From: a virus
DNA length: 45,585 bases
Reading direction: 5' to 3' (one strand)
Virus record (IMG/VR): IMGVR_UViG_3300042301_002924
Location: 1 to 45,585 of that record
Part shown: piece after piece, positions 1 through 45,585 of the stretch
How the letters are laid out: each line of letters begins with the position of its first letter
How positions within the stretch are numbered: position 1 is the stretch's first letter
The notes under the pieces: generated by a model
Seen by the model: the letters and a program-made list of their open reading frames with translations, nothing else
Database searches by the model: none
What the model was told of the DNA's origin: nothing
Program-made: the position numbers and the translations under genes

Positions 1-35
1 GTATGTTTAATAAATCTATTAATTGCTGTATCCAT
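1..35 (-). CDS. Partial small gene running off the left edge
   Basis: Only the first 11 codons are visible (MDTAINRFIKH). The ATG overlaps the stop of the upstream gene as TAATG, the translational-coupling arrangement seen throughout this operon, which supports the start. No function can be read from so short a piece. Confidence 0.55.
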   Translation of the reverse strand, partial: MDTAINRFIKH

Positions 36-469
36 TAGTCCCAACCTTTGTCGTCTAGAATGTAATCAATACCTGCATCTACGGCTTCATAGAATGTGTC
101 ATAGACTTCTCCCATGTCATCGTTGTGAGCAAATAGTTCCCACCACGGATTCATACGATACACTTCAAATCCTGCATTACTAATAGTTTTAATAAACTGC
201 ATTAGTTGAATGTCATCGTTGATACCTGCAGCCTCTAAGTCGTCAGAGTATCTCACAATAGTGACACCCTCATCAGATAGTTCACCATTAACTAAGTTTG
301 GTAGTGATAGACTCATCTCACCACCACGTTCAATCTCTACCACACGGTCAAGGTATGTGATAGTTGCATAAGACTCATAGCCCTCTTGCCATACATAAAA
401 CTCTGGCATTTGTTTGCTAGTGGGTATTGTCTGTGTGTATTCTACTGTTACGCCTTCGTATGTTTTCAT
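35..469 (-). CDS. Hypothetical acidic early protein, 144 aa
   Basis: Not recognised. It is a soluble acidic protein with no membrane segment or Cys motif, starting MKTYEGVTVEY and ending ILDDKGWD. Its stop overlaps the next ATG (TAATG) and it lies 12 nt after the preceding gene, so it belongs to the operon that starts from the promoter at 1730-1752. Confidence 0.75.
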   Translation of the reverse strand: MKTYEGVTVEYTQTIPTSKQMPEFYVWQEGYESYATITYLDRVVEIERGGEMSLSLPNLVNGELSDEGVTIVRYSDDLEAAGINDDIQLMQFIKTISNAGFEVYRMNPWWELFAHNDDMGEVYDTFYEAVDAGIDYILDDKGWD

Positions 470-481
470 AGTCGTATCCTA

Positions 482-715
482 CTATACTTTCTTTGGAATG
501 TCAAGTCTTGTTAGGTTGTAAGCCAGGATTTCTTCTAGCCTCTGATATTCAGCTAATTCTTCTGAACCCTCTTCTGCAAACTCCCAATGTCCAGTAGTTT
601 TATTATAAATAGTTCCGTCACCCTCTTCTAGCATTACGTTAGTGGTTTCAGCATCTACCATAAAAGCTCCCCAGTCCTCGTCATAAACTACAACCCAATG
701 ATGTTGGTAACTCAT
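482..715 (-). CDS. Hypothetical early protein, 77 aa
   Basis: I start this gene at the internal Met (MSYQHHWVVVYDEDWG). That ATG overlaps the TGA of the small gene upstream as ATGA, like its neighbours; a longer reading to 760 would only overprint that gene. The protein is acidic (EEGDG, EEGSEELAEY) with an aromatic N-terminal half. No family recognised. Confidence 0.7.
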   Translation of the reverse strand: MSYQHHWVVVYDEDWGAFMVDAETTNVMLEEGDGTIYNKTTGHWEFAEEGSEELAEYQRLEEILAYNLTRLDIPKKV

Positions 716-843
716 ACTTCTACTTCTCCTAAGTCCATTAGATAATCTTCCTTGCCACACTCAATGCAACTAAATACCATTTCATCTTCATACTCTAGAA
801 ATGTAGCATCACACATACAGCACTTAACCTTGTTCATCAACAT
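712..843 (-). CDS. Small zinc-ribbon protein, 43 aa
   Basis: It begins MLMNKVKCCMCDATF and has a second pair CIECGK at about residues 26-29, so two CxxC knuckles about 14 residues apart, the pattern of a minimal zinc ribbon. It starts 1 nt after the stop of the gene at 845-1048, and its TGA overlaps the next ATG. The start could also be the second ATG at 837. A role in transcription or host-protein binding would be inference. Confidence 0.65.
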   Translation of the reverse strand: MLMNKVKCCMCDATFLEYEDEMVFSCIECGKEDYLMDLGEVEV

Positions 844-844
844 A

Positions 845-1048
845 CTAATCCCTTTCGTGTACGATTATGTCTTGTAGGTAAAAAACTGACGGGTCAATCT
901 TATAGTTGTCAATTAATTTATCTGTTGCTGATTCAATAACAAAACTATCTGTGTCTTCTAGTTCATCTGGCGGTGTAGCAAAACCAACATTAACTAAAAT
1001 AACCATGTGTTCAAATACAAACTCTACATCATAGAAATACAAATCCAT
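845..1048 (-). CDS. Hypothetical early protein, 67 aa
   Basis: Not recognised. Starts MDLYFYDVEFVFEHMV and is acidic towards the C terminus. The ATG overlaps the upstream stop by one base (TAATG), placing it firmly in the operon of 35-1699. Confidence 0.7.
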   Translation of the reverse strand: MDLYFYDVEFVFEHMVILVNVGFATPPDELEDTDSFVIESATDKLIDNYKIDPSVFYLQDIIVHERD

Positions 1049-1275
1049 TAGTTAATCTCCACTTCTAATCCGTGATACTCTAAAGAAATCATTGTCTGTT
1101 CTAAGTCAGCAGAGTCGTCACACTCATCATAGTAGCCAAGGTTCTTAAAATGAGCCCAAGCATCGTCATTGTCAAATTCTGGGTTCTCTGCTACATACGC
1201 TTCCCAGTCTTTTTGATCTATCTTCATTGACCATTGTGATTCAAAAGTTCCTTGAAAGGTTCCTGTCAAATACAT
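1048..1275 (-). CDS. Hypothetical acidic early protein, 75 aa
   Basis: Very acidic and aromatic (AENPEFDNDDAWAHF, YYDECDDSADLEQ), starting MYLTGTFQGTFES. Single-base overlaps link it to both neighbours. No family recognised. A DNA-mimic or host-inhibitor role is possible for acidic early phage proteins but nothing here proves it. Confidence 0.72.
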   Translation of the reverse strand: MYLTGTFQGTFESQWSMKIDQKDWEAYVAENPEFDNDDAWAHFKNLGYYDECDDSADLEQTMISLEYHGLEVEIN

Positions 1276-1532
1276 TACACTATCTCCAGTCTGTTCTTGG
1301 CAAAGAATAGGTCTGTGCCGTCCTCATCTTTAATTGAAATCTGGCAAGGTACATCAAATTTGTCAAGGAATAAATTATGTTCTATCTGCCATTCTTGATC
1401 TTTAACAAACTCTACCATAGCCTCATGTGAAATAGGGTGTCCATGAATACCATACTCACCTGTTGCTAACATCATTTTAATCAATGCTTCTTCTGAATAA
1501 ATAACTTCTGTTGTTGCTACTAGATAAGTCAT
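1275..1532 (-). CDS. Hypothetical early protein, 85 aa
   Basis: Starts MTYLVATTEVIYSEEALIK. The C-terminal part (QISIKDEDGTDLFFAKNRLEIV) looks like a beta hairpin and the middle is helical. Its ATG overlaps the upstream TGA (ATGA). Not recognised. Confidence 0.72.
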   Translation of the reverse strand: MTYLVATTEVIYSEEALIKMMLATGEYGIHGHPISHEAMVEFVKDQEWQIEHNLFLDKFDVPCQISIKDEDGTDLFFAKNRLEIV

Positions 1533-1699
1533 ACCTTTTTACTCCTAATTACTATTTGAACCATTTCTTCTGTATGATAAAAATGCTTTACAAATTTATA
1601 AGCAGTTTCCCATTGTTCTAATTCAATACCACCAACACCATGTAATTCAACAAAGTGTTCTGCTAACTCGCTTAGTAGTGGGTCTGTTACGTCAATCAT
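1529..1699 (-). CDS. Hypothetical first gene of the leftmost early operon, 56 aa
   Basis: A mostly helical small protein (MIDVTDPLLSELAEHF, ending QIVIRSKKV). It is the first gene after the promoter at 1730-1752, with AAAGGAC as ribosome binding site, and its TGA overlaps the next ATG. No family recognised. Confidence 0.68.
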   Translation of the reverse strand: MIDVTDPLLSELAEHFVELHGVGGIELEQWETAYKFVKHFYHTEEMVQIVIRSKKV

Positions 1700-1729
1700 T
1701 TTTTGTCCTTTTGTAGGTTGATACTTTGT

Positions 1730-1752
1730 ATCCTATCACAGAGGTCTGACAT
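1730..1752 (-). promoter_or_regulatory. Early promoter, TGTCAGAC-N8-TANNNT type
   Basis: On the minus strand: ATGTCAGAC, eight bases ending in TGA, then TAGGAT. It precedes the operon of 1699-1 and is one of 12 copies of the same signal in the window. Confidence 0.8.
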
Positions 1753-1820
1753 TTTTGCACGGCTTGGGGGTGTTTTCAAGTCTTCTTAATCATGTTCTAA
1801 GACTAATAGACTTATTAAAT

Positions 1821-1835
1821 GGGGGGCGCAGCTTG
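1821..1835. repeat. GGGGCGCAGCTTG element, copy 1
   Basis: Conserved G+C-rich 13-mer in an otherwise AT-rich spacer, about 70 bp upstream of the early promoter at 1730, with CTTAAT between them. Copies recur at 3295, 4513, 5587, 6693, 7551 and 9070. Function unknown. Confidence 0.7.
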
Positions 1836-1838
1836 AAG

Positions 1839-1859
1839 GAGCAGTTTAACGTGATGCTC
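1839..1859 (-). other. Small hairpin after the 1888-2388 gene
   Basis: GAGCA pairs with TGCTC across an 11-base loop. An almost identical structure (GAGCAGTTTA...TGCTCAG) occurs at 3315-3336, also between a stop codon and a GCGCAG element. There is no U-run, so it is not a standard terminator. It may be a 3'-end or processing signal (inference). Confidence 0.4.
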
Positions 1860-1887
1860 AGCACTTTTACCTACCTACTAGATAAAC

Positions 1888-2388
1888 CTAGTATCTTTCA
1901 TCAATTGAATCAATGTCTGCATCAGATTCTTGAATCTCATACTTAGATTCATTAGAAGAGATTTCAATGTCAAAGTCATAGACACTTAAGTCAGACACAT
2001 CTTCATTAACTGGAATTGAGATTGTTGCCTTGATTGTTACATTGAATTCAACTTCAACTTCTTTAGACAAGTCAATGCTAAGAATGTTTGCAATTTCAGT
2101 TGCGTGTTCTTCGCCAATCTCATCAAAGTTCTCAACAAGATAATCTTTTAACTTGTCGTGTGCCCTTGAGTTACGGTTGTTGGTTTCTTGTACCGCATCT
2201 AGTCTCCAGTAAGTTCTGGAAATGTCGTCTGCATTTTCTAGGTCAAACTTTGAATCTGACGGTGTACCATAGTAGTAACCCTTTCGGACAACAATGGTTG
2301 CCCTTGGGTCATAGAGAGGCTTAAGTTCTCCTGCCTCTACGAGTTCTTTAACGAATGTTGCATTTGTTTCTGGAAGTTGAACGTCCAT
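1888..2388 (-). CDS. Hypothetical early protein, 166 aa
   Basis: Starts MDVQLPETNATFVKEL after a good GGAG site in the leader ACCTACAAGGAGAATAAA, which is nearly identical before the gene at 6826-7128. The C-terminal third is acidic with repeated S/E/D runs. Not recognised. It has its own promoter (2421-2443) inside the end of the upstream gene. Confidence 0.75.
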   Translation of the reverse strand: MDVQLPETNATFVKELVEAGELKPLYDPRATIVVRKGYYYGTPSDSKFDLENADDISRTYWRLDAVQETNNRNSRAHDKLKDYLVENFDEIGEEHATEIANILSIDLSKEVEVEFNVTIKATISIPVNEDVSDLSVYDFDIEISSNESKYEIQESDADIDSIDERY

Positions 2389-2389
2389 T

Positions 2390-3190
2390 TTATTCTCCTT
2401 GTAGGTTGGTTGTTGAAACTAGTGTATCAGAGAGGTCTGACAATTCTTGCCATTCCTCTAATTCTGTGTCCCATTTGTATTTAGTAGTGTCAACTGGGCA
2501 ATCTTCAAAAGCATACTCAACGTCTTCATACTGACATTGACAGTCTCTTTCTAATGCCTCGTAGTCTGCGTGGCTTGATGGAATGTCATACTCATTACAG
2601 GCAATGTCTTCTCCACCCAAGAATGTGCAACTACCACCCCAGCCTTGCTCTTCCTCATACTCATAGTCAAACTCAAGAGTTGGATACATCTCTGATAGTT
2701 TCATTAGAACTTCACCAACAGGAGACCAAGCGGTTTGAAAATGATACATAACAGAACCATCTTCATTAACAGTTTTAATAGTGTTAGGATAATCAGCCTT
2801 GTTATCAACTGCTACGTCCCACTTAGTTCCCCAGTTACGACAGTTCCAATGATACCAGTCTTGGTCTTCTTTCATAGAGCGAACAAACTCTTGCATAAAA
2901 CTTTCACCATCAAACTTTCCATCATCATCTTTCTTGATGTTGGCGTTACCTTTGTACACATCTTCACCATAGTATGCTTCAAGGTCTGTTGGTTTTACAA
3001 TGTTCCAAAATGCAAAGACAGGATTATCATAGATTTGAACATCAGGTAAGTGTTCCCACTTCTCTGTTTCTTTATTGTATTTCATTTCAGGAAAATGTTT
3101 TACGAATGGCTGATTTAATTGTTCAACCATCTTATCTAATTCTGACTGTTCGCCAGATACAACTAGACTATTAAATACCCAGTTTGGCAT
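2390..3190 (-). CDS. Api92/YubB-like protein with ferredoxin-like fold, 266 aa
   Basis: The opening MPNWVFNSLVVSG, the N-terminal half with KHFPEMKYN, and the later NCRNWGTKWDVAV are the signature of the phage and plasmid Api92/YubB-like family, which carries a ferredoxin-like alpha/beta domain and has no proven function. Residues 1-150 hold the conserved part; the tail is acidic and contains a CQCQ stretch. It follows its own promoter at 3222-3244. The last 18 codons also contain the promoter of the next gene. Confidence 0.8.
   Translation of the reverse strand: MPNWVFNSLVVSGEQSELDKMVEQLNQPFVKHFPEMKYNKETEKWEHLPDVQIYDNPVFAFWNIVKPTDLEAYYGEDVYKGNANIKKDDDGKFDGESFMQEFVRSMKEDQDWYHWNCRNWGTKWDVAVDNKADYPNTIKTVNEDGSVMYHFQTAWSPVGEVLMKLSEMYPTLEFDYEYEEEQGWGGSCTFLGGEDIACNEYDIPSSHADYEALERDCQCQYEDVEYAFEDCPVDTTKYKWDTELEEWQELSDLSDTLVSTTNLQGE
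2421..2443 (-). promoter_or_regulatory. Early promoter inside the end of the upstream gene
   Basis: TTGTCAGAC, eight bases ending TGA, then TACACT on the minus strand. It overlaps the codons for SDTLV near the C terminus of the 2390-3190 protein and gives the 1888-2388 gene separate expression. Its -10 is the poorest of the set. Confidence 0.7.
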
Positions 3191-3221
3191 TTTATCTCTT
3201 TTCTTAGTAGGTTATGATTTC

Positions 3222-3244
3222 ATCATACCACAGAGGTCTGACAA
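3222..3244 (-). promoter_or_regulatory. Early promoter, TTGTCAGAC-N8-TATGAT
   Basis: Consensus copy driving the 2390-3190 gene, spacer ending TGG so the -10 is extended. A 6-bp hairpin (GGGGTA/TACCCC, 3249-3264) sits just upstream of it. Confidence 0.82.
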
Positions 3245-3294
3245 TTTTGGGGGTATTTCTACCCCACCTTAATCGTAAACGAGGAGCTGGGATC

Positions 3295-3307
3295 CAGGCT
3301 GCGCCCC
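3295..3307. repeat. GCGCAG element, inverted copy
   Basis: CAGGCTGCGCCCC on the plus strand, the reverse complement of the other copies; the only one in this orientation. Read on the minus strand it extends into GCCTGGATCC, shared with the copy at 9070. It overlaps a small hairpin (CTGG/CCAG). Confidence 0.6.
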
Positions 3308-3314
3308 GAAGAGG

Positions 3315-3336
3315 GAGCAGTTTAGTGGTCATGCTC
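3315..3336 (-). other. Second copy of the GAGCA/TGCTC hairpin
   Basis: Five-base stem with a 12-base loop, 68 nt after the DUF932 stop. The flanks (GGGAGCAGTTTA, TGCTCAGGAC) match the copy at 1839-1859. No U-run follows on the minus strand. Role unknown. Confidence 0.4.
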
Positions 3337-3403
3337 AGGACCGTGCTACCCTTATTTATACTCTGTGTAACTGAGAGTTTCCTACCGTTCGGATTTTGTC
3401 TTA

Positions 3404-4393
3404 CTAGGCGAAAGCAACCTCTTTCACAATTGAAAGTAGTTTGTTTTTCTCTGCTGTGATAACTGGGTCAAAGCCTGATGCACTTGCAAGGATTCCCTCG
3501 TTGTTGCCATTACGGGCAGAACGATACCAGTCAAGTCTTTCAGTCAATGTGTTAAAAGCACCCCAAGCAGTATTGTTAATCATTGAATTTGTATCTGATG
3601 CAAAAATCTCATCTAGCAAATCAATTTTGGTTTCCCACTTGGTCATAGCACCCTTTGCATCTTGCTTTGGCATTGGGTAAGCCTTTTCAACAATCTTATT
3701 GAAAGTATCTTTTGTGATTTCCTTTTCAATAAGTTCTTGAGCCATTTTGTCAAAAGCATCCATGTAAGTATTGGCAAGACCCAATGCTTCACGAGCAACT
3801 AAGATACGACCCTCAAGTGTTGATGTGTGTCGCATCTTGAAAGACTGCTTAACACCACGAAGAGCCATGTCAAGAGTGTTAGCACACACAACACGAACAG
3901 GTGTTACGGATGCACGAACAGCAAGAGAACCGTCATGTGATGTATTTACAAGTAAGTAAGACTTAACAACATCTGCAACTCCACTTGGGTCAAGTACGGT
4001 TTCACGTTCAAGAGCAAGAGAGCCAAATACAACACGACCATTCTTTAGAGAACCAGCAGTTTCCCAACGAGCACCGTCAAGAAGATTATCTGCAAAAGCA
4101 AATAGTTCTTCATTCTGTAAAGTCTGGTAACGCTCACCAACAACTGCTAGAACATCTGGGTGTCCGTCTTCTGGGTGGTCACGAACAACAAGAAAGTTAG
4201 ATTTGCTTGATGTGTAATCCTCAGGTAGTTGAACATCTTCAAGACGTACATTCCAATTTGATAAGTGTGCTATGTCCATGACTTCACTTGTAGTGTGTTC
4301 TTCTGTAACAACAGTTCCTAGACCATGCCAAGCAGGTTCACGAAATGAATACATAGAGCCAACACCGTTAATAATTTCTACTGCATCTGCCAT
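3404..4393 (-). CDS. DUF932 phage/plasmid-like protein, 329 aa
   Basis: The N terminus (GVGSMYSFREPAWHGLGTVV), the central SVTPVRVVCANTLDMAL and the later helical part (REALGLANTYMDAFDKMAQEL) match the DUF932 / TIGR03299 phage-plasmid family, and 329 aa is the usual length. The biochemical role is not established. It has a good ribosome site (AAAGGAAAC) and lies 34 nt downstream of the promoter at 4427-4449. It probably forms a single-gene unit ending before the hairpin at 3315-3336. Confidence 0.88.
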   Translation of the reverse strand: MADAVEIINGVGSMYSFREPAWHGLGTVVTEEHTTSEVMDIAHLSNWNVRLEDVQLPEDYTSSKSNFLVVRDHPEDGHPDVLAVVGERYQTLQNEELFAFADNLLDGARWETAGSLKNGRVVFGSLALERETVLDPSGVADVVKSYLLVNTSHDGSLAVRASVTPVRVVCANTLDMALRGVKQSFKMRHTSTLEGRILVAREALGLANTYMDAFDKMAQELIEKEITKDTFNKIVEKAYPMPKQDAKGAMTKWETKIDLLDEIFASDTNSMINNTAWGAFNTLTERLDWYRSARNGNNEGILASASGFDPVITAEKNKLLSIVKEVAFA

Positions 4394-4426
4394 TTTGTTT
4401 CCTTTGTTTGTTTGTTTAATAGTCTT

Positions 4427-4449
4427 ATCTTAGCACAAGGGTCTGACAA
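4427..4449 (-). promoter_or_regulatory. Early promoter, TTGTCAGAC-N8-TAAGAT
   Basis: Drives the DUF932 gene. The spacer ends TGC (extended -10). The leader downstream has the AAACAAACAAAGGAA sequence shared with other early units. Confidence 0.82.
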
Positions 4450-4512
4450 TTTCAACTTAAACTGGCAGATATCTGTGTGTCTCTTAATAGCTTTATATAA
4501 CGATTTGATAAC

Positions 4513-4526
4513 GGGGCGCAGCTTGG
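4513..4526. repeat. GGGGCGCAGCTTGG element abutting the tRNA
   Basis: Copy 3, overlapping the CCA end of the tRNA-Asp gene. CTTAATAG precedes it at 4483, and the early promoter lies 64 bp further left. Confidence 0.65.
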
Positions 4527-4600
4527 CGATCTGGATGGGACTTGAACCCACGACCTCCGCCGTGACAGGGCGGTGCTCTAACCAACTGAGCCACCAGACC
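4524..4600 (-). tRNA. tRNA-Asp (anticodon GTC), CCA encoded
   Basis: A full cloverleaf can be drawn on the minus strand: seven-pair acceptor GGTCTGG/CCAGATC (one G-T), D arm GCTC/GAGC, anticodon arm CCGCC-CTGTCAC-GGCGG with anticodon GTC, T arm GTGGG-TTCAAGT-CCCAT, discriminator G73 (the Asp identity base) and an encoded CCA. It is the only tRNA I find. It lies downstream of the gene at 4685-5161 and is probably co-transcribed from the promoter at 5192. It may supplement the host pool. Confidence 0.95.
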
Positions 4601-4684
4601 AAAGGTGTGCCAGGATTTAGATCTCTATCATTCAATCACCAACAACCTGGCGGTATTGGCTACCTTTTAATTAATTGAGTTACC

Positions 4685-5161
4685 TTACCAAGAGGCTTGG
4701 TACTCAAAATAGTCGAACTTACTATCAAGGCATCTAGTAATAATGCCAATAGTGTCATTCAAATCTCCAAAGTAATACTCATCATAGTCAGTAGAACCAA
4801 AGAAGAATCCACTACCAGTTGGCAATTCTTCTTCTGCTACTTCTGGATTAGCAATTACATTTATACAAGTTTCTTTTAGAGTTTCTAAATCTTCTCTACG
4901 AACTGTAATTGGCTGACATTCATCAACACCATCTGCTAAGTTATTTACAAACCAATGGTGAATCATATTTGACTTACGCCAGTAACCCATTGGTACATCA
5001 ACAGTAATACCAGCAAAGCCAGTAGTGTCAATTACATCTTCTAATTCAAGACTGCTAACAATTTCATTGAATAGAGGATTTATTGTGTCCTCATCAGTTT
5101 GACGATTAAAGTTGTGACGGTAAACGTATTCGCTTGCACGAAGGTACATATCTAGTCCCAT
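4685..5161 (-). CDS. Conserved phage protein of the MGLDMYL type, 158 aa
   Basis: The start MGLDMYLRASEYVYR and the middle block MGYWRKSNMIHHWFVNNLADGVDEC are typical of a widespread small phage and bacterial family that opens MGLDMYL and carries a YWRK-N-IH-WF core. I know no function for it. The start is fixed by this N terminus, with a weak GAAAGAAG site. The promoter at 5192-5214 precedes it and the tRNA follows. Confidence 0.78.
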   Translation of the reverse strand: MGLDMYLRASEYVYRHNFNRQTDEDTINPLFNEIVSSLELEDVIDTTGFAGITVDVPMGYWRKSNMIHHWFVNNLADGVDECQPITVRREDLETLKETCINVIANPEVAEEELPTGSGFFFGSTDYDEYYFGDLNDTIGIITRCLDSKFDYFEYQASW

Positions 5162-5191
5162 AGTTTTCTTCTTTCTTTTGTAGGTAAGTTT

Positions 5192-5214
5192 ATCTTATCA
5201 GAGAGGTCTGACAG
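5192..5214 (-). promoter_or_regulatory. Early promoter, CTGTCAGAC-N8-TAAGAT
   Basis: Drives 4685-5161 and probably the tRNA. Same spacing and TGA extended -10 as the other copies. It lies directly after the terminator hairpin of the preceding unit. Confidence 0.8.
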
Positions 5215-5220
5215 TTTTAA

Positions 5221-5251
5221 GGTGGGGTGCAAGGGTAAGGAACACCCCACC
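5221..5251 (-). terminator. Strong hairpin terminator, possibly bidirectional
   Basis: A perfect 9-bp stem GGTGGGGTG/CACCCCACC closes a 13-base loop, flanked by A/T-rich bases. It lies 14 nt after the stop of the 52-aa gene and just before the next promoter, so it insulates the two units. The U-run is short. Confidence 0.65.
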
Positions 5252-5265
5252 TAAACTTGTCTTAA

Positions 5266-5424
5266 CTACTTAGTTAAAGTAGTCCAGCGTGGCTGTCCGT
5301 TTACATCAAGACGAACACGGTATGAACCATTTGCGTTCTTGACTACTTCCTGAACTTCGCCAGTAACCTTGCTCTTTGCTGTGGTGAACTGTGAGCCAAC
5401 AGTTGGGGCTGTGATTTTTGCCAT
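5266..5424 (-). CDS. Small hypothetical protein, 52 aa, single-gene unit
   Basis: Reads MAKITAPTVGSQFTTAKSKV, with a C terminus GSYRVRLDVNGQPRWTTLTK. The composition (T, K, V and a YRVRLDVNG hairpin) suggests a small beta-barrel, perhaps SH3-like, but this is only an impression. It has its own early promoter (5473-5495) and a strong terminator, and its codons are richer in G and C than the neighbours, which suggests high expression. Confidence 0.7.
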   Translation of the reverse strand: MAKITAPTVGSQFTTAKSKVTGEVQEVVKNANGSYRVRLDVNGQPRWTTLTK

Positions 5425-5472
5425 TTGCTTCTCTTTTCTTTTGTGGGATTGTTCCCTTGTTGTTATAGTATT

Positions 5473-5495
5473 ACTATACCAGAAAGGTCTGACAT
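5473..5495 (-). promoter_or_regulatory. Early promoter, ATGTCAGAC-N8-TATAGT
   Basis: Copy of the repeated early promoter with TGG extended -10, 48 nt upstream of the 52-aa gene. Confidence 0.78.
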
Positions 5496-5586
5496 TTCAA
5501 AATCCGACACCCTATAATCTCACTATGTGGACACTTTTCGGTGTGTCCTTAATCACATCGTAAATGCTTGACAAGTGGATCAAAAT

Positions 5587-5598
5587 GGGGCGCAGCTT
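5587..5598. repeat. GGGGCGCAGCTT element
   Basis: Lies immediately after the stop codon of the gene at 5601-5735, with CTTAATC at 5548 between it and the next promoter. Confidence 0.65.
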
Positions 5599-5600
5599 TT

Positions 5601-5735
5601 TCAAGCCTTTTCCCTTTCTCGAAGGTATTCAATGTAAATTTCAGTAGATGCCATTTCACTCATCATTCTATCTAACTTAGTAAATGTATCTTCTTCAATT
5701 ACTTCTGGTTTTCTATTAAATAATTTTATAGCCAT
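5601..5735 (-). CDS. Small hypothetical protein, 44 aa
   Basis: Reads MAIKLFNRKPEVIEEDTF and ends IEYLREREKA: a basic start, then an acidic helix. The frame stays open upstream to 5915 (104 aa), but that extension only overprints the 49-aa gene, whose stop overlaps this ATG by 8 bases. I therefore take the short form. Confidence 0.65.
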   Translation of the reverse strand: MAIKLFNRKPEVIEEDTFTKLDRMMSEMASTEIYIEYLREREKA

Positions 5736-5875
5736 TCTGCTAAATCTCCATCTGCTATTTCTGAATAGTCCATACCTTGCGATTCTGCAATTGCTTCCCA
5801 CAATTGTTCTTCCGTGTAGTTTCCATCTGGATACCACTCTGTTAAAATGCCATACAAGTCTTTCATCTTGCTCAT
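5726..5875 (-). CDS. Small hypothetical protein, 49 aa
   Basis: Reads MSKMKDLYGILTEWYPDGNY, with a C terminus ESQGMDYSEIADGDLAEWL. An acidic helical protein; EEQLWEAIAESQG resembles a short helix-turn-helix-like pair but is not convincing. The ATG overlaps the upstream TAA (TAATG). The linked starts and stops on both sides are the main evidence. Confidence 0.68.
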   Translation of the reverse strand: MSKMKDLYGILTEWYPDGNYTEEQLWEAIAESQGMDYSEIADGDLAEWL

Positions 5876-6216
5876 TATGCAAATACCTTTCCATACAATT
5901 CAACTGTACTATCATTATCTAAATCTGTCAATGTGTTATTTACTAAATCTAATACAACTGTCTTATCAAATAATTGGTTGCCAATTTCTGAACGGCTAAT
6001 TGCATAAATACCAAAGCCAGTTTCATCTAAAACGTAGTCTTTGATTAGGTGTGAGATAACCATACGGGTAAAGTATGAATAGTCACCCTTACGTTTCTGT
6101 GCGTGTACTAATGCACCTATTAAATCATTTTCCCAATCAGACTCACCCCAATGGGAATAAAGATTAACTAGACTATCTGTTCCATCATCAAATACGAAAT
6201 TAATTCTTGCACCCAT
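5875..6216 (-). CDS. Conserved phage hypothetical, 113 aa
   Basis: MGARINFVFDDGTDSLVNLYSHWGES resembles a small phage family I have seen as MGARINFVF...LYSHWG. The core holds a central helix (VISHLIKDYVLDETGFGIYAI) and an acidic C-terminal part. Function unknown. It overlaps the next gene by one base. Confidence 0.75.
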   Translation of the reverse strand: MGARINFVFDDGTDSLVNLYSHWGESDWENDLIGALVHAQKRKGDYSYFTRMVISHLIKDYVLDETGFGIYAISRSEIGNQLFDKTVVLDLVNNTLTDLDNDSTVELYGKVFA

Positions 6217-6217
6217 T

Positions 6218-6334
6218 TTAGTAACCTGCTTCCTTTAACATTTTTTCAATGGCTTGTAATTCTTCGGTAGACAATTTATCAATTGCCTTTTCATCTATAA
6301 CACCCTCAAATAGGTTTATTAGTAGTTCACTCAT
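6218..6334 (-). CDS. Small helical protein, 38 aa
   Basis: Reads MSELLINLFEGVIDEKAIDK and ends EEAGY-like (EKMLKEAGY). It is almost entirely helical and acidic. Its ATG overlaps the upstream stop (TAATG) and it ends 1 nt before the next start. Too short to assign. Confidence 0.6.
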   Translation of the reverse strand: MSELLINLFEGVIDEKAIDKLSTEELQAIEKMLKEAGY

Positions 6335-6573
6335 TATTCATCATCTCCAAACATTGAATCCCAGCAAATGCCACACATTCCAGAAATGAATCTTTCACGA
6401 ATGTCTGCATCATAGTCTGACAAAACTGTTTGGGCATAAGCACCTTGATTGTATGCAAATAACTTATCTGATGAGATTGAAACTGTTTTGGTTTCGTTGC
6501 AAGTTGGGCAAGGGTGTGATGTAACAACGTATCGTTCGTTCATCACTTTCATTGGATTGTGGAGAGTGAACAT
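6334..6573 (-). CDS. Zinc-ribbon protein, 79 aa
   Basis: I start at MFTLHNPMKVMNERYV, preceded by CGAAAGGAAC. A longer reading to 6648 would run through the promoter at 6604-6626, so I reject it. Two knuckles, CPTC (about residues 22-25) and CGIC (about 67-70), are about 45 residues apart, fitting a zinc ribbon or a small treble-clef-like fold. First gene of the operon 6573-5601. Confidence 0.75.
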   Translation of the reverse strand: MFTLHNPMKVMNERYVVTSHPCPTCNETKTVSISSDKLFAYNQGAYAQTVLSDYDADIRERFISGMCGICWDSMFGDDE

Positions 6574-6603
6574 AGTGTTCCTTTCGTTGGTAGGTATGAT
6601 TTC

Positions 6604-6626
6604 ATCATAGCATAAGGGTCTGACAA
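6604..6626 (-). promoter_or_regulatory. Early promoter, TTGTCAGAC-N8-TATGAT
   Basis: Drives the five-gene operon 6573-5601. TGC extended -10. The downstream leader GAAATCATACCTACC resembles that of the 3222 copy. Confidence 0.82.
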
Positions 6627-6683
6627 TTTCCTGCAAATCTGGGAGCACTCTCTTAATTACTTAATAACAATTAGATAACAGGG

Positions 6684-6704
6684 TTATCCACAGGGCGCAG
6701 CTTG
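6684..6704. repeat. DnaA box followed by a GGGCGCAGCTTG element
   Basis: A perfect TTATCCACA (6684-6692) runs straight into the GCGCAG element (6693-6704), just after the stop codon of the small membrane protein gene. The pairing of the two motifs recurs at 7507-7560 and 9049-9096. Confidence 0.55.
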
Positions 6705-6706
6705 CC

Positions 6707-6817
6707 TCACCAGTGAGGGTCGCCGTCATTATTAGAAGTCATTACTCCAATTATGAATCCGATTAGAGGTACTACGATGAATGGTGCAAAAATAATTAGA
6801 ACAATTATTTCAAACAA
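6707..6817 (-). CDS. Tiny membrane protein, 36 aa (TTG start)
   Basis: From TTG the peptide reads MFEIIVLIIFAPFIVVPLIG and ends TSNNDGDPHW, one or two tight membrane segments followed by a short polar tail. GGAG overlaps the stop of the upstream gene at a suitable distance. The start codon is uncertain. Confidence 0.5.
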   Translation of the reverse strand: MFEIIVLIIFAPFIVVPLIGFIIGVMTSNNDGDPHW

Positions 6818-6825
6818 TTTTATTT

Positions 6826-7128
6826 TTACTCCATATCCTGATATTCATATTCTTCATAGTAGTCATCACTCATCACCCAAGGATCCAAACGATGTTGCTC
6901 AACGATAGCGTATGCAGGTGCATAGTTACTACTGCGATAGTAAACTCCTTGTGGCATTTCTATTGCTGCATCTGGTACATCATTCCAAAAGGCATTTATA
7001 GCATCAACGCAAGGCTGTACCATTGAAAGTGGAATAGGTGGATAGAAATTAGAACGCAAGTGAATACCGATCTGATCTTCCATTGTCATTTCTAATTCGC
7101 CAATTGCGAGTGAAGTCATTAGTCCCAT
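6826..7128 (-). CDS. Hypothetical early protein, 100 aa
   Basis: Start MGLMTSLAIGELEMTM is set by the GGAG in ACCTACAAGGAGAATAAA, almost the same leader as the 1888-2388 gene. The C terminus is tyrosine/acid rich (SDDYYEEYEYQDME). The reading to 7251 overprints the basic 43-aa gene and is rejected. No family recognised. Confidence 0.7.
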   Translation of the reverse strand: MGLMTSLAIGELEMTMEDQIGIHLRSNFYPPIPLSMVQPCVDAINAFWNDVPDAAIEMPQGVYYRSSNYAPAYAIVEQHRLDPWVMSDDYYEEYEYQDME

Positions 7129-7129
7129 T

Positions 7130-7261
7130 TTATTCTCCTTGTAGGTTTTTGTGTTTAGTCTTGCGTGTGTATTTCTTTTTGTTTCTATGTTTTGCAGAGG
7201 CATTACTCCTACGCAATTCAAGTCTTGCCCTAAGTTGTTCAGGGCTTGCAATAAATTTCAT
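7130..7261 (-). CDS. Small very basic protein, 43 aa
   Basis: Reads MKFIASPEQLRARLELRRSN and ends RKTKHKNLQGE, with about a third Lys, Arg or His. The charge suggests nucleic acid binding. The ATG overlaps the upstream TGA and its last codons contain the GGAG for the next gene, so the three genes are translationally linked. Confidence 0.65.
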   Translation of the reverse strand: MKFIASPEQLRARLELRRSNASAKHRNKKKYTRKTKHKNLQGE

Positions 7262-7404
7262 ACGTCTACCTCATCATCAAACTCAAACTCTTGTTCAGAT
7301 TCGTTATCGCAAAGTATGCAAAGTTTATTTTCCCAAGGGGTTAATTTGTCACCACACTCTTGGCACTTTAGTTTAGTTACATTCTCAAATGCTAATTCAG
7401 TCAT
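7258..7404 (-). CDS. Small zinc ribbon, 48 aa, paralogue of 9210-9341
   Basis: MTELAFENVTKLKCQECGDK...CILCD has two CxxC knuckles 15 residues apart. It matches the plus-strand gene at 9210 along most of its length (MTELA-ENVT/IT, K-KC-ECGDKLT-WEN, CI-C). It is the first gene after the promoter at 7430. A minimal zinc ribbon of this kind usually mediates protein or nucleic acid contacts; the target is unknown. Confidence 0.72.
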   Translation of the reverse strand: MTELAFENVTKLKCQECGDKLTPWENKLCILCDNESEQEFEFDDEVDV

Positions 7405-7429
7405 TGGAATTTCCTTTCTTTATAAGATA

Positions 7430-7452
7430 AACTTACCACAGAGGTCTGACAA
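7430..7452 (-). promoter_or_regulatory. Early promoter, TTGTCAGAC-N8-TAAGTT
   Basis: Drives the operon 7404-6707. TGG extended -10. Confidence 0.8.
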
Positions 7453-7506
7453 TTTTGGTATTTCAAGGCGTGTCTTATGTAACAAACTTATAACAAACTT
7501 GGGGGG

Positions 7507-7549
7507 TTATCCACACCTTCTTAAAGACCTGTGGACAAGCTGTGGACAA
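7507..7549. other. DnaA-box-like cluster
   Basis: TTATCCACA (7507-7515, perfect) and two TGTGGACAA sites (7530-7538 and 7541-7549, one mismatch each in the opposite orientation), directly before a GCGCAG element. It could be a secondary DnaA binding region or a regulatory site. Confidence 0.5.
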
Positions 7550-7550
7550 C

Positions 7551-7560
7551 GGGGCGCAGG
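7551..7560. repeat. GGGGCGCAGG element
   Basis: Copy 6, truncated at its right side. It lies between the terminator at 7561-7590 and the DnaA-like cluster. Confidence 0.6.
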
Positions 7561-7590
7561 AAAAATCCTGGAATGAAAAACACCCCAGGA
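7561..7590 (-). terminator. Intrinsic terminator for the 8228-7597 operon
   Basis: Minus strand: TCCTGG, a 13-base loop, CCAGGA, then TTTTT. The stem is 6 bp with a proper U-run, 6 nt after the last small gene. Confidence 0.7.
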
Positions 7591-7596
7591 AATTTT

Positions 7597-7662
7597 CTAA
7601 TCTGTAAAACTCCAAATTAAAACAAGGACAGCAGTTGCTATCAAAATTAAAACTGCTTCCAA
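7597..7662 (-). CDS. Possible 21-aa membrane peptide (TTG start)
   Basis: Reads LEAVLILIATAVLVLIWSFTD, a single hydrophobic helix. It starts 1 nt after the previous stop and ends just before the terminator. The size and TTG start make it speculative. Confidence 0.3.
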   Translation of the reverse strand: MEAVLILIATAVLVLIWSFTD

Positions 7663-7663
7663 T

Positions 7664-7738
7664 TTATTTTTCCTGACCTAACACAAATACAAAACCTGCA
7701 AGGGATAAAATTAAAACCCAAGAATAAAAACTATTCAT
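7664..7738 (-). CDS. Possible 24-aa membrane peptide
   Basis: Reads MNSFYSWVLILSLAGFVFVL then GQEK, one transmembrane helix. It begins directly after the stop of the 50-aa gene. Small membrane peptides recur in this block, but translation is unproven. Confidence 0.4.
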   Translation of the reverse strand: MNSFYSWVLILSLAGFVFVLGQEK

Positions 7739-7891
7739 TTAGTATTCACCTCTCAAAATAAATGCGAACGAATGTTTTCCTAAGTCAAAAATCAGGGAAG
7801 TATTTTTGCTACCTAGTTTTTTATTGTAGTAGTTAGAGAAACTAATTCCAAGAATAAATGTTCCGTCTATTTTATGATGTACGAATCTCAT
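7739..7891 (-). CDS. Small hypothetical protein, 50 aa
   Basis: Reads MRFVHHKIDGTFILGISFSN and ends SFAFILRGEY. It has a beta-rich pattern with basic and aromatic residues. TAATG overlap with the upstream gene supports the start. Not recognised. Confidence 0.6.
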   Translation of the reverse strand: MRFVHHKIDGTFILGISFSNYYNKKLGSKNTSLIFDLGKHSFAFILRGEY

Positions 7892-8058
7892 TATTTAATT
7901 ACCGCATTTCTGAATCGTGTTAAGTCAAAGTTAGAGTTATCTCTTTTGAAAAATGTTTGAAAGTCTGAAAGCAAATCCTCAAACACTTGTGTATCAATGT
8001 CCAAGTGGTATGAGTTTAGAATCTCTGCTACCGCTACATAGTCTTTGCGTGTCATCAT
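7891..8058 (-). CDS. Small hypothetical protein, 55 aa
   Basis: Reads MMTRKDYVAVAEILNSYHLD with a C-terminal NFDLTRFRNAVIK. The MTRKDY-(x)-AE-L start and the F(D)-RF end are common in short phage early proteins of unknown role. Either of two adjacent ATGs may be used. Confidence 0.65.
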   Translation of the reverse strand: MMTRKDYVAVAEILNSYHLDIDTQVFEDLLSDFQTFFKRDNSNFDLTRFRNAVIK

Positions 8059-8060
8059 TA

Positions 8061-8228
8061 TTATTTACCTGCCTTAGATAGTTCAAATTCGATTGCTAAC
8101 TTTGTGTAGGCTTGTTCCCACATTTTTTTATTAGCCTTTAGTTGTGTAACGCTTACGACTAAGTAAGCCAAAGCCCCAGCCAATAGGCTAGGTATTAAGA
8201 TGATTAGAGCCATTTGGATTAGTGACAT
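8061..8228 (-). CDS. Small membrane protein, 55 aa
   Basis: One N-terminal transmembrane helix (residues about 4-28, ALIILIPSLLAGALAYLVV) followed by a cytoplasmic helix rich in K and E. First gene after the promoter at 8259, with the leader CAAACGAAAGGGCATCTA. It could be a small membrane anchor or a host-envelope effector (inference). Confidence 0.65.
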   Translation of the reverse strand: MSLIQMALIILIPSLLAGALAYLVVSVTQLKANKKMWEQAYTKLAIEFELSKAGK

Positions 8229-8258
8229 TAGATGCCCTTTCGTTTGTTTGTTAGTTTT

Positions 8259-8281
8259 ATCTTACCACAGGGGTCTGACAG
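8259..8281 (-). promoter_or_regulatory. Early promoter, CTGTCAGAC-N8-TAAGAT
   Basis: Drives the operon 8228-7597. The leader has AACTAACAAACAAACGAAAGG, nearly the same as the leader after the 8656 copy. Confidence 0.82.
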
Positions 8282-8284
8282 TTT

Positions 8285-8416
8285 TTAGTGACCGTAGGTG
8301 TCACAGTTGGATGGGTCTTGTTCTACATAGTAGACACAATAGCCACAGATAGATTCATCACAGGCAGGGCAGGATTTCCATTCTGACCACTCTTCGCAGT
8401 TTTCGCATCTATTCAT
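8285..8416 (-). CDS. Cysteine-rich zinc protein, 43 aa
   Basis: MNRCENCEEWSEWKSCPACD followed by CGYC gives three CxxC pairs and one further Cys in 43 residues, enough for one or two zinc sites. The start overlaps the upstream stop (TAATG). Confidence 0.65.
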   Translation of the reverse strand: MNRCENCEEWSEWKSCPACDESICGYCVYYVEQDPSNCDTYGH

Positions 8417-8625
8417 TAGTAGCAACTACTAGCGGTACAATGACCAAGTGAATGACCGATAACACGCTTACCTTTATACAGGCAGTTATCGTGAGAGATG
8501 AAAGGCATCTCACCCTTAGCCATAGAAGATTGGCAAATCTCGCATTCGTCATAGTAGCGAACGGTATTGTAGAAAGTGTTACCTGCTGGGGTAACTACCT
8601 CTTCCATTATTTCAGTGTAAGTCAT
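8416..8625 (-). CDS. Cys/His zinc protein, 69 aa
   Basis: CEIC near residue 28, SHDNC near 45, and GHCTASSC at the end suggest a Cys/His zinc fold. Its leader (CAAACGAAAGGTGAGCAA) and promoter (8656) match the early class. Co-transcribed with 8285-8416. Function unknown. Confidence 0.7.
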   Translation of the reverse strand: MTYTEIMEEVVTPAGNTFYNTVRYYDECEICQSSMAKGEMPFISHDNCLYKGKRVIGHSLGHCTASSCY

Positions 8626-8655
8626 TTGCTCACCTTTCGTTTGTTTATTAGTTTT

Positions 8656-8678
8656 ATCTTAGCATAGAGGTCTGACAG
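8656..8678 (-). promoter_or_regulatory. Early promoter, CTGTCAGAC-N8-TAAGAT
   Basis: Drives 8625-8285. TGC extended -10. Confidence 0.82.
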
Positions 8679-8680
8679 TT

Positions 8681-8830
8681 TTACCCGTAGACACGCCTAG
8701 TCAAAAGTTTTATTTGTAAATTGTAGTAGTCAATCATTCTCTGATTAGTTGGGTCGTGCTTGAGAATTAACTCTAGTCCGTTTACTGCATCTACTAACAG
8801 TCTTGCATTTTTTATTTTAGTGTAAGCCAT
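8681..8830 (-). CDS. Small helical protein, 49 aa
   Basis: Reads MAYTKIKNARLLVDAVNGLE and ends LQIKLLTRRVYG. A basic helical protein, first gene leftward from the origin region, with GAAAGGTAATCC as ribosome site. Not recognised. Confidence 0.62.
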   Translation of the reverse strand: MAYTKIKNARLLVDAVNGLELILKHDPTNQRMIDYYNLQIKLLTRRVYG

Positions 8831-8857
8831 TTGGATTACCTTTCGTTTGTGTTAAGA

Positions 8858-8903
8858 CTTATTTGCTAGGCTCATCCCTTGCGGGCTTATTTGCTAGGCT
8901 CAT
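8858..8903 (-). other. Leader with duplicated 18-mer, short uORFs and GCAA hairpin
   Basis: Between promoter 8925 and the gene at 8830, an 18-bp sequence occurs twice (8858-8875, 8886-8903). On the minus strand each copy opens ATGAGCCTAGC, giving possible peptides MSLANKPARDEPSK and MSLANKS. Between them CCC-GCAA-GGG forms a tetraloop hairpin. Other early leaders are about half as long, so this one may be regulatory. Confidence 0.45.
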
Positions 8904-8924
8904 TCTCAACTGCTTTATGATTTC

Positions 8925-8947
8925 ATCTTAGCAGAGGGGTCTGACAA
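8925..8947 (-). promoter_or_regulatory. Early promoter nearest the origin, TTGTCAGAC-N8-TAAGAT
   Basis: First leftward promoter, spacer ending TGC. A CCCC/GGGG hairpin (8953-8967) lies just upstream. Confidence 0.82.
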
Positions 8948-8971
8948 TTTTGCCCCATTTCGGGGGGTAGT

Positions 8972-9130
8972 AAGATGAACAATAGATGAACATTAGGTTA
9001 ACAATAATCCACAGGACTTGGGGACTTATTAACACCTTCTTAACAGGGTGTGGATAAGCTGTGGAAAACGGGGCGCAGCCTGGATCCTGTGGATAACCTG
9101 TGAGTTATTGTTCACCAAATGTTAACCTAA
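8972..9130. other. Probable replication origin or divergent control region
   Basis: Divergent transcription flanks this spacer. It contains two perfect DnaA boxes (TGTGGATAA at 9049-9057 and 9088-9096), two one-mismatch sites (9005-9013, 9060-9068), and an 11-bp inverted repeat (TTAGGTTAACA at 8993-9003, TGTTAACCTAA at 9120-9130). A short repeat GATGAACAATA/GATGAACATTA precedes the left arm, and a GCGCAG element sits at 9070. No initiator gene adjoins it, so the origin call is inference. Confidence 0.55.
9070..9083. repeat. GGGGCGCAGCCTGG element in the origin region
   Basis: Copy 7, extended by ATCC, which it shares with the inverted copy at 3295. It lies between two perfect DnaA boxes, which argues against a pure 3'-end role for this element. 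Confidence 0.6.
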
Positions 9131-9152
9131 AAAAGGCGATTCTGGCTTGATT

Positions 9153-9175
9153 TTGTCAGTGGTATCTGCTAAGTT
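9153..9175 (+). promoter_or_regulatory. Plus-strand early promoter matching the RecA-NDp consensus
   Basis: TTGTCAGTG, eight bases ending TGC, then TAAGTT. This fits the actinobacterial RecA-NDp consensus (TTGTCRGTG-N8-TANNNT) at every defined base. The leader AAACAAACGAAAGGAAG is shared with the minus-strand units. It drives 9210-9722. Confidence 0.8.
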
Positions 9176-9209
9176 TAGAACATAGAAACAAACGAAAGGA
9201 AGTCATCAA

Positions 9210-9341
9210 ATGACTGAACTAGCATACGAGAACATTACTAAGACTAAGTGTGTTGAATGTGGTGACAAACTAACTGCTTGGGAGAATGTGTATTGCATTA
9301 TCTGTGAGCCTGATACATACGAACTAACAGAGGGATTCTAA
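9210..9341 (+). CDS. Small zinc ribbon, 43 aa, paralogue of 7258-7404
   Basis: MTELAYENITKTKCVECGDK...CIICE, with two CxxC pairs. It is clearly a duplicate of the leftward gene at 7258; both are the first gene of their operon, on opposite sides of the origin. GAAAGGAAG is the ribosome site. Confidence 0.72.
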   Translation: MTELAYENITKTKCVECGDKLTAWENVYCIICEPDTYELTEGF

Positions 9342-9344
9342 ATT

Positions 9345-9533
9345 ATGTTTATCTACAACCTTATTGCACCACTAACATTCATTTCGGTATTCTCATTACC
9401 TGCACTACTACTTGAACTACAACTGCTAGTCATTGGTCTAAACGGTATGACTCCAACAGTTATGCTAGTTACTTTTATTATTGGTTTAGTATCTGCAATA
9501 GGTGCTATTATCTGCAACACGTTAGAGGGTTAA
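9345..9533 (+). CDS. Small membrane protein, 62 aa
   Basis: Two hydrophobic helices (about residues 4-32 and 38-58) joined by GLNGMTP. It follows the zinc-ribbon gene by 3 nt in the same operon. Could be an early envelope protein; no family recognised. Confidence 0.7.
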   Translation: MFIYNLIAPLTFISVFSLPALLLELQLLVIGLNGMTPTVMLVTFIIGLVSAIGAIICNTLEG

Positions 9534-9536
9534 ATT

Positions 9537-9722
9537 ATGAATAACACATTACAAGAACTACACGTTGGACATCAAATTGGAAAGGCTTTCAATTCTAGAA
9601 ATTCAAAGTCAAAGAGTGTTATGTATTGCAAAGATTGTGCTGGAGAATTTCACGGCTGTTATTGTGAAGACTTAGAAAATTGTTTGAACTGTGAAGAGGT
9701 TGCAGAATTTCAATTCATCTAG
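9537..9722 (+). CDS. Cysteine-rich protein, 61 aa
   Basis: The C-terminal half has CKDC, CYC and CLNC within about 25 residues (CKDCAGEFHGCYCEDLENC), a likely zinc fold; the first half is polar and basic. Last gene of the rightward early operon, followed by a terminator. Confidence 0.7.
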   Translation: MNNTLQELHVGHQIGKAFNSRNSKSKSVMYCKDCAGEFHGCYCEDLENCLNCEEVAEFQFI

Positions 9723-9730
9723 TATGATGG

Positions 9731-9757
9731 GCTCACTAATAAAATGGTGAGCTTTTT
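9731..9757 (+). terminator. Intrinsic terminator of the rightward early operon
   Basis: GCTCAC, a 10-base loop, GTGAGC, then TTTTT, starting 8 nt after the stop. The clearest terminator in the window. Confidence 0.88.
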
Positions 9758-9863
9758 CATTATTTACGCATCATACACATTAACAAAATATTCAGATTTT
9801 CTTCAAAATGGGATCTAGCTGCAAATATAAAAATATTCAGAATTTTCGGGGTATTGAATATAT

Positions 9864-9893
9864 ATCTCAATATGTGAGATGATATGTTACAAT
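9864..9893 (+). promoter_or_regulatory. Operator palindrome plus extended -10
   Basis: A perfect dyad ATCTCA-ATATG-TGAGAT (9864-9880) lies just upstream of TGT-TACAAT (9885-9893), over the expected -35 region. This is the layout of a repressor- or activator-controlled promoter. No regulator gene is visible nearby. Confidence 0.5.
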
Positions 9894-9938
9894 TGTATTA
9901 CAAATAATTTAATAGTTCAATGTTTCTGGCGACTCAAC

Positions 9939-9967
9939 TTGACAAGCATTAAAAATGCAATTACACT
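9939..9967 (+). promoter_or_regulatory. Consensus-like sigma70 promoter with a dyad in its spacer
   Basis: TTGACA (9939-9944), 17 bp, TACACT (9962-9967). The spacer contains the inverted repeat GCATT/AATGC, a possible operator. Transcription would start near 9974, inside the longer reading of the next small gene. Confidence 0.6.
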
Positions 9968-10138
9968 ATGAGTGCAGCGAATCAAAATAAAACTAAAAGT
10001 TTTCAAAAAGTTGGGGGCAGGGGGGATAGAATTATTAAAAAACAAAGAGAGAAGCAAATGAATAATCAAGATTATATAAGATACATCTTCTGGATTGTAT
10101 TAGCAGTAATTGTTGTATCTACACTCTCTGGTAGCTAA
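9968..10138 (+). CDS. Small membrane protein, 56 aa (or 26 aa from 10058)
   Basis: The frame reads a basic N terminus (MSAANQNKTKSF...RIIKKQREKQ) and then one transmembrane helix (YIFWIVLAVIVVSTL). The internal ATG at 10058, preceded by AGAGAGAAG, gives a 26-aa peptide MNNQDYIRYI... that fits the predicted start of transcription at about 9974 better. The start remains open. Confidence 0.5.
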   Translation: MSAANQNKTKSFQKVGGRGDRIIKKQREKQMNNQDYIRYIFWIVLAVIVVSTLSGS

Positions 10139-10435
10139 ATATCTATTTTTGTCTAATTTTTCAGGGGATAAATAAATTCATTTCTGGTCATATGCTTTAG
10201 CATCAATTATATCTATTGACCATTATCATATATATCTTCATATAGGGGAATATTATGCATATTTATAAATCCCCCCCAAAAATCCTACATATATAACGAA
10301 GAACAACGTAGTTGTGTATTTATATAAGGGGTTAATGGGTATACTATTTTGCCGATTTTTTGCGAGCTTATTTTTGCGAATTTTTATTTTTTGTGTTACA
10401 ATAGATATTGAAATATGTCATAGAAAGGGCATGTC
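10139..10435 (+). promoter_or_regulatory. AT-rich leader with the promoter of the first late gene
   Basis: About 300 bp with no convincing gene. Near its end are TTGCGA (10374-10379), a 17-bp spacer and TGT-TACAAT (10397-10402); the TTTTTGCGA sequence also occurs 14 bp upstream. A 13-codon frame at 10256 is too short to support. Confidence 0.55.
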
Positions 10436-10990
10436 GTGAAGTTAGATCACACGTTAGAAGCTGCTAAGAAAGATGTTCTTACAGCAAAGAAAGATGGCAC
10501 AAGAGTAGAGAAAAACCTACACGGTGTTATTGTAGTAAAGCCAGTAGTACACTCTGATCATAGAGGTCGTGTATTTGAAGTATGGCAAGGTGAAGAAAAT
10601 GATTTTTGGAAAGACCCTGTAGTATATTGCTATACCTTTACAATTAGAAAAGACCACACTAAGGGCTGGGGACTTCATGAGAATAAGATTGATCGCTATA
10701 CCCTAATTGCAGGTGAAATGACAACCATCCTTTATGATGCAAGATTAGATTCCCCAACTTATGGACAGCATCAAGTTGTTATCCTATCAGAGCAAGGAAA
10801 TAGACAGCTATCAATTCCAAAGGGAGTTTGGCATATGAATATTAACAGTTCTGAAACTGAAACATTTTTAATTAATCATCCAACAGATGTTTATCATCAC
10901 GATACCCCAGATCGTTGGTTATTACCACTTGATAGCGAACTAATTCCTGTAGATGTAAAAGAATATTTCCCTAAACAATATGGGGCATAA
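10436..10990 (+). CDS. RmlC-like cupin sugar epimerase, 184 aa
   Basis: SDHRGRVFEVW (about 40-50), GWGLHENKIDRY with His81 in the GLH position of the catalytic His, YDARLDSPTYG, and SIPKGVWHMNIN match the dTDP-4-dehydrorhamnose 3,5-epimerase family. These enzymes invert C3 and C5 of a dTDP-keto-sugar. The length equals the family norm. GTG start with AAAGGG 7 nt upstream; an ATG 5 nt earlier hits a stop at once. It overlaps the glycosyltransferase by 11 nt. It could epimerise a related sugar instead. Confidence 0.82.
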   Translation: MKLDHTLEAAKKDVLTAKKDGTRVEKNLHGVIVVKPVVHSDHRGRVFEVWQGEENDFWKDPVVYCYTFTIRKDHTKGWGLHENKIDRYTLIAGEMTTILYDARLDSPTYGQHQVVILSEQGNRQLSIPKGVWHMNINSSETETFLINHPTDVYHHDTPDRWLLPLDSELIPVDVKEYFPKQYGA

Positions 10991-11762
10991 AGTATTAGTA
11001 ATTATGCCAACGCATAATAAAGCTGATAGAATAAAATATTCAATTCATAGTGTTTTAAAACAAACATATCCATATTTTGATTTTGCCATTGTTGGTGATG
11101 GTGTTGGTGATGATACAAGACATGTTGTTGAAGAGTTTAAAAAAATAGATAGCAGAATAACCTTTTATGATAATGAAAAGGGTTATGAAAAAATGGGAGA
11201 AGAAAACAGGGACAAAGTAATAAAAGATTTCCCTGACGCAGAATATATAACATATATAGCAGATGATGACTTATTTATAAAAAATCATATAGAAGTTATG
11301 TTAAAGGAAATAAAGGGGTATGACTTTGTTCATCCCTTTCCAATGTTTATAACCCATGATAAAAAGAACATATTTTTTAAAAGATACCTTGATAATAAAA
11401 TAGATTTTTTATATATGTTTCACCAACCAGGAAATAGCTTTATATCTTTAACTGGTGCTATGCATACCAGAGATATATATAATAAAAGTCCTGGCTGGAC
11501 AAAAACTCCAAAAGAGTATCCAACTGATAAGTATATGTGGTCTAAAATATTATCTGTTCCAGGTTGCAAATATAAAACTTCTAGAAAATCTACTATGATA
11601 AAACTTGGAAACAAGGACTACCGTGGAACTGATGAGCAAGAACTCATACTTATTAAAACATGGTATAGCCTAATAAACAACAATGACTTCATTAGCATAT
11701 GGGATAAATATATATTGAGTTATATTAAAGAAAATATGATTCCCTTAAATCCTAAAAAATAA
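10980..11762 (+). CDS. Family 2 glycosyltransferase, 260 aa
   Basis: VLVIMPTHNKADRIKYSIHSVLKQTY is the classic GT2 start, followed by FAIVGDGVGDDT (nucleotide-sugar binding) and the metal-binding IADDDLF (D95-D97). The C-terminal part (about 140-260) is less conserved and probably sets acceptor choice. Coupled to the epimerase, so together they may make and attach a deoxy-sugar. Rich in AGA, AAA and ATA codons. Confidence 0.85.
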   Translation: MGHKVLVIMPTHNKADRIKYSIHSVLKQTYPYFDFAIVGDGVGDDTRHVVEEFKKIDSRITFYDNEKGYEKMGEENRDKVIKDFPDAEYITYIADDDLFIKNHIEVMLKEIKGYDFVHPFPMFITHDKKNIFFKRYLDNKIDFLYMFHQPGNSFISLTGAMHTRDIYNKSPGWTKTPKEYPTDKYMWSKILSVPGCKYKTSRKSTMIKLGNKDYRGTDEQELILIKTWYSLINNNDFISIWDKYILSYIKENMIPLNPKK

Positions 11763-11864
11763 TTTAATTAGTTTTTTTTATCTTTAACACGGGGATTACC
11801 CTACATTATTTTAAATAATAGTAAATATTTTAAATTTTTAAGGGTAAAGATATAGTAAAGATTA

Positions 11865-11873
11865 TGATATAAT
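11865..11873 (+). promoter_or_regulatory. Extended -10 (TGA-TATAAT) at a leaderless start
   Basis: The -10 ends 9 nt before the ATG of the fibre gene and no ribosome site lies between, so the mRNA would begin at or next to the start codon. No clear -35. Confidence 0.6.
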
Positions 11874-11882
11874 AGTTTTATT

Positions 11883-14132
11883 ATGGCAACAAGAATCCAA
11901 GTTAGAAGAGATACTGCTGCAAATTGGACAGCAAATGATCCCACCCTTTCAGATGGTGAAATTGGATTTGAAACAGATACAGGTTTATTTAAAATAGGTA
12001 CAAATAATACTTCCTGGACTTCCCTTGAGTATGCACAAGTTTCAGCACAAGGTTATAATCTATTCACTGACACAGTAACACTTTTTGATCCATATACTGA
12101 ACAAGAGTTATCTACACTTGGAGCACTTCCAGGACCTCCTTATAAATTAAAAGTTTATGCAAATGTTGATAATTATGCATATACAGTAGGAGATACTGTT
12201 AAAATTAAAAATTTCTATGACGTTGAAGATATTAATCCAGTGCTATCTGCTTCAGCAACATCAGTTGATGCATTAGATTCATTATCTGAAGGATATTTAA
12301 CAGCAACATTTAATACTTCTTCACCAATGGACATTTACCCTAATCAATATATAATAGCAACTGATGCAAATGGATCTGGATGGGTAGTTACTATTTACAT
12401 AAGCACGGTATCTGGAACAGAAATTTATGGATCATATACTACATTAACTGCTCCAGAGTCATCAACGGTTACTTCTAATTGGATTGTTGAAAGAGACACT
12501 AACAACTCACCTATACCTGAGTACTATAATTCAAATAGAAATATAGTTGGGAATATATCAGGAGTTGGATCTAATAGCTACACTATAGACATGCTTGATT
12601 ATGCCACAAATAGGTGGGAATCAAACACCTGTAATGTTGGTCTATCTGGAGTAAGAGGACTTGAAGGAAGTTCTGGTCCAACTGGTGATCCAGGTCTAAC
12701 TGGTGATCCAGGAACCAATGGTGAAAATGGAGCCCCTGGAGCAGCTGGAGCAGAAGGACCACAGGGTCCAGGATATGAAGTAACTTATGATTCAAATGTT
12801 CATATGCTTTATGACAGTGTAAGCTATGTATGGAATGCTTATAGTGTCACATCTTGGGCAGAAGGAATGCATTACACAGTTCCAGGAGATTTTTCAAATA
12901 GTGCTTATAGAGTTGGAGATTATGTAAAATTCCATTTTGGAGATCCTTCTCTACCAGCTAGTCCCTATATTGAAGGATGGATTTATGAATTAGATCCAAC
13001 ATATGCAAGAATAGTTGTTCAAAGATGGTCAAATAATAGTGACTGGTCTACTACAGTTGCAAGTGCTGCTGCAATAGTTCCAATATTTTCAGCACATTTT
13101 GAGCCTGGATATAATTTTGATAGAAGAATAGATGTATATGGTGGAATGGTTCAAGCTCCATTTACCAACATTAGCTATCCAACATTCCTTTCTGATATTC
13201 AATATGGAACTTCAAGAGGTTTTGAGGGATATCATCGTGGATCTTATAATCCTGGAGACTATGTAGTTATTTCATCTAGATCAAATCCAGGAATTAAAGT
13301 ATTTGCTTATATTGGATCTATTGGATATGCAAACTTTGCAGATCAATTCTATATCTACCCCCTTGAAGTATTAACTTGGGATGCTGATGAAGAAGATGAA
13401 TTTAATGATTGGACATTATCTATTGCATCCCCTCCTAAAAAGGAATACAAGCTAAGCAATCCGCTACCCCTACCTTGGGATGCTAGTAATCCGCCACCAT
13501 CACCATATTCTCCTTCATCGCCATTTGCACTTCCAGAATTATTAGATGTTGTATCAATTTTTGGAGATCCAGGATTGTTTGAAGTTGGAAATCTTGTAAG
13601 AGCAGTTTCTAAGTCAGAACCAACTGCAGCCTTTTATGGGGAAATAACTGAATTAGGCTCTGCATCTAACTCTTTTGTTAATTCAGTTGAAGTATCAGAT
13701 GTATCTGAATGGACAGTTGCTGCTGAAAATACTTACAGTGATTGGGAATTATTTTTAGGGGAAAAACCAGTAGAATATCAACTTGCTACTCCAGAAAAAA
13801 TAAGCACTTTTACTAATATAAATATTACTGCAGAAGATATGGGCAAAATTATTTATACTTCCAATGGAGATCCTATTACCATAACTCTTGATCCAAGTGC
13901 AAGTTCAGTTCCACACCAATCTCAAGTAACTATTGTTCAAAGATGGAGTGGGGAAGTAACAATTTCTCCTTCTGAAACATCAGGAACTATTTATTTTGCT
14001 GAAACAGATGGACTTACAGAAGGAACTGTAACATTAAAGGGAATATATTCTGCAGCTACACTTATTAATGCTGAAGGATTCTGGATTTTAATTGGAAGTT
14101 TTGGATCTGCTGCTGCTTATGTAGGGGCTTAG
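11883..14132 (+). CDS. Tail fibre with Mtd-like N terminus and collagen repeats, 749 aa
   Basis: Residues 1-55 (TRIQVRRDTAANWTANDPTL, then DGEIGFETDTGLFKIG) match the beta-prism N-terminal domain found in phage fibres and the major tropism determinant. About residues 260-300 are collagen-like Gly-X-Y repeats (GPTGDPGLTGDPG...). The C terminus (EDMGKIIYTSNGDPITITL...GFWILIGSFG) resembles that of the 1086-aa fibre. It likely trimerises and binds the host surface. No Shine-Dalgarno; leaderless start proposed. Confidence 0.85.
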   Translation: MATRIQVRRDTAANWTANDPTLSDGEIGFETDTGLFKIGTNNTSWTSLEYAQVSAQGYNLFTDTVTLFDPYTEQELSTLGALPGPPYKLKVYANVDNYAYTVGDTVKIKNFYDVEDINPVLSASATSVDALDSLSEGYLTATFNTSSPMDIYPNQYIIATDANGSGWVVTIYISTVSGTEIYGSYTTLTAPESSTVTSNWIVERDTNNSPIPEYYNSNRNIVGNISGVGSNSYTIDMLDYATNRWESNTCNVGLSGVRGLEGSSGPTGDPGLTGDPGTNGENGAPGAAGAEGPQGPGYEVTYDSNVHMLYDSVSYVWNAYSVTSWAEGMHYTVPGDFSNSAYRVGDYVKFHFGDPSLPASPYIEGWIYELDPTYARIVVQRWSNNSDWSTTVASAAAIVPIFSAHFEPGYNFDRRIDVYGGMVQAPFTNISYPTFLSDIQYGTSRGFEGYHRGSYNPGDYVVISSRSNPGIKVFAYIGSIGYANFADQFYIYPLEVLTWDADEEDEFNDWTLSIASPPKKEYKLSNPLPLPWDASNPPPSPYSPSSPFALPELLDVVSIFGDPGLFEVGNLVRAVSKSEPTAAFYGEITELGSASNSFVNSVEVSDVSEWTVAAENTYSDWELFLGEKPVEYQLATPEKISTFTNINITAEDMGKIIYTSNGDPITITLDPSASSVPHQSQVTIVQRWSGEVTISPSETSGTIYFAETDGLTEGTVTLKGIYSAATLINAEGFWILIGSFGSAAAYVGA

Positions 14133-14134
14133 AA

Positions 14135-14620
14135 ATGATCCCTCTAGGCATTGTATCCGCTGCTGGTGCAGGTGGGCTTCCAACAAAGATACTTTTATCG
14201 GCTCAAGTAACTGCAGAGAATAATGGAGTCTATTCATCACCTACCACATCCTCTGTATCACCAAATAGTACTTATTTTTTAACATCAGTATCATATCCAT
14301 ATACAATACATCAAGTTATTCTAACAGCAACACTAACGTATGGCTTAGATGAAGATTATTATTCAAATCCAGTTGTTGGACAATCTCTATATTTTAATAT
14401 TGGAGGTTCTATAATTGGAACATCTTCATTAGAATCTGTCAGTGGCTCAACAATGACTACTGACTCTAATGGTCAAATAAGTAAAACATTTACAGGCGGA
14501 GAGTGGACAACTTCTTTTAATGGTGATTATATTCAAGCATTTTTTGATGGTAATCTTGAAGGAACAATTTTGGCATCAGAATCTGGAACTATGAATGTAA
14601 CAGAGTATGGTGCTGCATAA
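14135..14620 (+). CDS. Structural or fibre-associated protein, 161 aa
   Basis: A Ser/Thr/Gly-rich beta protein with no Cys and no membrane helix (SAAGAGGLPTKILLSAQV at the start). An Ig-like or fibre-domain fold is likely (YFNIGGSIIGTSSLES). It starts 2 nt after the fibre stop and its stop overlaps the next ATG, so it is probably a virion part made with it. Not recognised by family. Confidence 0.65.
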   Translation: MIPLGIVSAAGAGGLPTKILLSAQVTAENNGVYSSPTTSSVSPNSTYFLTSVSYPYTIHQVILTATLTYGLDEDYYSNPVVGQSLYFNIGGSIIGTSSLESVSGSTMTTDSNGQISKTFTGGEWTTSFNGDYIQAFFDGNLEGTILASESGTMNVTEYGAA

Positions 14621-14838
14621 TGTCTACTACATTCCCTTTAGATCCAGAAGTAAATGATACCTTTCAAGGATATTTTTGGGATGGAGAATTTTGGAAAAAA
14701 CAAGGTCAAGATTTAAATGTAGAAGACTTTGTTACAATAGATAATCTTCCTACTGCAATTTTAGGAATTGATACCGTCCTTGATGGCGGAACTGCTTTAG
14801 CAGAAGTTGTATTAACTATTGATGGCGGAATTTCTTAA
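14620..14838 (+). CDS. Small structural protein, 72 aa
   Basis: STTFPLDPEVNDTFQGYFWDGEFWKKQ resembles the short modules of phage fibres that read FPxxPxxGQxFxxxG-xxWxW. The C terminus is hydrophobic and acidic (DGGTALAEVVLTIDGGIS). Overlaps the previous stop by one base. Confidence 0.65.
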   Translation: MSTTFPLDPEVNDTFQGYFWDGEFWKKQGQDLNVEDFVTIDNLPTAILGIDTVLDGGTALAEVVLTIDGGIS

Positions 14839-14848
14839 ATATCATAAG

Positions 14849-14857
14849 TGATATAAT
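14849..14857 (+). promoter_or_regulatory. Extended -10 (TGA-TATAAT) at a leaderless start
   Basis: Ends 8 nt before the ATG at 14866, with no ribosome site. Same geometry as 11865. Confidence 0.6.
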
Positions 14858-14865
14858 TAAGTATT

Positions 14866-15816
14866 ATGGCAGTAACAATTGTTAGAACAGCTACATCTTC
14901 TCAGATTGGATCTTTGCTTACCCAAGCTTCTGCCTCAAATACCTATTTAACACAAGTTTCTGCATCAAGTACTTACCTAACCCAGTCTGCTGCCTCTGCA
15001 AACTATCTTCCACAGGCATCTGCATCAAGTACTTACCTAACCCAGTCTTCTGCATCAAGTACTTACCTAACCCAGTCTGCTGCCTCTGCAAACTATCTTC
15101 CACAGGCATCTGCATCAAGTACTTACCTAACCCAGTCTTCTGCATCAACTACTTATGCACCAAAAGCATCTCCAACATTCACTGGAACAGTAATCCTTCC
15201 ATCTGGAACAGTAAATAGTAGCATGATTGCTAACGATACAATTAGTGATATTAATATTAAAAGTACTGCTGGTATCAGCTGGACAAAGTTGGGAATTTCT
15301 TCTACTGTTTCTTCTACAGAAATAGGGTATATTGATGGAGCTTCTGCAAATGTACAAACGCAAATTAATAGCAAAGCTCCACTTGCTTCCCCAGTATTTA
15401 CTGGAACAGTAACAAAACCAAGTCAACCATATTTTCACGTTAGGTCAACACAAGCTACTGCAGTTGGTGGAGATGTATTATGGTCTGTTATAGATAACAA
15501 TATTGGATCATATTATACTGCAGCAAATGGAAGATTTACTGCACCAGTAGCTGGAACATACTTTTTCTCTGCACATGGATTATGGAATAATGCAGACGCT
15601 GGCGATATGAGAATTGCTTTATATAAAAATGCAGCTGGAATTAATGGAAATAGATTTATTTTAACTAAAACTGCAAGCAATTGGATGACATTCTATCTTA
15701 ATGATATAATTTATTTAGCAGCAGGTGACTATGTAACAGTTAGATATCTTCAAGGAACAAATACTTTACATGTTGATGCAGATTATAATGGATTTAGAGG
15801 ATGGTTATTAGGATAA
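14866..15816 (+). CDS. Tail fibre with YLTQ repeats and C1q-like tip, 316 aa
   Basis: Residues 20-100 are ten-residue repeats (SASSTYLTQS, AASANYLPQA). Then come fibre motifs (SPTFTGTV, SSTEIGYIDGASANVQTQI, ASPVFTGTV). About 180-316 forms a C1q/TNF-like jelly roll: NGRFTAPVAGTYFFSAHGLW, RIALYKNAAGI, LAAGDYVTVRYLQG, and YNGFRGWLL at the end. C1q domains are trimeric, which fits a fibre tip. The repeat region carries a recent 90-bp duplication. Confidence 0.85.
   Translation: MAVTIVRTATSSQIGSLLTQASASNTYLTQVSASSTYLTQSAASANYLPQASASSTYLTQSSASSTYLTQSAASANYLPQASASSTYLTQSSASTTYAPKASPTFTGTVILPSGTVNSSMIANDTISDINIKSTAGISWTKLGISSTVSSTEIGYIDGASANVQTQINSKAPLASPVFTGTVTKPSQPYFHVRSTQATAVGGDVLWSVIDNNIGSYYTAANGRFTAPVAGTYFFSAHGLWNNADAGDMRIALYKNAAGINGNRFILTKTASNWMTFYLNDIIYLAAGDYVTVRYLQGTNTLHVDADYNGFRGWLLG
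14958..15137 (+). repeat. Near-perfect 90-bp tandem duplication in the fibre gene
   Basis: The 90-bp unit (three ten-codon repeats in the order YLTQ, YLPQ, YLTQ) occurs twice in tandem, followed by a partial third copy. The identity is at DNA level, so the duplication is recent or maintained by recombination. Length change stays in frame. Confidence 0.8.
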
Positions 15817-16076
15817 TGAAATATGAAATTGAATTAAATGATGCACAAGTAAAGGCATTGTCTTATGTAGCATATGATCCACAAGATTGGATTCAAAACG
15901 CTGCTTCAAATCGTGCAAGAATTGCAATTGAAGAAATTTTTCAATTAGAGGTTGCTAGAATGTTGGCAGACCCAACAATTACCGAAATTCCTGCAGATAG
16001 AGAAGCGGTAGTTTTGGCAGCAAATATTACTTCTGCAAAAGATAGAGAAGACAATCTATCTAATGAAATAATGTAG
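15816..16076 (+). CDS. Conserved phage protein next to fibre genes, 86 aa
   Basis: MKYEIELNDAQVKALSYVAYDPQDWIQNAASNRARIAIEEI is a conserved block that I associate with a small phage protein often coded beside fibres; function unknown. The ATG overlaps the fibre stop (TAATG), so I use it rather than an in-frame GTG-like extension. Confidence 0.75.
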   Translation: MKYEIELNDAQVKALSYVAYDPQDWIQNAASNRARIAIEEIFQLEVARMLADPTITEIPADREAVVLAANITSAKDREDNLSNEIM

Positions 16077-16304
16077 TTAAATGTTACTACTTGCAGACTT
16101 TTCATTAATAGTATCTAATTCATTAACAATCTTATAAGCCCATTGAGTAATTGCATATTCATATTTATGATAATGATGACCACAAAACATTAATTCCCCT
16201 GAAACTCCAGTGGCAAGGATAAAAGCTTGAGCACCACATCTATCACAACGATCTGCAATTTTTAATACTTTTTCTTCTTGCTTCTTTGTTTTTGTTTCAG
16301 GCAT
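16077..16304 (-). CDS. DUF7455-type zinc protein, 75 aa, minus strand
   Basis: IADRCDRCGAQAFILATGVSGELMFCGHHYHKYEYAI matches the actinobacterial DUF7455 family (ADRCDRCGAQA...G-LLFCAHH), with Cys-Cys...Cys-His-His zinc ligands. The family is largely actinobacterial, the best single host clue here. It lies antisense in the late region with its own AGGAG site, like a moron. Its stop abuts that of the plus-strand gene. Role in the phage unknown. Confidence 0.85.
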   Translation of the reverse strand: MPETKTKKQEEKVLKIADRCDRCGAQAFILATGVSGELMFCGHHYHKYEYAITQWAYKIVNELDTINEKSASSNI

Positions 16305-16391
16305 TTATTACTCCTATGTTATTCATATGTTATAATTGTCATTAAGTCTTATAGGAGATTGTACCATAAAATCGTGAATAATTCAATATCT

Positions 16392-16688
16392 ATGTTTGTT
16401 GAAAACTGGCAAATGTTTCTATCCCTTACCGCCATTCTAGGCGTTGGCTATGCAACCGTAAGAAAATTTGAAAGAATTCTTGGTAAAGATGAAAAGGGCA
16501 GAACTATAGCAGATCGCCTTGATCGTGTAGAGCATCAGATATTTCCAAATGGTGGCTCAAGCCTTGCAGACAAGGTAAATAATCTTGGATCAAATCAAGG
16601 TGAAATTAAAGCAGATGTTAAGCAATTAACTGGAGAAGTAAAAGTAATTCATGATGTTTTAGTAGCATATATTGCAGATAAGAAATAA
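16392..16688 (+). CDS. Membrane-anchored coiled-coil protein, 98 aa
   Basis: An N-terminal hydrophobic segment (WQMFLSLTAILGVGYATV) precedes a charged helix (DRLDRVEHQIF) and a coiled coil (GEIKADVKQLTGEVKVIHDVL). This resembles small actinophage membrane proteins sometimes listed as DUF2746 or holin candidates. The start is uncertain: ATG at 16392 has no ribosome site, GTG at 16374 lies 16 nt after AGGAG. A TATAAT at 16331 may be its promoter. Confidence 0.65.
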   Translation: MFVENWQMFLSLTAILGVGYATVRKFERILGKDEKGRTIADRLDRVEHQIFPNGGSSLADKVNNLGSNQGEIKADVKQLTGEVKVIHDVLVAYIADKK

Positions 16689-16695
16689 AATAGTT

Positions 16696-16704
16696 TGGTA
16701 TAAT
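16696..16704 (+). promoter_or_regulatory. Extended -10 (TGG-TATAAT)
   Basis: Lies 32 nt before the ATG at 16737, with GGAG in the leader, so this unit is conventionally led. Confidence 0.5.
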
Positions 16705-16736
16705 AGGAAAGTAAGAAATAAATAGGAGTGCCCAAC

Positions 16737-17081
16737 ATGACCCCAGGGCTTGTAAACTTTGTTTGTCCTCAAGGTAGTACCTTTAGAAGGACTTTAACAT
16801 ACACCCTGGATAATCTTCCTGTTAATTTATCTGGATATTCTTCAAGATTACAGGTAAGACAAGCATATTATTCTGAAGATCCAATTGTTTCCCTAGTTTC
16901 TGGAAGTGGAATTACTATTGGAGGATCTGCAGGAACTATTGATATATTAATTGCAGCAAGTGCTACATCTAATTTTCCTCCAGGAAATCACGTTTATGAT
17001 TTAGAAATAATCAGTCCATCAAACATTGTTGATAGATTAATCGAAGGTACATTCAATGTAACCCCAGAGGTAACAAGGTAA
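16737..17081 (+). CDS. Small tail or fibre-connector protein, 114 aa
   Basis: VCPQGSTFRRTLTYTLDNLPVNLSGYSSRLQVRQ follows the phage pattern QGxTFxRxLTW-DG-P-DLTGYxARMQVR, a baseplate or fibre-associated module common in actinophages and other phages. I start at ATG 16737 (8 nt after GGAG) rather than GTG 16728. The gene at 30323 encodes a related, diverged protein. Its stop overlaps the next gene. Confidence 0.75.
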   Translation: MTPGLVNFVCPQGSTFRRTLTYTLDNLPVNLSGYSSRLQVRQAYYSEDPIVSLVSGSGITIGGSAGTIDILIAASATSNFPPGNHVYDLEIISPSNIVDRLIEGTFNVTPEVTR

Positions 17082-17527
17082 TGGCAGAATTAAAAGTACA
17101 AATTGATCAAATTACAAATAATGTAGTTATTGATGAAGAAAATGTAGTAGTTCAATTAGGAACCTCTGGTCCACAAGGAGCAAGAGGCTCTGGAATATTA
17201 AATGGCTCAGGAGAGCCTTCTATAAATTTTGGAATTGTCGGAGATTTTTATATAAATACAGATAATTTTAATCTATATGGTCCAAAAAATAACTCTGGAT
17301 GGGGAACCCCAATAGATTTAGTTGGAGCTAATGAATTGGGATATGTTTATACTCAATCAGTACCAGCTTCAACATGGAACATAACACATGGTTTAGGGTT
17401 TATCCCTAATATTACAGTAGTTGATTCAGGCGGAACAGTTGTTGAGGGGTCATACAATTATCCAAATAATAACTCTGTAGTTTTAACCTTTACTGGTTCT
17501 TTTACAGGAAAGGCTTATTTATCGTAA
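17081..17527 (+). CDS. Short fibre protein, 148 aa
   Basis: A short collagen-like GPQGARGSG follows an N-terminal beta strand region, then GDFYINTDNFNLYGPKN (typical fibre phrase) and a C-terminal WNITHGLGFIPNITVVDSGG tip. The same W-TH-LG tip ends the next fibre. Together with the preceding gene it forms a connector-fibre pair, repeated at 30323-31292. Confidence 0.8.
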   Translation: MAELKVQIDQITNNVVIDEENVVVQLGTSGPQGARGSGILNGSGEPSINFGIVGDFYINTDNFNLYGPKNNSGWGTPIDLVGANELGYVYTQSVPASTWNITHGLGFIPNITVVDSGGTVVEGSYNYPNNNSVVLTFTGSFTGKAYLS

Positions 17528-17545
17528 TGAAGGGGGTGAAAATAT

Positions 17546-18991
17546 ATGTCTAGAAAATTTTTAACAAGTATTGATTTAAACCGTAATGAATTGCAAAATG
17601 GTGTTATTCATAATCTTGCAACAGATCCAAATACTGGAAATGAAGCAGATGGTCAACTTTATTACAATACCGCTTCCAAAACATTAAAAATCTACAACAA
17701 CGCAGCAAGTGCCTGGGTTCCTGTTAGTGCAGGTTCTGAGTCTATTGAAGATGCCGTTGGAGCTCTTATTGATGCTGGATATGGTATATCAGTAAATTAT
17801 GATGATGAAGGTAACTCTTTAACAATTGCAAATACTGGTGTTTTGTCCGTTGCAAATACTGATAACAACGTAACTCTGTCTGGTTCAGCTGGAGACGTTA
17901 CTATTGGTCTTGCAGCAACAATTGATGTAGATACGTCTGGTAATGCTGGAACTGCAACAACACTTGAAACATCAAGAACTATCAGTCTTGGTGGATCTTT
18001 AAGTGGAAGTGTTAGTTTTGATGGAAGTCAAGATGTAACAATTACAGCAGATATTGTGGCAGATTCAGTCGCTCTTGGTACAGATACAACTGGTGACTAT
18101 GTAGCAGGTGCAAATGCATCTGGTGCAGGTATCAGTGTAACTGGTTCAGGTGGCGAAGGTTCAACCCTTACAATTGAGAACACTGGTGTAACTTCTGTAT
18201 CTGGAACAAACAATGAAATTACTGTTTCTGCTTCTGCAGGAGCTGTGACCATTGGTTTGGCACATGACGTAACAGTTGGTGGAGATCTGACAGTTGATGG
18301 TAATTTGACAGTAAGTGGTTCTACTACTTACCTAAATACAGCAACACTTGAAGTTGAGGATAACCTTGTTATTCTTAATTCAAATGTTACTGGTACTCCA
18401 ACTACAGATGCTGGTATTGAAGTAGAGCGTGGAGATTACACTAATACATCTTTGTATTGGGATGAATCAGAAAATAAGTGGACAGTTGACGTAGTTGCAG
18501 ATAGTGCAGCTTCTGCTTCTGCCACTGCTCTTTCTTTGGAAGGTCACACTCACGTTGCATCTGATGTTACTGATTTCAACACTGCTGTAGATAGTGAGAT
18601 TGATGCATACCTAACTGGTAGTGATTCAATTTCTATTTCTTCAGGATCAATTGATATCACATTGCTATCAGGTTCAGGTTCATACCTTACAACTTCAGGT
18701 GGTCTAGCAGTAAACAAGTCTGATTTAGAATCAGCCTTTGTTGCTGACGGATTCCCAAAGAAGTATGCAGAAGGAAATGGTTCCTTAACAACAATTGGTG
18801 GAGTATGCACATGGACGGTTACACATAGCCTTGGAACCAAGGATGTAACAGTTCAAGTATACGAAGTTGCTGCTGATTATGCACAGGTAGAAGTAGATGT
18901 ACAACATACATCAACGTCTGCTATTACAATTAAAATCAACAGTACTTCAACAATTTCTGCTGACACTTACCGTGTTGTAGTAATTGGATAA
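17546..18991 (+). CDS. Tail fibre, 481 aa
   Basis: KFLTSIDLNRNELQNGVIHNLATDP...GQLYYNTASKTLKIYNNAASAWV is a standard fibre head. The shaft has beta-helix repeats (NTGVLSVANTDNNVTLSGSAGDVTIGL and a second copy). A VDGNLTVSGSTTYLNTATLEVEDNLVILNS block and a W-TH-LGTKDVTVQV tip follow. Strong AGGGGGTGA site. Codon use is less A-ending here than in the glycosyltransferases, suggesting high expression. Confidence 0.85.
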   Translation: MSRKFLTSIDLNRNELQNGVIHNLATDPNTGNEADGQLYYNTASKTLKIYNNAASAWVPVSAGSESIEDAVGALIDAGYGISVNYDDEGNSLTIANTGVLSVANTDNNVTLSGSAGDVTIGLAATIDVDTSGNAGTATTLETSRTISLGGSLSGSVSFDGSQDVTITADIVADSVALGTDTTGDYVAGANASGAGISVTGSGGEGSTLTIENTGVTSVSGTNNEITVSASAGAVTIGLAHDVTVGGDLTVDGNLTVSGSTTYLNTATLEVEDNLVILNSNVTGTPTTDAGIEVERGDYTNTSLYWDESENKWTVDVVADSAASASATALSLEGHTHVASDVTDFNTAVDSEIDAYLTGSDSISISSGSIDITLLSGSGSYLTTSGGLAVNKSDLESAFVADGFPKKYAEGNGSLTTIGGVCTWTVTHSLGTKDVTVQVYEVAADYAQVEVDVQHTSTSAITIKINSTSTISADTYRVVVIG

Positions 18992-19008
18992 AGTATAATA
19001 TAATGTGG

Positions 19009-19032
19009 GGGGCTAGATTAAACCCTAGCCCC
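19009..19032 (+). terminator. Hairpin between two fibre genes
   Basis: An 8-bp stem GGGGCTAG/CTAGCCCC with an 8-base loop lies 18 nt after the stop. No clear U-run follows, so it may attenuate or protect the mRNA rather than terminate. Confidence 0.45.
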
Positions 19033-19052
19033 TCATATTTAGAAGGAAAAAA

Positions 19053-22000
19053 ATGGCAAAGAAATTTTTAACAGGATTAAATTTAGTAGTATTGGATACA
19101 GATCCAGCTACTGGCTCTGAAGGCGAGCTATATTTTAATTCTTCAGCATCTGTTGCAAAGATTTACCAAGCAGGAGCTTGGTCAGTCCTTGGTGCAGGTG
19201 ACGTTGATTCTAAGTCAACTAGTTCTGTTTATTTAGTTAGAAATAATACTGGATTAACAATATTAAAGGGAACTTTGGTTTCTGCTTCAGGAGCAGAGCC
19301 TAGTGGAAGAATAGACGTAGAGCCTTTTGCAGCAGTTGGTGGAATTAACTCAGAACTAACTGTTATGGGTATGGCTACTGCAAATATTTCTAACGGTGTT
19401 AATGGAGAAGTGATAAGTTTTGGAACTTTAACTGGACTAGATACTAGAGGTAACGTTGCTAGTAGTATAGCTGTTGGCGATGAAACATGGGCTGAAGGAG
19501 ATATTCTTTTTGCTCATCCAACTGTTGCTGGAAAACTTACTAAGGTAAGACCACAGCACGACCTGGCTGTTGCTTTTATTACCGTTCGTCACGCATCCAC
19601 TGGACAAATTGCAGTAAGAATTATTCCAGGAAATAATCATTTAGAATGGATGCACGATGTTTTAATATCTGGATCTGTTCAAAATAATGAATTATTGGCA
19701 TATAACAGTGCTTCTGGACTTTGGATTAATCAAACTGCAGAAGAAGCAGGATTGTTAACAGAAGAATCTGCTTCTTCTACATATCTTACACAACTATCTG
19801 CTTCTATGAATTATTTAACATCTGATGATGCTATTATGCTATATCAGCCAATAAGTGTAAGACTTTTTAACTTAACTGGCTTAGAAAATGTAGAAGGATT
19901 TTTAAGAACTGATGGTGGTCTTGGATGGGGAGTAGATACTGCAACTTATTTAACAACTGAAAGTGCATCTTCAACTTATTTAACTCAAACAGACGCTTCT
20001 AGTGTTTATTTAACACAAACAAATGCAGCAAATACTTATCTAACTCCTGCAACTAGTGCTTCAATATATCAACCATTAGATGGAAATTTAACTGCAATTG
20101 TAGAACTATCTTCAGGATCTCCAGGATTCTTAAAGAAGAATATTTTTAATGAATGGGTAATAGATAGTAACACTTATTTAACTACTTTTGATGCTGGTGA
20201 AACGTATCAACCAATTGGAAACTATGCAACGATTGATGGAATAGAAACTTTAACAAATAAAACCATTAGCTCCCCTATTATTCATGGAAATTTGACATTT
20301 AATGGGGATCTTGAATATCATACTTTTTCTGCAAGTGCAAACAGTTTATTTATAGACGTATTTGATGATTTATATATTCATACAAATAATGGAAGTATAA
20401 TTCTTCAACCAGACGAATTTGTAAAAATATATGATGAACTTGTCGCTACACAAGAATGGGTAGAATTTCAAGATTATTTAACAGTATCAAGTGCATCTGC
20501 TTTATATTCTCAAATAGATCATAATCATACTATAGATAGTCTTTCAAATGTTGAAATATCATCACTCTCTGATGGTGATTCTATAGTTTGGAATTCAGCA
20601 TCTTCTAAATGGATAAATCAGATTATAGAAGGTGGAGGTGGTTCTAGTGTTACCATTTCTTCTAGTGCACCAACTTCTCCGTCAGAAGGAGACTTGTGGT
20701 TTGACTCAGATACTTTAGAGCTATTCATATTCGATTCTTTATATTGGATTGAAGTTTCTGGTGGTGGGGCAGTAGATCTTTCTTCCTATCTTACAATAGC
20801 TTCTGCATCTTCAACTTATCTAACTCAATCGTCTGCATCTTTGACATACTTATCTTTAGAATCAGACACACTTGAAACAGTGACTGGTCGTGGAGCAACT
20901 TCATCAAATGCCATTACAATTAGTAATACAACAGAAGCCACAGACTCTACTACAGGTGCTTTGATCGTATCTGGTGGAGTGGGGGTAGCAAAAGATCTTT
21001 GGGTAGATGGAAATCTACATGTAGCTGGAACTACAACAACTGAAAATACTAAGACAGTAGCAACTCATGATAATTTAATCTATTTAAATGCTGCTCTTGA
21101 TTCAACTATTACAAATGCAGTTTTTGCAAGTGGATCTATAACCTATACAGCAGAAAATTTATATACTGCTGGAATGGATATTAGAATTACTGGTGTTGAT
21201 CCAGCTGGATTTAATATCTCTACTGGAGATAATTTAACTGTTGCTTCTGCTACTTCAACACAGTTTATTGTTATTAAATCAAACCCTGGGGCATCGTATG
21301 TATCTGGTGGAACTGCTCATGCAAAAGAAGAAGCTAATCCAGATTTAGGTTTTGCAGGTGGATATTATGATGCAGGATACGCTCACGCAGGTTTATTTAG
21401 AGATTCATCTGATGGAATATTTAAATTCTTTAAGGGATACACTCCAGAACCAGATGAAGCAGTTAATATTGACACTGGTCATGCTTCATTTGAATTAGCA
21501 GACATAATGGCACTAAATGCAACGCTATCTGGAAGCGTATCTGTTGGGGCAATTTTCGCTGGAGCATGGGTGGCAGATGTTATTGATGAGGCATATATAG
21601 ATACTGATATTGCTAGACTTTCTTCTCCAACATTCAGTGGAACTGTAAACATTCCAACATTAAATCTTACAAATGCCCTTTCCTATTCCTATGGTGGAAC
21701 TGGTCTAACATCTCTAGGAACTTCTGGTCAAGTACTGAAAGTTAATTCAGGAGCTACTGCACTTGAATGGGGAACGGTTGATGCACTTCCTTCACAATCT
21801 GGAAATAATGGAAAGTATTTAACAACAGATGGTTCAACAGCATCATGGGGAACTTTAGACTTATCCTTATACTTAACACTATCTTCTGCTTCTACTACAT
21901 ATGCAACAATATTGAGTCCAACTTTGACTACTCCAAATATTGGGGCAGCAACTGGAACATCTTTAACTACAACTGGAAATGTTATTTCACATGTTGATAT

Positions 22001-22313
22001 TTCAACACCTACATTTGTTACAAATTCATATACCATCACATCTACTGATGATGGAAAACTTTTAATGCTAAATAATTCTACAACAGCTGGAAATCTTTTG
22101 ATTCCAACAGATGCGACTTTTAATTTCCCAATTGGAACACAGATTAATATTGTTCAGGCAGGAACTGGTCTAATTACTGTAGCAGCAGTAACTCCAGCAA
22201 CAACAACAGTAAATGCTACTCCTGGTAAAAAACTTAGAGCACAGTGGTCTTCAGCAGCAATTGTTAAAACTGCAGCAAATACTTGGTTGTTGATGGGAGA
22301 CCTTACGGTATAA
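19053..22313 (+). CDS. Large tail fibre, 1086 aa
   Basis: The N terminus (KFLTGLNLVVLDTDPATGSEGELYFN) parallels the previous fibre. Several YLTQ/SASSTY blocks (about 230-330, 585-605), SAPTSPSEGDLWFDSDTLELFIF, a VDGNLHVAGTTTTENTKTVATHDNLIYLN module and FSGTVNIPTLNLTNALSYSYGGTG follow. The last 100 residues (STDDGKLLMLNN...NTWLLMGDL) match the end of the 749-aa fibre, probably a shared trimerisation or tip domain. Good GAAGG site. Confidence 0.87.
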   Translation: MAKKFLTGLNLVVLDTDPATGSEGELYFNSSASVAKIYQAGAWSVLGAGDVDSKSTSSVYLVRNNTGLTILKGTLVSASGAEPSGRIDVEPFAAVGGINSELTVMGMATANISNGVNGEVISFGTLTGLDTRGNVASSIAVGDETWAEGDILFAHPTVAGKLTKVRPQHDLAVAFITVRHASTGQIAVRIIPGNNHLEWMHDVLISGSVQNNELLAYNSASGLWINQTAEEAGLLTEESASSTYLTQLSASMNYLTSDDAIMLYQPISVRLFNLTGLENVEGFLRTDGGLGWGVDTATYLTTESASSTYLTQTDASSVYLTQTNAANTYLTPATSASIYQPLDGNLTAIVELSSGSPGFLKKNIFNEWVIDSNTYLTTFDAGETYQPIGNYATIDGIETLTNKTISSPIIHGNLTFNGDLEYHTFSASANSLFIDVFDDLYIHTNNGSIILQPDEFVKIYDELVATQEWVEFQDYLTVSSASALYSQIDHNHTIDSLSNVEISSLSDGDSIVWNSASSKWINQIIEGGGGSSVTISSSAPTSPSEGDLWFDSDTLELFIFDSLYWIEVSGGGAVDLSSYLTIASASSTYLTQSSASLTYLSLESDTLETVTGRGATSSNAITISNTTEATDSTTGALIVSGGVGVAKDLWVDGNLHVAGTTTTENTKTVATHDNLIYLNAALDSTITNAVFASGSITYTAENLYTAGMDIRITGVDPAGFNISTGDNLTVASATSTQFIVIKSNPGASYVSGGTAHAKEEANPDLGFAGGYYDAGYAHAGLFRDSSDGIFKFFKGYTPEPDEAVNIDTGHASFELADIMALNATLSGSVSVGAIFAGAWVADVIDEAYIDTDIARLSSPTFSGTVNIPTLNLTNALSYSYGGTGLTSLGTSGQVLKVNSGATALEWGTVDALPSQSGNNGKYLTTDGSTASWGTLDLSLYLTLSSASTTYATILSPTLTTPNIGAATGTSLTTTGNVISHVDISTPTFVTNSYTITSTDDGKLLMLNNSTTAGNLLIPTDATFNFPIGTQINIVQAGTGLITVAAVTPATTTVNATPGKKLRAQWSSAAIVKTAANTWLLMGDLTV

Positions 22314-22314
22314 T
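22309..22314 (+). promoter_or_regulatory. TATAAT overlapping the fibre stop, leaderless start
   Basis: The -10 contains the TAA stop of the 1086-aa fibre and ends 6 nt before the ATG at 22321. No ribosome site. Confidence 0.55.
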
Positions 22315-22320
22315 AAAACT

Positions 22321-23364
22321 ATGAGACTAAGGAATATTGGCTCAATTGCAGCATCATCAATAAAAATTTTTAGAGATACCTTTAACAGGGCTAATCAAAC
22401 TGGCATCGGAACATCTTCTGATGGATCAACATGGAATATAATTAGAGGTTCTTTTAATATTACCTCTAATAAAGCAGATGGTCAAACTCCATCAAATTAT
22501 CCATTAGCTTCAGTTAATATGCCAAAGGACACTGTTACTATTAGTTTAAGTGGCGTTACTCAAGGCTCTACTGCTGCCCTATGGGTTACAGATGGTGGAA
22601 ATTGGTTCGGAGTTGGAATTGATCAAGAAACTATAAGCTGTAATTGTCAAACATGTACAACTCCTGGAAACTGTGCTTCAACTAACTATCAGTGCAATGC
22701 AGGAGATTATCCATGTACTGTAGCCAACTATGCTTGTAATGTTGCTAACTATGCATGTAATGGTGGAAGCTATTTCTGCGATGTTGTTGGAAATAGATTC
22801 TGTAGATCCTATACTACTCCTTGTAACATGATGAGTACGCCATTTAGTCCATGCACTGCTTGGTCTAGAGTATGTAATGGTGGATATAATACTGGAAACT
22901 GCAATGGTTCAAACTCTATGTTTACATGCAATGTTTATGCTTGGACATGTAATGCATACGCTTGGACATGTAATACTTGGGCTTTTAACTGTAATTCAGC
23001 TTCATATCCATGTGCTTCTTTTAATGCAGCTACTTTTTATACATGTAATTGTCAAACTTGTTATCCACAATATATTAGATTTATACAATCAGCTGCAAAT
23101 ACAATATCAACTTTAACAAGTTGGACAGTAGCAAGTGTGATTCAATCTTTTAGAGTTATCATATCTTCTATAAATCCAGCAAAAACTTCTGCAACAGCAA
23201 CAATTAAACCATATTCAGATACAAATTTATCTACACAAATTGGATCAGATCTAACCTATACTCCAACGGGAGTTGCAATTAATGCAAAATATGGTATAAT
23301 GATTAAGCCTTCAAGTTATTCTCAAGGAACAACCATTGATGAAATAACTATAGAGACCAATTAG
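22321..23364 (+). CDS. Virion protein with a 22-cysteine array, 347 aa
   Basis: Residues 15-105 (FRDTFNRANQTGIGTSSDG, then the region ending WVTDGGNWFGVGIDQ) look like a concanavalin/LamG-type beta sandwich found in phage structural proteins. Residues 107-247 hold 22 Cys, many exactly seven apart (CNAGDYP, CTVANYA, CNVANYA; later CNVYAWT, CNAYAWT). The array begins and ends with CNCQTC. The sandwich seems to resume at 250-347. Likely an insertion looping out of the domain, disulfide-bonded or metal-binding (inference). Leaderless start. Confidence 0.75.
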   Translation: MRLRNIGSIAASSIKIFRDTFNRANQTGIGTSSDGSTWNIIRGSFNITSNKADGQTPSNYPLASVNMPKDTVTISLSGVTQGSTAALWVTDGGNWFGVGIDQETISCNCQTCTTPGNCASTNYQCNAGDYPCTVANYACNVANYACNGGSYFCDVVGNRFCRSYTTPCNMMSTPFSPCTAWSRVCNGGYNTGNCNGSNSMFTCNVYAWTCNAYAWTCNTWAFNCNSASYPCASFNAATFYTCNCQTCYPQYIRFIQSAANTISTLTSWTVASVIQSFRVIISSINPAKTSATATIKPYSDTNLSTQIGSDLTYTPTGVAINAKYGIMIKPSSYSQGTTIDEITIETN

Positions 23365-23374
23365 GAGAACTTTT

Positions 23375-23635
23375 ATGACAGAACAAAATGATCTACCAGA
23401 TGTTCCAGATTTAGTTGCACCAAAGCATGATGTGACTGCATTTCCTTATGATATTGCCGTAATTATTGATGATACTGTTTTTCAAATAATGAATGTTGAT
23501 GGTCAACAGGCTGCACAGTTTTTATCCCAGCCAAGATTTGTAAGAATTCTTCCTGGAGATCTTGCTAAAATTGGTTGGAAATATATTGACGGAAAATTTT
23601 CTTATCCAGGTGAATCTAATATAGAAGGATTCTAG
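23375..23635 (+). CDS. Small conserved protein, first of a duplicated pair, 86 aa
   Basis: After NDLPDVPDLV, the core DIAVIIDDTVFQIMNVDGQQAAQFLSQPRFVRI and GWKYIDGKFSYPGE align with the protein at 24355-24678. This fits a phage small-protein type (VIIDGEV-DI-), function unknown. The N-terminal phrase reappears in the 26297 gene. Good TAGGAG site. It precedes the larger partner by 12 nt. Confidence 0.7.
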   Translation: MTEQNDLPDVPDLVAPKHDVTAFPYDIAVIIDDTVFQIMNVDGQQAAQFLSQPRFVRILPGDLAKIGWKYIDGKFSYPGESNIEGF

Positions 23636-23647
23636 TAGGGGCGTATT

Positions 23648-24355
23648 TTGAAACTAATACATTTTATATGCTCAGAATCAATGGAAATTGGTAAGCCAGA
23701 TTTAATTAAAAAATTTATTCCTGAATGGTATAAAAAAGCGGAAACACATTTTTCTTCAGAAGAAGATTTGGCTATTGAAGAAGGAACTCAAAAAACAAGT
23801 GCTGGGCTAAAAACGTGTGTTCCATTTTTAGATGCAATGATATCTGGGTATGCATTAGTTGTGCCATTTGATATATATGTTGGAAAAACTGAAGATGGAG
23901 ATCTTGACATGAAGTGGAATGCTCCACAAGGTTGGGAAAATTTTGTTGAAGAAAGACCAAAAGAGTCTGGATCCACAATGCCAAGACCAGCAGGACATGC
24001 ACCCAATCATATGGTTTGGTCAGGTAGATGGGGTATTAAGGTTCCAAGAGGATACAGCGTTTTGGTGACTCATCCTTTAAATAGACAAGACTTGCCTTTT
24101 ACAACATCTTCTGCAATAATGGATAGCGATAAGTTTTTTGGAAATGGAAACATTCCATTCTTTATAAAAGAAGATTTTGTAGGGGTTATAGAAAAAGGAA
24201 CTCCTTTTGCTCAAATTATTCCAATTAAAAGAAAGAGATGGAAAATGATTCATAACTCTGCTTTAAAAGATGCTATTCAAAAGCATGGACACGATGTTAG
24301 AAAAAAAGAAGGAACTTATAAGAAAAAATATTGGACTAGGAAGGAATATTTTTAA
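23648..24355 (+). CDS. Jelly-roll-like protein, second of the pair, 235 aa
   Basis: KFIPEWYKKAE, KTCVPFLDAMISGYALVVPFDI, WGIKVPRGYSVLVTHPLNRQDLPF and KEDFVGVIEKGTPFAQIIPIKR are shared in order with the 24668 gene. I know this pattern from phage genomes without an assigned role; DUF6065 at 27351 has a similar layout. TTG start with AGGGG upstream. C-terminal tail is basic (RKKEGTYKKKYWTRKEYF). A sugar- or modification-related role is suggested only by context. Confidence 0.7.
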   Translation: MKLIHFICSESMEIGKPDLIKKFIPEWYKKAETHFSSEEDLAIEEGTQKTSAGLKTCVPFLDAMISGYALVVPFDIYVGKTEDGDLDMKWNAPQGWENFVEERPKESGSTMPRPAGHAPNHMVWSGRWGIKVPRGYSVLVTHPLNRQDLPFTTSSAIMDSDKFFGNGNIPFFIKEDFVGVIEKGTPFAQIIPIKRKRWKMIHNSALKDAIQKHGHDVRKKEGTYKKKYWTRKEYF

Positions 24356-24678
24356 TGTCAGGTAGTCACGATCATAGTGAAAATATAAGAGTTTTAACTA
24401 CTAGGGAAATTGTTAGAGACTTTTTTACTAGAAGAAGGAAGTATCGAAGTAAAATTTCTTTAGATTCAAATGCTATTCCACCAGCTCCACCAGAATCTAA
24501 AATTAACCATTTAGCAATTATTTTAGACGGAGAAGTTCAAGAAATTATGAGAGCACAAAATAGATTAGCTGCCTTACTTTTAAGTCATCCGTTAATTGTA
24601 GAATTTGATCCTGAAGAAGTTAAGCCAAATATTGGATGGTCTTATAAAGAAGAAGAATTTTCTCAATATGGGGAATAA
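24355..24678 (+). CDS. Small conserved protein, duplicate of 23375-23635, 107 aa
   Basis: HLAIILDGEVQEIMRAQNRLAALLLSHPLIVEFDP and GWSYKEEEFSQYGE align with the earlier copy. The N terminus differs: it has a basic stretch (REIVRDFFTRRRKYRSK) instead of NDLPDVPDLV. The start overlaps the previous stop (TAATG) and the gene overlaps its partner by 11 nt. Confidence 0.7.
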   Translation: MSGSHDHSENIRVLTTREIVRDFFTRRRKYRSKISLDSNAIPPAPPESKINHLAIILDGEVQEIMRAQNRLAALLLSHPLIVEFDPEEVKPNIGWSYKEEEFSQYGE

Positions 24679-25330
24679 GACTATTACATTTACATCTTGT
24701 GTTCCAGAAATAGATGTACCCCATCCTTTTCCAGCTAGTAGGCTTGTTCCAGAATGGTATAGAAAATTGCCAGGTGCTGCAGATAAGATAGAAACAGTTA
24801 AGAAATGTGTTCCAGTATTAGATGCACTAACTTCTGGATATATGATTACTTTGCCTGTAGATGTTCACTTTAACGGAGAAGAAAGATCATTCTGGTATGA
24901 CTCTCCTTTTGAAATTAATTCTAATCATTATTTGTCGCAGACACAGGGGGTTGATATTGGAGATGAATTCCATGAACAGCCACATAAATGGATTAATCAA
25001 TGGCTAATTGAAACTCCAAAAGGATATAGTTGTTTATTTATTCATCCATTAAATAGAGCAGACCTCCCTTTTAAATCTTTTACTGGAATTGTTGATACAG
25101 ATAAGCATCCAATTATAATTAATTTTCCATTTGTTATGAAAAAAGATTTTTCTGGAGTTATCCCAGCAGGGACTCCAATAATTCAAATTATCCCATTTAA
25201 AAGAGATGATTGGTCTATGAATGTAGTTGATGATAAACAATTTAAAGAACATCCAGAGGCTCATGAAGTAGAGAATCCACCATTTAATTGGTATAAAAGA
25301 AGATGGTGGACTAGAAAGACGTATTCTTAA
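24668..25330 (+). CDS. Jelly-roll-like protein, duplicate of 23648-24355, 220 aa
   Basis: LVPEWYRKLPG, VKKCVPVLDALTSGYMITLPVDV, WLIETPKGYSCLFIHPLNRADLPF, IVDTDKHPIIINFPF and GTPIIQIIPFKRDDW match the earlier paralogue. The ATG at 24668 fits the family N terminus (GNKTITFTSCVPEIDVPHPF), so I do not use the upstream extension. Ends RRWWTRKTYS like its partner. Overlaps the next gene by one base. Confidence 0.72.
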   Translation: MGNKTITFTSCVPEIDVPHPFPASRLVPEWYRKLPGAADKIETVKKCVPVLDALTSGYMITLPVDVHFNGEERSFWYDSPFEINSNHYLSQTQGVDIGDEFHEQPHKWINQWLIETPKGYSCLFIHPLNRADLPFKSFTGIVDTDKHPIIINFPFVMKKDFSGVIPAGTPIIQIIPFKRDDWSMNVVDDKQFKEHPEAHEVENPPFNWYKRRWWTRKTYS

Positions 25331-26295
25331 TGGAAAGCATTTACATAGCCATACCGTCAATGGCTGATACTGAAACAAGTGCCACTGTAAGAAATGCTAT
25401 AGAGTCTGCAGAGTACCCAGAAAGAATTTTTGTTGGAGTTTCTTTTAAAGATTTAAATAAAAGAGAATACAAGAGAGTGCTTTCTCTAAAAGAAGAATAT
25501 CCAAATATTTCTGTAGAGTTTATAAAACTTAAAAAAAGAAAAGTTTCAGAGTATGGTACTGGAGATGGTAGGTTTAGAGCACAGCAAATGTACTCTGATC
25601 AAGATTATATGCTTCAAGTAGATTCTCATACTTATTTTGATAAAAACTGGGATTCTTATTTAATAAAACTATTTAAAGAATTTAAAAATCAAAGCAATAT
25701 AGAAAAGTTTGTTTTAACTTCATACATTCCATACTACTCATACCAGCCAGAAAGATCTAGACATCCTGGAGAGTTTTCTTTACCAAGATATCCTCATTTA
25801 ATTGTTGATGATTTTTTCTTAAGGTATTTGCCAAAATGGGATGATAATCCAATTCCAGAAAATTCTAAATTAGACAAGTTTATTCCATGTGTAAAATTTA
25901 ACGGAGCCTTTGCTTTTGGAGACAAAAACTTTGCTAATAATACTGGTGTATTTAAAGATGCAATATTTTATGATGAAGAGTTGATTCAAGGTATTAATTT
26001 GGTTGGAAATGATTTTGCTTTGGTATTTTTGAATATAAAAGATTTTCCAATAGCACACCTATACTCTGAAGATATAAATGAATTTGGTGGAGAAAGAACG
26101 TATTTTGGAGACCTTCTGAGTGCAAGAAAACAAGAAGAGATTGCAGACAAAGCAATATCTAATTACTTAAACTTTATAGCAAATCCAGAAAACAAGGGGC
26201 TAGTTGCAAAATATGAAAAATATGCTAAAATGGATTCTAGACGTGGACCGCTTTTAAGCAACTACATCCCAAAAGATTTTATTGTTAAGGAATGA
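25330..26295 (+). CDS. GlcNAc-type glycosyltransferase, 321 aa
   Basis: IYIAIPSMADTETSATVRNAIESAEYPERIFVGV, then GDGRFRAQQMYSDQDYMLQVDSHTYFDKNW (D98-S-H100 as the metal-binding DxH) match the Glycosyltransferase (GlcNAc) family related to Skp1 GlcNAc transferase (GT60). FNGAFAFGD and HLYSEDINEFGGERTY follow in order. It would add GlcNAc or a similar sugar to a protein or glycan. The acceptor is unknown; fibres are the obvious candidates. Confidence 0.85.
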   Translation: MESIYIAIPSMADTETSATVRNAIESAEYPERIFVGVSFKDLNKREYKRVLSLKEEYPNISVEFIKLKKRKVSEYGTGDGRFRAQQMYSDQDYMLQVDSHTYFDKNWDSYLIKLFKEFKNQSNIEKFVLTSYIPYYSYQPERSRHPGEFSLPRYPHLIVDDFFLRYLPKWDDNPIPENSKLDKFIPCVKFNGAFAFGDKNFANNTGVFKDAIFYDEELIQGINLVGNDFALVFLNIKDFPIAHLYSEDINEFGGERTYFGDLLSARKQEEIADKAISNYLNFIANPENKGLVAKYEKYAKMDSRRGPLLSNYIPKDFIVKE

Positions 26296-26296
26296 T

Positions 26297-26608
26297 ATGA
26301 ACGATTTGCCAGAAGTGCCAGATTTAGTGTATCCAGAACCAGCTGAAGATATTTCAAAAAAAACAAAAAGACCAGTAAGACCTTGGGATATTTTTAATAA
26401 GAATATTGAAAAAGTAGTTGATAGCGTTCAGCAAGAAAGAATGTCTATATGTTTACAGTGTCCTAGATTAATAAAAGCAACTAGACAATGTAAAGAGTGC
26501 GGATGTTTTATGGATGCAAAGACCAAACTTTTTGATGCAGAGTGTCCATTAGGAAAGTGGAACAACGTAGTGGTTAGCATAGACCAGTTTGATTATAAAA
26601 AGGATTGA
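26297..26608 (+). CDS. DUF6171-like zinc protein, 103 aa
   Basis: The core MSICLQCPRLIKATRQCKECGCFMDAKTKLFDAECPLGKW (about 50-88) is the DUF6171 pattern with CxxC, CxxCxC and CPLGKW. It begins MNDLPEVPDLV, the phrase also opening the 23375 protein. I start at ATG 26297 after AAGGA. The family has no known function; zinc binding is very likely. Confidence 0.8.
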   Translation: MNDLPEVPDLVYPEPAEDISKKTKRPVRPWDIFNKNIEKVVDSVQQERMSICLQCPRLIKATRQCKECGCFMDAKTKLFDAECPLGKWNNVVVSIDQFDYKKD

Positions 26609-26611
26609 GTA

Positions 26612-27358
26612 ATGGTTGATGTAAAGCTAATAACTGGAAATGCAACAAATTTGTCCTTTATTGAAAGTAATTCAATAGATTTAATTATTGCAGCACCCCC
26701 ATTTATTAATAGAGATTCTACTGGATATGGTGGAGATCCAAAGAAACAGATAAATTTTAGTTCTAAAAAAATGCTAAAACTTCTTATAAAAAGTACAAAA
26801 GAAATGGAAAGAGTTTTAAAGCCAACTGGAAGCATTTGGATTGAAATTTCTCCAGAAGACGCTTTGATGCATAAATATATTGTTGATGTTTTAAGTAAAA
26901 CAAATTTAAAGAATCCTAACACAATTGTTCATAAAGTTTTAGATGATGAGAGTAAGTCTAATATAGATGAGGTAATTTATAAAGATTGGTTCTTATGGTT
27001 TCATCTTGTAAAAGATGTTAATAACTTTTATTCTAATCCGTTTAAAGTAAAAAAATTTAGAGATCCTGTCTGGTATTTAAACAATACAAATAGAGAAGAT
27101 TTAGTTGATAAAACATTAAAGCTTACTTATCCTAAAATTATTAATTATACTGTTGTAAAAGATATTCCAGAAAGGTTTATAGAAATGTATACTAAAGAAA
27201 AAGCTGTAGTTCTAGATCCATTTGGTGGAAGTGGAACTGTTGCTGCTGTAGCGTATAGTATGAATAGAAATGGAATAAGCGTTGACGTTTCTGAAGAACA
27301 GACAGACGTGGCTAGAAAAAGAATAGATCTAGTAAAGGCTATGGAAAAAGATGTTTAA
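26612..27358 (+). CDS. Beta-class DNA methyltransferase-like protein with APPF motif, 248 aa
   Basis: Motif order is IV first: SIDLIIAAPPF (28-31), then MERVLKPTGSIWIE, and a C-terminal motif I, VVLDPFGGSGTVAAVAY (about 200). This is the layout of N4-cytosine/N6-adenine methyltransferases. The catalytic (D/N/S)PP(Y/F) here is APPF, so the residue that normally contacts the target amino group is missing. It may be inactive, bind DNA only or methylate something else. No restriction gene adjoins it. Confidence 0.78.
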   Translation: MVDVKLITGNATNLSFIESNSIDLIIAAPPFINRDSTGYGGDPKKQINFSSKKMLKLLIKSTKEMERVLKPTGSIWIEISPEDALMHKYIVDVLSKTNLKNPNTIVHKVLDDESKSNIDEVIYKDWFLWFHLVKDVNNFYSNPFKVKKFRDPVWYLNNTNREDLVDKTLKLTYPKIINYTVVKDIPERFIEMYTKEKAVVLDPFGGSGTVAAVAYSMNRNGISVDVSEEQTDVARKRIDLVKAMEKDV

Positions 27359-28076
27359 TAAAAAATATATAGAGATAAGTAGAATTTCAGACTCCTCTGT
27401 TTTTGAAATAATCCCAAATAAGGTTAAAAGAAAATGGATGGATAAAACAGATGGAAATGCTTATCAGTGCGTTCCAATGAATGTTGCAAATTCTTACGGA
27501 TGGACAGTTCTTTCTCCAGGAAGGTTTTCCGCAACTTGGGATGGTGGAGACGCTAAGCATTCTTTAAGAGTTGAACTTGAAAGAGATAGTCCTTTTAGAT
27601 TTGCAGCTTCAGAATTTGGACACGGAATACTTTCAATAGTCCCAGACTTTATAGTAAGAACATCAAAGAATGTTTCATTGTATGTTAGAGGTATTCCAAA
27701 TCAGATAGCAATAGGTCTACAGCCTTTTGATGGAATAGTTGAAACAGACTGGCTTCCTTTTACTTTTACCTTTAATTATAAATTTGTTAAACCTGGTAAG
27801 CTAACAATTGAAAAAGACCAACCTTTGTTTACCTTTTTTCCAATTGAAAGAGGGTACATAGAAAGTTTTGAAACAAGAGAATCTTTTCTATATAAAGATA
27901 AAGAATTTTACGAAGACTATTTAAAATATTCAGACCTTAGAGAATTGCAACAGTCTGGAAAACCAGTAAAAGATTCTGGAGCATATTTGAAGGGTAGACT
28001 TGAAGACAAAGAGTTTGATATACTTAATCACACTAAAAAGGTAAGCCTCAAAGGGTTTAAGAAAGAAGAAGAATGA
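27351..28076 (+). CDS. DUF6065 protein, 241 aa
   Basis: NAYQCVPMNVANSYGWTVLSPGRFSATWDGG (35-65), GHGILSIVPDFIVRTSKNVSLYVRGIPN and FFPIERGYIESFE are typical of DUF6065, a beta-rich family seen in phages and beside sugar enzymes. The order of blocks parallels the duplicated pair at 23648 and 24668. Overlaps both neighbours by a few bases. Function unknown. Confidence 0.78.
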   Translation: MFNKKYIEISRISDSSVFEIIPNKVKRKWMDKTDGNAYQCVPMNVANSYGWTVLSPGRFSATWDGGDAKHSLRVELERDSPFRFAASEFGHGILSIVPDFIVRTSKNVSLYVRGIPNQIAIGLQPFDGIVETDWLPFTFTFNYKFVKPGKLTIEKDQPLFTFFPIERGYIESFETRESFLYKDKEFYEDYLKYSDLRELQQSGKPVKDSGAYLKGRLEDKEFDILNHTKKVSLKGFKKEEE

Positions 28077-28984
28077 TGTCAAAATATCTTATAACAGGTG
28101 GTCCAGGCTCATTAGGAACAGAGATTTGCAAGAGCCTTTTGAACCTTTGTGATACTAAAGAGATTGTTATGTTTTCTAGAAATGAAACTAAGCAGTTTGA
28201 ATCCTCTATGTCTATTAATGATGATAGAATTAGATATGTAGTTGGAGACATAAAAAATTATGATTCCCTATTTACCATAATGAAAGGTGTAGACTACGTT
28301 TTTCATGCTGCTGCTTTAAAGCACATAGATATAGCAGAAAAGTCTCCAGATGAAACCATTAAAATAAATGTTTTAGGAACAAGTAATGTTGTAAATGCAG
28401 CAATTCAAAACGGAGTAAAAAAGGTATTACTTATATCAACAGACAAGGCTTGTATTCCAACAAGCATCTATGGGGTTAGCAAACTCTTGTCTGAAAGAAA
28501 TGTAATACTTTCTAATGGACTTTCTGATACAAAATTTTCTGTAGTAAGGTTTGGTAACTTAATTGGGAGCAATGGGTCAATTTTTCAAAAATGGAAAATT
28601 ATAAAAGATAGTGATCAAAGAATTTCTGTAACTCATAAAGACATGACAAGATTTTTTATTAGCAGTTTTGAAGCTGCCATGTGGTCTGCTAAATTCATCA
28701 AGGAAATGGTTGGTGGAGAACTGTTTGTTCCTAAAATGAAGAGTGCCAATATTTATGATATTGCTAAGTCCTTTGTATCTGAATCTCAAATAGATATAAC
28801 TGGAACCAGGTCTGGAGAAAAGCTTGATGAAGATATCTTATCCAGCTTGGAACTTGGAACTGTAGAAGATGTTGGAGAATTCTTTATCTTGCACAATGAT
28901 AATAAGATTAACAATTTTTCATATAATAGTAAAAATAATAAAGACTGGTATTCTGGAAAAGAAATAGAAAGTTTTTTTGATTAG
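28073..28984 (+). CDS. PseB/CapD-like NAD-dependent sugar dehydratase, 303 aa
   Basis: YLITGGPGSLGTEI (Rossmann glycines 9-15), VVGDIKNYDSL, HAAALKHIDIAEKSPDETIKINVLGT, ISTDKACIPTSIYGVSK (D124-K125 and Y133-K137) and FGNLIGSNGSI match UDP-GlcNAc 4,6-dehydratases of the PseB/CapD type. They turn UDP-GlcNAc into a 4-keto-6-deoxy sugar. The length fits the short form. Two adjacent ATGs; the first overlaps the upstream stop. Confidence 0.85.
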   Translation: MMSKYLITGGPGSLGTEICKSLLNLCDTKEIVMFSRNETKQFESSMSINDDRIRYVVGDIKNYDSLFTIMKGVDYVFHAAALKHIDIAEKSPDETIKINVLGTSNVVNAAIQNGVKKVLLISTDKACIPTSIYGVSKLLSERNVILSNGLSDTKFSVVRFGNLIGSNGSIFQKWKIIKDSDQRISVTHKDMTRFFISSFEAAMWSAKFIKEMVGGELFVPKMKSANIYDIAKSFVSESQIDITGTRSGEKLDEDILSSLELGTVEDVGEFFILHNDNKINNFSYNSKNNKDWYSGKEIESFFD

Positions 28985-28992
28985 GAGGAACT

Positions 28993-29130
28993 ATGATTAG
29001 CAAAAGATTTTCAGTTGTAAGTGCATGTAACTTGTGCTTAGAAACAATCTCAAAGTTTATTAGCAAGACAAAAGAAGATGCTAAAAAGAATCCAAACTGC
29101 AAGTGTAAACAATGTAAATGCTCTAAATAA
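28993..29130 (+). CDS. Small cysteine-rich protein, 45 aa
   Basis: MISKRFSVVSACNLCLETIS with a C-terminal CKCKQCKCSK, six Cys in all and a basic charge. A strong AGGAGG site precedes the ATG, one of the best in the window. Probably metal-binding. No family recognised. Confidence 0.65.
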   Translation: MISKRFSVVSACNLCLETISKFISKTKEDAKKNPNCKCKQCKCSK

Positions 29131-29141
29131 AAGGAATTTAA

Positions 29142-29552
29142 ATGAACGAAGTAGTCTTGGTAGATATTGATGGAACTGTCGCCAATATGGTAAATAGAGG
29201 TCCGTATGAGTACAACAGGGTTGGAGAAGACCTTCCAAATAAAGATGTTATAAATGTTGTTGAATGTTTGTGGAAGTCTAGCAAAACTATAATTTATATA
29301 ACTGGTCGTGAAGATTCTTGTTATGAGGAAACTTATAAATGGCTAGTTGAAAATTGCCCACCCTTTTCTAATTTGTATATGCGTAAAACTGGAGACTATA
29401 GAAAAGATGTAGAAATAAAAAAAGAGATTTATGACAATAATATTAAAAATGTGTTTGACGTATTGTGCGTATTAGATGATCGTAAATCGGTGGTTGACAT
29501 GTGGAGAAGTTTGGGACTAACCTGTTTGCAAGTTAATGACGGAGATTTTTAA
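29142..29552 (+). CDS. PNKP-type HAD 3'-phosphatase domain, 136 aa
   Basis: EVVLVDIDGTVANMVNR (nucleophile D8 and D10) and IIYITGREDSCYEET, then NLYMRKTGDYRKDVEIKK and CVLDDRKSVVDMWRSLG match the phosphatase half of T4 polynucleotide kinase, which removes 3'-phosphates. The kinase half is absent. It could work in RNA or DNA end repair with a partner, or be another small-molecule HAD phosphatase. AAAGGA site; its TAA overlaps the next ATG. Confidence 0.75.
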   Translation: MNEVVLVDIDGTVANMVNRGPYEYNRVGEDLPNKDVINVVECLWKSSKTIIYITGREDSCYEETYKWLVENCPPFSNLYMRKTGDYRKDVEIKKEIYDNNIKNVFDVLCVLDDRKSVVDMWRSLGLTCLQVNDGDF

Positions 29553-30262
29553 TGTATAATGGAAAAAAAATACATCATTTTTATCACATAGGATCTTCAG
29601 GACAGTGGCTTCAACCACTTTCTGAACATATACATGCTTTAAAAAGATATGGGCTTTTAGATATACTAGATAGCTTAAATTTTGGAATTATTGGATTGCA
29701 TGAAAATAGAAAAGCTGTAAAAGAATACTTAAGCAGTCAGCTTGATAATTTTAACATTGTTGCAGAAGCTGACGAAGGTTGGGAGCAAGTTACCTTAAAG
29801 CCTCTTTATGAATTTGCTTTAAAAAATGACGGTTATATTTTTTATGCTCATACAAAAGCCTCAAACAATCATAATCTTTATGGGGTAAAGCACAGAAGAT
29901 CAATGACCTATTTTAACATCGTAAACTGGAAAGATTGTGTAGAAAAATTAGATGAAGGTTATACCCTAGCTGGAGTTCATTATTGTCAAATGTATTTATT
30001 AAAAGATGCCTATGGAAATGAATTAGACCTTCCAGGAGAAACTAGATATGAATACACAAAAAAACATGATGGGTTTTACTTAGGCAATTTTTGGTGGGCT
30101 ACATCTGATGGAATAAAAACTTTAAATCCTTGTAAAAATGAGTATAGGCAAGATGCTGAGTTTTGGATAGCTCAAATAAAAATAGAAGATAAGGCAGCCT
30201 ATGACTTTCATCCTATAAATAATCTTGTAGAACATGAAGATCAGTTTGTAACTAAATGGTAA
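29552..30262 (+). CDS. Glycosyltransferase-like phage protein, 236 aa
   Basis: DGYIFYAHTKASNNHN, HRRSMTYFNIVNWKDCVEKLDEGYTLAGVHY, FYLGNFWWATSDGIKTL and AEFWIAQI follow a phage family pattern (YxHTKG, W-C-L, GNFWWA, AEFWI) that is usually listed as glycosyltransferase-like. I see no certain nucleotide-sugar motif. TAATG coupling to the phosphatase gene suggests a joint unit, and it closes the accessory cassette. Confidence 0.6.
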   Translation: MYNGKKIHHFYHIGSSGQWLQPLSEHIHALKRYGLLDILDSLNFGIIGLHENRKAVKEYLSSQLDNFNIVAEADEGWEQVTLKPLYEFALKNDGYIFYAHTKASNNHNLYGVKHRRSMTYFNIVNWKDCVEKLDEGYTLAGVHYCQMYLLKDAYGNELDLPGETRYEYTKKHDGFYLGNFWWATSDGIKTLNPCKNEYRQDAEFWIAQIKIEDKAAYDFHPINNLVEHEDQFVTKW

Positions 30263-30295
30263 AAAGTCTACATTCTATACAAAATATACTAAACA

Positions 30296-30304
30296 TGGTA
30301 TAAT
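30296..30304 (+). promoter_or_regulatory. Extended -10 (TGG-TATAAT)
   Basis: Lies 18 nt before the ATG at 30323, with AAAGGTG between them. It restarts transcription of structural genes after the accessory cassette. Confidence 0.55.
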
Positions 30305-30322
30305 ATTGAAAGGTGATTAACT

Positions 30323-30700
30323 ATGGCATTTCCAGGTACATATAACTTTAACTACTATGCTGGTGATACTTTTGAGTTTTTTATATACCCAAAAAATTCT
30401 ACTGGTGGAGTATTTGACGACCTTACTGACTACACTCCACTATTTGTAGTTGCTGAATCTAGAGGTGCATCTGCCTCTGTTATAGACTCTCTTGACATAA
30501 CTAGTGCATCTGCAACTGTTCAAGATGGAGACCATGTTTCTTGTACAATTCTTCCAGATGGAGGAAGACAACTAACAAACTCAACATATTTGTATGATGT
30601 TCAGATTGAAAATACAAATGCATTATCAACATCTTTTGGAAAAGTATTTACACTTTTAACTGGAACGATAAATGTTACACAAGATGTGGCGGTAACTTAA
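30323..30700 (+). CDS. Tail or fibre-connector protein, 125 aa
   Basis: NFNYYAGDTFEFFIYPKNSTGGVFDDLTDYTPLFVVAESRG has the layout of the 16737 protein and other connector modules (QGDTF...DLTGY). The C terminus ends in beta strands (FTLLTGTINVTQDVAV). It forms a pair with the next gene, as at 16737-17527. Confidence 0.7.
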   Translation: MAFPGTYNFNYYAGDTFEFFIYPKNSTGGVFDDLTDYTPLFVVAESRGASASVIDSLDITSASATVQDGDHVSCTILPDGGRQLTNSTYLYDVQIENTNALSTSFGKVFTLLTGTINVTQDVAVT

Positions 30701-30701
30701 T

Positions 30702-31292
30702 ATGGCAATAGATACAATCATATCTAATGATGAATTAGTTGTAGTTGGACCACCTGCCTCAGTATCTGTAAGTGTTGACATTGGTCCACAGGGAGAAAGA
30801 GGGTCTCAGTTCTATTCTGGTATTGGGTCCCCAACTCTTTCACAAAATCTAGCAAGTGTTGCAGATGCTAAAATAAATGATCTTTATATTAATAGACTTC
30901 TTGGTGGAAATTATGGAGTTGTTTATAAATTAAATGCAACACCTGGTGGTAGCTCATGGCAGCCAATTCTAAAATTTCAACCAATATCTCATAGCATTCA
31001 AAAACCAGTTGATTTCATATCTGGAACTGGATCTATTTCAATACCGTTAGCAGATTTTTATTCTAGTGCCCCAGAAAACTTAGATCCAAATTCAATCCTT
31101 ATTCAAGCAACATCAGAATTAAACAATCCAGCTTTTATATCTATTTCAAATAAAGACATTCAAGATGTTTCTGCTGTTAAAACTTTTATTGCAGAGTTAA
31201 AGGGGGCAGAACTATCCTCTGGATCCGTGTCTTTAATATCATCGTCTGCAGTCCCTATAAATTTTTACATAACTGCTGGGGTAGGTGTATAG
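30702..31292 (+). CDS. Fibre-like protein, 196 aa
   Basis: ELVVVGPPASVSVSVDIGPQGERGSQFYSGIGSPT, then NDLYINRLLGGNYGVVYKLN is parallel to the 17081 protein (VVVQLGTSGPQGARGSG, then GDFYIN). The C-terminal half is a Ser-rich beta region without the W-TH-LG tip. A fibre or fibre-base role is inferred. Confidence 0.7.
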   Translation: MAIDTIISNDELVVVGPPASVSVSVDIGPQGERGSQFYSGIGSPTLSQNLASVADAKINDLYINRLLGGNYGVVYKLNATPGGSSWQPILKFQPISHSIQKPVDFISGTGSISIPLADFYSSAPENLDPNSILIQATSELNNPAFISISNKDIQDVSAVKTFIAELKGAELSSGSVSLISSSAVPINFYITAGVGV

Positions 31293-31293
31293 A

Positions 31294-32121
31294 ATGGCAG
31301 AGTATATTGGTAAAAGTAAGGGTTTTGGTATTTTAGCTAATAGTATTCAATTCAATACATATGTTCCAGAATTATCAGATAATGCAGACATTCAGAATGC
31401 ATTTGAGTTATTTTATTTTGGAGATTCTTCAGATGGAACTACATTAGGAGATGTAAGTCTTTATTCAAATTTATTAGATTTTGATAGTAGAATTACTGCA
31501 ACTGATAACGCTTTTTCTGGACACGATGGAGCTCATTTCAACGTTCATGGTATATCAGGATATGTTGTTGGAACTATTGATGTTCAAGAGCTAACAAATA
31601 AAACTTTAACAAGCCCAATAATTACTAACGGAACTATAAATGGTGGAGTAGCCCTAACAGTAAATTCTACTGAATTAAATGTTCTTGATGGAATTACAGC
31701 ATCAACTTCAGAAATCAACATTCTTGATGGTATAACTGCAACAACTACTGAAATTAATTATATTGATGGTGTAACTTCAGATATTCAAACACAATTAAAT
31801 ACTAAGTCTCCTAGTGCTAGTCCCACATTTACTGGAGCTGTAGTTCTTCCATCCACTACTTCAATTGGTACAATTACTTCTACTGAACTTAGTTATGTTG
31901 ATGGAGTTACCTCTTCAATTCAAACGCAACTAGATTCTAAGGCAGCATCTTCTGCACTTTCTTTACATGAAGCAGACACTACAAGCATTCATGGTATTGC
32001 TGATACATCTAAGTTAGCAAGGGTTGCCAGCTCAAGTGCTGGTAGAACCATATTTGTTCAATCTGCAACCCCTACAGCTCTGGCAGTTGGAGATATTTGG
32101 TTCCAAGTAACAGGACTATAA
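31294..32121 (+). CDS. Fibre protein with LDGIT repeats, 275 aa
   Basis: EIGYLDGVT-type repeats occur three to four times (STELNVLDGITASTSEINIL, TTTEINYIDGVTSDIQTQLN, TELSYVDGVTSSIQTQLD), a common shaft motif of phage fibres, also in the 316-aa fibre. A NKTLTSPIITNGTING block precedes them. The ATG at 31294 is chosen over an in-frame GTG at 31285. Confidence 0.8.
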   Translation: MAEYIGKSKGFGILANSIQFNTYVPELSDNADIQNAFELFYFGDSSDGTTLGDVSLYSNLLDFDSRITATDNAFSGHDGAHFNVHGISGYVVGTIDVQELTNKTLTSPIITNGTINGGVALTVNSTELNVLDGITASTSEINILDGITATTTEINYIDGVTSDIQTQLNTKSPSASPTFTGAVVLPSTTSIGTITSTELSYVDGVTSSIQTQLDSKAASSALSLHEADTTSIHGIADTSKLARVASSSAGRTIFVQSATPTALAVGDIWFQVTGL

Positions 32122-32122
32122 T

Positions 32123-33442
32123 ATGGTAGATAAATGGGGCTCTTCGGTACATAACTACACAACTTCTGGTGGTGCAAAAAAATATATAAAAATTGGTGCA
32201 ACTATTGTTCCATATGTATATTCTGATAGGATTGATTTTTATTTAGGTGTAGACTTAAATGCAGACTATGCAATTAGTGATACAAGTTGCCCGTGGTCAG
32301 TAAGTGGAAACTGGTCTCGTGGTAGTTCTAACGTGTCAGGTGGAGTAAACATTCCTTCTGGTGGTGGAAGTCAATCTTTATGGTCAGAAGCTGTGTCTAG
32401 TGGACACCTTTATCGTGTCTATGGCTCACCTGGGCAAACTCTTACTGCAACCGCCACTGCTTCTATATCTGGTCTTTTTTCATTTAGCAATACTGCCACT
32501 GTAACTTATTCAGAATCAGCAAGAATTCCTGCAGTTGCACCTAGTGGAGTAACAAGTATCTCTTCAAGCCCTTACAATGGTGGAATTTCTGTAAGTTTTG
32601 GTGGACCAACTTACGATGGTGGTTCAGCAATTTCTTACTATCAATACTATTACGATGGAATAGGGTGGACTGGAGTTCCAAGTATTCCATTTAACGTACC
32701 AGGAACTAACGGTACAGCAAGAACCGTTTATGTTCGTGCTGTTAATTCTGATGGTATTGGAGGTCCAGCAGAATCTACAACTAGTACTCCAAGAACTGTT
32801 CCAACTGCACCAGGAGTATCGTCTACACGAAACAATGGATCTATATCTGTCAGTTATTCAGCACCAAGTAGTGATGGTGGAAATGGAATTTCTTCTTATC
32901 AATACTCATTAAATAATAGTACATGGACTACTACACCAAGTAATCCATTTAATATTAGCGGTACAAATGGTACAGCAATAACAGTTTATGTTCGTGCGGT
33001 TAATGATGCTGGTGGAGGAGCTTCTGCATCTACAACTAATACTCCAGGAACTGTTCCTACTGCACCAACTTCATTTACTGCCAACACTAGTACATTTGGT
33101 CAAATTGGTCTATCTTGGGCTGCACCATCTAGCAATGGTGGGTATGCAATAACTGGATATAAACTATATAACGGTGCTACTTTACTTCAAAATAGTCTAT
33201 CAACATCTTATACACATACTGGGCTATCTCCTTATGCAGACTATTCCTATACTGTAGTTGCTACAAACTCTCTTGGCGATAGCACTACTACATCGCTTAC
33301 TGCAAAAACAATGGGTGGTATTGCTAAGATATGGAATGGTACGTCTTATGTAACAACGCTTCCTAAAGTCTGGAATGGTACTTCATGGGCAGATGCACAG
33401 GCTCGTATGTGGAATGGCACAGAGTGGAAACATGGAATTTAA
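32123..33442 (+). CDS. Structural protein with three FN3 domains, 439 aa
   Basis: After about 130 residues, three fibronectin type III repeats follow (about 135-230, 230-315, 315-395), with SYQYSLN...WT and YVRAVN-GGG phrases and PSAP-like linkers. The C terminus has repeated WNGTS/WNGTE phrases (KIWNGTSYV, KVWNGTSWA, RMWNGTEWK), common in phage and bacterial surface proteins. FN3 in virions often mediates weak surface adhesion. Confidence 0.83.
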   Translation: MVDKWGSSVHNYTTSGGAKKYIKIGATIVPYVYSDRIDFYLGVDLNADYAISDTSCPWSVSGNWSRGSSNVSGGVNIPSGGGSQSLWSEAVSSGHLYRVYGSPGQTLTATATASISGLFSFSNTATVTYSESARIPAVAPSGVTSISSSPYNGGISVSFGGPTYDGGSAISYYQYYYDGIGWTGVPSIPFNVPGTNGTARTVYVRAVNSDGIGGPAESTTSTPRTVPTAPGVSSTRNNGSISVSYSAPSSDGGNGISSYQYSLNNSTWTTTPSNPFNISGTNGTAITVYVRAVNDAGGGASASTTNTPGTVPTAPTSFTANTSTFGQIGLSWAAPSSNGGYAITGYKLYNGATLLQNSLSTSYTHTGLSPYADYSYTVVATNSLGDSTTTSLTAKTMGGIAKIWNGTSYVTTLPKVWNGTSWADAQARMWNGTEWKHGI

Positions 33443-33449
33443 ATATTGC

Positions 33450-33478
33450 TTGACAGGGAAATATTTTTAGTATATACT
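33450..33478 (+). promoter_or_regulatory. Consensus sigma70-type promoter
   Basis: TTGACA (33450-33455), 17 bp, TATACT (33473-33478), 31 nt before the holin candidate, with a GGAG site in the leader. The strongest housekeeping promoter in the window, suggesting separate late control of lysis. Confidence 0.75.
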
Positions 33479-33509
33479 TTTACTAAGTACTATAGACAGG
33501 AGAATTATC

Positions 33510-33788
33510 ATGGTACTAAAATTAACAAAATCACAAAAAGAAATGTTGCAATCGTATGGTCGCTCATTTTTAGGTGCAGCACTTGCTTTATATATGGCAG
33601 GTAATACAGATGCTTATACATATTTGTATGCTTTTGTAGCTGCTTTTGCACCAGTAGCAATTCGTTACTTTAATAAGAATGACATTGCTTTTGGAAAAAT
33701 TTCTGGAAATTCAACCTCAGAAGAAGTTGCTACAGAAGTTGTTAAAGCAGTTAAGAAGGCTGCTGTAAAGAAGACAGAAAAGAAGTAA
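33510..33788 (+). CDS. Holin-like membrane protein, 92 aa
   Basis: SYGRSFLGAALALYMAG, then YLYAFVAAFAPVAIRYF gives two transmembrane helices (about 15-32 and 38-54), followed by NKND-AFG and a Lys/Ala-rich cytoplasmic tail (EVVKAVKKAAVKKTEKK). This pattern is shared by small actinophage membrane proteins often called holins. No endolysin is visible next to it, so the role is inferred. Confidence 0.7.
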   Translation: MVLKLTKSQKEMLQSYGRSFLGAALALYMAGNTDAYTYLYAFVAAFAPVAIRYFNKNDIAFGKISGNSTSEEVATEVVKAVKKAAVKKTEKK

Positions 33789-33798
33789 TAAAATAACC

Positions 33799-34893
33799 AT
33801 GCCATCTCCAACAATTGCTTTTTTAACTTACGACTGGACATTTGGCATAAAGCCATTACAGCCAAATGGTTGTGGCTGGTACAGATGTTATTTGCCAATG
33901 AAGCAATTGAAGGAGCATGGATGGGAAACTGGAATTGGACTTCCAGGATTTAATCCCGATCATGGATTTGGAATATTAATTCCAGATGAAAAAGCTATTC
34001 ACGGCTGGGATATTATTGTTCTTAAATTAATTATGCTTGAAAGATGTGTTGAGCAAGTAAGACAGGCAAGAGAACTTGGTCAAAAAATTGTAGTAGATAT
34101 TGATGATCACATGGAAGGTCTTGAAGAAACAAATCTTGCATATAAGACAACTCATCCAGATTCAAATCCAAATAACAATAGAGATCACTATGTTGCAATT
34201 ATTGAACAGGCAGATGCGTTAATAACTTCTACTCCATTCTTAAAAGATTTTTATGAAAAAAAATATCCAGAAAAACCAGTTTTTGTAGTTAGAAATGGCA
34301 TTGACATTGAACGCTGGGGAATAAAAAGAAAGGACCATGCTGGTCGTCTTCCAACATTTGGCTGGGTTGGTGCTACTCCTTGGAGATCTGGAGATTTAGA
34401 AACTTTAAAACCATTCTTTGGAGAATTTTTAAAGAAAAAGCATTTAAAATTTCATCATGCTGGAAATATTATTAACGCTCCACAGGCATTTAGTCAAATT
34501 GGTATTGATAAAAAATATTGCTCAGTTGAGCCAATGAAAACAATGTTGCATGTTCCAGAATTATTTAGAAAAATGGATGTTGGAATTGTTCCGTTAAGAA
34601 ATGTTGAATTTAATCATGCAAAGTCATATCTAAAAGGTTTAGAAAATGCAGCAGCAGGAGTTCCTTTTGTATCATCTGGAGGACTTCCAGAATATCAACT
34701 ATTTGCAGATTCTGGCGTTGGAAGAATTGCAAACACTCCTGATGAGTGGACTAGTCATATGGAAGAGTTGTTAGATCCAAAAGTAAGACTTGAAGAAAGA
34801 ACTAAAAACTTTGAACTTGTAACAGAACAGTTCTCTATGAAGCAAAGAGGATATGACTGGGATGAAGTTTGTAGAAAAATTCTTGCGTTATAA
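33799..34893 (+). CDS. GT4-like glycosyltransferase (GT-B fold), 364 aa
   Basis: GCGWYRCYLPMKQLKEHGWE is the N-terminal acceptor side, ADALITSTPFLKDFYEKKY and VVRNGIDIERW mark the hinge. PTFGWVGATPWRSGDLE and VPLRNVEFNHAKSYLKGLENAAAGVPFVSSGGLPEY form the nucleotide-sugar site (E in LENAA). This is typical of GT1/GT4 enzymes in phages. A TAAAAT ends 4 nt before the ATG, so it may be read partly from the holin unit. Confidence 0.85.
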   Translation: MPSPTIAFLTYDWTFGIKPLQPNGCGWYRCYLPMKQLKEHGWETGIGLPGFNPDHGFGILIPDEKAIHGWDIIVLKLIMLERCVEQVRQARELGQKIVVDIDDHMEGLEETNLAYKTTHPDSNPNNNRDHYVAIIEQADALITSTPFLKDFYEKKYPEKPVFVVRNGIDIERWGIKRKDHAGRLPTFGWVGATPWRSGDLETLKPFFGEFLKKKHLKFHHAGNIINAPQAFSQIGIDKKYCSVEPMKTMLHVPELFRKMDVGIVPLRNVEFNHAKSYLKGLENAAAGVPFVSSGGLPEYQLFADSGVGRIANTPDEWTSHMEELLDPKVRLEERTKNFELVTEQFSMKQRGYDWDEVCRKILAL

Positions 34894-34894
34894 T
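34889..34894 (+). promoter_or_regulatory. TATAAT overlapping the GT4 stop, leaderless start
   Basis: The -10 contains the TAA stop of the GT4 gene and ends 6 nt before the ATG at 34901, the same layout as at 22309. Confidence 0.5.
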
Positions 34895-34900
34895 ATATGT

Positions 34901-35431
34901 ATGGCTAAAATATATATTAAAAATGATGAAGACTCTAGATTCGTTAAAGATTTTTTAAAGAAATATATTAGACAAGAAACTGTTCACAATTTAGCTGTTC
35001 ATGAACAAAATGCAGATATTTGCATTAGCTTATTCATTCCAGAGTATCCAGCAGAAGAAAGATTTAATGCTTACTTCTATAATAATACTGAAAACCTGCA
35101 AGAGCTTGCAGATAAAATTTATTACCAATGTTCAAAGGCTGAAATTAAAACTAGACCAGTTGCAAAAAGATCTATTCCAAGAGATCAATATGAAATAGAT
35201 TTTAAGTGTCCAACTCTAGGAATTAATTTAACAAATGATTCAAAAGAAATAGATGATGAAATTTATGCTTTAGTTATTGGTCAAGGAATTGTCTCTCACT
35301 TTGCCCCTGGAACTGTGTTTGATACATTTTCAATAAAAGATAAAGTTAAAAAGCCAGGCGATAAAAGTTTTGCTAATAGAAAATATATTCAAGAGTCAAC
35401 AAACAACTCAAGAATTTTATTTAAGAAGTAG
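34901..35431 (+). CDS. Hypothetical protein, 176 aa
   Basis: I start at MAKIYIKNDEDSRFVKDFL, 6 nt after a TATAAT; a longer frame only overprints the GT4 gene. The protein is charged and soluble (IRQETVHNLAVHEQNADICIS, then NNTENLQELADKIYYQ). It follows a glycosyltransferase but no fold is recognised. Its end overlaps the convergent gene by 11 nt. Confidence 0.65.
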   Translation: MAKIYIKNDEDSRFVKDFLKKYIRQETVHNLAVHEQNADICISLFIPEYPAEERFNAYFYNNTENLQELADKIYYQCSKAEIKTRPVAKRSIPRDQYEIDFKCPTLGINLTNDSKEIDDEIYALVIGQGIVSHFAPGTVFDTFSIKDKVKKPGDKSFANRKYIQESTNNSRILFKK

Positions 35432-35654
35432 ATAAAGAAATATATCCTTTAATTTTTTCTATCATATCAATTCCTGGATAAAAAGATGTTTGACAAGACA
35501 AGCAATAAAAATAAACTTTATCACTACTATCCATTCTACTAATTACCATATCTGGAAATTCTTCATTTTCATTAAAAGGACAAAGAATTTGTAACGCTTT
35601 TCCATTTTTAACTAAATCATTGTATAAGTTTATTTCTTGTATTGTTAGATCCAT
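35421..35654 (-). CDS. Small zinc-finger-like protein, 77 aa, minus strand
   Basis: ALQILCPFNENEEFPDM (one Cys) and YFYCLSCQTSFYPG (CxxC), fitting a small zinc-ribbon-like fold with an incomplete first knuckle. An AAGGAG site precedes its ATG. It is divergent from the reductase gene and convergent with the previous one, an isolated unit like the DUF7455 gene. No family assigned. Confidence 0.65.
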   Translation of the reverse strand: MDLTIQEINLYNDLVKNGKALQILCPFNENEEFPDMVISRMDSSDKVYFYCLSCQTSFYPGIDMIEKIKGYISLSTS

Positions 35655-35683
35655 TTGCTTCTCCTTGAATACTCGTGTAGAAT
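35655..35683 (+). promoter_or_regulatory. Probable promoter of the reductase gene
   Basis: TTGCTT (35655-35660), 17 bp, TAGAAT (35678-35683), 38 nt before the ATG at 35722. It abuts the start of the divergent minus-strand gene. Confidence 0.5.
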
Positions 35684-35721
35684 ATAACTATTCCCATTTT
35701 ATCAGAAGGACGTGTTACACA

Positions 35722-37662
35722 ATGTCATTTATTGACTCCAACGGATCTATAACAGATCCATACCGCAATTTTATTCATATCTCAAGGTATGCTCGCTGGA
35801 TTGAAAGCGAAAACCGCAGAGAGACATGGGAGGAGACAGTTGACAGATATTGTAACTTCATGAGAGACCATCTTGTGCTTAATCATGGCTATAGTCCAAA
35901 TGCAAAAGTTTTTAACGAAGTTAGAGAAGCAATCTTGCATCACCACATAATGCCATCTATGAGGGCACTGATGACTGCTGGACCTGCTTTAGAAAGAGAC
36001 CACATTGCAGCCTACAATTGCTCATTTATCGCTGTAGACAATCCTAGAGCCTTTGATGAGGCTATGTACATACTTATGAACGGAACTGGAGTTGGCTTTA
36101 GTGTTGAACAAAAATATATTAATCAATTGCCAGTTATTTCAGAGTCATTCTTTCAAACAGACACAACCATTGTTGTTGATGATTCAAAACTTGGATGGGC
36201 AAAGGCTTATAAAGAGTTGATTGCACTTCTTTGTCAAGGTCAGATTCCAAACTGGGATGTTTCAAAGGTCCGTCCAGCTGGAGCAAGACTAAAGGTGTTT
36301 GGTGGTAGAGCATCTGGACCAGCCCCTTTAGTAGATCTATTTAATTTTACAATTGAAACATTTAAGGTTGCATCAGGAAGACGATTAAAGTCAATTGAAG
36401 CACATGACCTAATGTGTAAGATTGGAGAAGTCGTTGTTGTTGGAGGAGTTCGTAGAAGTGCTTTAATTTCACTTTCTAACCTAGATGATTTTGAAATGGC
36501 AAAAGCTAAGAGTGGTCAATGGTGGGAAGGCAACGGTCAAAGAGCATTAGCAAATAATTCTGCTGTATATAATTCAAAGCCAAATACTGCACAGTTCCTT
36601 CGTGAGTGGAGAAACCTATACGAGTCAAAGTCTGGCGAACGTGGAATTTATAACATTGATTCTGTTCGTAAGCATATTGACAAGTTTGGTCGCAGAGATT
36701 CAAGCCTTGTTGGAGGAACTAATCCTTGTGGAGAAATTCTTCTTCGCCCAAATGAATTTTGCAACTTAACTGAGGTTGTAATTGATTCAACTGATACTAA
36801 AGAAACTTTGCTTGAAAAAGTTAGACTTGCAACAATTCTTGGAACTTGGCAATCAACTTTAACAAACTTTAAATATATTAGAAAAACTTGGAAAGATAAT
36901 TGTGAAGAAGAAAGACTTCTTGGCGTATCTTTGACAGGCATCTATGGAAATAAAATTACTGCTACAAATGGTAAGGCTTTAGAGTCACTGCTTGATGAAA
37001 TGAGAGATCTATCTGTTTCAGTAAATGACAAAGAGGCTAAGTCTTTAAATATCAATCCATCAGTATCAATTACCTGTGTAAAGCCTTCAGGAACAGTCTC
37101 ACAGCTTACAGGGGTATCTTCTGGAATTCATCCGTGGTATTCAGAATATTACATTAGAAGCGTTAGGGCAGACAATAAAGATCCTCTAACACAATTCTTA
37201 AAAGACTCTGGAATTCCATTTGAACCAGATGTAATGAAGCCAGAAATTACAACTGTATTTTATTTTCCAGTTAAAGCTCCAAAGAATGCAGTTCTTACTA
37301 AAGACTTGACTGCAATTGATCATCTTGAAATGTGGAAAACATACAGAACTCATTGGACAGAGCATAATCCAAGCGTTACTGTCAATGTCGAAGAAGATGA
37401 ATGGATGCGTGTTGGTGCTTGGGTATTTGATAACTTTGATTCAATTGGCGGAGTATCTTTTCTTCCATCAACAGAGCATTCTTATAAGCAAGCTCCATAT
37501 CAAGAGATTTCTAAAGAAGAATATGAGTCATATTTAAATAAGATGCCAGATTCAATTAAATGGGAAATGCTTTCTTTATATGAAACAACCGATGGCACAA
37601 CTGGTAGCCAAGAGTTAAGTTGTGTGGCTGGATCTTGTGAAATTGTAGATATTACAAACTAG
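35722..37662 (+). CDS. nrdJ: Class II (adenosylcobalamin-dependent) ribonucleotide reductase, 646 aa
   Basis: Reduces ribonucleoside triphosphates to the deoxy forms using coenzyme B12. The five key cysteines of the monomeric RTPR type are present in order: C100 in YNCSF, C336 in NPCGE (thiyl radical site) with E338 and N334, C347 in EFCNL exactly 11 residues on, and C634/C639 in SCVAGSC at the C terminus, which shuttles reducing power. VKPSGTVSQLTGVSSGIHPW is the substrate loop. The length is somewhat shorter than the Lactobacillus enzyme. Start chosen at MSFIDSNG after AGAAGGA. It lets the phage make dNTPs independently of oxygen, provided the host supplies B12. Confidence 0.93.
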   Translation: MSFIDSNGSITDPYRNFIHISRYARWIESENRRETWEETVDRYCNFMRDHLVLNHGYSPNAKVFNEVREAILHHHIMPSMRALMTAGPALERDHIAAYNCSFIAVDNPRAFDEAMYILMNGTGVGFSVEQKYINQLPVISESFFQTDTTIVVDDSKLGWAKAYKELIALLCQGQIPNWDVSKVRPAGARLKVFGGRASGPAPLVDLFNFTIETFKVASGRRLKSIEAHDLMCKIGEVVVVGGVRRSALISLSNLDDFEMAKAKSGQWWEGNGQRALANNSAVYNSKPNTAQFLREWRNLYESKSGERGIYNIDSVRKHIDKFGRRDSSLVGGTNPCGEILLRPNEFCNLTEVVIDSTDTKETLLEKVRLATILGTWQSTLTNFKYIRKTWKDNCEEERLLGVSLTGIYGNKITATNGKALESLLDEMRDLSVSVNDKEAKSLNINPSVSITCVKPSGTVSQLTGVSSGIHPWYSEYYIRSVRADNKDPLTQFLKDSGIPFEPDVMKPEITTVFYFPVKAPKNAVLTKDLTAIDHLEMWKTYRTHWTEHNPSVTVNVEEDEWMRVGAWVFDNFDSIGGVSFLPSTEHSYKQAPYQEISKEEYESYLNKMPDSIKWEMLSLYETTDGTTGSQELSCVAGSCEIVDITN

Positions 37663-37668
37663 GCTTTA

Positions 37669-37677
37669 TGATAAAAT
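37669..37677 (+). promoter_or_regulatory. Extended -10 (TGA-TAAAAT)
   Basis: Lies 16 nt before the ATG at 37694, with GAGGTAA in between, so this gene has a short leader. Confidence 0.5.
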
Positions 37678-37693
37678 AGGGTAGAGGTAATCT

Positions 37694-40600
37694 ATGTCCT
37701 ACACAAGTTCAAATCTTTATGCTTCAAGAGTTTATGCAGAGCATCCAGTGGCTTTGTGGGCTATGGATGAACCAAATTACTTTGTTTCTTTAATTTCAGA
37801 AGCAGAAAAAGAGATAACAGAGTCTAATTGGAACTTTGACAATGCTATTAGAAACGCATCTGCAACATTCACAATATCTGGATATCCATTTGATGATTTA
37901 GATGTAAATAAGTTATATCTTGCAACAGCTTCTGCAACAACGATAGAATTTACAGTATCTCTATCATCTGCTATATCCTATACAGAGTTTGATCCAAATA
38001 AAGGCAGTGTTTGCTTATCTAATTATATATATATACCTGAGCAAACCTCTATTTTATATACTGACATAGGATTTGTTGTAGATGGACAAGAATCTTATAC
38101 AAGATATTCATTTCTAAAAACAAATAACTGGGAGAAAATTTCTCACACAGAGCCTACAGGTGGAGAAAATTTTTCTGCTTTTATAAGGGTTGTGTTTGAT
38201 CCAGATGTAGATGCTGAAGAGGTAAAATCATCTATTTATTTTAATGGAGTTTCTGTTGGACAGTGGTCTGAGCCCTATAATTCAATAAGCACTGGAATCT
38301 CTAGCGACTCTTTAGTTACATTGCCAAACGATATCAGTTCTTTAATAGATTTTTCTGAGCCAATAAGTTGTTCAATATTAGACCCTTATGGACTTAATGA
38401 TGCTTCTGACAATGGCTATGTTTTATCTACAAACAATTCTCTTTTTGCAAAACTTTCAGGAGTTCCAATGGTATACGGATCATCTGGAAATGTTAAATTA
38501 AATAAAGATGGAATTATTTTAACAGAAATTATTGATGGATCTTCTGTAGAGCCAGTAACTATTGATGGAGGATCTTCCTCTGCAGTATATTTAGAATACC
38601 TAGACGGAGGTGGATCTTTTGAATATTTGTATTTAACAGAGGACCAATATTATAACTTCCCGTCCCTCGTTTTTCCTGGAAAAGGATTTTTAAATCAGTA
38701 CGGATATAATAAAACACTTACAACAGAATTTTGGTTAAGGATTAATCCAGAAACAACTACAAGAAGAAGAATCTTTGGACCACTTTCATCAGAAGACGGA
38801 ATCTATGTTGATAGAGACTTTATTACTGTAAATGTTGGAAAGTATACTAAGTCCTACTTTATTGGAAAATGGTATAGACCTATGCTTATTCATTTTTGTC
38901 AAAGTCAGAATGAAATTTTCTTAATGATAAATGGAGAAAAGGTAATATCTATTGCAATTGAATCATTAGAAATTGGCACTTTCCCACCACAGAATGAAGA
39001 CTATTTAGGATTCTATACAAATCAATATATCTATCTTTTTGAAATGGATTCCTTTTCAATATTCCCATATATAGTTGCAGAGCAGGTTGCAAAAAAGAGA
39101 TATGTTTTTGGTCAAGGAGTTCAAGAGCAAGAAAATATAATTGCAGCAAAAAATGGAACACTTTCTTATGTAGACTTTCCATTTTCTGGATATAGCTCTA
39201 CAATTAAATATCCAGATAGAAGCAAATGGAATGATGGATTCTATAACAATCTTTTAGTTGGTGACAGCGGTATCACGCTTCCAGAATACAAATTGCCAGA
39301 AATTATATTTAACAATACTTCAACTTTGTCAGAATATCAAAAGTCTTTAATCACTTTAGGTTTTTATGAAGAGAATTATGCAATACAAAATGAAGGACAT
39401 CTTTACATTTCAATGGATCCAAATAATTATTATGCAACAAATGGATCCTATGGAACAATTTATTTTTCAAAAATAAATCAAACAAATTATCAAACAAGGT
39501 CTGTTCATTCAATACTTAAGTCTTCAAGTGATGTTTCAACCAAGCAATCTTTAATCTATATATCAAATAATTCTGACTCCAATGTTTTTGAAGTATCAAT
39601 AAACTCTGGAAGTATTCAGTATGTTTATAATGAGACTATGCTAGTTTCATTTCCAATTAGCATAAACTCTTTTTTTGCAGCTGGAATTGATTTTAATAAA
39701 ATTGAGCAAGCATATTCCTCAATTGTTGGATCATTCTTTTCAAAACCAGAAACTCTGTCTTTAAATTTTGCAGGAAATAATCAAGAGGTATTCCTTGGAA
39801 AAATATTTTCACTAACAATAAATAATGATTTCTTTACAGATAAAGATGGACCTATAATATTTAATTCATCTGGAGTAGCAATTAAAAACTTCAATGAAGA
39901 TCTTTATAAATATATTGGTTCTTATACATTGTTGCCAAAAACAACAAATACTTCAATAGCTTTAGATGTTGCAGCCTCAGGTTACTGGGAAGAGTCAATG
40001 CCGCTATCCTATTTTGGAAAATATATAACTCAAAACAATGGTGAATTAAAATATGACTTAGACCTATTACAATTTAATATTGATGTACCAAGCTCAATAT
40101 TTTCAAAGTATAATGCAACATCTTCAAACTATGAAGATTCTTTGTCAACAAAAGTTTATTTAACATTGCAAAATATCTCTGAGTTTGGCAAGGTAGTTTA
40201 TACCCAATTTACAAATATAGAAAACATTGGAATGAATAGAATTTTAGATTTAGAAGAAATCGTTTCCCCAGAAGATACAAAATATAGGATTAATGATGGA
40301 ACAGTTATCTATCCACCAAAAAATATAGCTGGATTTTCTAACTACTACATAACCTTTCATATTGAAATTTCTTCTAAGGGAGTAAATACAGAAAATGTAA
40401 AAATTAAAAATATGGGAATAGCTGCACTATCCTTTAATGAGGGTCAGTTTTATTCAATTAACACACCTGGTGCAGGAAAATTTTATCCAATAGTTAAAAA
40501 TGAAGATCAGTATGTTTATAAAAGAAATACTCCAATAGTAATTAATACTGAGTCTTCTCCATACTTATATTTAGCTGGAGATTCTGGAATAGAAGTTTTA

Positions 40601-41296
40601 CCAGATGTAGATGAGAATTTAATAAAAGGAGTCGCTATTCCAATAAATCAAACTTTAAAGAATAATCAAGAAGTTGTTGGATTACAAATGTTTTTAATGT
40701 ATAACGAGTCTAACCTCTTTACTGAAAGAAAAAAAATTGGTAAGATATTTAGTTCTGACAATTCTTATGACATAATTTTAGACCCTGAAAGTAATGGCAA
40801 AAGAGCCGTCTTCCGAATTTTTGATTCAAGTAATGGTACAGAGTTTGCTAATGCAAGATTCTTTTTAAATGGAAAAATTGTTAACAATATAATTATCGAA
40901 CCGCTATCCTGGAACTATATTGCCATATCTTTACAAGAAAACTCAATACCTTTAAATGGAATTCTTGGTGAGATTGAAATATATTCTGGAGTAAAGGTAG
41001 ATAATGTTGCAAGTTTTATGGAATTAAACCCTATTAAGCAGGATCTTATTGTTTATGATGAATGGAACCTTGTTGACGATCAACTTTGGAGCTACTGGTC
41101 TGGATCTGCAACGTGGACTCAAATTCTAGATGAGCAGTCCCTGGAAGTTACTGTTCTTTCTTTAGATGGAAAAGACATATTTAATACTTACGCTGGGCTT
41201 TCGTCTGGAATTGCTAACGACAGTAGCGTGATTGAAGTCACTCAGGACTCTATTGTAATACTAAATGACATTGCTTGGGATGAATATTTGGTTTAA
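37694..41296 (+). CDS. Large virion structural protein with LamG-like domain, 1200 aa
   Basis: The start SSNLYASRVYAEHPVALWAMDE resembles large actinophage and uncultured-phage virion proteins. About 335-450 reads as a concanavalin/LamG fold (LTTEFWLRINPETTTRRRIFG...KWYRPMLIHF...EIFLMINGEKV). More beta-sandwich segments follow, and a C-terminal WSYWSGSATWTQ. No coiled coil or membrane helix typical of tape-measure proteins. Its place directly before the head genes suggests a tail or neck-associated protein, but that is uncertain. Confidence 0.75.
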   Translation: MSYTSSNLYASRVYAEHPVALWAMDEPNYFVSLISEAEKEITESNWNFDNAIRNASATFTISGYPFDDLDVNKLYLATASATTIEFTVSLSSAISYTEFDPNKGSVCLSNYIYIPEQTSILYTDIGFVVDGQESYTRYSFLKTNNWEKISHTEPTGGENFSAFIRVVFDPDVDAEEVKSSIYFNGVSVGQWSEPYNSISTGISSDSLVTLPNDISSLIDFSEPISCSILDPYGLNDASDNGYVLSTNNSLFAKLSGVPMVYGSSGNVKLNKDGIILTEIIDGSSVEPVTIDGGSSSAVYLEYLDGGGSFEYLYLTEDQYYNFPSLVFPGKGFLNQYGYNKTLTTEFWLRINPETTTRRRIFGPLSSEDGIYVDRDFITVNVGKYTKSYFIGKWYRPMLIHFCQSQNEIFLMINGEKVISIAIESLEIGTFPPQNEDYLGFYTNQYIYLFEMDSFSIFPYIVAEQVAKKRYVFGQGVQEQENIIAAKNGTLSYVDFPFSGYSSTIKYPDRSKWNDGFYNNLLVGDSGITLPEYKLPEIIFNNTSTLSEYQKSLITLGFYEENYAIQNEGHLYISMDPNNYYATNGSYGTIYFSKINQTNYQTRSVHSILKSSSDVSTKQSLIYISNNSDSNVFEVSINSGSIQYVYNETMLVSFPISINSFFAAGIDFNKIEQAYSSIVGSFFSKPETLSLNFAGNNQEVFLGKIFSLTINNDFFTDKDGPIIFNSSGVAIKNFNEDLYKYIGSYTLLPKTTNTSIALDVAASGYWEESMPLSYFGKYITQNNGELKYDLDLLQFNIDVPSSIFSKYNATSSNYEDSLSTKVYLTLQNISEFGKVVYTQFTNIENIGMNRILDLEEIVSPEDTKYRINDGTVIYPPKNIAGFSNYYITFHIEISSKGVNTENVKIKNMGIAALSFNEGQFYSINTPGAGKFYPIVKNEDQYVYKRNTPIVINTESSPYLYLAGDSGIEVLPDVDENLIKGVAIPINQTLKNNQEVVGLQMFLMYNESNLFTERKKIGKIFSSDNSYDIILDPESNGKRAVFRIFDSSNGTEFANARFFLNGKIVNNIIIEPLSWNYIAISLQENSIPLNGILGEIEIYSGVKVDNVASFMELNPIKQDLIVYDEWNLVDDQLWSYWSGSATWTQILDEQSLEVTVLSLDGKDIFNTYAGLSSGIANDSSVIEVTQDSIVILNDIAWDEYLV

Positions 41297-41307
41297 ATCA
41301 TAATTTA

Positions 41308-41316
41308 TGGTACAAT
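41308..41316 (+). promoter_or_regulatory. Extended -10 (TGG-TACAAT) at a leaderless start
   Basis: Ends 6 nt before the ATG at 41323, no ribosome site. It opens the head gene cluster. Confidence 0.6.
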
Positions 41317-41322
41317 AATGTC

Positions 41323-41694
41323 ATGGATTATCTAGATGGATTGCAAAAATTGCCAAACAAGCCAAAAGTAAGGGTTGTAGAAAACGATGCTGAATACGGT
41401 ATATATGTTTGGAAAACAGAAACAGGAAAAATATTTGGAGACGGAGATGGAAGTTTTATGAATATTCCAGCCCGAAAATATGACATAACTGCTATTAATA
41501 GAATTACTCAGGCTGCAGCACACTATGGTGCTGGTCCAGGAGAAGCAAAGTTTATGGCAGGAGTTACAAGAATTACAGATGAAGAGTATTCTGTTCAGAT
41601 TGACAGAATGAAGCAGGGCTACATACCAAGTGAATTTGATACTGGTGCTTTTGCTGATGCTGCAAAGGGGTTGCAACAACATGGAGATGAATAA
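41323..41694 (+). CDS. Conserved protein upstream of the portal, 123 aa
   Basis: LPNKPKVRVVENDAEYGIYVWKTETGKIFGDGDGSFMNIPARKYD, then ITQAAAHYGAGPGEAKFMAGVTRITDEEYSVQIDRMKQGYIPSEFDTGA is a block I associate with actinophage genes just before the portal. Function unknown; possibly a head-assembly or connector protein. Overlaps the portal start by 14 nt. Leaderless start proposed. Confidence 0.75.
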   Translation: MDYLDGLQKLPNKPKVRVVENDAEYGIYVWKTETGKIFGDGDGSFMNIPARKYDITAINRITQAAAHYGAGPGEAKFMAGVTRITDEEYSVQIDRMKQGYIPSEFDTGAFADAAKGLQQHGDE

Positions 41695-43240
41695 TGAAGT
41701 CATTGCTAGAATTGATAATCTAGATAAGAATAAGCCATCTGCAAATAAAACAGATGACTTTATGACTGAGGCAGAACTTGTAAAAAGTTTTGACGGTATA
41801 GATGCAAACTTTAAACGTAGAATTACAAGAATGAATAAGGCTTATACTGGTCAAGATGGTGCAAAGTCTAAGCAGCTATTTCCAGAGCAAGACATAACTA
41901 CAGCCTATGGTCTTTTTGATGTTGTTTTACCACCTTATAATCTTGATGAGTTAGCATTCTTTTTTGATAATTCTTTTGCAAATCATGCTGCAATTAATGC
42001 AAAGGTTGCTAATACTGTTGGTCTTGGATATGGGTTTATAATGTCTGACATTGTTAAAGCAAGAATAGAAGAAATTGAAGACACAAATCAAAGAGTTAGA
42101 GCACAAAGAAAAGTTGAAAGAGCAAAGTCTGAACTTGCAAATTGGCTTGAGGAATTAAATGATGAAGATACTTTTACTCATGTTCTTGAAAAAGCAATGA
42201 CAGACTATGAGGCAACTGGAAATGGGTATATTGAAATTGGAAGAAAAAATACTGGAGAGATTGGATACATCGGTCATATTCCTGCAACAACAGTTCGTGT
42301 AAGACGTATGCGTGATGGCTATGTTCAAATTGTAAATCAAAGAGTAGTTTTCTTTAAAAATTTTCAAGATACAAAAACAGTAAATCCAGTAACCACAGAT
42401 TCACGACCAAATGAACTTATTCATATTAAAAAGTACAGTCCAAAAAATACTTACTATGGTGTACCAGATGTAGTTTCTGCAGCAACCTCTGTTGTTGGAG
42501 ATCAGCTTGCTGCAAGATATAATATTGATTATTTTGAAAATAAAGCTGTTCCAAGATATATTGTTACGCTAAAGGGTGCAAAGCTAAGTTCAGAGGCAGA
42601 AGATAAATTATTTAGATTCCTGCAATCTGGTCTTCGTGGACAAAATCATAGAACTCTTTACATTCCACTTCCTGGAGACGGTCCAGATAATAAAGTTGAA
42701 TTTAAAATGGAGCCAGTTGAAAATGGAATTCAAGAGGGATCATTTGATAAATATAGAACTTCAAATGTTCACGACATTCTTATGGCACATCAAGTTCCAA
42801 TTTCTAAAGTTGGTTCAGATCCTGGTAGTTCAATTGCATCTGCACTTGTTTCAGATAGAACATTTAAAGAACAGGTAGCAAGACCAGCCCAAAAGAATTT
42901 AGAGAAAACAATTAACAAGCTTATTAAAGAAAAGACAGACATTCTTTTATTAAAGTTTAATGAATTAACTTTGACTGATGAAAATACTCAAAGTCAAATT
43001 GATGAAAGATATCTAAGAGCACAAGTTGTTGTTCCAAATGATATCAGACCTAGACTTGGACTCCCAGTAGTTCCACAAGGAGACACTCCAGTAGTTATGA
43101 CCCCTCAACAACGTGCAGAGCAAAATGCTCAAATGGCTGGTACAAGACAAAGAGATCAACAAAGAACTGATCAAGCTTCAGATTCAACTGCAACCACAAC
43201 AGGAAGAAATCCTGGTGGCGAAGGAAGATCTGTAGTATAA
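41681..43240 (+). CDS. PBSX-type portal protein, 519 aa
   Basis: Forms the dodecameric ring through which DNA enters the head. AINAKVANTVGLGYGF, TDYEATGNGYIEIGRKNTGEIGYIGHIPATTVRVRR, IHIKKYSPKNTYYGVPDVVSAATSVVGDQLAARYNIDYFENKAVPRYIVTLKG and HDILMAHQVPISKVG are in the order of the PBSX/Phage_portal family. The C terminus is a disordered Q/T/R-rich tail. I choose the ATG at 41681, 9 nt after AAAGGGG; 41687 is possible. Confidence 0.9.
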   Translation: MEMNNEVIARIDNLDKNKPSANKTDDFMTEAELVKSFDGIDANFKRRITRMNKAYTGQDGAKSKQLFPEQDITTAYGLFDVVLPPYNLDELAFFFDNSFANHAAINAKVANTVGLGYGFIMSDIVKARIEEIEDTNQRVRAQRKVERAKSELANWLEELNDEDTFTHVLEKAMTDYEATGNGYIEIGRKNTGEIGYIGHIPATTVRVRRMRDGYVQIVNQRVVFFKNFQDTKTVNPVTTDSRPNELIHIKKYSPKNTYYGVPDVVSAATSVVGDQLAARYNIDYFENKAVPRYIVTLKGAKLSSEAEDKLFRFLQSGLRGQNHRTLYIPLPGDGPDNKVEFKMEPVENGIQEGSFDKYRTSNVHDILMAHQVPISKVGSDPGSSIASALVSDRTFKEQVARPAQKNLEKTINKLIKEKTDILLLKFNELTLTDENTQSQIDERYLRAQVVVPNDIRPRLGLPVVPQGDTPVVMTPQQRAEQNAQMAGTRQRDQQRTDQASDSTATTTGRNPGGEGRSVV

Positions 43241-43289
43241 TATAACAATATTATAAATATATAAAAAATACATATATAATAGGATTAAC

Positions 43290-44681
43290 ATGACTAATTT
43301 AAGCAAGGCTTATTGGACTTCAGATAACGATGATATAAAGTTATCTATGCCAATTGCTAAAGTGGATGTAGAACGTAGAATCGTTTCTGGATTTGCTACG
43401 CTTGATAACATTGACAAGCAAGCAGACATTGTTCCTACTGATGTTAGCATAAAAGCTTTTGAAAGATTTCGTGGCAATTTAAGAGAAATGCATCAAGCCA
43501 TTGCAGTTGGCAAAGTTATTAATTTTAGACAAGAAAAGTTTTTTGACAAATCTACAGATAAACTATATAATGGTGTTTATGTAGATGCATATATTTCCAA
43601 GGGTGCTCAAGACACTTGGGAAAAAGTTCTTGATGGAACTCTTTCAGGTTTTTCAATTGGCGGAGTAATCAAAGATTCAGAAAATAACTGGGATGAAAAT
43701 GTTGATCAAACAATTAGAGTTGTTAAGGATTATGAACTTCACGAACTATCTTTAGTAGATAATCCAGCAAATCAATTTGCAAATGTCGTGTCAATTCAGA
43801 AAGTTAACAAAGATGAACAAATAGATGGTATAATTACAAAAGCAGACTTTGAAAATGTCTACTGGTGTGAGACTGACGGCATTGTCAGACTTTCAGAAGT
43901 TGATGATTCAAGTTGCCCATCATGTGAAGTCAGTATGAAAAATATTGGTTTTGTTGAGACAAAGGATACAGAAAAAGCTATGACAGTTAAATCAATTTTA
44001 AACAAGTTTATTGGTTCTACAGACCTTGCTAAATCTGAAGATGTTTCCGAAACCCCAGAAACTTCAGGCGAAACGTCTGAAACAGCGATTGACAATAATG
44101 CGTCAATTGTAGAAAACAATATAGAGGAGGAGAACAACGTGTCAGAAGAAAATACAGTAGTAGAAGAGACCGTTGAAGAAGTTGCAACTGAAGAAGTTGT
44201 TGCTGAAGCTCCTGCCGAAGAAACCGTAGAAAAGTCAGTTGACGCAGTTGACGCTGTTGAGGAAACAGTAGTTAAGTCTGCTGATCCAGAAGAAGCACCT
44301 GCAGAAGATGCAGAAGAAGCTTCCGATGACGTTGAAGTTGAGAAGTCTGTTGCTGAAACAGATTCAGCTGATGCTGAGCTTGTAAAAGCTGTTGACGAAA
44401 TTAAGGTTTCAGTAACAGAGGCAGTGAGTGAACTTGTTTCAACAATTAAGTCACTAAATGAAGAGATTGCAGACCTTAAAAAGGGTCACGCCACAGTAGC
44501 AGAAGAAGTTGCTGGAGTAAGAGGCAGTCTTGAAGAGTTTGGAAAGCGTGTGGATGGTCTAGAAGACGATACCGCTGTCCGTAAGTCTGGCGATCTTGGC
44601 GGGATCGTTCAGGGCAATACAATAAGAAAAGGGTCTATGTGGGGTGGACGTTTCCTAAATTCCGCTGACCTATATCATTAA
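43290..44681 (+). CDS. Prohead protease fused to a scaffold-like tail, 463 aa
   Basis: The first 170 residues are an HK97-type (S78) protease: VDVERRIVSGFATLDNIDKQADIV, the catalytic His in NLREMHQA (H68), the Ser in LSGFSIGG (S122) and ELHELSLVDNPANQFA. About 190-220 carries a CETD...SSCPSC zinc-like insertion. From about 250 on it is highly acidic (repeated EE, VAEA, EKSVDAVD) and coiled, as expected of a scaffold that is cleaved and lost. AGGATT site with TATAAT upstream. Confidence 0.88.
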   Translation: MTNLSKAYWTSDNDDIKLSMPIAKVDVERRIVSGFATLDNIDKQADIVPTDVSIKAFERFRGNLREMHQAIAVGKVINFRQEKFFDKSTDKLYNGVYVDAYISKGAQDTWEKVLDGTLSGFSIGGVIKDSENNWDENVDQTIRVVKDYELHELSLVDNPANQFANVVSIQKVNKDEQIDGIITKADFENVYWCETDGIVRLSEVDDSSCPSCEVSMKNIGFVETKDTEKAMTVKSILNKFIGSTDLAKSEDVSETPETSGETSETAIDNNASIVENNIEEENNVSEENTVVEETVEEVATEEVVAEAPAEETVEKSVDAVDAVEETVVKSADPEEAPAEDAEEASDDVEVEKSVAETDSADAELVKAVDEIKVSVTEAVSELVSTIKSLNEEIADLKKGHATVAEEVAGVRGSLEEFGKRVDGLEDDTAVRKSGDLGGIVQGNTIRKGSMWGGRFLNSADLYH

Positions 44682-44704
44682 GAGAAACTGGAGGTGAAAT
44701 AAAA

Positions 44705-45585
44705 AATGACAGAAAATAATGAAATTTTAGAAAAAGCGGCTGCAGCTGGTACTATCGCATCTGGTGGTATTGGTGGAGTAAGTACTCCAGCAGCTGGAAT
44801 TCTTGACAATACTAACCCAGTTGGTGATCTAGTGTCTGATGGCGGTATTTTGCAGCCTGAACAGTCACGTCAGTTTATTGAGTATATCTTTGAACAGCAG
44901 GTTCTAGCCCAAGATGGTCGTAGAGTCACAATGAGAGCTAACACAACTGAACTTGAGAAGATGAATGTTGGAGAGCGTGTAATCCGTGCAGCAGCACAGG
45001 CAGACGCAACCTACACTAACGCTGATGTACAGTTTACAAAGGTTACTCTTACAACCAAGAAGATTCGTCTTGATTGGGAAGTTTCGACTGAAGCTCTTGA
45101 AGATAATATCGAAGGTGCTGGTCTGGAGGATCACTTGGTCCGTACAATGACCCGTGCGTTTGCTAACGATCTTGAAGATCTAGCCATCAATGGTACAGGA
45201 ACTGGTACAAACAACTTCCTGAACATCCTTGAAGGTTTCGTATCAATCGAAGCCGATGGTAATTCAGCAACTTATGGTACAGATATCGAAGACTTACAAG
45301 GACTTGTTCTTGCAATGCCTCGTAAGTACCGTGGTTCCCGTTCAAACATGAAGTTCTATGCAGACACTGAAACCGTTGCAGCAATTATCAACGGTCTAGG
45401 TTCTTCTGGTAACTTGAATTCAGAGCGTATCGTAGAGCGTGTTATCGATGGAGTTGCACCGTCAACTCTTGGTAGCCCAATTCAGTACCGTGTTCTAGGT
45501 CTTCCATTAGTTGAAGTTCCTTTGATGCCAGCTGGTTATGTATCACTTACATTCCCAGAAAACCGCATCTGGGGCTTCCAGAGAG
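44705..45585 (+). CDS. Major capsid protein (HK97 fold), partial, 293 codons seen
   Basis: Runs off the right edge. ILQPEQSRQFIEYIFEQQVL, VGERVIRAAAQADATYTNAD, KIRLDWEVSTEALEDNIEG and DLAINGTGTGTNNFLNILEGF fit phage major capsid proteins of the HK97 fold; NMKFYADTETVAAIINGLG and YRVLGLPLVEVPLMPAGYV follow as usual. A strong GGAGGTG lies 8 nt before the ATG. Arg is mostly CGT here and AGA elsewhere, fitting very high expression. Confidence 0.93.

Follow-up and report, generated by a model that had tools for sequence, protein, structure and literature searches.

The divergent spacer in the phage record analysed here is best explained as a platform for the DnaA protein of the host, most likely an origin of phage replication, alone or as one of a pair, a reading to which we give about an even chance. 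The window, by which we mean the whole stretch of DNA under analysis, is the 45,585-base virus record IMGVR_UViG_3300042301_002924, classed as a possible fragment.

The left arm of the window (1-8.9 kb) carries small early genes on the minus strand, including a DUF932-like gene (phrog_1221; 3404-4393) and a tRNA-Asp (4524-4600) of which no exact copy, either at full length or over 56 bases, was present in the bacterial genome contigs searched. From 9210 rightward the genes lie on the plus strand and encode tail and fibre proteins, sugar functions, a ribonucleotide reductase (RNR; 35620-37662), the portal (41630-43240) and the head protease (43290-44681). At the DNA level, neither positions 8400-9600 nor positions 6500-7700 of the window showed similarity to named phages.

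Box cluster at the divergence point

The divergence point is the spacer at 8831-9209. It is flanked by a leftward early gene for a 49-aa product (8681-8830, minus strand), which has at least two boxes upstream in 5/7 non-redundant orthologues, and by a rightward gene (9210-9341, plus strand) for a 43-aa CxxC...CxxC protein that appears zinc-ribbon-like by eye and resembles the product of 7258-7404. The leftward gene has an early promoter-like repeat, TTGTCAGACCCCTCTGCTAAGAT (8925-8947, minus strand), mirrored on the rightward side by the sequence TTGTCAGTGGTATCTGCTAAGTT (9153-9175, plus strand), both of them putative promoters. Promoter-like repeats of the form YTGTCAGACCNCTNTGNTAAGNT lie upstream of early genes at 5192, 7430, 8259, 8656 and 8925 (-); they resemble an extended -10 element (TGNTAAGAT) with a fixed TGTCAGACC upstream.

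The initial annotation had described two perfect and two near DnaA boxes, bounded by an 11-bp inverted repeat and placed where transcription diverges, and each of these elements is present. The perfect boxes TTATCCACA lie at 9049-9057 and 9088-9096, both on the minus strand. A near box, TTTTCCACA (9060-9068, minus strand), follows 11 bp from the first of these, and a weak box, TAATCCACA (9005-9013, plus strand), completes a set of two perfect and two one-mismatch boxes spanning 92 bp (9005-9096). The inverted repeat pairs TTAGGTTAACA with TGTTAACCTAA without mismatch (8993-9003/9120-9130) and belongs to a longer, 33-bp repeat (82%; 8983-9015/9097-9129). The central spacer with GGGGACTTATTAACACCTTCTTAACAGG (9014-9048) separates the weak box from the perfect ones.

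The clustering of boxes in the spacer exceeds chance. The exact box TTATCCACA occurs four times within positions 1-9200, a number reached by none of 399 letter-permuted 9-mers (mean 0.10), and the largest cluster of boxes with at most one mismatch holds four in 95 bp, where more than two were seen in 0/60 second-order Markov simulations. Loosely matched boxes showed no excess over the whole window (23 against 17.3 expected; 12 of 100 shuffles reached 23), and the signal therefore lies in the clustering and in the exact boxes of the early arm; all boxes were scored against the DnaA consensus, which may differ from the specificity of the DnaA of the host.

Two mirrored arrays and a 40-bp module

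The inverted repeat forms the outer edge of two mirror-image arrays, of which the initial annotation had seen only that part. The left half-array (8974-9013, plus strand) consists of three 11-bp direct repeats, AGATGAACAAT, AGATGAACATT and AGGTTAACAAT (8973-9006), leading into the weak box; the left half of the window has no strong box. Repeats of the same kind face them from the right side, where the half-array (9088-9127, minus strand) forms a complete 40-bp module, GGTTAACA-TTT-GGTGAACA-ATAACTCACAGG-TTATCCACA, with the perfect box at 9088-9096 as its strong box. Within each array the strong boxes and the 11-bp repeats, which we read as putative weak DnaA sites, are in phase and point in one direction. 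Two oppositely oriented arrays were found in the window and in a further locus, L011. Single-stranded, the spacer gives a better fold than 200/200 shuffles (z -3.9), which is expected from mirrored arrays and is by itself no evidence of function.

In general form the module reads GRTDAACA-N3-GRTDAACA-N12-TTATCCACA, with four sites whose ends are 11, 10 and 11 bp apart. The pattern of the 11-bp repeats was derived from relatives and the window before the collection was scanned. An exact search of 2.9 million viral contigs returned 28 stretches, and the same module with its last box moved by 5 bp returned none in the same scan. Module loci were fetched by sequence pattern, so that conservation of the specified letters is not independent evidence; the 12 unspecified positions are AYAATYCACARG in nearly all of 23 distinct contexts, pointing to a further weak box in phase. 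Homologues of window proteins occur at 25/28 module loci, which thus belong to one broad phage family. Among 15 genome records the tandem GRTDAACA-N3-GRTDAACA was found seven times, on every occasion running in phase into a DnaA box, and the reversed tandem motif was found in none of the 15.

Conservation of the boxes in relatives had been proposed as a check, and both perfect boxes are indeed retained in the orthologous spacers of L058-L061 (identical in the spacer between the same two genes), L062 and L064. Because an 18-base pattern was used to fetch these loci, identity over those 18 bases is not independent. The near box TTTTCCACA is replaced by TTGTCCACA in L058-L061, and the left half of all these spacers has two or three TTATACACA boxes that the window lacks. 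The central spacer shows few changes and is a candidate unwinding region. In three protein-retrieved loci (L010, L016 and L022) the two half-arrays lie in separate gaps of the same region.

The 11-bp inverted repeat was rejected as a separate feature. Its exact form is kept in 0/3 distinct orthologous spacers: the left arm is missing in L062, both arms are changed in L064, and L058-L061 have one mismatch per arm. We consequently regard it as the outer repeats of the two arrays. When the inverted repeat was sought with its arms 100-130 bp apart, only two further contigs came up, L003 (2920-3200) and L004 (8150-8530). Both viral contigs have a spacer rich in GTTAACA repeats, no exact TTRTCCACA and no GGGCGCAG, and by reading we judged them apparently unrelated; the start of the gene beside the GTTAACA spacer reads, by eye, as ParB-type.

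The arrays could also bind a phage protein whose motif merely looks like a DnaA box. In its favour, the 11-bp repeats share few positions with the DnaA box, and the clusters adjoin genes for small zinc-ribbon-like proteins. We consider this very unlikely, because Streptomyces phages carry the exact DnaA consensus in surroundings that are unrelated, and do so alongside TTATACACA and TTGTCCACA, which are known DnaA box variants.

Other boxes of the early arm

As well as the three 11-bp repeats at 8973-9006, the initial annotation had missed a second box cluster and a single box elsewhere in the early arm. The second cluster (7507-7549), upstream of gene 7258-7404 (minus strand), consists of TTATCCACA (plus strand), N14 and two TTGTCCACA boxes (both minus strand), followed by GGGGCGCAG. 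The single TTATCCACA (6684-6692, plus strand) lies in an early intergenic gap with GGGCGCAGC immediately after it. Facing boxes of the form TTATCCACA-N14-TGTGGAYAA recur with the same 23-bp spacing in distant phages (window 7507-7538, G004 7472 and Samisti12 122951). ABC-primosome sites consist of a hairpin with a DnaA box in the stem, and by analogy the facing pair could form a hairpin of this kind.

Beside the boxes of the divergent spacer lies a G+C-rich element, GGGGCGCAGCCTGGATCC (9070-9087, plus strand). The sequence GGGCGCAG occurs seven times in the window, always between 1.8 and 9.1 kb (1824, 3299 (-), 4514, 5588, 6693, 7552 and 9071). The copies lie in or beside gaps of the early arm, mostly after the end of a gene or tRNA, with the next promoter-like repeat 60-130 bp further on. 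In close relatives GGGGCGCGGC takes the place of GGGCGCAG.

These additional boxes bear on the possibility that host DnaA acts as a transcription switch at early promoters, tying early expression to the replication state of the host. Upstream of promoter-like TTGTCAGACC...TAAG repeats, exact boxes occupy three gaps in the early arm of the window (6684, 7507-7549 and 9005-9096) and up to six gaps of the relative L010, and single boxes are scattered through other early gaps, a pattern that would suit a switch or titration of DnaA. Nevertheless, in other copies of the gap element (window 1824, 4514 and 5588, and L021) the box is replaced, by eye, with diverged sequence, and is therefore not needed for the promoter there. 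The oriC-like mirrored arrays also exceed what one regulator site needs.

Counts by gene type, taken from non-redundant cases in protein-retrieved loci only and requiring at least one exact box in the 350 bp upstream, were uneven. The 8681-type gene had such a box in 5/7 cases and the 7258-type gene in 3/3; the 9210-type gene had one in only 3/10. The counts for other early genes were 2/7 (6826-type), 2/14 (2390-type), 1/28 (5875-type), 0/6 (1888-type) and 0/9 (4685-type). For the favoured reading, a DnaA platform, the high counts of the 8681 and 7258 types speak in favour and the low ones of the 9210, 2390 and 6826 types against. The DUF932 gene, with an exact box upstream in 0/28 cases, again argues against a general switch at early promoters, which we regard as possible but unlikely.

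Position of box clusters in related genomes

All 150-bp windows of 15 genome records (1.18 Mb), comprising the window, Samisti12 and 13 of the 21 records in which exact TTRTCCACA was counted, were ranked by box content, with weights of our own choosing: 3 for TTATCCACA, TTGTCCACA and TTATACACA, and 1 for other one-mismatch boxes. Eighteen clusters in 13/15 records scored at least 6, a score reached by 4/120 simulated genomes, and none falls outside the early arm and its borders. Seventeen of the 18 are at most 9 kb from the DUF932-like gene (with G005 counted as circular); the remaining one is the orthologous spacer of a contig without a DUF932-like gene. The pitch between boxes on the same strand was 11 bp in 11 pairs, 12 bp in four, 13 bp in two and 8 bp in one.

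The two records without a cluster above background, G002 and G012, are contigs that end before the divergent border. G002 ends 2.8 kb upstream of the DUF932-like gene. G012 was rejected as a counter-example, since its contig breaks off within the leftward genes, short of the divergent border; the same gap elements recur in its early arm but lack exact boxes.

The convergent border, at the other end of the early arm, also has boxes in some relatives. In eight more distant loci (DUF932-like protein 61-66% identical) it holds 2 to 7 copies of TTRTCCACA, and in one of these relatives, L056, seven boxes (five TTATCCACA and two TTGTCCACA) lie within 105 bp. Several distant loci, for example L026, L036 and L044, have no boxes at the convergent border and carry them at the upstream border. 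In the lineage of the window, the convergent border has one box in G004 and none in G005. Taken across records, these positions indicate that, in the majority of records covering the borders of the early arm, one or both borders are marked by a cluster. The boxes in other early gaps and at the opposite border in relatives are not explained by a single simple origin.

The abundance of early-arm boxes, at both borders in some relatives, might suggest a decoy that soaks up host DnaA and so shuts down host initiation. Each of the 21 records has only 1 to 10 exact TTRTCCACA, and a decoy would not require phased, mirrored arrays. Both this decoy, which we think highly improbable, and the look-alike phage motif discussed above are less likely.

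Replication functions and proposed mechanism

The initial annotation had inferred that the phage depends on host DnaA for initiation or regulation, and this fits our findings well: the array is kept in relatives, it is in phase with weaker sites, and no phage DnaA was detectable, whereas the identity of the site as an origin is something that we infer. The search for a phage initiator covered the DnaA domains PF00308 and PF08299, and neither was found in any of 11 phage records, some of which may be fragments, with controls positive. Genes for a DnaB-type helicase, a DnaG-type primase, PolIII alpha and RecA were found in the relative G004 (in L070). The same relative encodes a phage FtsZ-like protein (L071:8429-9364) with GTPase and FtsZ C-terminal domains (PF00091, 6.1e-46; PF12327, 1e-29).

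GC skew had been suggested as a further test. The cumulative minimum does fall near the site, at 7.5-8.5 kb, but skew tracks gene direction throughout the relatives and so cannot discriminate an origin; we therefore rejected it as proof.

The proposed platform for host DnaA, in a phage that has its own helicase, primase and PolIII alpha, is therefore most likely a phage origin. In the mechanism that we propose, the strong and weak boxes, spaced by roughly one helical turn within two rows of opposite orientation, would load host DnaA cooperatively, and the loaded DnaA would open the DNA between the two arrays. The phage DnaB-type helicase and primase would enter the opened DNA, after which PolIII alpha would take over. 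The site would thus be used in place of a phage initiator, and relatives may have a second origin at the other border of their early arm. Host DnaA binding, the role of the 11-bp repeats as weak DnaA sites, strand opening and the start of replication at this place are all steps that we infer from the arrangement of the arrays.

If this is correct, the conserved 40-bp module predicts places of host DnaA binding in a large phage family in which no DnaA has been detected, and makes an oriC-like start of replication in such phages testable. Neither the module nor DnaA boxes in Stanwilliamsviridae were named in the open-licence PMC literature searched, and we found no description of the module there, although a search of this type cannot show that none is in print.

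Comparison with known systems

Box clusters at the edge of an early arm have a parallel in phage T5. A 10,219-bp terminal repeat in T5 has the annotated injection stop signal (AY543070, 9140-10149) at its inner end, and this signal holds one exact and three one-mismatch boxes within 9437-9518 (82 bp), with 12-bp pairs. Repeats, inverted repeats, palindromes and DnaA boxes are described in the signal, and the same passage puts forward a role for the DnaA boxes as a thought rather than a result (PMC13250531). The likeness to our spacer lies in a box cluster with repeats and inverted repeats at the early-arm edge.

Streptomyces phages of the Samistivirus group (Stanwilliamsviridae), such as Samisti12, also share an early-arm-border cluster with the window; their DUF932-like gene is 53% and their RNR 62% identical to that of the window. 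The 133.7-kb genome of Samisti12 has a single strong cluster, located at the convergent border. In all four phages tested (Samisti12, Sushi23, Jay2Jay and NootNoot) the first box lies 93-94 bp before the start of the terminal repeat, and among ten Streptomyces phages of this kind it is exact in nine, with one mismatch in Paradiddles. The Samistivirus cluster, beside the terminal repeat, has the form TTATCCACA-N13 to N15-TGTGGATAA at the convergent border, whereas that of the window is at the divergent border; no tandem pair of 11-bp repeats was found in Samisti12. By eye, short repeats of the TTCGTAA type recur in the long gap without genes that adjoins the terminal repeat or its counterpart, at the convergent border of G005 and G004 and at 122.6-123.9 kb in Samisti12.

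These parallels raise the alternative that the arrays form a T5-like signal for DNA entry, at which bound DnaA pauses injection until early proteins act. Besides the boxes of the T5 signal and the constant distance from the Samistivirus terminal repeat, the lineage of the window has some 11.4 kb between its two early-arm borders (6,724 bp from G005 and 4,657 bp from the window), the size of a T5-like repeat. Against it, the Samisti12 cluster is just outside the repeat and that of T5 inside, and SPO1, another phage with long repeats, has no such box cluster in its first 16 kb. As the role of the T5 boxes is itself put forward only as a thought in the passage on the signal (PMC13250531), we consider an injection stop quite unlikely.

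A broader reading, which we offer as a long shot, would combine entry and replication: phages with long early arms may repeatedly have placed oriC-like host-DnaA arrays at the border of that arm, where DnaA would mark or hold the boundary between early and late regions during DNA entry, as has been proposed for T5, and later fire replication without a phage initiator. If true, actinobacterial phages and T5 would have a box logic in common without common descent of the site. The cultured Streptomyces phages offer a counterpart in which the role that DnaA boxes play in the injection stop signal of T5 could be probed.

To return to the origin that we favour, the use of host DnaA for a phage function, as proposed here, is familiar from lambda and P1, in which host DnaA stimulates phage functions. 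Lambda and P1 encode an initiator with its own repeats; the present phages differ in that no phage DnaA was found.

A close likeness is to the orisome of Escherichia coli oriC, which is described as having its low-affinity sites in two arrays of opposite orientation, four to an array and with exactly 2 bp separation (PMC4451416). The window resembles oriC in its strong and weak boxes at a pitch of about 11 bp, with one direction per array and the arrays opposed. The order of sites differs, since the weak sites of the window lie outside the strong boxes and those of E. coli between them, and the arrays of the window sit in a divergent phage spacer with an unwinding element that is a candidate only. 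Overall, the site is best read as an oriC-type DnaA array in a phage spacer, with a conserved module.
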